This document shows positions 1 through 29,966 of a stretch of 29,966 nt of DNA, in pieces. Position numbers and translations under genes: made by a program. How positions within the stretch are numbered: position 1 is the first letter of the stretch; each line of letters opens with the position of its first letter. Source of the DNA: a virus; IMG/VR virus record IMGVR_UViG_3300008450_000302, positions 1 through 29,966 of that record; one strand, given 5' to 3'. The notes beneath the pieces were generated by a model. It saw nothing but the letters and a program-made list of their open reading frames with translations, was not told where the DNA came from and searched no databases.

Positions 1-1
1 G

Positions 2-145
2 TTGAGTTACGGCAGCGAAATGAAACCGCCGGAGCCTGCCGCAAGCGCGCCCGTCGCCCCCGAGGAAGATCAGCAGGATGACCAGAGCGCAGACTCTCCC
101 GAGGCAATCTCCGAACGCATCAATGCCTTCGCCTTCCTACATTGA
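2..145 (+). CDS. C-terminal end of an upstream phage gene (partial)
   Basis: An open frame enters from the left edge and ends at TGA 143-145, giving about 47 residues rich in Pro, Glu, Asp and Gln and ending in ERINAFAFLH. The real start lies outside the window. From gene order (head-tail connector follows shortly) it should belong to the portal, protease or capsid block, but the tail has no diagnostic motif, so no product is assigned. The acidic proline-rich stretch looks like a disordered C-terminus. It overlaps the start of the next gene. Confidence 0.55.
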   Translation: MSYGSEMKPPEPAASAPVAPEEDQQDDQSADSPEAISERINAFAFLH

Positions 146-1049
146 GGCGCTGGAGCGCTCGCTGGGCCAGGTCGTCGCCCGAGCGCGGGGAGAGCTTGAT
201 CTGCTGAAGGCGCAGGCTGACGCTGTCGTGGCGACGGCCAATGCGAAGGCGGCGGAATCCGAGGCCCGACTCAATGCGTTGGACGCTGCAGTCACGGCCC
301 GGCTGGCGACGCTGACCGATGGCGAACGAGGGCCGCAAGGAGAGCGCGGGCCCGTCGGGATCGACGATATAGACGTTGAGTGCAAGGATGACGGCGAGAC
401 GCTGCTGTTGAAGTTTTCGCGCGGCGAAGTGCTGGAGATCTACGAAATCGGTCTGCCGCGGGGTTTGACCGGCGACCCTGGCGAGCGTGGCGAGATCGGC
501 CCTGCCGGCGAGCGCGGAGAGCGCGGTCCCGAAGGGCCGGCTGGAAAAATGTCGATCGCAAAAGCGTGGGCGGCCGGCGTTCACTATGAAGGCGAGGTCG
601 TCACGCATGGCGGCCAGACATGGCAGGCGTTGAAAGACACCGGGCACGAACCGGGTTTGTCCGACTGGGCGTGCCTTGCCGAGCGCGGGGCCGATGGTCG
701 GGATGCGCCCGGCATGGTCATCCGTGGAACTTGGGCGACCGAGAACGAATACCAGGCCCTCGATGTGGTGGCCCTGAACGGTGCCGCCTTTGTGGCCAAG
801 ATCGACAAGCCCGGTCCCTGCCCCGGCGAGGGCTGGCAACTGATGTCGGCGCAAGGCAAGCGCGGCGCGGCTGGCGAGCGCGGTGAGAAGGGTGACAAGG
901 GCGAGCGCGGCGAACCCGGCGCCACCATGAAAGCCGTGTCGCTGGACGACTTCGGCGTGTTCTCGTTCGACCTGACGAACGGCCAGACGGTTCAATGCGA
1001 CGCCCGGTCGGTGCTGGAGCGCATTATCAGCGCGGCGAGGGATCTCTGA
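78..1049 (+). CDS. Collagen-like phage structural protein with two carbohydrate-binding-like modules
   Basis: 323 residues. Residues 16-80 form an Ala/Leu-rich helical, coiled-coil-like segment. Gly-X-Y collagen-type repeats follow at about 82-94, 129-157 and 260-283. Between them lie two W/Y-G-rich modules (about 163-202 and 217-258) with the pattern Y-x-G-x-V-V-x-x-x-G-x-x-W/F-x-A and a late W, as in small chitin-binding (CBM5/12-like) modules. Such a protein could trimerise and project from the virion. Its place between the capsid block and the head-tail connector suggests a head fibre or decoration protein, which is inference. Start: ATG 78 has GAGGA about 11 bases upstream. ATG 123 is possible and would shorten the overlap with the upstream gene, but lacks a well-placed ribosome binding site. 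Confidence 0.75.
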   Translation: MTRAQTLPRQSPNASMPSPSYIEALERSLGQVVARARGELDLLKAQADAVVATANAKAAESEARLNALDAAVTARLATLTDGERGPQGERGPVGIDDIDVECKDDGETLLLKFSRGEVLEIYEIGLPRGLTGDPGERGEIGPAGERGERGPEGPAGKMSIAKAWAAGVHYEGEVVTHGGQTWQALKDTGHEPGLSDWACLAERGADGRDAPGMVIRGTWATENEYQALDVVALNGAAFVAKIDKPGPCPGEGWQLMSAQGKRGAAGERGEKGDKGERGEPGATMKAVSLDDFGVFSFDLTNGQTVQCDARSVLERIISAARDL

Positions 1050-1624
1050 TGCTGTCCCCGGTTCGCACTTCTGCCCCGGCGACGAACCCCGTCACGTTGA
1101 CGGAAGCCAAGTCACAATGCCGCGTCGATCATAGCGACGACGACACCCTGATCACCCTGCTGATCTCGGCGGCCACGGCCCATCTTGACGGCTATGCGGG
1201 CGTCCTCGGGCGCGCGCTGGTCACCCAGACTTGGCGACAGGATCTGGAGTCGTTCTCTGATCCGCTTCGGCTGGCGCTGGGGCCGGTCGCATCGATTACC
1301 AGCGTGACTTATTACGACGCCGACAATGCCGTCCAGACGCTGGCCGGCACGGTCTATGGACTGTTTTCAGACGAGTTCGGGGCCTATTTGGCGCTGAAGC
1401 CTGATCAGACCTTCCCGTCTGTCTATTCGCGCCGGGATGCGATCTCGGTGACCTACGTTGCCGGGGTTGCCGACAGTGCGGTGCCCGCGCCGATTAAACA
1501 CGCGATCCTCCTGATGGTCGGCCACTGGTACGCCAACCGCGAGGCGGTCGCCCCTGGCCAGATGTATGACGTGCCGATGGCCGTTGACGCCCTGATCCGC
1601 CCTTACCGGCGCGTCGGGGTCTGA
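1049..1624 (+). CDS. Head-tail connector protein (phiE125 gp8 / HK97 gp6-like)
   Basis: 191 residues, starting at an ATG that overlaps the upstream stop (TGATG). The N-terminal half reads PVTLTEAKSQCRVD-HSDDDTLI, followed by an Ala-rich helix, TLAEAK/D-D-x-L-I being the signature of the gp6-like connector family. A beta-rich C-terminal half with SVTYYDADN and ISVTYVAG follows, as in the longer phiE125 gp8 type. Family knowledge: twelve copies form a ring under the portal and connect the filled head to the tail. Gene order (connector, closure, gp10, terminator, tail tube) agrees. Confidence 0.88.
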   Translation: MLSPVRTSAPATNPVTLTEAKSQCRVDHSDDDTLITLLISAATAHLDGYAGVLGRALVTQTWRQDLESFSDPLRLALGPVASITSVTYYDADNAVQTLAGTVYGLFSDEFGAYLALKPDQTFPSVYSRRDAISVTYVAGVADSAVPAPIKHAILLMVGHWYANREAVAPGQMYDVPMAVDALIRPYRRVGV

Positions 1625-1652
1625 ACTCACAACCTAACCGAAGGAGCGCTGA

Positions 1653-2060
1653 ATGGCCGACATCTCAATCACCGCCGCCAACGTGGTCGCGGGCTCTGAC
1701 GCGGTTCGCGAGTCCGGCACGGCTGGCGCGACCATCACCGCCGGTCAGTTGGTCTATCTCGACACCTCGGACATGAGGTTCAAGCTGGCCGACTCCAACG
1801 GTGCGGCGGCCCTTCGCGTCCCGAACGGGATTGCGCTGAACGGCGCGTCGAACGGTCAACCGCTGTCGGTCCAGAAGGGTGGTGACATCACCATCGGCGG
1901 GACGATGACGGCGGGCGTGGCCTATTATTTGTCAGACACCCCCGGCGGCATCTGCCCGGTTGCCGACCTCGGGTCCGGCGAATATCCGTGCATTGTCGGC
2001 ATCGCAAAAAGCGCCTCGGTGCTTGCCGTCAACATCCAGCCCTCTGGCGTGGCGCTCTAA
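1653..2060 (+). CDS. Probable capsid decoration protein (DUF2190-like)
   Basis: 135 residues, preceded by AAGGAG at a good distance. The sequence is almost entirely short beta strands with Gly/Ala/Thr turns (ITAGQLVYLD, GGDITIGGTMTAGVAYYLSD) and no Cys pair or catalytic motif. This is the look of trimeric head-stabilising proteins related to lambda gpD or DUF2190. The position among head completion genes supports a surface structural role. The family call is from general pattern, not from a diagnostic motif. A short tail accessory protein is the main alternative. Confidence 0.6.
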   Translation: MADISITAANVVAGSDAVRESGTAGATITAGQLVYLDTSDMRFKLADSNGAAALRVPNGIALNGASNGQPLSVQKGGDITIGGTMTAGVAYYLSDTPGGICPVADLGSGEYPCIVGIAKSASVLAVNIQPSGVAL

Positions 2061-2063
2061 ATC

Positions 2064-2399
2064 ATGGCGCTCGCGGCGGGCAAAATGGACCGCCGGATCA
2101 CGCTGGAGCGGTTCGTCACGTCCGTCGATCAGCACAATGAGCCGGTTCTGTTGTGGTCGGCCTTAGCTACCCGCGCGGCTTCGTATGAGCCGATCAGCGA
2201 CGGCGAACGGTTCCGGGCGGGCGAAACGGCGGCGACCGCCTCGGCGCGGTTTGTGATCCGTCATTCATCCACTGTCGCCGGACTGAACCCCAAGGATCGG
2301 CTGATCTTCGACGGCCGCACCTGGCAGATTTTGCACGTCAAGGAAATCGGTCGGCGCGAGGGCATCGAAATCAGCGCAACCGTCCGGGCTGATGGCTAA
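2064..2399 (+). CDS. Head closure / head-tail adaptor protein (SPP1 gp16-like)
   Basis: 111 residues. It starts AAGKMDRRITLERFV and continues with W-S-A-L-A-T-R-A-A-S-Y-E and a late RLIFDGRTWQI-LHV strand pair. This is the Phage_H_T_join pattern (L-x-x-R-I-x-I-x-x near the start, a central W-x-x-R, and a final Y/W-x-I beta hairpin). Family knowledge: it sits below the connector ring and closes the DNA channel after packaging. Its stop overlaps the start of the following gp10-like gene by 8 bases, suggesting coupled translation. Confidence 0.85.
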   Translation: MALAAGKMDRRITLERFVTSVDQHNEPVLLWSALATRAASYEPISDGERFRAGETAATASARFVIRHSSTVAGLNPKDRLIFDGRTWQILHVKEIGRREGIEISATVRADG

Positions 2400-2877
2400 G
2401 GGCGTCAAGGTCTCGGTCGATGGCCTCCGCGAGGTTGACGCCGCACTCGGTGAACTAGGCAAGGCAACCGGCCGGAACGTGATGCGCCGGGTCGCGGTCG
2501 CCCGACTGGAGCCAATGGCCGAAGAGGCCCGGCGGCTGGCCCCGGATAACCCGGACACGGGTGGGAACGATCTGAGGGAAAGTATCGCGGTTTCGACCAA
2601 GCTCGGCGGATACGCCAAGCGGCTGAACCGGCGCAGCAAGAGTGAGGCAGAAGCCCACATGGGGCCTGCCGGCAAGGGTGGAACGAAGGCCCCGCCGCAG
2701 GGCACCCAGCAAGAGTTCGGCAACAAGAACCACCCGCCCCAGCCGTTCATGCGGCCCGCGTGGGACGCCGGTCAGGACGCGCTGCTGGACGGCATCAAAG
2801 ACGACCTGTGGGCCGAGATTGAAAAGGCCGCCGCGAGGCAGGCCAAAAAGGCCGCCAGACTGGCCGCGAGAGGGTAA
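2392..2877 (+). CDS. HK97 gp10-like neck / tail completion protein
   Basis: 161 residues. It opens with KVSVDGLREVDAALGEL and an Arg/Ala-rich helix, then EEARRLAPDNPDTGGNDLRES, the APxxTGxLxxSI motif of the HK97 gp10 family in slightly altered form. The stretch FGNKNHPPQPFMRPAWDA is the typical G-x-x-x-x-P-A-x-P-F-x-R-P-A-x-D motif. A Lys/Ala-rich helical C-terminus (KKAARLAAR) closes it. Family knowledge: it is a neck component at the head-tail interface. Order and overlap with the head closure gene fit. Confidence 0.9.
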   Translation: MAKGVKVSVDGLREVDAALGELGKATGRNVMRRVAVARLEPMAEEARRLAPDNPDTGGNDLRESIAVSTKLGGYAKRLNRRSKSEAEAHMGPAGKGGTKAPPQGTQQEFGNKNHPPQPFMRPAWDAGQDALLDGIKDDLWAEIEKAAARQAKKAARLAARG

Positions 2878-2880
2878 CGC

Positions 2881-3273
2881 ATGGAAGCCGCCCTGATCGC
2901 AAAACTGCTGGCCACGGCCGGCGTGACCGCCCTTGTCGGCCAACGCATAAACTGGAGCCGCCGACCCCAAGGCGCGGCGCTTCCGGCCATTGTTCTGCAC
3001 CGCGTTTCGGGGTTGCCCGATGTACACCATGCCGGGGCCTCGGGTCTCGTTGTGAGCCGGGTCCAAGTCGATTGCTGGGGTGCGTCCTACGGGTCGGCCA
3101 AGGCCGTCGCGCGGGCCGTTCAATCCGCCATCACGGCGCAAACCTTCACCCAAGGCGCGGTGCGCTTTGGCGTGATCCTGATCGACTCCGAGCGAGACGA
3201 TTCCACCGACGAAACTACCCCGCTTTTCCGCACGTCCCTGGACCTCATGGTCCATCACGCCAACGCCTCTTAA
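2881..3273 (+). CDS. Tail terminator / tail completion protein (DUF3168-like)
   Basis: 130 residues beginning MEAALIAKLLATAGVTALVG, then I-x-W-x-x-x-P-Q-G-A-A-L-P-A-I-V-L. VQVDCWGASYGSAKAVARAV and a late FRTSLDLMVHH strand follow. This order matches DUF3168 proteins: an N-terminal helix with L-x-x-x-x-x-V-x-A-L-V-G-x-R-I, a P-Q-x-x-x-x-P-x-I-x-x/Y core, and D-x-W-x-x-x-x-x-x-A. The family caps the tail tube and sets its length end-point before head joining. It lies directly before the tail tube gene, as expected. Confidence 0.86.
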   Translation: MEAALIAKLLATAGVTALVGQRINWSRRPQGAALPAIVLHRVSGLPDVHHAGASGLVVSRVQVDCWGASYGSAKAVARAVQSAITAQTFTQGAVRFGVILIDSERDDSTDETTPLFRTSLDLMVHHANAS

Positions 3274-3285
3274 GGAGCAACACAC

Positions 3286-3705
3286 ATGGCCGCTTCCGCT
3301 GCTGTTAACGGTTTTGGGGCGGTCTTCGCCTACCTCTCGACCGATCCCTCGACCTTTACCGCCCTCGCCGAGGTGCTGTCGGTCACGCCGCCGTCGATCT
3401 CGGTCGAGACCGTTGAATCGACCCACATGGGTTCGGACGACGGCTTCCGGGAATACATTGCCAGCCTGAAGGACGGCGGCGAGGTCACGGTCAACCTGAA
3501 CTATGTCGAGGCCAGCGCGACGCTGCTTCAGACGCTGGTTCTGGCCGGCGTCGAGACGTTCCGGGTGACCTTCCCCGGTTCGTCCACCTTCACCTTCTCG
3601 GGCATCCCGACCGCCTTCGCTTTCGATGATCTGGTCATCGACGACAAGGTGGCCATGAGCCTGACCATCAAAGTGACCGGCAAACCCGTCTACGCGGCGG
3701 TCTAA
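3286..3705 (+). CDS. Major tail tube protein
   Basis: 139 residues with a clear AAGGAG ribosome binding site (TAAGGAGCAACACACATG). Features of the lambda gpV / siphovirus tube fold are visible: an early V-x-S-V-T-P-P-S-I-S-V-like strand, D-G-F-R-E-Y-I-A-S-L-K-D-G-G-E-V-T-V, the mid-protein GSSTFTFSGIPTAFAFDD, and a final SLTIKVTGKPVY. The loop ESTHMGSDDGFREYI-SLKDGGE is characteristic of tail tube monomers. It stacks as hexameric rings around the tape measure. It precedes the chaperone pair and tape measure, the conserved order. Confidence 0.88.
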   Translation: MAASAAVNGFGAVFAYLSTDPSTFTALAEVLSVTPPSISVETVESTHMGSDDGFREYIASLKDGGEVTVNLNYVEASATLLQTLVLAGVETFRVTFPGSSTFTFSGIPTAFAFDDLVIDDKVAMSLTIKVTGKPVYAAV

Positions 3706-3708
3706 GCC

Positions 3709-4095
3709 GTGGGAGCCAACGCTCACAAAGGCGAGGCGTCGATCAAGGTTGGGGGTCGGGACTATGTTCTGGCCTTCAACATCAATGCGATGTGCGAGGT
3801 TGAATACATCCTCAACCTTTCGACGGACCAGATTCTGCTGACGCTTGTAGGTTCCCCGCCGTTGCACGTCGTTCGCGCCCTTCTCTGGGGCGGTCTTCGT
3901 CAGCATCATTCCGACGTTGATCTGATCGGCGCGGGCAATCTGATCGAAGAGATGGGCGGCCCCGGCCTTGCCCTCGACGGCATCGGCCGGGCACTGGTCT
4001 CGGCCTTTCCTGAAGCGAAAGACGAACCCGCAAACCCTCAGAAGGGAGCGGCGGCTGGGACTGGCCGTCGCTCCTTAAAGCGTGGGTCTCAATAG
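3709..4095 (+). CDS. Tail assembly chaperone, short form (GTA gp10 / TAC_11-like)
   Basis: 128 residues from a GTG start 3 bases after the tail tube stop. It contains GEASIKVGGRDYVLAFNINA-MCEVEYIL and RALLWGGLRQHHSDVDL, followed by GLALDGIGRALVSAF. This is the usual layout of the gene-transfer-agent gp10 family: small beta N-terminus, an N-x-x-C-E-V/A-E helix, and a helix with R-x-x-x-W-x-G-L. It corresponds to lambda gpG, a chaperone that coats the tape measure during tail assembly and is absent from the virion. The last 20 or so codons, after the slippery site at 4032-4038, differ from the frameshift product. Confidence 0.85.
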   Translation: MGANAHKGEASIKVGGRDYVLAFNINAMCEVEYILNLSTDQILLTLVGSPPLHVVRALLWGGLRQHHSDVDLIGAGNLIEEMGGPGLALDGIGRALVSAFPEAKDEPANPQKGAAAGTGRRSLKRGSQ

Positions 4096-4340
4096 GCCAG
4101 CCAGAAGATCGGTTCTGGCTGGTGACGCCGCGGGTGATGCAGTTGGTCTTTGCCGGGGCGTCTGATCGCTTCGCGCTGGATCAGAAAAACCGGGCGTGGC
4201 TGGCGTGGCATACCGCCGCCCTACCTCGCATGGAAAAGTTCCCGGCGCTTGAAAGCCTGATGGGCTACAAGCGCACCGCCCGCCGACAGACCGTTTCCGA
4301 AATGGAAGCGATCTTCGCGGCGTGGGCAGCAAGAGGTTAA
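3709..4340 (+). CDS. Tail assembly chaperone, long form made by -1 frameshift (G-T type)
   Basis: Predicted join 3709-4038 and 4038-4340, about 210 residues. After decoding AAC CCT at 4033-4038 a one-base backward slip opens the -1 frame, which is clear from 4014 to TAA 4338-4340. That frame encodes a region beginning about 4056 with WDWPSLLKAWVSIGQPEDRF and then W-L-V-T-P-R, the conserved signature of TAC_6-type chaperones (W-P-x-L-x-x-x-G-x-x-x-x-x-F-W-x-x-T-P-R-E/V). No ATG, GTG or TTG lies in this frame upstream of the conserved W-D-W block, so independent initiation would lose half the domain. It is the counterpart of lambda gpGT, with the T half expected to recruit the tail tube protein. 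Confidence 0.82.
4032..4038 (+). promoter_or_regulatory. Programmed -1 ribosomal frameshift slippery heptamer
   Basis: AAACCCT is in the zero frame as A AAC CCT and fits the X XXY YYZ rule. Shifting back one base re-pairs as AAA and CCC. It lies after the last -1 frame stop (TGA 4011-4013) and before the zero-frame stop (TAG 4093-4095), the only window in which a shift can work. I found no other heptamer of this form in that 80-base interval. Confidence 0.82.
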
Positions 4341-4343
4341 ACT

Positions 4344-6272
4344 ATGTCTCAAGCTGTCGTCGGCGCGCTTCGGGTTACCCTCGGCCTGGATTCGGCCCAG
4401 TTCACCAACGGCATGAGGGAGGCCCAGACCGGCCTTCAGAAGTTCGCAGGGATCGCCAAGGCGGGCGCGCTTGCTATCGGCACCGCAATGGTCGCGGCCG
4501 GCGGTGCGATGGCGATGGCCATGAAGGGCGTGATCGACCGGGCCGACCGGATGTATGAGGTCTCGCAGTCCCTCGGCGTTGCCGTCGAAGACCTTAGCCG
4601 GATGCAGTACGCCGCCGAGCTTTCCGGGGTGAGCCTGGAGGGGCTGGAAAAGTCGATCAGGAAGCTCTCGACCTCACTTTATGACGCGAGCCAGTCCGCC
4701 ACCGGCCCAGCCGCTCAGGCGTTCAAAGCCCTGGGGATCAGCGCAACCGACGCCAATGGCAACGTCCGCCCCGTCATCGACGTAATGGGCGACCTCGCGG
4801 CGCGGTTTGAAAAAATGCCGGACGGCGTGACCAAAACGGCCCTGGCCATCAAGGTCTTCGGTCGGTCCGGTGCCGACATGATCCCCATGCTCAACGAGGG
4901 CCGCGCCGGCCTGACGGCCATGTACGAAGAGGCCCAGCAACTCGGCGTCGTTCTGGACACCGAGACGGCGGCGGCGGCGGAAAGGTTCAATGACAACCTG
5001 ACCCGGCTGGGCAAGGTTCAGGACGGGATCATTACGAAAATCACGGCGGGGATGCTGCCCGCCCTGTCAAACCTGACGGACGCGCTCGCCAACACATCGC
5101 GAAACACCGGCATCTTGAACGCCATCGGCGGTGCCCTGGGCCGGATGATGCAAGTTCAATACACTGTCATCGCGGGTGTCGCTGGAGCGTTTAGCTTCCT
5201 TGCCCGAACCGCCAACATGGCGACGGTGGCGGTTGGTCGGCTTCTCAAGGGCGACTTCGTTGGTGCGGCAGAGGCTCTAAGGGTCGGATCGCTGGACATC
5301 GCGGGTTCGCTGACGGGGACGGTCGCAACCATCAGGAATATCTGGAAGCCGCTTGAGGACGTGTCTGCTGTCGAGAATGCAGCCGCGCAAGTGGACGGGC
5401 TGGCGCATTCCGCCAGGGGGGCGGCTCGGGCGACGGGCGGGCTTACGGATGCCCAGCGCGAACAACAGCAGGCCGCGTCAGATTTGGCCCGTGAGGCGGC
5501 CCAAGTTTACGACCAGACCCGGACCCCGGCGGAACAGTATGCGGCCGAGGTCGAGCGACTGACCCGGCTTCTCAATGCAGCCGCGATCAGTCAGGACACC
5601 TTTAACCGCGCCATGCGAGAGGCCGGTGTCCGCCGTGATGCTCAAGACCCGCTGTCGCAAGCCGGGGCGCGCATTGCACAGCAAAACCGCGAGGCTGACG
5701 AACAGCGCCGCGAGGATGCCGAGCGGTTCGCCGCCGACCATGAAGAGAACCTGCGCGCCTCGACCTATGACGGCATCCGTTCAGGCCTTGAGGCGGCGGC
5801 AGACGGCAATCTGGGGCAGTACCTCGCCGCGCGTCTTCGGGCGGCGCTGTTCGACGGCCTGGCCGACTCGCTGACCAATATGCTTCGGGGGTCGAAAGGC
5901 TCCAGCGGCGGCGGCGCGATGGGCTGGCTGAACGCCGCCGGGTCGATGCTCAAGGCGTTCACGGGTGGGAAGATTCCCGGCTTCAAGACCGGCGGCTCTT
6001 TCAAGGTCGGAGGCTCCGGCGGTGCCGACAGCCAGTTGATGCAGTTCCGCGCCACGCCGGGCGAGATGGTGGACATCCGCCGGCCGGGGCAGGACGCGGG
6101 TGGGGGCATGGCGGTTCACGTCGTGCCTTCGCCGTATTTTGACGTTCGGGTTGAAAAGGTCGCGGTGCCTATCGCCGGTCGCGCAAGCCTTCAGTCTTTC
6201 AGTGCGGCGCGAAATCAGGTGCCTGCCGATGCTGCCCGCCGTGCGCGGTTTAGTCTGTCGGGAGCGCGCTAG
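4344..6272 (+). CDS. Tail tape measure protein
   Basis: 642 residues, the expected neighbour of the chaperone pair and before the distal tail genes. The N-terminus GALRVTLGLDSAQFTNGMRE and following Gln/Lys helix are typical of TMP N-termini. A Gly/Ala/Met-rich hydrophobic stretch (about 38-62) is followed by a TP901-type core with SQSLGVAVEDLSRMQYAAEL, LGISATDANGN, and IKVFGRSGADMIPML. A second hydrophobic stretch lies near 275. The C-terminal third is charged helix and then a Gly-rich tail. The protein sets tail length and forms the DNA channel on injection. At 642 residues it predicts a fairly short siphovirus tail of about 100 nm by the usual rule of 0.15 nm per residue. Confidence 0.93.
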   Translation: MSQAVVGALRVTLGLDSAQFTNGMREAQTGLQKFAGIAKAGALAIGTAMVAAGGAMAMAMKGVIDRADRMYEVSQSLGVAVEDLSRMQYAAELSGVSLEGLEKSIRKLSTSLYDASQSATGPAAQAFKALGISATDANGNVRPVIDVMGDLAARFEKMPDGVTKTALAIKVFGRSGADMIPMLNEGRAGLTAMYEEAQQLGVVLDTETAAAAERFNDNLTRLGKVQDGIITKITAGMLPALSNLTDALANTSRNTGILNAIGGALGRMMQVQYTVIAGVAGAFSFLARTANMATVAVGRLLKGDFVGAAEALRVGSLDIAGSLTGTVATIRNIWKPLEDVSAVENAAAQVDGLAHSARGAARATGGLTDAQREQQQAASDLAREAAQVYDQTRTPAEQYAAEVERLTRLLNAAAISQDTFNRAMREAGVRRDAQDPLSQAGARIAQQNREADEQRREDAERFAADHEENLRASTYDGIRSGLEAAADGNLGQYLAARLRAALFDGLADSLTNMLRGSKGSSGGGAMGWLNAAGSMLKAFTGGKIPGFKTGGSFKVGGSGGADSQLMQFRATPGEMVDIRRPGQDAGGGMAVHVVPSPYFDVRVEKVAVPIAGRASLQSFSAARNQVPADAARRARFSLSGAR

Positions 6273-6859
6273 TGGCTATTGCTCTCCCTAACACCCCTTT
6301 CCCGGCATCCATGACTCCCCGGCTTGTGACCGGACGGGCCGAGCTTCGCCCCGCGTTTGGGGGTGACCTGCAACGCCTGAACCGGGTCGGTTCACGGTTC
6401 GCCATAGACGTGACGCTGCCGGTGATGACCTATGCGGCAGCGCAAGCGTGGTCCGACATCAATGATGAGACGGACACGGTGACGATGCAGATCGTCCAGC
6501 CTGGGCTCAACACTGGATCGCCGGGAACCCCTTTGGTCAACGGTGCGGGGCAGTCGGGGACGACCCTGATCCTTGACGGCCTCACCCCGCACTATGTTCT
6601 CCGCAAGAACCAGTGGATCAGCGTCTCGACCGGCGGCCGGCTCTATGCCTACCGCGTCAAGACTGAAGTGGCCGCGTCTGCTGGCGGTGCCGTGAGCGTG
6701 GTTCTGACGACGATGCTTCGGGTATCCCCGGCTGACAATAGCCCGGTTCAGATTGCCGCGCCCCGCATCGAGGGCTTCGCCACCGTGCCAGACGATGCGT
6801 GGGCCACAAACACGGCGGGCCATGTGGCCCTGTCGTTTACGATTGAGGAGCGCGGCTAG
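6272..6859 (+). CDS. Distal tail protein (adsorption apparatus, lambda gpM / Dit-like position)
   Basis: 195 residues from a GTG that overlaps the tape measure stop (TAGTG). The protein is beta-rich. Its middle reads GQSGTTLILDGLTPHYVLRK, then W-I-S-V-S-T-G-G-R-L-Y-A-Y-R-V, VLTTMLR and R-I-E-G-F, a recurrent pattern in alphaproteobacterial siphophage proteins just downstream of the tape measure (S-G-x-x-L-x-x-x-G-x-x-x-x-x-x-x-x-G-D-x-x-S-x-x-x-G-R-x-Y-x-V). It probably forms the ring at the tube tip that seats the hub. The assignment rests mainly on position and beta-rich pattern. Confidence 0.65.
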   Translation: MAIALPNTPFPASMTPRLVTGRAELRPAFGGDLQRLNRVGSRFAIDVTLPVMTYAAAQAWSDINDETDTVTMQIVQPGLNTGSPGTPLVNGAGQSGTTLILDGLTPHYVLRKNQWISVSTGGRLYAYRVKTEVAASAGGAVSVVLTTMLRVSPADNSPVQIAAPRIEGFATVPDDAWATNTAGHVALSFTIEERG

Positions 6860-7485
6860 TGGACGCCGCTCTGATCACCGCGCTTCAGGGCGCGGCTCCG
6901 ACGATCGTTCATCTGGTCACCGTCACTCTGTCGGGTGCCACGGTGCGATGGCTGGACACGGGGGGGTCGGGTTTCGTTGTCTGGGGTGCGAACACCTATT
7001 CCGCAGAAAACGCCACCTACGGCGCCCTGGGGGCGATTGGAGCCGTGGAGGATGGCGCGGACGGTCAGGCGACGGTTTGCGATCTGACCATCCTTTGCGA
7101 CAGCACGGCCATGGCGTTGTGGATCGACCCGGCCCGGCAGGGTTCGCTGGTCACAATCCACGTCGGGGCGGTCAACCCTGCGACCGGCCTTCTGATCGGG
7201 GAGCCGGAACTGCTTTTCCGGGGAGAGCTTGATCAGCCGCGCCTTGCTGTTGGACGGGGGCAGACCCTGATTTTCGACTGTATCACCGAAGAGGCCCGGA
7301 TGCTGGAGCCGAACGATGAACAGCGCCTGACGGATAGTTTTCACAAGTCAGTTTGGCCCGGCGAGTTGGGTTACGACAAGGTGACCGAACTGGAACAGAC
7401 CGTGTTCTGGCGGGCCGATGACCCGCGCGGTGCCATTACCTCGGGCGGTTCCGGCGGCATGGGTGGAAGGATAACCAGCCGATGA
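6859..7485 (+). CDS. Tail hub / minor tail protein (lambda gpL position)
   Basis: 208 residues starting at a GTG overlapping the previous stop (TAGTG), and overlapping the next ATG by 4 bases. An early helix (MDAALITALQGAAPTIVHLV) is followed by beta strands, with G-A-N-T-Y-S-A-E, LFRGELDQPRLAVGRGQTLI and F-D-C-I-T-E-E-A-R, then a Gly-rich end. Size and place between the distal tail gene and an NlpC/P60-like gene match the GTA gp13 or lambda gpL slot. No gpL-like Cys cluster is obvious. A structural tail tip role is inferred from synteny. Confidence 0.62.
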   Translation: MDAALITALQGAAPTIVHLVTVTLSGATVRWLDTGGSGFVVWGANTYSAENATYGALGAIGAVEDGADGQATVCDLTILCDSTAMALWIDPARQGSLVTIHVGAVNPATGLLIGEPELLFRGELDQPRLAVGRGQTLIFDCITEEARMLEPNDEQRLTDSFHKSVWPGELGYDKVTELEQTVFWRADDPRGAITSGGSGGMGGRITSR

Positions 7486-7889
7486 CAGTTTCCGCCGTGA
7501 ACGCCGCCCAGGCCTGCATCGACCGCTTTGGCGGCAAGGCATATCAACCGGGCAAGAACGACTGCGCCATCCTGGCCGCGCATCTGCTGCACCAGTACGG
7601 CATCAAGGTTCCGGCGATGAAGGGGCGCAAGTATCGCACCGAGGCGGCGGCATTGCGGACAATGCGGGCCGCTGGGTATCACGACCTGATCGAGGCGATT
7701 GATGCGCTCGGTCTGCAACGGATCGCGCCGGCAGCGGCGAGGACCGGCGATCTGGTTGGTATGCCTTGCGATGGTCCGTGGGGCTGCGCCCTGACGGTCG
7801 CGGTCGGAAACGGTCGCGTCTTCGGGTTTCTCGACGGCATCGCCCAGGTGCAGATCCCGGCGGCCTTTACTGCCGCGTGGAGGGCTTAG
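7482..7889 (+). CDS. Tail-associated NlpC/P60-like protein (DUF6950-like)
   Basis: 135 residues. FGGKAYQPGKNDCAILAAHLL contains a Cys after N-D at the start of a helix, the place of the NlpC/P60 nucleophile. A later ARTGDLVGMP block and G-x-V-x-G-F-L-D-G segment fit the compact papain-like fold of DUF6950, a phage family lying just before the central hub gene. The usual second catalytic His is not clear (GCALTVAVGNGRV replaces a G-H-V-x-x-x motif), so activity is uncertain. Homologues in this slot (lambda gpK, GTA gp14) cut peptidoglycan or help assembly at the tail tip. Confidence 0.7.
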   Translation: MTVSAVNAAQACIDRFGGKAYQPGKNDCAILAAHLLHQYGIKVPAMKGRKYRTEAAALRTMRAAGYHDLIEAIDALGLQRIAPAAARTGDLVGMPCDGPWGCALTVAVGNGRVFGFLDGIAQVQIPAAFTAAWRA

Positions 7890-7890
7890 A

Positions 7891-10026
7891 GTGCCACAAG
7901 TCGCGGCATGGGCCACCGCTGCACTTGCGAGCGCCATCACGGGCGGTGCGACAACGGCGGCCAGCGCGGCGGCTGCGACCGCCGTGGCAACGGCCATCGT
8001 TAATGTGGCCACTCAGGTTGTGGTGGCGGCGGCGACGGCGGCGGCAACCACGCTTCTGACACCAAAGCAACGCGCCGAGGGATCGACAACGGCGTTCCGC
8101 CTCGACACCGACGCTGGCATCCCCTTTGCCTTCGGGACCGTGGGGGTCGGCGGCGTTCTGGCCTATCGCAAGAGCTTCGGAGCGACCAACCGCTATCAGG
8201 CTCTGGTCTCGACGGTTTCGGGCGCGGGTCCGATCAAGTCGTTTGTTTCGTTCGCTGCCGACGATGAAGTCACGACTTTCGGGGCAAACGATGTTGCAAC
8301 GTCCGGCGACCACGCCGGCGCGATGTGGTGCCAGCGCAAGGTCGGAGCCCAGCCGCAAGGGCACCTGACCAGCCCGACCGGCCTTGAGCTTTCTGTTACG
8401 GCTCCCGGCTGGACTTCGGCGCACGATATGTCGGGCCGGGCCTGCGTGATGTGGACGCTGTTCGAGAATTCCAAGATGACGGAGTTCAAGGGCGGCGTTC
8501 CGAAACCGCTGCACGTCATCGAGGGCAAGTATGGCTACGACCCGCGCCTCGACAGTACCTATCCGGGCGGCTCGGGATCGTGCCGTCTGTTGACGCCTTC
8601 AACATGGGTCTGGATCACCAACCCTGCGATTGCGGCCCTGAACTGGGCTATCGGTATGTGGGAGGGTTCCGGCGGCGGATCGTATGGCGTCCCCTACGCT
8701 TGCTCGCTGGTCGGCGGCATCGGTTCGTCGCTCGACGGCATTGACGTTCCCGCCTTCGTCAATGCGGCCAACATCGCCGATGCAAACGGGTGGATCATCG
8801 CGGCGTATCCCTCGACCAAGGATGATAAGTACGCGGTCCTGACCAATATGCTCCAGGCGGCTGGCGCGGAGCCGTCGCGCAAGGCCGGCAAGATTAGCTG
8901 CGTTTCTTTCGGCGAGGCGCAGGCGTCGGTCCTGAATGTGGTCGCCGCTGATACGTCAGGGCCCATTGAGGTCTCTTTGGGTCAGTCGCGGCTGGAGCGG
9001 ATCAACACGGTGCTGCCGCGCTATTACAGTGCCGCCCATCGCTGGGAGATGACGCAGGCTGCGCCGGTTTCCAAGGCGGCTTGGGTGACGGAGGACGGTG
9101 GCAAGCGTTCGCGCGGGCTGGACTATCCTTATGTGCCGGACGCTGATCAGGCCGCACAGCTTGCCTATTACGACATAGCCAATGCGCGCGAGGCCATCTC
9201 AGGAACGGTCACGTTCAAGCCCCACATGAGGCGGATCGAACCGGGCGACTGCTTTACCTTCACGGAGCCGGGCTTCCTGTTGAGCGGCATCAAGGTCAAG
9301 TGCCTGCGCCGATCCTACGACCCGATGACGGGCGCGGTGCGGGTGACCTTCCGCCAAGAGACGGACGCAAAACACGCGGCGGCTATGGCGGAAACCGGAA
9401 CGGCCCCCAGTTCGGCCGTGCCGGACACGCCCTATCCGGGGCCGTGGCCGGCTGACGATGCGATCTACGGGGTTGCCGGAAGCGGCGGGGGTATCGCGGG
9501 GGATCTTGCGTTCCTTGACACCGTGTCGGCCAGTCAGATCGACACAGATGCGGTCGAGACCGCCAAGATTGTTGCCAACGCGGTGACCAAGCCCGCGCGC
9601 TACGACAGCGCGAGTGAAACAGACTTGGTGGCGGCAGGCGTCGCGACCGGCCCGATCACGACCCGTTACACGATCTTCGACACATCAATCACGGCGTCTG
9701 GGTCGGAAATCATCGTCAACGGGAGTTTCTTCCTGCGGCTCCAGCACAGTCAGGACGACGTAGTTCTGACTGTGGTGGTGGAGCGCGGCAGCACCGGAGG
9801 CGGCGGAACGCCGGATGTGTTCTCTGCCCCGACGCAGAGTCTGGCGATCAGTGGGGACGGTTTTATCAGTGGCTGGCAGGTCATATCCTTCAGCGACACG
9901 CCACCTGCCGGCACGGTGACCTATTACGTCCGGGTCTTTCACACCTATACCATCGGATCGCCCGGCGGCTTTGTGACGTGGAAGCACAGAAACCGGACCA
10001 TGAGCTTTCTGGAAACAAAGCGATGA
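7891..10026 (+). CDS. Central tail hub / host specificity protein (gpJ-like)
   Basis: 711 residues from GTG, one base after the preceding stop. Residues 1-60 are a long Ala/Thr/Val-rich hydrophobic segment, common at the start of gpJ-like hubs, followed by TTLLTPKQRAEG and a beta-rich body. Segments such as RLERINTVLPRYYS, GLDYPYVPDADQAAQLAYYD, RRIEPGDCFTFTEPGF and IKVKCLRRSYDPMTGAVRV are those of hub domains that recur in gpJ, GTA gp15 and related proteins (R-x-N-x-V-x-x-x-Y; P-x-V-x-D-x-x-Q-A; L-x-x-G-D). The C-terminal 180 residues form an additional beta-sandwich, possibly fibre docking. It contacts the cell surface and opens the channel. Confidence 0.85.
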   Translation: MPQVAAWATAALASAITGGATTAASAAAATAVATAIVNVATQVVVAAATAAATTLLTPKQRAEGSTTAFRLDTDAGIPFAFGTVGVGGVLAYRKSFGATNRYQALVSTVSGAGPIKSFVSFAADDEVTTFGANDVATSGDHAGAMWCQRKVGAQPQGHLTSPTGLELSVTAPGWTSAHDMSGRACVMWTLFENSKMTEFKGGVPKPLHVIEGKYGYDPRLDSTYPGGSGSCRLLTPSTWVWITNPAIAALNWAIGMWEGSGGGSYGVPYACSLVGGIGSSLDGIDVPAFVNAANIADANGWIIAAYPSTKDDKYAVLTNMLQAAGAEPSRKAGKISCVSFGEAQASVLNVVAADTSGPIEVSLGQSRLERINTVLPRYYSAAHRWEMTQAAPVSKAAWVTEDGGKRSRGLDYPYVPDADQAAQLAYYDIANAREAISGTVTFKPHMRRIEPGDCFTFTEPGFLLSGIKVKCLRRSYDPMTGAVRVTFRQETDAKHAAAMAETGTAPSSAVPDTPYPGPWPADDAIYGVAGSGGGIAGDLAFLDTVSASQIDTDAVETAKIVANAVTKPARYDSASETDLVAAGVATGPITTRYTIFDTSITASGSEIIVNGSFFLRLQHSQDDVVLTVVVERGSTGGGGTPDVFSAPTQSLAISGDGFISGWQVISFSDTPPAGTVTYYVRVFHTYTIGSPGGFVTWKHRNRTMSFLETKR

Positions 10027-10277
10027 GCCGCTATCTTTTGATCGACCCGGATGGCGAGACCATTGTGGCGGTCCTCTCCATGAACGAAAGCGACGCCCTG
10101 CTGAATGTCCGCCCCGGCCAGACGCTTTTCGCGATTGCGCCCGATGAAGACAGTGGCACCGTGATTGACAACGCTTCGGTGAAGTTCGCGGGCGGGGCCA
10201 TCGTCACCATCGCCGGCGGCACGACCCCGGCGCAGTTTGCAGACCTGACCCTTCAAGAGGTCACCCCGCCCGAATAG
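10023..10277 (+). CDS. Small tail-tip protein of unknown function
   Basis: 84 residues, starting at an ATG overlapping the hub stop (ATGA), so translation is probably coupled. It opens MSRYLLIDPDGETIVAVLSM, followed by short beta strands, and ends acidic and Pro-rich (TLQEVTPPE). No known motif is seen. Its place between hub and fibre suggests a tail accessory or assembly protein, but nothing more can be said. Confidence 0.7.
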   Translation: MSRYLLIDPDGETIVAVLSMNESDALLNVRPGQTLFAIAPDEDSGTVIDNASVKFAGGAIVTIAGGTTPAQFADLTLQEVTPPE

Positions 10278-10333
10278 GGCACATCGCCAGCGAGACAATC
10301 CGCCATGAAACAAGCCGCGCGAGGGGCCGACGA

Positions 10334-10738
10334 ATGACGCCTGTTTTTGTGCCACTCCCGATTTGGCGAAATGCCGACTATGCCGAGACCTGGGTGATCG
10401 CCGACAGTTTTGATCACCGGGGAACTGCCGCCGATCCGCAAGACCTGACGGGCTGGGCCTTCGCGCTTCAGGTGCGGGCCTATGGAAGCCCAGATGGGAC
10501 GCCGCTGCTGTCTCTGGTCCCCGTCACGACGGCGGTGCAGGGGGTTCGCGTCATAGAGCCGGCCGCCGGTCAAATAGAAATCCGCATCGACGATGCGAGC
10601 CTCGAAACACTGCCGAAAAACACAAACCAGGGCGAGCCGATCAGGTTGGTCTACGACCTGGTAGCAACCGACCCGACCGGGCTCAGGCGCGTCTATGCGT
10701 TCGGTGATTTCATTGTCCAGCCAGGAGTTACCCGATGA
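10334..10738 (+). CDS. Baseplate/fibre-associated protein (BppU N-terminal-like, tentative)
   Basis: 134 residues with AGGGG about 9 bases before ATG. It contains W-R-N-A-D-Y-A-E-T-W-V-I-A-D, D-L-T-G-W-A-F-A-L-Q-V-R, then a beta-rich stretch with GQIEIRIDDASLETLP and a final VYAFGDFIVQPGV. The D-L-T-G-x-x-x-x-x-Q-I/V-R motif with a terminal G-x-F-x-V-x-P-x-V-T strand is recurrent in small proteins encoded just before tail fibres, some of which have Ig-like baseplate folds. A fibre adaptor is a reasonable guess. Its stop overlaps the fibre start by 4 bases. Confidence 0.7.
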   Translation: MTPVFVPLPIWRNADYAETWVIADSFDHRGTAADPQDLTGWAFALQVRAYGSPDGTPLLSLVPVTTAVQGVRVIEPAAGQIEIRIDDASLETLPKNTNQGEPIRLVYDLVATDPTGLRRVYAFGDFIVQPGVTR

Positions 10739-13700
10739 CCAATGTGACGCTGGCCCTGCGCGGCATTCGTGGAGAAAGTGCGGCTGACATCGCCCGCCGC
10801 GTTCTCAGCATTACGGGTTCCGACAAGGCTGCGCTTCAGGCGCTGATGCTGGATGATGCCGAGCTTGCCCAGATCCTGACCGACGCAGAGGCGGCTCGGG
10901 ATGGCGCTGAAGCCGACGCGGTGCAGACCGCGCTTGACCGCATCGCCACGGCCGCCGACCGGGTTCAAACGGGCCTGGACCGCGTGGCGACGGCTGCGGA
11001 CGTGGTGGCCGCCGAGGCTGACCGCGTGGCGACGGCTGCGGATCGCGTGGTCACGACCGCTGATCGGGTGCAGACCGGGCTTGATCGGACCCAAACGGGC
11101 CTCGACCGGGTGGCGACGGCTGCTGATCGGGTCCAGACGGGCCTTGATCGAGTGGCGACCGCCGCTGACGTGCTTGCTGCCGATGCCGATGCCGTGGCTA
11201 CCGCTGCGGACCGAGTGCAGACCGGCTTGGATCGGGTGGCGACGGCTGCTGATCGGGTCGTCACTACGGCGGACAAGGCCGCGACGGCTGCTGACCGAGT
11301 GCAAACCGGCCTCGACCGCGTGGCGACTGCCGCTGACGTGGTGTCCTCTGCGGCGAACGCTGCGGCGGTGGCCGGGGCGGTGGATACCTTCGCCCGGTTT
11401 GACCGCGCCGACCTCTACGGCCTCGCGGACGACACGCGCCGCAATCTGTTCATGCACAGCGGGATCGAACTGCTGTTCGCCTCGGGCTACTATCGCTCGG
11501 GCGTCAGCGTCGCCGCGCTCGCGTCATTGCCCGGCTACTCCTACACGCGGACGGGTGCGGCTACGGCTGAAACGGCGGCTGGTGTCGTCGTCAACTTCGC
11601 CGCCAACGTGCCCCGGATTACGGATCGCGGGGTGCTGATTGAGGAGGCGCGGACTAATCTGCTGCTGCGCTCGGCTGAGTTCGATAATGCCGCGTGGACG
11701 AAGGCCGCAAGCGGAACGGGCTTGACCCCGGTTGTGACGGCCAACGACGCGGCGGCTCCTGACGGCACGATGACCGCTGACCGAGTGGTGTTGAGCCTGG
11801 CGGGTGGCACAGCGTCCGGCGACAGGTCAACGCTTCAGCAGGGCGTTACCGGCCTGACGGCGGCGGCAAGCTATAGCAACACCTACTACGTGAAGGGCGT
11901 TGCGGGCGAGCAGATCGTCTACCGACAGGTCAATAACAACACCTACAGCGGGCACACCTTCACGGGCGGCTGGGATCGCATCGGCAACATCGAAACTGCT
12001 GCGACCACCATCTCGACTATTGAGATCGGACTGAGGGGGGCTCAGGCGGCTCCGTCGTCCAATGCGGTGACGTTCCATATCTGGGGCGGCGACCTCCAGC
12101 TCGGCGCTTTCCGCACCTCCCACATCCCGACGACCGGGGCTGCGGCAACGCGGGCGGCTGATGTGATGGCCCTGGGAAGTCTGTCGGTTGGCTATCCGGC
12201 GTCATTGATGGCCGAATGGTCGCGTCAGGGCGGGACCGACGCGGCGACATTCTACCGCGTGGTCTCGCTTGAACGGGCGTCCCCGGCCAATGTGTCCGCA
12301 ATCTTCCAGAGACACACCACCAACGACGTTCGTGCGTTTCAAACGACAGCCGGGGCTAATCAGGCCGACCTTTCTCTTGGCACAGGCGCAATCGGGACCG
12401 TGCAACGCGCCGCCGCGCGGTTTTTGACCAACGACGTGTCGGGATCGACCAACGGTCTGGCTTTCGCAACCGATAACGTGGTGACGATACCGACCGATCC
12501 GGCCACTAACTTGTATGTCGGGGCCAGCGTTGGCGGGAACCAGCTCAACGGCTATATCCGCTCCGTCGTCTGCTTCCCCTTCGCCCTCAACGACAACCAG
12601 CTCCAGGTTCAATCGAATCTGCCCTCGGCCCCGGCCCTGTCGGAGGCCCTGACGACCGACGCCACCCTCGACCTCATGGCCCGCGCCAGCCTCTATGGGG
12701 TCACGGACATATCGCAGGCCCTCGGGTTCGCCCGCACCGGGGTCGAGGCGCTGTTCCAGACGCCCTACTACCGCAAGGGCCTCCTGTCGTCCGTGTCCCC
12801 TAACGCGGTGTCCCTGACGTTCACCCGCACGGGCGCAGGCACGGCGCTGGATGTGGCCGGGAACGTGGTCAACTTCGCAACGGGCGAGATGCGCCGCACG
12901 GATCGCGGGGTTCTGATCGAGGAGGCACGGACGAACCTCTCTCTGCGGTCGGCTGAGTTTGGTGACGCCACTTGGTCAAGGACCGGGGCGACCATAAGCG
13001 CCGACGCGACCGCCGCGCCGGACGGCACGACCACGGCAGACAAGCTGGTCGAAGACAGTTCAACGGGGACGCACCGCGTCCTGAATAATGTGGCCCTGAC
13101 GGTTACCGCAGCCAGCACCTACACATGGTCGGTTTTTGCAAAGGCCGCAGAGCGCACGTCGGTTCGGGTTGAAAACAACTCCCTACTGGGTGCGACTTTT
13201 GACCTTTCAACTGGGGCGGCCTCCAACATAAGCGGCGGCATTACGGCCAGCGCCGTCGCGTTGGCTAACGGCTGGTTCCGGCTTTCTATCGTGGGCACCG
13301 CCGCCACGACATCAGAGCGCGTCATCGCCAATCTGGTGTCGGCTGGGTCAACGTCATATACCGGCGACGGCACCAGCGGCGTGTTCCTGTGGGGCGCCCA
13401 ACTCGAAGCCGGAGCCACCCCGTCCTCCTACATCCCCACCGGGGCCGCAGCAGCAACGCGGGCACAGGACAGCCTGCCCTCACCCGCAAGCATCGCTTCG
13501 GGTCAGAACTTCCTCGTCAACACCGAGGTTGAGTTCACAAGAGCAGGAACCGCGCAGCAGCGCATCTTTGAACTGGACGCAGGCACCGCCGCGAACCGCA
13601 TCGTTCTTTACCGGCTTTCCACTGGTGAGATTGAAATGGTCGTAACCGTGGCCAGCGCCTCCACGGTGATTTCTGGCCCCGCCAAGGCCGGGGCGCGTAC

Positions 13701-13914
13701 CTGCAAGATCGCGGTTCGCCGCGTAGGGTCAGTTTATCAGCTCATCGTGGACGGCGTAGTTTCGACATCGGGAACGGTGGCTGCAATGCCTACACTGACC
13801 TCAATGTTCGACGGGTCGGGGCGCACCCTGTCGCCTCTCAACGACTACCTGCGTCGCCGCGTCACGATGCTCGGCACCTTCACCGATGCCCAGTGCATCG
13901 CCATGACCACCTAA
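10735..13914 (+). CDS. Tail fibre with heptad-repeat stalk and duplicated spike-fibre / LamG-like domains
   Basis: 1059 residues. Residues 1-60 are a probable virion-attachment region. Residues 60-210 are an unbroken 7-residue repeat alternating L-D-R-V-A-T-A and A-D-R-V-Q-T-G, a trimeric coiled-coil stalk. Then two related units follow with a period of about 426 residues: one at about 220-630 and one at about 645-1059. Each has L-Y-G-x-x-D, a Y-Y-R strand, TDRGVLIEEARTNL-x-LRSAEF (296 and 722), W-G-x-x-L-Q/E-x-G-x-x-x-x-x-Y/H-I-P-T, A-A-A-T-R-A-x-D, and a terminal concanavalin/LamG-like module. The TDRGVLIEEARTN block is the head-spike-fibre type carbohydrate-binding domain. It is the likely host receptor-binding protein. 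Confidence 0.9.
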   Translation: MTNVTLALRGIRGESAADIARRVLSITGSDKAALQALMLDDAELAQILTDAEAARDGAEADAVQTALDRIATAADRVQTGLDRVATAADVVAAEADRVATAADRVVTTADRVQTGLDRTQTGLDRVATAADRVQTGLDRVATAADVLAADADAVATAADRVQTGLDRVATAADRVVTTADKAATAADRVQTGLDRVATAADVVSSAANAAAVAGAVDTFARFDRADLYGLADDTRRNLFMHSGIELLFASGYYRSGVSVAALASLPGYSYTRTGAATAETAAGVVVNFAANVPRITDRGVLIEEARTNLLLRSAEFDNAAWTKAASGTGLTPVVTANDAAAPDGTMTADRVVLSLAGGTASGDRSTLQQGVTGLTAAASYSNTYYVKGVAGEQIVYRQVNNNTYSGHTFTGGWDRIGNIETAATTISTIEIGLRGAQAAPSSNAVTFHIWGGDLQLGAFRTSHIPTTGAAATRAADVMALGSLSVGYPASLMAEWSRQGGTDAATFYRVVSLERASPANVSAIFQRHTTNDVRAFQTTAGANQADLSLGTGAIGTVQRAAARFLTNDVSGSTNGLAFATDNVVTIPTDPATNLYVGASVGGNQLNGYIRSVVCFPFALNDNQLQVQSNLPSAPALSEALTTDATLDLMARASLYGVTDISQALGFARTGVEALFQTPYYRKGLLSSVSPNAVSLTFTRTGAGTALDVAGNVVNFATGEMRRTDRGVLIEEARTNLSLRSAEFGDATWSRTGATISADATAAPDGTTTADKLVEDSSTGTHRVLNNVALTVTAASTYTWSVFAKAAERTSVRVENNSLLGATFDLSTGAASNISGGITASAVALANGWFRLSIVGTAATTSERVIANLVSAGSTSYTGDGTSGVFLWGAQLEAGATPSSYIPTGAAAATRAQDSLPSPASIASGQNFLVNTEVEFTRAGTAQQRIFELDAGTAANRIVLYRLSTGEIEMVVTVASASTVISGPAKAGARTCKIAVRRVGSVYQLIVDGVVSTSGTVAAMPTLTSMFDGSGRTLSPLNDYLRRRVTMLGTFTDAQCIAMTT
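10915..11360 (+). repeat. Tandem 21-base coding repeats of the fibre stalk
   Basis: About twenty degenerate 21-base units, each one heptad (GACCGCGTGGCGACGGCTGC-like and GATCGGGTGCAGACCGGGCT-like), make this stretch nearly self-similar. The units are in frame with the fibre gene and vary mainly at third positions, so selection is on the coiled coil. Recombination could easily lengthen or shorten the stalk. Confidence 0.85.
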
Positions 13915-13928
13915 TCGGAGACCCCCAC

Positions 13929-14180
13929 ATGATCGACATTATCGGCATCATCTACGACACCCCGACCGAGGAGGAAGGCGAGCCCGTCGCCCTCACCGGC
14001 TGGCACGTCAACACCACCCCGGAATACATGGCCGAGCATCCCGAGCTTGAGCCGTTCGTGGTCATCCCCTCGGCCCTGCGCCGGGTCTGGGCGGGTGACG
14101 ACCCGGTGAACCCTGTCTCGACCGTGGCCCTCAAGTTCGCCGACGAAGCCGAGGCCCTGGCCATGATCCCGGCCGCCTAA
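13929..14180 (+). CDS. Small acidic protein downstream of the tail fibre
   Basis: 83 residues with GGAG 8 bases before ATG 13929. Sequence: MIDIIGIIYDTPTEEEGEP, then L-T-G-W-H-V-N-T-T-P-E-Y and RRVWAGDDPVNP-VSTVALKFADEAEAL. No known motif. Position directly after the receptor-binding fibre is where fibre-assembly chaperones and trimerisation helpers are often found, so such a role is possible but unsupported by sequence. Confidence 0.72.
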   Translation: MIDIIGIIYDTPTEEEGEPVALTGWHVNTTPEYMAEHPELEPFVVIPSALRRVWAGDDPVNPVSTVALKFADEAEALAMIPAA

Positions 14181-14211
14181 CCGCCCCCCTTCAAGAGCGA
14201 GTGACCCGCCA

Positions 14212-14445
14212 ATGACCCTTCATTCCGACGCCCGCAAACTCAACTGGTCGATGATCGGTGTGATCGTGGCCCTAGTCGTCCAAGCGGCTACGCTCATCTT
14301 TTGGGGCGGCGGGATCAATCAGCGGGTGGCCAGCCTTGAGCGCATCGTCGGCCCTCTCGCTGACGGAACGCTGGCCCGGTTGGATGAGCGCACCCAGGCG
14401 ATGAAGGAACAACTGGACCGCATCGAAAAGCGAGAGGGACAATGA
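14212..14445 (+). CDS. Small membrane protein with coiled coil, lysis cassette
   Basis: 77 residues. One transmembrane segment (about residues 12-34, WSMIGVIVALVVQAATLIFW) is followed by a charged helix, VASLERIVGPLADGTLARLDE and onward, with heptad-like spacing. It starts the lysis cassette and overlaps the next gene by 4 bases. The order membrane then coiled coil is the reverse of XhlA but similar in content to holin-associated proteins. It may be a holin regulator or holin. Function is not proven. Confidence 0.72.
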   Translation: MTLHSDARKLNWSMIGVIVALVVQAATLIFWGGGINQRVASLERIVGPLADGTLARLDERTQAMKEQLDRIEKREGQ

Positions 14446-14738
14446 TCGACCCTGACAACCCCCTGCCCGAGCCGGGCTTCCTGTGGCGCCGGATGATGGC
14501 CTTCGCCGTTGTGGCGGCGTCCCTTGGGCTGGTATGGCGGCTGACCTATCTGATCCCCGCCGGGGACGTTCTGGCGCTCGCTCAAGCCATCCTGCTGTTT
14601 GCGGCCATGATGCTCCTGCTGTGGGCGGGAGGGGCCTCGGCGGCGGATATTTCGGGCATTCTGGCGAACCTGAAGCTGCGGCTTCGCGGGCCGCGCCCGG
14701 CAGAGCCTGAGACCGTGCAGACGCGCGGCGACGACTAG
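14442..14738 (+). CDS. Probable holin (two transmembrane segments)
   Basis: 98 residues. Two hydrophobic stretches, about 18-38 (MMAFAVVAASLGLVWRLTYL) and 42-66 (DVLALAQAILLFAAMMLLLW), are separated by a short loop, with a charged hydrophilic C-terminus ending TVQTRGDD. Size, topology and place just before the endolysin fit a class II holin. The start overlaps the upstream stop (ATGA). The neighbouring 77-residue protein and the 33-residue protein at 15292 are rival holin or antiholin candidates. Confidence 0.68.
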   Translation: MIDPDNPLPEPGFLWRRMMAFAVVAASLGLVWRLTYLIPAGDVLALAQAILLFAAMMLLLWAGGASAADISGILANLKLRLRGPRPAEPETVQTRGDD

Positions 14739-14803
14739 GCTTTGCACGTTCGGCGGACGTGTTTGCGAAACCGCCCTTTCCTATACATTTCAGGAGCCGT
14801 CCA

Positions 14804-15295
14804 ATGGACTGGATGACCTACGCGCGCGCGCTGATCGGCGTCCGCGAAGTCCCCGGGGCGGGCAACAGTGCCACGATCATGGGCTGGGCCAAGCGGCTCG
14901 GGGCCAAGGTTCTCGGCATCACCTATGCCGCCGACTCGGTGCCGTGGTGCGGCCTGTTCTGCGCTCATGTCATGGATCACGTCGGGATCAAGCCGCCAGC
15001 CATCGCCGTGCGGGCCTCGGAGTGGGGCAAGTGGGGCCGCAAACTGGTCTCCCCGCGCCCCGGCTGCGTCCTGACCTTCACCCGCGCTGGCGGGGGCCAT
15101 GTCGGCTTCTATGTGGGCGAGGATGACACCCACCTGCACGTCCTCGGCGGCAACCAGGGGGACGCCGTGTCGATCACCCGCATCGCCCGCGCTCGCCTGT
15201 CGGAAATGCGCTGGCCTAACGAGGTCGCCCTGCCGCCCGCGCAAGTCGTTCGGCTGCGTCCGAGTGGCGTCCCGGTGACGGTGAACGAGCAATGA
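14804..15295 (+). CDS. Endolysin, CHAP / NlpC-P60-like amidase-endopeptidase (TIGR02594-like)
   Basis: 163 residues. ATG 14804 has AGGAG 7 bases upstream. A GTG at 14759 is in frame but lacks this. The protein starts MDWMTYARALIGVREVPGAG, the usual substrate-domain opening of TIGR02594 proteins (A-x-x-x-I-G-x-x-E-x-P-G). The nucleophile is Cys49 in SVPWCGLFCAH, the His is 99 in GGGHVGFYVGED, and a polar third residue is probably Asn117 in LGGNQGD. It would cleave peptidoglycan after holin permeabilises the membrane. It has no signal peptide. The gene lies between the holin candidate and spanins. Confidence 0.9.
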   Translation: MDWMTYARALIGVREVPGAGNSATIMGWAKRLGAKVLGITYAADSVPWCGLFCAHVMDHVGIKPPAIAVRASEWGKWGRKLVSPRPGCVLTFTRAGGGHVGFYVGEDDTHLHVLGGNQGDAVSITRIARARLSEMRWPNEVALPPAQVVRLRPSGVPVTVNEQ

Positions 15296-15393
15296 TCGAC
15301 GCCCTGCTGTTCTTTGCGATGGGCTGGTTCGTCGGCATCGCCAGCGTCTTCGGGGCCATCATCTGGGCCTATCGCAAAGGGGTCGGCGGGTGA
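15292..15393 (+). CDS. 33-residue single-span membrane protein in the lysis cassette
   Basis: A short reading frame, ATG 15292 to TGA 15391-15393, overlaps the endolysin stop (ATGA) and the GTG of the following Rz gene. The product MIDALLFFAMGWFVGIASVF plus 13 further residues has one transmembrane span with a positively charged C-terminal end (AYRKG). The two-sided overlap and membrane character support a true gene, possibly a pinholin, antiholin or lysis regulator. It is easily missed because of its size. Confidence 0.62.
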   Translation: MIDALLFFAMGWFVGIASVFGAIIWAYRKGVGG

Positions 15394-15821
15394 TCGCCCG
15401 CATCCCGTGGCGGCTGGTCGGCTACGTCCTCGCCGCCGTGCTGGCGCTGGCCGCCCTGAACCATTTCGCCGCCTACGTGCCGTTCACGCCCCAGTGGTCC
15501 GCCCGGCAGGCTCAGGCCAAGGCCGACCGGCTGGAAGGTCAGGTCTTGACCCTAGAGCGTGAGGCCACCGGGCAGGCCGAGATCAGCACCGCCACAGAGG
15601 CCTTCCACACCACAGAGACCATCATCCGCGAGATCGCCTCGCAGGCCGAAACCGAAGCAAGGAACGCCCCCGATGCGGACGCCCCCCTTACTCAAGAGCG
15701 GGCTGATCGCCTGCGCCTTAACGATCAGCGGGTGTGCGACCAGTTCCCCGCCATCTGCCCCAATCCTGACCCTGCCGCCAGTAGCGCGCCAGCCGTGCCT
15801 CCTGCCGGTCCTGCCGGATAG
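15390..15821 (+). CDS. Rz: Rz-like inner-membrane spanin
   Basis: 143 residues from GTG 15390. An N-terminal signal-anchor (about residues 8-30, RLVGYVLAAVLALAALNHF) is followed by a periplasmic region of heptad-like helices (about 38-110, QAQAKADRLEGQVLTLEREA and on), and a Pro/Ala-rich end with two Cys (VCDQFPAIC). This is the standard i-spanin layout. With the Rz1-like lipoprotein encoded in an alternative frame inside its 3' half, it would bridge the periplasm and fuse the inner and outer membranes at the last step of lysis. Confidence 0.87.
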   Translation: MIARIPWRLVGYVLAAVLALAALNHFAAYVPFTPQWSARQAQAKADRLEGQVLTLEREATGQAEISTATEAFHTTETIIREIASQAETEARNAPDADAPLTQERADRLRLNDQRVCDQFPAICPNPDPAASSAPAVPPAGPAG

Positions 15822-15975
15822 CCCGACCCAGGCCGACCTCGACGCCACCTATGCCGCCCGCGCCTCTGCGCTGGCCGTGTGCGACGGTCGCCGGGATTTA
15901 GCGGTCCAGTCCTTCGACGCCCAGACGCGGGCGCTGACACCCCCTCCCCGGCCCTTCTGGCGCTTCTGGGACTGA
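15673..15975 (+). CDS. Rz1: Rz1-like outer-membrane spanin lipoprotein
   Basis: 100 residues, starting at ATG 15673 inside the Rz gene in the +1 frame and extending 154 bases past it. Signal sequence MRTPPLLKSGLIACALTISG ends in lipobox I-S-G-C, Cys21 being the lipid-bearing residue, with Ala at +2 (outer membrane). A Pro/Ser-rich segment (SSPPSAPILTLPPVARQP) follows, as in Rz1 proteins, and then a helical portion. Unlike lambda Rz1, which is embedded, this one is longer and only partly overlaps. Confidence 0.87.
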   Translation: MRTPPLLKSGLIACALTISGCATSSPPSAPILTLPPVARQPCLLPVLPDSPTQADLDATYAARASALAVCDGRRDLAVQSFDAQTRALTPPPRPFWRFWD

Positions 15976-15977
15976 CC

Positions 15978-17654
15978 ATGGCCCTGTCCTTTGTCCCGCC
16001 GAACGATGGATATGCCGTCGATCCGTCGCTGAAGGCGCATGCGACCGCCAGAGAGGCGGAACTGATCGACCTGGCCAACAAGCACGGCGGCGGCCGCAAG
16101 GCCGAGCGGGCCGAAAATCTGGCGCATGACACGGTCGGCCATGCGGTTCGGCGGGCGAAGCGCCGGATGCAGAAGGGCCAAACCGCGACCCGGGCGGCCC
16201 CGGTGCCGGCGGTGCAGCGGTTCCTGCTGACGGCCGCCCAGGACGACACCAATGTGCATGCCGGGTTCTGGATGAACCTGCAGGCCTATGCCCTGGCGAT
16301 CGGAGCGCGGATCCTGGTGGGTGGCTTCACCTATCAGAAGGGGCTGTATGAGGACCACGCGACGCGGACGGCGGCCTTTCGGGCCGAGGTCCAGCCGTAT
16401 CTGGAGCATGAAAACGTCGACCTCGGGCCGCTGATCTTCTTCGCCAAGATGAACACCCTGCCGACCGCGGTGAAGCCGCTGTCGGGTCTCGAAACACTGG
16501 CCCGGGGCAAATTCGGCGTCTTTCCCCATGCCAAGGTCCAGCTGGTCTCGGTGCCGTCGCTGACCTCGGGGCTCGGCTATGCCCACCAGATGACGACCGG
16601 GGCCTGTACGGTCGCCAACTATGTCGAGAAGAAAGCCGGGCTGAAGGCCGAGTTCCATCACCAGATCGGGGCCACCCTGGTCGAGATCGATGACGAAGGC
16701 CGGGTGTTCTGCCGGCAGGTGATCGCCACGGATGACGGGGCGTTTCAGGACCTTGATGCCGTCACCCGCAAGGGGATGGTGACCTATGGCCATCGGGTGG
16801 AGGCCATCACCTGGGGCGACATTCACCGCGAGAAGCTGGATCCGGTCGTGGCGCGGGCCTGCTGGGGTCTGGACCTCGAAGCCGACCATGTGGTTGACGC
16901 CGACAACATGGTCGATGTGCTGCGCCCCCGGCACCAGGTCTTCCACGACCTGCTTGATTTCATGACGCGGAACCATCACCGCAAGGGGGACCACCATTTC
17001 CGCTTTCGGATGGTCCAGCGCGGCACCGACAGTGTCGAGGCGGCCGTCAACGCGTGTGCCCGGTTCCTGCGCCTGACCGAACGCTCCTGGGCCACCAGTG
17101 TGGTGGTGCCGTCGAACCATAACGACGCCTATGAACGGTGGCTGCGCGAGGCCGACCCGCGCGAGGACGCGGTCAATGCCCTGTTCTGGTTCCGCTCGAA
17201 CACCGCCATCTATGAGGCGATCCAGCGCGCGGATGAGGGCTTTGACGTGTTCCGCTGGGCGCTGGCCGGGTCCGACGGCCGCAACATGGACGACATCGTC
17301 TTCCCGCCGCGCGGCGGCTCCTACATCGTCTGCCAGGCCTCGGGCGGCATCGAGTGTGCCTTCCATGGTGACCAGGGCGTCAACGGGGCGCGCGGTTCGC
17401 CGCAGAACCTGACGCGGGTCGCGGTGCGGATGAACACCGGCCACACCCATTCCGCCTCGATCATGGACGGGGTCTATACCGCCGGCCTCTGCGGGATGAT
17501 GGATCAGGGTTATAACAACGAGGCCCTGTCCAGCTGGTCTCACACTCAGATCGTGACATACCCGAACGGCCGCCGGACGCTGGTGACCGTCGTTGACGGC
17601 AAATGGCGCGCTGCCGAGGCCAAGGGCGCGGAGGTTGCCGCCCGCGCCGCCTGA
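15978..17654 (+). CDS. Calcineurin-like metallophosphoesterase (possible phage T5 A1-like nuclease)
   Basis: 558 residues from ATG 15978. A basic N-terminal helical part (about 20-65) is followed by a large catalytic region with metallophosphoesterase motifs in order: WGDIH (D281, H283), V-D-A-D-N (D308/D310), P-S-N-H-N-D (N380, H381), F-H-G-D-Q-G (H463) and T-G-H-T-H (H489, H491). NHHRKGDHH (332-340) is additional. The family uses two metal ions to cut phosphodiesters, so DNA or RNA is a probable substrate. T5 A1, an early protein of similar size needed for host DNA destruction and DNA transfer, is a possible homologue, untested here. Placed alone after the lysis genes and before attP, it looks like an added cargo gene or a virion/late nuclease. 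Confidence 0.6.
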   Translation: MALSFVPPNDGYAVDPSLKAHATAREAELIDLANKHGGGRKAERAENLAHDTVGHAVRRAKRRMQKGQTATRAAPVPAVQRFLLTAAQDDTNVHAGFWMNLQAYALAIGARILVGGFTYQKGLYEDHATRTAAFRAEVQPYLEHENVDLGPLIFFAKMNTLPTAVKPLSGLETLARGKFGVFPHAKVQLVSVPSLTSGLGYAHQMTTGACTVANYVEKKAGLKAEFHHQIGATLVEIDDEGRVFCRQVIATDDGAFQDLDAVTRKGMVTYGHRVEAITWGDIHREKLDPVVARACWGLDLEADHVVDADNMVDVLRPRHQVFHDLLDFMTRNHHRKGDHHFRFRMVQRGTDSVEAAVNACARFLRLTERSWATSVVVPSNHNDAYERWLREADPREDAVNALFWFRSNTAIYEAIQRADEGFDVFRWALAGSDGRNMDDIVFPPRGGSYIVCQASGGIECAFHGDQGVNGARGSPQNLTRVAVRMNTGHTHSASIMDGVYTAGLCGMMDQGYNNEALSSWSHTQIVTYPNGRRTLVTVVDGKWRAAEAKGAEVAARAA

Positions 17655-17684
17655 CCCGATCCGCGTTCCCCGCCTGGGACCTGT

Positions 17685-17720
17685 GGCCCCGGCTTCGCTT
17701 CGGCGGGCCGGGGCCTTTTT
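17685..17720 (+). terminator. Intrinsic terminator ending the late operon
   Basis: GGCCCCGGC (17685-17693) pairs perfectly with GCCGGGGCC (17707-17715), a 9 bp G/C stem with a 13-base loop, followed immediately by TTTTT (17716-17720). It lies about 30 bases after the phosphoesterase stop and just before the attachment site, so it isolates attP and the opposing integrase gene from late transcription. Confidence 0.9.
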
Positions 17721-17744
17721 GCCGTCTGGAATCCGGCCGTCAGC

Positions 17745-17947
17745 AGTTGGGAAACCCGTTGTAACCCATTGAAACTGCTAAGGCCGAATTGAGCCCGGTT
17801 GGGAGCGAGCGCCTTGAAAAGCCGAGGTTCCGGCTGGCTTCCCAAGCTTTTCGTGCGGGTTCGATTCCCGCCGCCCGCTCCAAGCCCTGCAAGGGTTTTC
17901 GGCCCGCTCCTCTGCCCTCGGTGGGTCCAGTTGGGAGAAAGTTGGGC
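17745..17947. repeat. Four GTTGGG direct repeats flanking attP (possible integrase arm sites)
   Basis: AGTTGGGAA (17745-17753), GGTTGGGAG (17797-17805), AGTTGGGAG (17929-17937) and AGTTGGGCG (17940-17948) lie two on each side of the tRNA fragment, in the same orientation. Tyrosine integrases of the lambda type bind short direct repeats in the attP arms, distinct from the core. The arrangement fits this but the sequence is short. Confidence 0.55.
17833..17882 (+). other. attP: attP core: 3' half of a tRNA-Gly(CCC) gene
   Basis: From the anticodon loop TTCCCAA (17839-17845, anticodon CCC 17841-17843) onward the sequence is that of a tRNA: T arm GCGGG-TTCGATT-CCCGC (17855-17871), acceptor 3' strand CGCCCGC (17872-17878), discriminator T, and CCA (17880-17882). 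U73 and the CGCCCGC-U-CCA end are those of tRNA-Gly. The anticodon stem is only partly paired (2 bp and a wobble), and no D arm or 5' GCGGGCG is present, so it is not a functional tRNA gene. It is the phage copy used to restore the host gene on integration. Confidence 0.85.
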
Positions 17948-17948
17948 G

Positions 17949-19067
17949 TTATGTGCCGGATTCGTTCCGGCGGATGCGCTCGGCGATCGAGCGGACGATG
18001 TCGTCGCGGTCCACATAGACGGCCAGCAGGCGTTCGGCGCGGGCTTCGTCCCAGCCGAGGATCTGGGCGATCTCGGACGCGGTCAGGCGGGCCTTTTTCC
18101 GCAGGCGGGTGCCGAAGGTGCCGCGGGTGTCGTGCAGGTGTTTGTCGATGGGCGGGTTGGCCGAGGCCTTGCCGTCCTGAACTGCGCTGTCGAGGCCGGT
18201 GACCTTCCAGGGGCGGCCCTGGGTGTTGGACAGGACGGTCAGGGGCATGACGGGCGCGGGGCGGCCCTTGCGGCGGGCGGCGGCGCTGAGGTCGGCGTGC
18301 CGCTGCAGCTGCTGGGCGCGGATTTCCTGCAGCAGGGTCAGGGTCTCGGGCAGGACCGGGATAATGGCCGAGCGGGTGCCCCGGCTCTTGGACGTGGGTT
18401 TGACGATGGCCACGTCCCCGACGTGCGACCATGCCAGCGCCGCCAGATCCTCGCGCCGCAGGCCGGTGACGCAGGCCAGCCGGATGATGAAGCCGACCTC
18501 GGGCGAGGGTGCGGCGGCGACAAAGGCCGCGACCTCTGCGTCCGTCCAGACCTGATCGGCGCGGTTGCCCTTGTAAAGCTGGCCGATGCCGGCGGCGGGG
18601 TTGAGGGCGATCAGGCCGCGATCCATGGCCCAGCTGAGGACGCGGGACAGCACCTGGATGGCATAGTCGGCCGAGCGCGGCTGATGCGCCCATTGATCAC
18701 GCCAGGCCAGCAGGTCGGCCCGGACGCGGCGGTCATCAAGGGCGACGTAAGGAAGGGCCCCGATGGGGTGCGGGCCGTCGGTCGCGGCCACAAGGTCCAG
18801 CCACCGCGTCCAGACCTTGCGGGTTGCGTCTGCCAGGCCCGTGAACTCGGGCGAGGCGCGATACAGACAGGTCAGGGCGCGGAGGTTGTCGCCGGTCGGG
18901 GTCTTGCGCTGGGCATGGGCGGCATTGAAGGCGGCCAGAAACTCCGGCGAACCGGGTTTGCCGGGCAGGCGCGGCCCGCCCTTCCAGGCGTACCAGTAGG
19001 TGACGGTCGAGCCGTCGGCCAACCGCTTGCGGATCGAGTTAAGACCCCTGAGCCGCACGCGCGCCAT
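17949..19067 (-). CDS. int: Tyrosine-type integrase
   Basis: 372 residues. It has an N-terminal arm-binding part (1-60), a SAM-like core-binding domain (about 75-160), and a catalytic domain with R204 in VTGLRREDL, a beta-hairpin Lys (K223 or K227 in VKPTSKSRG), H312 and R315 in LHDTRGTF, W339 in the second-His position (LGWD), and nucleophile Tyr351 in LLAVYVDRD. All catalytic positions are present. It catalyses attP x attB recombination. It is the last gene of the leftward operon, with its stop only a base or so from the final attP repeat. Its start lies within the upstream 70-residue gene, a 29-base overlap. Confidence 0.95.
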   Translation of the reverse strand: MARVRLRGLNSIRKRLADGSTVTYWYAWKGGPRLPGKPGSPEFLAAFNAAHAQRKTPTGDNLRALTCLYRASPEFTGLADATRKVWTRWLDLVAATDGPHPIGALPYVALDDRRVRADLLAWRDQWAHQPRSADYAIQVLSRVLSWAMDRGLIALNPAAGIGQLYKGNRADQVWTDAEVAAFVAAAPSPEVGFIIRLACVTGLRREDLAALAWSHVGDVAIVKPTSKSRGTRSAIIPVLPETLTLLQEIRAQQLQRHADLSAAARRKGRPAPVMPLTVLSNTQGRPWKVTGLDSAVQDGKASANPPIDKHLHDTRGTFGTRLRKKARLTASEIAQILGWDEARAERLLAVYVDRDDIVRSIAERIRRNESGT

Positions 19068-19251
19068 CCCGTTGTTCCCGCCAGGCGTCCAGCGCCGCCC
19101 GGGGAGAGTCCTGAGCCGGGATGTCCGCGCTCGTCAAGAAGATCACCGCCCCGGCCTCGACGCGCGCACCCGTGACCTCGACCCCAGCCGCCTTGAGGGC
19201 AGCCAGGGTGCGGTCGAGAACGGCGCGGGTGACGGAGGGGGTGCGGGACAT
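19039..19251 (-). CDS. Small protein upstream of the integrase
   Basis: 70 residues, starting 3 bases after the preceding stop and overlapping the integrase start by 29 bases. MSRTPSVTRAVLDRTLAALK-AAGVEVTGARVEAGAVIFL contains a helix followed by a beta hairpin, and the end is charged. Short proteins of this build commonly precede integrase genes in alphaproteobacterial prophages. An excisionase or integration cofactor is conceivable but no winged-helix excisionase motif is seen. Confidence 0.65.
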   Translation of the reverse strand: MSRTPSVTRAVLDRTLAALKAAGVEVTGARVEAGAVIFLTSADIPAQDSPRAALDAWREQRDGARAAQGS

Positions 19252-19253
19252 GG

Positions 19254-20021
19254 TCAGGCGGGCGTGCCTGTATCGGTGGCCTTCGTGCCAAGGGCTGCGA
19301 GGATGCGTTCGATGGCCTCAATCTCTGACGCGCATACCGGCACATAGTTGAGGCTGCTGTGCAGCGGTTTCGGCGTCTCCTTGGCGATTTCCAGCCACTC
19401 CGCCACAACTTCAACATCCTCCCTGCTCACCCCTACCGGAACGACATAATCGCGCCAGATGTCAGTCATGGCGGGCGAATAGATGACCGTGCTGTAGGCT
19501 TCGGCGTCATCTTGGCGGCTGTCGAGAAGCTGTCGCGCCAACCACTGCCGGCGCTCTCCGATCTTGTGCGGCCCGTTCAGGTCGTTGTGGCCGGCCAGAT
19601 CGCGGCGGGCGGTGCGCAGGGCGGGCTCGAGCCGGTCGCGGCCTTCGCCTTTGAGCCAGGCGTAGCCGAGGCTGGTCTCGCGCTCATGGGCCATGTCCAG
19701 CAGCCAGACCTGCACGCCGCGGTGCAGGCCGCGCCGGTTGGCGAACTGCAGATCCTCGACCTCTTCCAGCTGGATGGCGCGGTCGCCCGGCAGGGCGAGG
19801 CGGCGGCGCTCGATGTGGCGGGCCCGACCGTGCAGGTCGGGACAGACCGTCGGTTTGGTCGTCGGGTCGATGCGGGTCAGGAAGGCGAAGTCAGCGTCGT
19901 GGATCATGGGGAGCGTCGAGATGCAGCCCAGTGCGGGCGTGGGGGCCGTGCCGGCAGGCGGCGGCGGGGCGTGGTTGGTAAAGGCCAAGGCCGGTCCGGA
20001 TTCGAACCAGGGGCGGCGCAT
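19254..20021 (-). CDS. Unknown leftward early protein
   Basis: 255 residues from an ATG overlapping the ParB-like stop (TGATG). The N-terminal 40 residues are Pro-rich (FTNHAPPPPAGTAPTPALGC). From about 45 on the protein has CPDLHGRARHIERRRLALPG, a helical body with EVEDLQFANRRGLHRG, and DIWRDYVVPVGVSREDVEVV near the end. Adjacent N-L/H-G-x-A-R-H segments do not match a family I know. Coupled translation with the ParB-like gene suggests a functional link. Confidence 0.72.
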   Translation of the reverse strand: MRRPWFESGPALAFTNHAPPPPAGTAPTPALGCISTLPMIHDADFAFLTRIDPTTKPTVCPDLHGRARHIERRRLALPGDRAIQLEEVEDLQFANRRGLHRGVQVWLLDMAHERETSLGYAWLKGEGRDRLEPALRTARRDLAGHNDLNGPHKIGERRQWLARQLLDSRQDDAEAYSTVIYSPAMTDIWRDYVVPVGVSREDVEVVAEWLEIAKETPKPLHSSLNYVPVCASEIEAIERILAALGTKATDTGTPA

Positions 20022-21535
20022 CACGCGGCCTCTTGATCGTCGGCGAACTCTTCGGAGTCCGGTTCGGCGTCGGGGTCGTTGCCGTCGATGTCCTGTTCGG
20101 GCTCGTCGTCCTCGTCCGCAGGCGGCCGGGGCGGTGCCTCGGGCGTGGCGTGGCCGCCGCCGGCGTTGACGGCGATGGCGATGACCCGGGCCAGCGACCG
20201 GCCCTGTTCGGCGGGTGCGGCGCTGTGCCAATCCCGCAGGTCGGCGACCTCATTGCCGTTGGCGTCAAACAGACCGCCCAGTTCGCCCGCCGTCCAGGGC
20301 AGGGGGTGGTCCAGCGCGGTCAGGATGTCGGGCAGGCGGTCATCGACCGCCGGGGCGGTGGCGGCTCGGCGTTCCGAAAACAGGGTGTCGGCGCGGCTCT
20401 GGGCGGCAAGGATGCGCTGGCGCGCGGCCTCCCTGATCGCCTCATTGTGCGCAATCCGTTCGGCATGGGCCGCAGCGTCGGCGGCGCGGGCGGCCACGAT
20501 GGCCTTGCCTTCCTCGGTCAGTTCAAACGGGCCGTTGAGCCAAGGCGTGGCATAGGTTTCGGGTGCGCCGCCTTCCGGGTCGACGCCCCGGAGTTCGCAC
20601 AGGCCCTGATCGATGGCCTCGGCGCAGTTGTTGTCGTTCAGCCAGGAGAAGACACGACCGGCAAAATGCCAGCCCTCATAGCGGATCGTCGCCTTGAACT
20701 CGCCGGTCTGATAGTGCGGGCCTTCGACGGTGATGACGCGCAGGGTCGTGAGTTCGGCGACGGCGGGGTCGTCAATCGCGGTGCTGTCAACCGGGATGTG
20801 GACCCACCAGCTGCGCGGGTCAGCCTTGCGGGTCGCGTGGCCCAGTTCGCCGAGGACCAAGCGGGCAGCGGGTGAGAGGTCCGGCAGGTCTTCCTCGACC
20901 CGTTTCGCCAGCTTCTGCCGCGCGTCGCGCACCGACAGGTGGCGTGGGTCGTCGCGGGACAGGGTCATGCGCTGCTGGTCGTTGTCGTCCAGCTGGAGGA
21001 AGCGGCGGTGCTGTTGGACGTGTTCGGGGGTGGCGACGATGCGTTCGGCAATCTGCTGGTTCGTCAGGCCGGCCTCGGCCAGGCCCTCAAACGCCCGGGC
21101 CTTTTCGATGGGGTTCAGGTTGCGGCGCTGGATGTTCTCGGCCAAGGCGGCCAGACGGCAACCGAGGTCGTCGGCGGTCAGTTCGCGGCAGGGGATCAGG
21201 CAGTCATCCGGCCAGTCGCCGTCTCGGATGGCCTCGGCGATGGCGCGCCAGCGGCGTTCGCCCCCGACCAGCCGATAGAGCGGCAGGGTGTGGCGGGTGC
21301 CGAAGGCGTCGGTGCGCTCGATCGAGACGCCCTGGATGTCGTCGGCCGGGGCGGCGCGGACCACAAGGTTCTGCAGCAGGCCGTTCAGCAGCAGGTCCTC
21401 GCGCAGGGCGTCGAGGTCCATGATGGCCTCCTGACTGTCCCAGTCGCGGCGGGCGTTGGCCGAGTCGGGCAGGATCTGGGCGTGATACAGGGCCAGCATG
21501 CCGTCTGCGGCGGCCGGCGGGTTCGGAACGGTCAT
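20021..21535 (-). CDS. ParB/Spo0J-like protein
   Basis: 504 residues, start at ATG 21535 overlapping the upstream stop. The ParB N-terminal domain is clear: YRLVGGERRWRAIAEA (88-103), the G-E-R-R-x-R-A motif that in CTP-dependent ParBs contacts nucleotide, then ENIQRRNLNPIEKARAFEGL (133-152), and an HTH-like segment LTNQQIAERIVATPEHVQQH (157-176). A long C-terminal part of unknown fold and an acidic tail follow, making the protein about 200 residues longer than chromosomal ParB. No ParA is encoded in the window. It might partition a plasmid-like form, regulate transcription, or act as a nuclease, as some phage ParB-like proteins do. Confidence 0.87.
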   Translation of the reverse strand: MTVPNPPAAADGMLALYHAQILPDSANARRDWDSQEAIMDLDALREDLLLNGLLQNLVVRAAPADDIQGVSIERTDAFGTRHTLPLYRLVGGERRWRAIAEAIRDGDWPDDCLIPCRELTADDLGCRLAALAENIQRRNLNPIEKARAFEGLAEAGLTNQQIAERIVATPEHVQQHRRFLQLDDNDQQRMTLSRDDPRHLSVRDARQKLAKRVEEDLPDLSPAARLVLGELGHATRKADPRSWWVHIPVDSTAIDDPAVAELTTLRVITVEGPHYQTGEFKATIRYEGWHFAGRVFSWLNDNNCAEAIDQGLCELRGVDPEGGAPETYATPWLNGPFELTEEGKAIVAARAADAAAHAERIAHNEAIREAARQRILAAQSRADTLFSERRAATAPAVDDRLPDILTALDHPLPWTAGELGGLFDANGNEVADLRDWHSAAPAEQGRSLARVIAIAVNAGGGHATPEAPPRPPADEDDEPEQDIDGNDPDAEPDSEEFADDQEAA

Positions 21536-21672
21536 CGGCGGTCGGTCCTGTGCAGGGTGAGGTTCAAGGGGCCGCGGGTGCGGCGGCGGCGCGCGTCGGT
21601 CTTCGGACGCAGCGGGATGAAACAAATGATCAGGGCCCCGATGGTCAGGGCGAAAAGGGCGATGCCGTTCAT
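21532..21672 (-). CDS. 46-residue single-span membrane protein
   Basis: ATG 21672 to TGA at 21532-21534, overlapping the ParB-like start by 4 bases. MNGIALFALTIGALIICFIP gives one transmembrane span, followed by a strongly basic cytoplasmic-type tail (KTDARRRRTRGP). The stop of the upstream gene is 2 bases away. Tight packing supports expression. The function is unknown. Confidence 0.6.
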   Translation of the reverse strand: MNGIALFALTIGALIICFIPLRPKTDARRRRTRGPLNLTLHRTDRR

Positions 21673-21674
21673 GG

Positions 21675-21977
21675 TCAGAAGCGCCCAAAGATCAGGGCCG
21701 CCAGCGGCAGGGCGACAAGCGCCGCGCTGACGGTGCCCGCCATCACCATGCCGACCGGCTCGCGCCACGACCTTGCGGCGCGCTGGGGCGTCCGCTGGGC
21801 GATGGTTTCCAGCACCGAGGCCCGGGCGGCGTCCAGGGCGGCCAGCGCCTCGGTCAGGCAGCGGTCGGTTCGGGGTTCGTCGTGGGTCCAGAAGGCGTCA
21901 GCCTCGGACAGGGCCACGGATGCGCCGGCGGCATAGCTGCGGGCGGTCGAGATCGGGAAGGGGTCGTGGGAAGCCAT
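21675..21977 (-). CDS. Tail-anchored membrane protein, first gene of the leftward operon
   Basis: 100 residues. The chosen ATG 21977 has GGAG 8 bases upstream. A GTG 9 bases further out overlaps that site. The soluble N-terminal part is helical with SEADAFWTHDEPRTDRCLTE and ALDAARASVLETIAQ, and the C-terminus is a hydrophobic anchor, VGMVMAGTVSAALVALPLAA and on to the end. As the first PL gene it would be made immediately on infection or induction. No family recognised. Confidence 0.68.
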   Translation of the reverse strand: MASHDPFPISTARSYAAGASVALSEADAFWTHDEPRTDRCLTEALAALDAARASVLETIAQRTPQRAARSWREPVGMVMAGTVSAALVALPLAALIFGRF

Positions 21978-21995
21978 GCAGGACACTCCGGTGCA

Positions 21996-22009
21996 GGCCC
22001 CGCGGGGCC
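21996..22009. promoter_or_regulatory. Perfect 14-base palindrome just upstream of the first leftward gene
   Basis: GGCCCCGCGGGGCC is fully self-complementary and lies 12-15 bases before the ribosome binding site of the gene at 21977. As RNA it could form a small hairpin or dimerise. No T run follows in either direction, so it is not an intrinsic terminator. Confidence 0.5.
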
Positions 22010-22020
22010 ATGATCAGGGT

Positions 22021-22100
22021 GTCCGCACCGACGCCGGTTCATGGAGACCGGTTGAGCGGCACTCGGGGGGGGGCGGGCGAGGCGCTCGGCCGGTGCGGAC
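22021..22100 (-). ncRNA. Structured leader RNA (three-way junction) at the 5' end of the PL transcript
   Basis: GTCCGCACCG (22021-22030) and CGGTGCGGAC (22091-22100) form a perfect 10 bp stem. Inside it two further hairpins pair exactly: CCGGT/ACCGG (22034-22038 with 22047-22051) and GAGCG/CGCTC (22054-22058 with 22083-22087). The predicted PL start point is about 22100, so the outer stem would use the first bases of the RNA. No coding frame explains this. Possible roles are RNA protection, leader control, or an antitermination element comparable with HK022 put RNA. The role is inference. Confidence 0.55.
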
Positions 22101-22106
22101 GACCAG

Positions 22107-22135
22107 ACTGTGCAGTCCTGCACGGTCAGTGTCAA
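22107..22135 (-). promoter_or_regulatory. PL: PL-like early leftward promoter
   Basis: On the - strand a perfect -35 TTGACA (22135-22130) is followed after 17 bases by CACAGT (22112-22107), a weak -10 match. The repressor-type operators lie over the spacer/-10 (22110-22123) and the -35 (22135-22148). The start would be near 22100, about 120 bases before the first gene. Confidence 0.65.
22110..22123. promoter_or_regulatory. Operator OL1 (GTGCA-N4-TGCAC)
   Basis: GTGCAGTCCTGCAC is a perfect 5 bp dyad with a 4-base spacer and matches the PR operator at 23429-23442 in 12 of 14 positions. It overlaps the PL spacer and -10, so bound repressor would block PL. Confidence 0.75.
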
Positions 22136-22148
22136 TGCACAAATGCAC
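22135..22148. promoter_or_regulatory. Operator OL2 (ATGCA-N4-TGCAC)
   Basis: ATGCACAAATGCAC is the same dyad with one half-site change (A for G at the outer base). It starts at the outer edge of the PL -35. Centre-to-centre spacing to OL1 is 25 bases, which would put two dimers about 2.4 turns apart. Confidence 0.65.
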
Positions 22149-22155
22149 GGCGCTA

Positions 22156-22175
22156 GGTTGGGTGGCGCACCAACC
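22156..22175. other. Hairpin-forming inverted repeat between PL and the lipoprotein gene
   Basis: GGTTGG (22156-22161) and CCAACC (22170-22175) form a 6 bp stem with an 8-base loop. It lies downstream of the leftward repressor-lipoprotein transcript and could help end it, but lacks a T tract. The surrounding 22149-22233 contains no other recognisable element. Confidence 0.35.
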
Positions 22176-22233
22176 ATCACGACGCCGGGCATTTTGGGGT
22201 CAGGCTCGCGCTGCCCTGGCCGGAACGGTTCAG

Positions 22234-22680
22234 CTAGGGCCGCAAGGGTTCGCCGCGCTGAAGCGCGGCGCGCTGCGCAGCCATGATCGCGCGGAGATCG
22301 ACTCCGGCCGGGCAAGAATACCGGGCCTCGTAGTTGGTGTCGGTGCTTCCGACTTCGTAGGACGGAGACGCCGTGCAGCCGACCGGCTGAAGGAATGAGC
22401 GAAGCGCCTCGTCAATCTTGCGGGGGTCAGGCTTCCAGCCGCGTGCGATACCGAAGGTCAGGCCCTGAAGCGCGCCGGCCGACGCAGAATCGCCGATGCC
22501 CCTTTGCACGAACAGGGTGTCGTCCCTCGGGTGAATAGACATGTCCATCCATCGGCCATCGACCTGGATCTTGCCGTCAAAGGTCATCTGGCCGTCTGAG
22601 GCATAGGACGCCGCCCTCTGCATCGAGGCGCAACCTGCGAGGCTAAGCGCCACAAGGATCATCGCGGGAACGTGTCGCAT
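22234..22680 (-). CDS. Lipoprotein cotranscribed with the repressor
   Basis: 148 residues. Signal peptide MRHVPAMILVALSLAGC has a canonical L-A-G-C lipobox with Cys17 and Ala at +2 (outer membrane sorting expected). The mature part is short with three further Cys features absent except a pair (GCTASP, YSCPAG) that could form a disulfide. GGAG lies 9 bases before the ATG, and the gene starts 9 bases after the repressor stop. Because it sits in the repressor operon it should be expressed in lysogens, the usual situation for lysogenic conversion or superinfection exclusion lipoproteins. Exact function is unknown. Confidence 0.78.
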   Translation of the reverse strand: MRHVPAMILVALSLAGCASMQRAASYASDGQMTFDGKIQVDGRWMDMSIHPRDDTLFVQRGIGDSASAGALQGLTFGIARGWKPDPRKIDEALRSFLQPVGCTASPSYEVGSTDTNYEARYSCPAGVDLRAIMAAQRAALQRGEPLRP

Positions 22681-22689
22681 CTCGATCTC

Positions 22690-23370
22690 CTAAAAACGGC
22701 GGATTGCCGCCAACAGCAGCCCTGTAATCTGGACTTCAACGTCTCCGCTCTGACCGTCGTCCAGCTGCACCGCTTCGGTCCAGCGGGGGTTTGTCGAGCG
22801 CGGCCACAACGTCAATCCGCCCTCGGTCACTTCGACCTCTTTGAGGGTGATTTCCCGGAGAGACCCGCCGTCTCGGTAGCGGGTGACTTCTACGATCATG
22901 CCGGAGTTCAGATTTATGCCGGCTTCGGCCAGGTCAACGATGTGAACGAGGTCGCCGGGGAAAATCTGGCGGGCGTTCATGGAGTCGCCGCGCACCTCGC
23001 GCAGCCACTGGCGGGCATGGGGGTAGCGCCGGTCGAGAGCCGCCGTCAGGAAGATCGGTTCGTCCTGGGCGGTGTCGTCAATCAAAAGCCACGCTCCTGC
23101 CTGCACGGGACCGATGAGGGGCAGTTCCGTCGTTTCCGGACGTAGGGCGGCCATCGTGGCCAGCGCGGTCGGCACGGCAACGCCGGCGGCCGTGGCGATC
23201 TTCTGAAGCGTCGCGGCTTTGGGCGTAAACGGAAACGCGGGATCGTTGAGCGGGCGGGTGATGGTGGTCGGTGCCACCCCGGCCTTTTTGGCCAAGGCGT
23301 AGGGTTTCAGGCCGGAGACGCGCAGCGCCTCGGTCAGAAAAGCCCGCGCCAGATCTGCTGCTTCTGTCAT
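22690..23370 (-). CDS. CI-like repressor with S24 (LexA-type) self-cleavage domain
   Basis: 226 residues. N-terminal helix-turn-helix (about 21-45, LKPYALAKKAGVAPTTITRP). C-terminal S24 peptidase: probable cleavage bond Ala91-Gly92 in GPVQAGAW, nucleophile Ser130 in VRGDSMN, general base Lys177 in ITLKEVEV, followed by the LTLWPRSTNP strand. All residues needed for RecA-stimulated self-cleavage are present, so SOS induction is expected. It keeps the lytic promoters off, presumably by binding the GTGCA-N4-TGCAC dyads at PL and PR. The start is ATG 23370; no Shine-Dalgarno precedes it and a -10-like CATTAT ends 6 bases before it, suggesting a leaderless mRNA. Confidence 0.92.
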   Translation of the reverse strand: MTEAADLARAFLTEALRVSGLKPYALAKKAGVAPTTITRPLNDPAFPFTPKAATLQKIATAAGVAVPTALATMAALRPETTELPLIGPVQAGAWLLIDDTAQDEPIFLTAALDRRYPHARQWLREVRGDSMNARQIFPGDLVHIVDLAEAGINLNSGMIVEVTRYRDGGSLREITLKEVEVTEGGLTLWPRSTNPRWTEAVQLDDGQSGDVEVQITGLLLAAIRRF

Positions 23371-23376
23371 GGCCGG

Positions 23377-23385
23377 ATAATGCAC
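23377..23385 (-). promoter_or_regulatory. PRM: PRM-like -10 element of the repressor gene with an overlapping operator half-site
   Basis: CATTAT on the - strand (23382-23377) lies 6 bases before the repressor ATG and would place the start point at the A of the start codon. No good -35 is seen 17 bases upstream, as in activator-dependent PRM promoters. ATGCAC (23380-23385) is a half operator over this -10, suitable for autoregulation. Confidence 0.5.
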
Positions 23386-23405
23386 AGAAGCCGCCTCAAC
23401 GGGTC

Positions 23406-23419
23406 GTGCATTTACGCAT
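23406..23419. promoter_or_regulatory. Operator OR2, degenerate (GTGCA-N4-CGCAT)
   Basis: GTGCATTTACGCAT keeps one perfect half-site and 3 of 5 bases in the other. It ends at the first base of the PR -35 and is centred 23 bases from OR1. This mirrors the OL2-OL1 pair, and a repressor bound here could contact polymerase at PRM. Confidence 0.55.
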
Positions 23420-23447
23420 TGACTAACCGTGCATTCCTGCACATTCT
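23419..23447 (+). promoter_or_regulatory. PR: PR-like early rightward promoter
   Basis: -35 TTGACT (23419-23424), 17-base spacer, -10 CATTCT (23442-23447). The start would be near 23454, directly at the ATG of the Cro-like gene (23455). The spacer contains OR1. The segment GCATTGAC plus CCGTGCA-N4-TGCAC is shared with PL, so the two promoters descend from a common control sequence. Confidence 0.7.
23429..23442. promoter_or_regulatory. Operator OR1 (GTGCA-N4-TGCAC)
   Basis: GTGCATTCCTGCAC is a perfect 5 bp dyad with a 4-base spacer, lying wholly between the PR -35 and the first base of its -10. It differs from OL1 only at spacer positions. Two such perfect sites, one in each divergent early promoter, are strong evidence of a phage operator. 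Confidence 0.78.
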
Positions 23448-23454
23448 GAGCGGC

Positions 23455-23766
23455 ATGATTACCATCGCGCCTGAGGTTATTGCCGTCGAAGAGGCCGCGG
23501 CCCGCCACGGCATTCGCATGGCCGACGTTCTTGATGGCGTCGGCGTGGCCCAGTCGACCTGGTGGCGTTGGCGGCACAAGGGGATCGAGCCGCATCTGAA
23601 GACCTTGAGAAAGGTCCGGTCGGAACTCGATCGTGTGCTCGCTGACAAACCCGGTTCGCATGGTCCCGCTCCTGTGGTGGACGACGCGCCGACCATGGCC
23701 GCCGGGACTGCCTGTGGCGCCGATAATCGAAACGAGAACATCACGCGAACAGGAGAGGCTGCATGA
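23455..23766 (+). CDS. Cro-like regulator
   Basis: 103 residues. After MITIAPEVIAVEEAAARHG, a helix-turn-helix runs about 20-45 (RMADVLDGVGVAQSTWWRWR), then a short helix K-T-L-R-K-V-R-S-E-L-D-R-V-L. The C-terminal 40 residues look disordered. It is the first gene of the rightward operon, divergent from the repressor, the Cro position. There is no ribosome binding site and the predicted start point is at or within a base or so of the ATG, so a leaderless mRNA is likely. Its stop overlaps the next ATG (ATGA). Confidence 0.82.
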   Translation: MITIAPEVIAVEEAAARHGIRMADVLDGVGVAQSTWWRWRHKGIEPHLKTLRKVRSELDRVLADKPGSHGPAPVVDDAPTMAAGTACGADNRNENITRTGEAA

Positions 23767-24218
23767 TCCGCGCGGATCCGGGCCGTTGGCTGAAGCTGAA
23801 GACGCGGCAGCTGATCGCGGCGTGTGGCGGTCTGGATGAGGCGTCGCGGGCCTGTGCCGAGGGGTGCCGTCATTATTCGATCCCGCACCTGAGCCGGTGC
23901 CAGGTGGCGGGCGGGCCCGACTTCCTGCCGATCGACATCGTGCTGTGTCTCGAGGCCTATTGCGGCGAGGCCATCGTCACGGCGGCCATGGCCGAGGCGC
24001 GGCCCAGTGTGGTTGAGGCCGGGGACCTGCGGGACGAACTGTCCGACGTGGTCGAGGGCGGGGCCGCCCTGATGACGCGGTATCGCGCGGTGATGGCCGA
24101 CGGGCGGATGGATGCGGTCGAGCGGCACGAGATGTCGGCCCTGCTGGACCAGCTGGTCGATGAGGTGCGCGAGGCGCAGGCGGCGCTGACGCCGGGGCCG
24201 AAGCTGGTGCGCTCATGA
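23763..24218 (+). CDS. Early regulatory protein, CII / CP76-like (tentative)
   Basis: 151 residues starting at an ATG overlapping the Cro-like stop. LKTRQLIAACGGLDEASRAC followed by A-E-G-C-R-H-Y-S-I-P-H-L-S-R-C resembles a helix-turn-helix, and F-L-P-I-D-I-V-L-C-L-E-A-Y-C-G, then A-I-V-T-A-A-M-A, resembles the end of phage regulatory CII-like (CP76) proteins, in which a tetramer activates repressor synthesis. The similarity is of pattern only. The second half is a helical, acidic segment with RHEMSALLDQLVDEVREAQA. Confidence 0.6.
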   Translation: MIRADPGRWLKLKTRQLIAACGGLDEASRACAEGCRHYSIPHLSRCQVAGGPDFLPIDIVLCLEAYCGEAIVTAAMAEARPSVVEAGDLRDELSDVVEGGAALMTRYRAVMADGRMDAVERHEMSALLDQLVDEVREAQAALTPGPKLVRS

Positions 24219-24745
24219 GCGCGCGGGCGTGTGATGTCAGCGCGATCTTTATCGCCGAGAAGCGCCGGCTGAATGCCAGCTGGGCGGCCATTTCGCGCAT
24301 GACCGGGGTGCCGGAGATGGCGCTGCGGGAGCACCATGATCCGAGCCTGTTCCAGACCCTGGCGGCACCGGTGCGCAAGGATGCCCGGTCGGACCGGGAG
24401 AAGGTGCGCGATGCCCTGGTCGAGCGCGGGTGCAGTTTCGACCAGGCGGTGATCCTGTCACGGATGTGGATGGCCGGGCCGGCACGGCGCAAGGCGACGG
24501 AACTGGCGTCGGGCATCGCGACCGGCGAGGCCGCGGGCCATGCGGTGCGGATGGCGTTGAGGGTCGCGCGGCGGTTCGGGGTTGTGCCGTCCAGTGCCGG
24601 GAGTTCATCGGCGGGCGTGGGATATTCGCTGACGCCCGCATCGGTCGTGGCCATGTCGAAGATGGCGGGCCTGGGTCAGGATCATGCCTCTTTGCGGCCT
24701 ACCGCCGCCCTGGTTGAGGGCGGCCACCCGATGGTGCGGCGATGA
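24215..24745 (+). CDS. Unknown early protein with possible HTH
   Basis: 176 residues, overlapping its neighbours by 4 bases at each end. DVSAIFIAEKRRLNASWAAI-SRMTGVPEMALREHHDP is a helix-turn-helix-like N-terminus (S-W-A-A-I-S-R-M-T-G-V-P-E-x-A-L-R). A second helical part follows, SDREKVRDALVERGCSFDQA, and the rest is low complexity. It may be another transcription factor of the early operon. No family recognised. Confidence 0.65.
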   Translation: MSARACDVSAIFIAEKRRLNASWAAISRMTGVPEMALREHHDPSLFQTLAAPVRKDARSDREKVRDALVERGCSFDQAVILSRMWMAGPARRKATELASGIATGEAAGHAVRMALRVARRFGVVPSSAGSSSAGVGYSLTPASVVAMSKMAGLGQDHASLRPTAALVEGGHPMVRR

Positions 24746-25158
24746 GCGGGCGGCCGGGCCGGGGCCGGACGCGGGCCGTCAAGGCCGTCAAGGCGGTCGA
24801 GACCTCGGCCGAGTGGCATGCGGTGCTGGCGCTGGCCCTGACGTGTGCGGACGATGCCGACCGGGGCGCGATGGATTGTGCCGAGGCCGAGGCGCGGCGG
24901 GCGACCCTGTCTAACCGGATGAACACCGCCTCGACCGCCCTGTTCGACCGGCGGGCGGGCGCGGCGATTGCCGATGTGGCCAAGGCCTGGGTGCGGATCG
25001 CGCGGGCCTTTGCACGGCGCGAGACGCCGCAGGGCCTGCGCCGGGACATGGCCGCCATGGTCGCCGATGGGGCGACGTTTCTGGATCTGCAGCTGCACCG
25101 GTTGGCCACGGCCGATTTCGAGCGGGCGCACCACGGAAGACCGGAGGTTTACGGATGA
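24742..25158 (+). CDS. Unknown early protein
   Basis: 138 residues with a basic N-terminus (MSGRPGRGRTRAVKAVKAVE) followed by an all-helical Ala/Arg-rich body (EWHAVLALALTCADDADRGA, WVRIARAFARRETPQGLRRD). It overlaps both neighbours by 4 bases. Nothing diagnostic is present; the predicted fold would be a helical bundle and binding to nucleic acid is possible from the basic end. Confidence 0.62.
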   Translation: MSGRPGRGRTRAVKAVKAVETSAEWHAVLALALTCADDADRGAMDCAEAEARRATLSNRMNTASTALFDRRAGAAIADVAKAWVRIARAFARRETPQGLRRDMAAMVADGATFLDLQLHRLATADFERAHHGRPEVYG

Positions 25159-25823
25159 GGAATGAGATTTCTGCCGAGCCGGTCATGACGGCGGCTCATA
25201 TTGCGGTCGCTATTGTGGCGGCCTGTGGGGTGACCGGGACCAAGCCCGAACGGGCGTTTGACAACGGCGACGGCCAGGGCCGGACGCGGGTCATGGCGGC
25301 GGCCGGTTGTATGGCGCGGCTGGGCTGGTCCAAGGCCGATGCCGCGCGGCTGTTCCGGGTGCATCCGAACCGGTTGACACCGTCGGGTCAGGGTCTGGCG
25401 CGAATCGAGACCACCCACCTGCTGATCATTGCGGAGGCCTTGGCCGCGCATGGGCTGTGTCAGCCGGACAATGCGCGGGCCCGGTTCCTGAGGCCGTATG
25501 GGCCGGGCGCGGACGCCAAGGAGGCCGTCACCAAAAATTCGCCCGAGGCGGCTGCGGCGGCGACGCCTCAGCGTAAGGCCGGCAGCGGTGAAGCGGCGGT
25601 TGCGGCAGATGTGCGGGCGATCCCGCGTCGTCCGACGGCTTCGGCGGCGCGGCCTGATCCCCTGAAGACCGAGCGGCTGAGGCCAGTGACGGACCGGGTG
25701 GTCCGGTGGACGCGCCAGCAGCTGGCCCTGGGGGCCGATGTGGATTTCGTGGCCTGGTGTTTCGACGTGGATGCAGGGGTGCTGGCCCAGCGGGTGCGGC
25801 CGGTTCAGGCGGTGGCGGCGTGA
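25155..25823 (+). CDS. Unknown early DNA-binding-type protein (DnaA domain IV-like helix-turn-helix, tentative)
   Basis: 222 residues. The N-terminal 80 residues are helical: AAHIAVAIVAACGVTGTKPE, then G-R-T-R-V-M-A-A-A-G-C-M-A-R-L-G-W-S-K-A-D-A-A-R-L-F and RVHPNRLTP. This order (R-x-R, a long Ala-rich helix, then S-x-x-x-x-A-x-x-F) recalls the C-terminal DNA-binding domain of DnaA, but the signature D-H-S/T is absent. A Pro/Ala-rich linker and a helical C-terminus with VTDRVVRWTRQQLALGADVD follow. Role unproven. Confidence 0.6.
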   Translation: MRNEISAEPVMTAAHIAVAIVAACGVTGTKPERAFDNGDGQGRTRVMAAAGCMARLGWSKADAARLFRVHPNRLTPSGQGLARIETTHLLIIAEALAAHGLCQPDNARARFLRPYGPGADAKEAVTKNSPEAAAAATPQRKAGSGEAAVAADVRAIPRRPTASAARPDPLKTERLRPVTDRVVRWTRQQLALGADVDFVAWCFDVDAGVLAQRVRPVQAVAA

Positions 25824-25930
25824 GTGGGTCGCGCTGGGAGTTTTCCGCCTCGGCCGAGGGTTGGGGCGTGGTCGCGGTTTTCGTCGCGGGCCTGATGGTC
25901 GGCCTGTTTGCCGGGGCGGCTTTCCTGTGA
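25820..25930 (+). CDS. 36-residue single-span membrane protein
   Basis: GTG 25820 to TGA 25928-25930, overlapping the stop before it and the GTG of the next gene. SGSRWEFSASAEGWGVVAVF leads into a hydrophobic Gly/Ala/Val segment, V-A-G-L-M-V-G-L-F-A-G-A-A-F-L, a likely single transmembrane span. Overlaps on both sides suggest it is real. The ATG-less start is the main weakness. Confidence 0.48.
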   Translation: MSGSRWEFSASAEGWGVVAVFVAGLMVGLFAGAAFL

Positions 25931-26304
25931 GCGCCCAGATCTTGCCCTTTCCGGCCCGGCCTGCGCCGGTGCCGCCGGTTCCCGCGCCCGGGGCCTGTGC
26001 CGTCGGCGACATGGTGGTGACCTGTATCAATGCCACGGTTGGCCTGTGGTGCGCGTGGCCGGTGGCCGAGGTCGATGGCGACGGGGTGGTGATTGCCGTC
26101 TCGGCCCGCGACGGTCGGCGGATCGGCGTGGACGGGGTGAACTGTCAGCCGATGGTCTATGGCCTGAGGGCGGTCGATCATCAGCCGGCGGCGTTTGCGG
26201 CCATGCGGTGGCGGACCTGGCGCGAGCCGGGGGATGCGCTGCTGGATTTCGCCGAGATCGGGCCTGTGCCCGTCAACGATGCAGGGGCGGGACCTGCGCC
26301 ATGA
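25927..26304 (+). CDS. Unknown early beta-rich protein
   Basis: 125 residues from GTG 25927, overlapping the upstream stop. A Pro-rich N-terminus (ILPFPARPAPVPPVPAPG) is followed by a probable small beta barrel: GDMVVTCINATVGLWCAWPV, then V-D-G-D-G-V-V-I-A-V-S-A-R-D-G-R-R-I-G-V-D. Ends in an acidic tail. No family assignment. Overlaps the methyltransferase start by 4 bases. Confidence 0.6.
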   Translation: MSAQILPFPARPAPVPPVPAPGACAVGDMVVTCINATVGLWCAWPVAEVDGDGVVIAVSARDGRRIGVDGVNCQPMVYGLRAVDHQPAAFAAMRWRTWREPGDALLDFAEIGPVPVNDAGAGPAP

Positions 26305-27044
26305 GCCGACAGAGTGTTGCGGCCGCGATGCCGCCAAAGGGCAAGCCCGCCAATAGCCGGGCGACCATGGCCGACCGCGTCGAAGGGGGCGCGAGCCTGG
26401 ACTATTTTCCGTCGCCGCCGTGGTGGGGCCGGGCGCTGGGTGACGTGCTGAGGCGGTTGGACCTGCCGACAGACGGCATGATGTGTGAGGAACCGGCGGC
26501 CGGTGAGGGCCATCTGGCGCATGGCCTGGCCGATGTGTTCGCCATGGTGCGGGCGTCGGACATTCACGCCTATCCGCCGCGGGCCAGTGTCCAGGCGATG
26601 GGTGCCCAGCCGATTGCGGTGCGGGATTATCTGGATGCCGGGGCGCGGTCAGGGGTTGCGCCGGACTGGACCGTGACGAATCCGCCTTTTGGTCCGTTGA
26701 CGACTGCGTTCATCCGGCAGGCCGTGAGTCGGTCGCGGGTCGGGGTTGCCATGCTGCTGCAGCTGAGGCTGCTGGAAGGGACCGGGCGGCATGCCCTGTT
26801 CCGGGAGTGTGGCCTGTACGCGACCGCCGTGATTCCCCGGCGGGGATCGGGTCTGCGCAAGGGCCTGTGGCAGCCGGGGCTGTCCACGGCGACGGCCTAT
26901 GGCTGGTTCATCTTCATCAAGCCGGGCGTGGTCGCGGGCTGGGACGGATTCGAGGGCGAGGCCCGGCAGGTCTGGGTTGAGCCCGATGCCTGCGTGACGT
27001 TCAGCCGGGACAGCGACCGGGCGTTCGCGGGGTTGGGGTCATGA
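26301..27044 (+). CDS. Phage DNA N6-adenine-type methyltransferase
   Basis: 247 residues. DYFPSPPWWGRAL (34-46) is the phage-type opening motif, EEPAAGEGHLAHGL (63-76) is the SAM-binding motif I, D87 in ASDIHAY fits motif II, and TNPPFGP (126-132) is catalytic motif IV of the D/N-P-P-F/Y class. The tail contains GWFIFIKPG, a motif VIII-like stretch. It would methylate adenine (cytosine N4 is possible) in DNA, either protecting the phage from host restriction or marking the replication origin. No partner restriction enzyme is present, so it is a solitary enzyme. Confidence 0.85.
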   Translation: MSRQSVAAAMPPKGKPANSRATMADRVEGGASLDYFPSPPWWGRALGDVLRRLDLPTDGMMCEEPAAGEGHLAHGLADVFAMVRASDIHAYPPRASVQAMGAQPIAVRDYLDAGARSGVAPDWTVTNPPFGPLTTAFIRQAVSRSRVGVAMLLQLRLLEGTGRHALFRECGLYATAVIPRRGSGLRKGLWQPGLSTATAYGWFIFIKPGVVAGWDGFEGEARQVWVEPDACVTFSRDSDRAFAGLGS

Positions 27045-27277
27045 GCCGCGACCTGTTCGGGTTCGATACCCGCAGCGGAGACCGCCAGCCCGGGGCCGAG
27101 GTCGATCTGACGCTGATCCTGCATCGCGAGGGGGCCTCGGCTTGGTTGCTGGGCGAGAGCCTGGACGCGCGAGAGGCCAAGTGGGTTCCGAAGAGTCAAG
27201 TGCGGCGTGGCGAAGGCCGCGACGAAAACGTGTGGTCGATGCCGGCATGGCTGGCGCGTGATCGGGGTTGGATATGA
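27041..27277 (+). CDS. Small early protein, WlPkSqv-type
   Basis: 78 residues. VDLTLILHREGASAWLLGES, A-K-W-V-P-K-S-Q-V and SMPAWLARDRGWI: this order (L-I-L-x-x-E-x-x-x-A-x-L-L, W-x-P-K-S-Q-V, M-P-x-W-L-A-x-x-x-G) is shared by a common family of small phage proteins of unknown function found near replication genes. The gene overlaps its neighbours at ATGA junctions. Confidence 0.72.
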   Translation: MSRDLFGFDTRSGDRQPGAEVDLTLILHREGASAWLLGESLDAREAKWVPKSQVRRGEGRDENVWSMPAWLARDRGWI

Positions 27278-27630
27278 GCGTGGCAAAGAACCATTTCGAG
27301 GCGTCGCTGAACGTGCTGCGCGAAGAGTTGCGGGCGGTCACGGCGGCGCGCCGGTCGATCCTGAGCGACCGCGAGCTGGCGGCGACGGACGGGGTGCATC
27401 ATCAGCAGTTGCTGAAACAGACCATGGCCGAGATGGCCCAGCATGCGCGGGCGATCAGCCTGTTGGAGCGGGTCGTGGCCGGTGACCTGGTCGAGATGGC
27501 CCTGCCCGATCCGGTGCCCTCGCCCGCCTTTGTAAAGGCCCCGCGGCCGGTGCGGCAGACGGCGCTGGTGCGGCGCACGCCCGATGCGGTGGCGGTGGCC
27601 CGGCGCGCGCCGCTGGGAGGCTGGGCATGA
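27274..27630 (+). CDS. Unknown helical early protein
   Basis: 118 residues from ATG 27274, overlapping the upstream stop. The first 65 residues form a long helix with heptad-like spacing (HFEASLNVLREELRAVTAAR and QQLLKQTMAEMAQHARAISL), suggesting a coiled-coil dimer. The rest is Pro/Arg-rich and basic. Located directly before the replication initiator gene, it could be a helicase-loader-type accessory, but no motif supports this. Confidence 0.62.
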   Translation: MSVAKNHFEASLNVLREELRAVTAARRSILSDRELAATDGVHHQQLLKQTMAEMAQHARAISLLERVVAGDLVEMALPDPVPSPAFVKAPRPVRQTALVRRTPDAVAVARRAPLGGWA

Positions 27631-28598
27631 GCGATGTGGCGGTGACCTGGGCCAAGGCGCAGGTCTGTCTGAACAAGGCCGGCAAGCCCGACCGGTCGGC
27701 CAAACAGGTGCTGGTTCACATGGCCAGCTATGCCGACGCCTCGGGCGAGGCCTGGGTGCTGGTCGATGTGCTGAAGATGGAAATGGATGTCGAATATCGG
27801 ACCGTGGAGCGGGGCCGGGCCGCCCTGGTGGCCGCCGGTCTGCTGATCAAGACGGACAAGACCCGGGTGCATCGGGGCAAGCGGATCCCGGTCTATCAGT
27901 TGCCGCTCGAACAGGGTCACGCCTCGACCGTTCGGCGGATGATGGCCGAGCGTGCGGCGAGCCCTTCCCCCGTCACCCATGACGGGGGAAGCGAGGGGCT
28001 TGGGGCGTCACCCATGACGGGGGAGAATTGCACGGATGACGGGGCTAGGGGCGTCACGGGTGACGCCCAAATAGGGAAGGGAAAAGATAAAGAGCTAACG
28101 CTCAGCGCGGGCGTGCGCGAGGACATCGATCTGGCGATCAAGGGATGGGCGTCGAAGGCGCCCGAACGGGTGGCACCGGTGAAGGTCGAGCGGGCCTGGC
28201 GGGATGCGATCGACCGGACGGGTCGCGCATCGGGCCAGCTGCTGGTCGCCGTGCGGGCTGCGCTGGCTGCGGACCCGGACTTCAAGCGCGGCAAGGCGAT
28301 GAACCTCGATCGGTGGCTGGATGACGGACGGTTTGAAGGCTGGCTGGTCGAGGGCGAGGCCGGGGTGGTCGAGCCCAGGGCCGGATGGGTCGGGCCGGAA
28401 GAGGTGCGGGCCGCCGTGGCCGGGGTCATGCAGGCCGGGCCCATGGCCAGCTATTTCGAGCCCGCGGGCTGGGACGGCGAGCGGCGGGCCGTGATGGTCC
28501 GAACCCGGTTCGCGGCCGACAAGCTGAGCGAGATGGCCGGGCGGACGCTGAAGGCCATGGGTGTCTCCATCGAGTGCGAAAAGGGTGTGCGGGCATGA
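27627..28598 (+). CDS. Phage replication initiator (lambda O-like) carrying the origin
   Basis: 323 residues. Residues 10-95 form a winged helix-turn-helix (KQVLVHMASYADASGEAWVL, then V-E-Y-R-T-V-E-R-G-R-A-A-L-V-A-A-G-L-L) as in phage initiator and replisome organiser N-termini. A low-complexity linker (about 108-160) encodes four repeated DNA sites (27971-28065), the lambda O arrangement. The C-terminal half is helical (VERAWRDAIDRTGRASGQLL, F-K-R-G-K-A-M-N-L-D-R-W-L-D-D-G-R-F-E-G-W), typical of helicase-loading parts. It would bind the repeats, unwind the neighbouring AT-rich DNA and recruit the host helicase. Confidence 0.78.
   Translation: MSDVAVTWAKAQVCLNKAGKPDRSAKQVLVHMASYADASGEAWVLVDVLKMEMDVEYRTVERGRAALVAAGLLIKTDKTRVHRGKRIPVYQLPLEQGHASTVRRMMAERAASPSPVTHDGGSEGLGASPMTGENCTDDGARGVTGDAQIGKGKDKELTLSAGVREDIDLAIKGWASKAPERVAPVKVERAWRDAIDRTGRASGQLLVAVRAALAADPDFKRGKAMNLDRWLDDGRFEGWLVEGEAGVVEPRAGWVGPEEVRAAVAGVMQAGPMASYFEPAGWDGERRAVMVRTRFAADKLSEMAGRTLKAMGVSIECEKGVRA
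27971..28068. repeat. ori: Replication origin iterons: four CGTCA-N4-TGACG dyads
   Basis: Sites at 27971-27984 (CGTCACCCATGACG), 28006-28019 (same sequence), 28028-28041 (TTGCACGGATGACG, degenerate left half) and 28052-28065 (CGTCACGGGTGACG, inside the perfect repeat GGGCGTCAC-GG-GTGACGCCC, 28049-28068). Starts are 35, 22 and 24 bases apart. The first two share 19 identical bases but are read in different codon phases (P-V-T-H-D-G versus S-P-M-T-G-E), so the DNA, not the protein, is conserved. Confidence 0.78.
28069..28100. other. AT-rich DNA unwinding segment next to the iterons
   Basis: Right after the last iteron about 30 bases are unusually A-rich on the + strand for this GC-rich genome, e.g. 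AAATAGGG, GGGAAAAGATAAAGAGC, TAACGC. In lambda O the easily melted element likewise lies beside the O-binding iterons. It is purine-rich on one strand, as in many unwinding elements. Confidence 0.6.
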
Positions 28599-29455
28599 GC
28601 GGCAAGATCCAGACGCGGCTGACCCCAGCGCAGGCGGCGCGGATTGCGGCGGCCGAGGCGCGGCGGATGGAAGCCGTCGCCCTGGCCCAGCCGGTGACGG
28701 TCAACGGGCGGTCGCTGACGGCGACGCAGCGGGATCGGCTGATCGAGGCCGAGCGGCTGGCCGGCGGTGGCCTGTCGGAACGCAAGAAGGCGGCGGCGCT
28801 GGTGCGGTCGGTCGAGGCCGAGCTGACGGCGGCGCGCGAGGCGCGGGCCGTGGATCGCGGGATCGAGGACACCTTGGCGCGGGCGGCCGGGCGCGGCGAG
28901 GTGTTCGAGGTCGAGATCGTGGACATCGGCGAATGGCGGCGGGCCGAGGACGGCGGCCTGGTGCGGCGGCATGGCCTGCCGGTTCTGGATGTGCAGACGG
29001 TGCGGCGGGCGAGCCGGGTCGATGGGCTGGCCAGCCTCTACAAGTCGGGCTCCATCGGAGACGAACAGAAGCGCATAGGCGATTCGTGCCGCGTCCTGTT
29101 CGAACAGGCCAAGCCGCCAATCTCGTCCAGCCAATACGGATCCAGCGCGGGCGGTGGGTGCGACACCGGGCGGATGCTGGTTGCCGTGGCCGAGGCCGGG
29201 AAGGCCGGTGCCATGGTCTGGCAGATCGCAAGGGCTTGCCGGGATGTGAAGGTGTTCGCAGTGCTGGAAGCCGTCGCCGGTCGCGGGGCCACGATCCGGT
29301 CGCTGGGTGACGGTGGCGACCTCAAGGCCCGCAATCTCGACCGCCTAAAGGCCGGGCTCGCCGCCGCTAAAGGGGTGATTGAACAGGACCGGGAGGGCCG
29401 CAAAGCGCGCCTCTCAGACCCTAAATCGAAGGCGCTTGCGAATCAGGCCCGCTAA
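28595..29455 (+). CDS. Last early-operon protein, DUF6456-like (possible regulator)
   Basis: 286 residues from an ATG overlapping the replication gene stop. The N-terminal half is charged helix (LTPAQAARIAAAEARRMEAV). The C-terminal part has VDGLASLYKSGSIGDEQKRI, G-D-S-C-R-V-L-F-E-Q-A, and IARACRDVKVFAVLEAVAGR, an order like DUF6456-type proteins of alphaproteobacteria (L-x-x-L-x-x-x-G-x-I-x-x-x-Q-x-x-A-G-x-x-x-R). A regulatory role is possible. Its position, before a terminator and the late genes, is that of a late activator or antiterminator in other phages, but no sequence motif proves it. Confidence 0.62.
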   Translation: MSGKIQTRLTPAQAARIAAAEARRMEAVALAQPVTVNGRSLTATQRDRLIEAERLAGGGLSERKKAAALVRSVEAELTAAREARAVDRGIEDTLARAAGRGEVFEVEIVDIGEWRRAEDGGLVRRHGLPVLDVQTVRRASRVDGLASLYKSGSIGDEQKRIGDSCRVLFEQAKPPISSSQYGSSAGGGCDTGRMLVAVAEAGKAGAMVWQIARACRDVKVFAVLEAVAGRGATIRSLGDGGDLKARNLDRLKAGLAAAKGVIEQDREGRKARLSDPKSKALANQAR

Positions 29456-29493
29456 GGGCATGTGACACCCATCGCTGAGAAATGCGCCTGCAG

Positions 29494-29521
29494 CCCGCCC
29501 GACCCCGTCGCGGCGGGTTTT
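29494..29521 (+). terminator. Intrinsic terminator between early operon and HNH gene
   Basis: CCCGCC (29494-29499) pairs with GGCGGG (29512-29517), and the inner CGAC/GTCG also pairs, giving a 10 bp stem with one bulged base and a CCC loop. TTTT (29518-29521) follows. It closes the early operon about 40 bases after its last stop and lies just before the HNH ribosome binding site. Confidence 0.82.
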
Positions 29522-29539
29522 GCATGTCTGGAGGGTTGG

Positions 29540-29914
29540 ATGCCGTCGATGCCTCCGACCTTCCGCCCTGCCGGGAACCTGAGTCGGCAGGAAGCGAACA
29601 AGACCTATGACGCTCGCCGAGGCTCGGCCCGCGAGCGCGGATACACCTCTCGCTGGGACAAGGCGGCCAAGGGCCATCTCGCATCCAGCCCGCTCTGCCG
29701 TTACTGCGCCCTGGTCGATCAGACGACCGTCGCCCAACTGGTCGATCACCTCTATCCGCACAAGGGCGACCAAGTCCTGTTCTGGAACCGCAGCTACTGG
29801 ATCAGCAGCTGCCGCCCCTGCCACGACACCTTCAAGCAGCGCACCGAACGCCTCGGTCGCCTCGCCCTCGACAACCTCGCCCGTCGTCTCGACCTTCCCA
29901 CCATCGCCCACTGA
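29540..29914 (+). CDS. HNH endonuclease (packaging-associated type)
   Basis: 124 residues from ATG 29540 with GGAGGG 4 bases upstream (a little close; ATG 29549 is the alternative). Zinc-binding C53-x2-C56 (PLCRYC) and C91-x2-C94 (SSCRPC) bracket LVDHLYPHKG with D69-H70, N83 (FWNRSY) and H95 as the HNH metal site. It opens with basic helices (YDARRGSARERGYTSRWDKA), as in phage HNH proteins encoded directly before the small terminase. Those proteins are needed, with terminase, for cleavage at cos in HK97. Order predicts terminase genes right after the window. Confidence 0.9.
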   Translation: MPSMPPTFRPAGNLSRQEANKTYDARRGSARERGYTSRWDKAAKGHLASSPLCRYCALVDQTTVAQLVDHLYPHKGDQVLFWNRSYWISSCRPCHDTFKQRTERLGRLALDNLARRLDLPTIAH

Positions 29915-29966
29915 CCTGCACCCCCCGGGGGGGTGGGTCAATCTCTGGAACCGTTGGCCCACGGAC
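29915..29966. other. Possible cos / packaging region at the right edge (incomplete)
   Basis: Right after the HNH stop comes CACCCCCC-GGGGGGGTG (about 29921-29937), an almost perfect inverted G/C tract, followed by GGGTCAATCTCTGGAACCG. In HK97-type phages with a nearby HNH gene the cohesive-end site lies between HNH and small terminase, often with a G/C-rich dyad. The full region is cut off by the window edge. Confidence 0.35.

Follow-up and report, generated by a model that had tools for sequence, protein, structure and literature searches.

A C_CCU slip site and a downstream hairpin predicted to join two overlapping tail chaperone frames in phages of alphaproteobacteria

The lambda-type G/GT family of tail chaperones was reportedly dealt with by Xu, Hendrix and Duda in 2004. 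The programmed -1 frameshift of phage lambda G/GT is reviewed in PMC5009743. In a survey carried out in Escherichia coli with a 3' pseudoknot, C_CCU was among six tetramers shifting at least 4-fold above background, the ranking being A_AAG >> U_UUC > U_UUU > C_CCU = C_CCC > A_AAA (PMC4066793). C_CCU shifts modestly in E. coli and requires a stimulator (PMC4066793), which counts against the frameshift proposed below. A pair of proteins homologous to those described below, in the same order, is encoded by g10 and g10.1 (TAC_11 and TIGR02216 rcc01693/TAC_6) of gene transfer agents (GTAs).

The window, that is the whole analysed stretch of 29,966 bases from a virus record (66.7% GC), features the gene order tube, G, T, tape measure according to Pfam and phrog matches, the G and T frames overlapping each other between the tail tube and the tape measure genes (Table 1). 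A programmed -1 ribosomal frameshift of the lambda G/GT type very probably makes G and a predicted GT product here. TGA 4011-4013 is the last stop of the -1 frame upstream of the heptamer and the G frame terminates at TAG 4093-4095, so that a -1 shift is confined to positions 4014-4092; the first-pass annotation had placed A_AAC_CCT (4032-4038) inside this sole workable interval, and heptamer and stops lie exactly there. The -1 frame translates as SERRTRKPSEGSGGWDWPSLLKAW... and contains no ATG, GTG or TTG ahead of GTG 4122, the first start codon of this frame in the window, located 3' of the WDWPSLL block; the same annotation had likewise put the W-D-W-P-S-L-L block before any start. A shift at CCT gives a fusion of 110 + 100 residues, and the recomputed sizes, 128 and 210 residues, agree with the 128 and about 210 previously predicted. 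At its beginning the window carries a tail-fibre-like ORF (78-1049), directly 5' of a head-tail adaptor gene (995-1624), an unusual location for a fibre gene. A long ORF on the minus strand (20021-21688) matches ParB-like partition proteins (phrog_1033, 9.1e-13).

Table 1. Coordinates of the features of the G-T locus in the window
Feature	Position	Strand	Basis
Tail tube (major tail) protein gene, adjoining G on the 5' side	3286..3705	+	Pfam Phage_TTP_12 1.3e-13; phrog_158 major tail protein 1e-17
G frame, putative tail assembly chaperone, 128 aa, GTG start	3709..4095	+	phrog_2115 tail protein 7e-12
T frame (-1), open from 4014; TAA 4338-4340	4014..4340	+	phrog_19318 4.9e-21
Part of the T frame predicted to be translated post-shift	4038-4337	+	frame reading
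Candidate slip site A_AAC_CCT, in the G frame	4032..4038	+	conserved core C_CCT at 4035-4038
Spacer between heptamer and hairpin, 4 nt	4039..4042	+	fold of 4039-4110
Predicted stimulatory stem-loop, 14 pairs (4043-4056 / 4063-4076), 6-nt loop	4043..4076	+	folding; paired changes
Tape measure protein gene, adjoining T on the 3' side	4344..6272	+	phrog_8462 tail length tape measure 8.6e-73; Pfam PhageMin_Tail 2.3e-9

Most ribosomes would read the G frame to its TAG stop, releasing the 128-residue chaperone. In a minority of them, decoding CCT 4036-4038, the proline tRNA would slip back one base onto CCC 4035-4037, the slip being favoured by back-pressure from the 14-bp hairpin 4043-4076, and translation would resume in the -1 frame at TCA (4038) to yield the 210-residue G-T fusion. 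Upon re-pairing, tRNA(Pro, GGG) may exchange a G-U wobble on CCU for a G-C pair on CCC. By analogy with lambda, G would coat the tape measure protein and the T part would recruit tail tube subunits. We infer the occurrence and the efficiency of slippage, the re-pairing of tRNA(Pro, GGG) and what each product does.

Relatives were collected in a scan of viral contigs, which gave 63 loci, and whole-genome profile searches then added prophages. Profiles were used because an exact-pattern genome scan had retrieved 6 loci only. Prophage loci were found by profile search in 14 of 397 genomes of Hyphomicrobiales (the order of Chelativorans) and in 38 of 391 genomes of Rhodobacterales (the order of Roseicyclus). 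Removal of duplicates left 96 T sequences, 95 of which have a recognisable upstream G. The T frame is in the -1 frame relative to G in 94/95 non-redundant relatives, the lone exception, L139, being a weak partial match (22.9 bits). This constancy favours programmed -1 frameshifting, as independent initiation predicts no such constraint. In nearly all relatives the T frame lacks ATG, GTG or TTG within 40 codons ahead of the conserved W; L056 and L137 carry a GTG a few codons upstream of W, and count against the frameshift. In a metagenome contig, the two frames of a single tail gene pair could also reflect an error, and the frame change might be ascribed to an indel, to sequencing or to a decayed gene, with no functional fusion. 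The chance of this is negligible: the same -1 arrangement recurs across independent contigs and prophages, and T differs from its close relatives mostly at third codon positions of the T frame, a sign of codon-level constraint, conservation already contradicting the reading.

T might alternatively be translated separately from a start of its own, whether GTG 4122 or some non-standard codon, with coupling to G termination, as in GTAs. The wider family does include such cases: in 30/30 GTA loci of Rhodobacterales (L175-L204) an ATG or GTG belonging to the TAC_6 homologue lies 1-15 codons ahead of the W motif, mostly in a stop-start overlap with g10. The GTA homologue of T is shorter, lies in a variable frame and needs no fusion, whereas T of the window has no start of its own. 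Frames vary among GTAs (24 -1, 3 +1, 2 same), in contrast to the phage family; the first T-frame start codons are not aligned among phage relatives; and beginning at GTG 4122 would drop WDWPSLL and the first predicted helix. A separate start is accordingly improbable for the window. It had been stated at the outset that separate initiation of T in relatives would speak against a frameshift: such initiation is seen in GTA g10.1 genes, but not among the phages, which keep the -1 relation and lack starts. Phages would thus seem to express this chaperone pair through a frameshift, and GTAs through a start codon for each protein.

The aligned frames share a near-invariant element, NNN CCC TCN GAA GG as read in the T frame. 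C_CCT copies in the overlap of the relatives number 52 in the slip-permitting frame, vs. 3 and 9 in the other two, and in-frame C_CCT occurs in 49 relatives, at near-equal distance upstream of the T block. The heptamers of C_CCT relatives are CCGCCCT (17), AAACCCT (16), GCGCCCT (8) and others (8). As judged from the alignment, the conserved core is the tetramer C_CCU, not the whole heptamer, the AAA of the window being one of several contexts. AAACCCT, the slip site originally proposed, does lie at 4032-4038, but the element under conservation is narrower than had been thought, and the hairpin had been overlooked. In L008 a T-frame TGA lies directly ahead of AAACCCT, and in L050 and L061 a stop likewise directly precedes the site; in L017 and L045 a G-frame TAG immediately follows CCT. 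Stops bracketing the site on the two sides leave only the slip site itself in common.

Codon choice around the site is skewed. Proline at the P-[SYLTAF]-[ED] motif, picked regardless of codon, is encoded by CCC in 40/46 cases vs. a 27% background, and the acidic codon at the PSE-type motif is GAA in 35 cases and GAG in 1, contrary to local usage; p-values for such family signals near the slip site count relatives as independent, and are indicative only. The bare heptamer is unremarkable by count (3 copies vs. 1.16 expected, both strands of the window). What is beyond chance is its context, i.e. the -1 relation in 94/95 relatives, the enrichment of in-frame C_CCT and the hairpin downstream. The window heptamer fits the X_XXY_YYZ form, but most C_CCT relatives, C_CGC_CCT for example, do not. 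In distant relatives this place is occupied by G_GGA_AAG, G_GGA_AAC, A_AAA_AAG or heptamers like them; a few of the distant members show no clean Z_ZZN site within the stretch searched, which counts against the frameshift. No relevant paper on AAACCCT or CCGCCCT as phage slip sites was found in the open-access literature.

Some relatives carry runs of six to seven A residues (A6-A7) at the same place, and a change of frame by transcriptional rather than ribosomal slippage was considered. In the window and in most relatives, the run amounts to no more than AAA CCC or bare CCC, which does not reach the length of known transcriptional slippage runs, and the hairpin beside it is conserved at a codon-scale spacing. 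Slippage of the polymerase is hence a very remote explanation, and ribosomal frameshifting is preferred.

The region 4039-4110 folds at -33.1 kcal/mol (z -3.47), and no other 35-nt segment within positions 1-14000 reaches the stability of the 14-pair hairpin, which starts 4 nt past the heptamer. The same helix can be drawn in 13 distinct relatives, with 80.8% of cells paired and 12 cells changed on both sides; none of 500 shuffles was as high in paired changes, and the score is clearly above that of any slid register. Paired changes are good evidence for the putative hairpin but not independent proof of it, because the relatives share ancestry and the helix lies within coding sequence. In some relatives the helix occurs at the same place in a shifted register. 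The mean folding z downstream of the site in relatives is -1.65, vs. -0.35 and -0.59 in control windows. In the family a Shine-Dalgarno-like stretch is often present about 15 nt (about 12-18 nt) upstream of the slip site (class mean); such an element is absent there in the window, where the hairpin is very strong, and its absence counts against the frameshift. A pairing of the slip-site ACCC with a downstream GGGT, suggested by RNAalifold, was rejected as a structure; GGGT corresponds to conserved Trp-Val codons.

The frameshift joining two tail chaperone frames, as first read from the window, is thus supported by the -1 relation, the lack of early T starts, the bracketed site and the hairpin with its paired changes, and the case for it, purely comparative, is strong.

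Both protein assignments rest on relatives, because G and T of the window score under curated cut-offs. G scores 13.3 bits against TAC_11 (PF11836, GTA-gp10; cut-off 27.8), and the same profile is matched, at E up to 1, by 20/24 members of the G family (best 5.3e-11). A Pfam scan of the window T alone gave no match, and T hits TIGR02216 at 0.0059, below the cut-off of this model; TAC_6 (PF09550) is matched by 11/26 T family members (best 4.5e-6). The comparison of the -1 frame with TAC_6 that had been called for gave matches for part of the family and none for the window protein on its own. T is probably a TAC_6 relative and G probably belongs to the TAC_11/GTA-gp10 group, and phrog_19318, which has no assigned function, and phrog_2115 seem to represent the T and the G part, respectively, of a single frameshifted chaperone. 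In an AlphaFold2 model of G, pLDDT is mostly 92-98 over residues 11-100, and 56-63 thereafter; the folded part is predicted to span about residues 8-100, and the shift at residue 110 would fall in a disordered tail. The model is similar to viral ones that carry the annotation tail assembly chaperone; a fold search of the PDB with G gave no usable match.

Slip class follows host order. Hyphomicrobiales prophages carry C_CCT in 11 cases, A_AAC in 1, A_AAG in none, and 3 are unassigned, two of the latter having C_CCG (CCCCCCG, AAACCCG). Rhodobacterales prophages carry A_AAG in 15 cases, A_AAC in 14, A_AAA in 1, C_CCT in none, and 2 are unassigned. Among prophages of known host order, A_AAG is found in Rhodobacterales only; A_AAC, which is independent of tRNA-Lys, occurs in both orders. 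Genes resembling tRNA-Lys(CUU) were detected by sequence patterns in 14/14 Hyphomicrobiales carriers, and ARAGORN confirms tRNA-Lys(ctt) in 11 of these. The 31 Rhodobacterales carriers gave no such gene, an absence judged from sequence patterns, not from complete tRNA annotation. In samples of 61 genomes per order, tRNA-Lys(CUU) is present in about 45 Hyphomicrobiales vs. 2 Rhodobacterales; tRNA-Pro(GGG) is present in both orders.

A second lysine tRNA should weaken slippage on A_AAG, Thermus being the case cited in the review PMC5009743, and the distribution of tRNA-Lys(CUU) fits this expectation. In hosts that carry it, tRNA-Lys(CUU) would read AAG tightly and be unable to re-pair on AAA, and A_AAG would give way to C_CCU sites, which tRNA-Pro(GGG) would read. 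Slip class may perhaps follow host lysine tRNAs, a link which is phylogenetically confounded. Slip classes cluster on the tree, with at least 6 changes over 94 tips, and an independent-pairs test of host order vs. slip class found only 1-2 independent pairs and has no power; given this clustering and the paucity of independent contrasts, a tRNA cause of slip class is no more than a candidate. That phages match the slip codon to the lysine tRNAs of the host, in which case a host tRNA gene would shape phage recoding signals, is a tentative and rather doubtful proposal. The difference between host orders opens the influence of host tRNAs on slip-codon choice to direct testing, and a natural, conserved C_CCU class is a good system in which to study slippage of a single proline tRNA in bacteria of high GC.

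Sites such as C_CGC_CCT escape finders built around X_XXY_YYZ, and these G-T fusions therefore go unannotated. Annotations of cultured relatives list G and T as two genes, hypothetical for the most part; the five annotated cultured relatives that were examined carry no joined G-T gene, and their T parts are entered as hypothetical proteins. Agrobacterium phage Rivra (L169, about 1500-1560) carries C_CGC_CCC, followed by a similar hairpin sequence; both G and T of this phage are annotated as hypothetical proteins. Paracoccus and Paenibacillus phages feature A_AAA_AAG or G_GGA_AAx sites.

The window and lambda G/GT share the slot between tube and tape measure, the -1 direction and a slip site late in G. 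In lambda G is in excess and GT is a minor fusion, and the window, known from sequence alone, is likened to it by analogy. The lambda system has sites of the A_AAG/A_AAC type and proteins of the lambda G/T families, whereas the window would shift at CCU on C_CCU, next to a strong 3' hairpin, and encodes putative TAC_11/TAC_6 proteins. A single-codon slip coupled to a 3' structure is also found in the IS3-type A_AAG Z_ZZN sites of insertion sequences. In the E. coli survey (PMC4066793) C_CCU was placed in synthetic reporters, whereas here it is conserved in a natural family of alphaproteobacterial phages. The mechanism is of a known kind; what is new is the natural C_CCU class, its predicted hairpin and its distribution among hosts.
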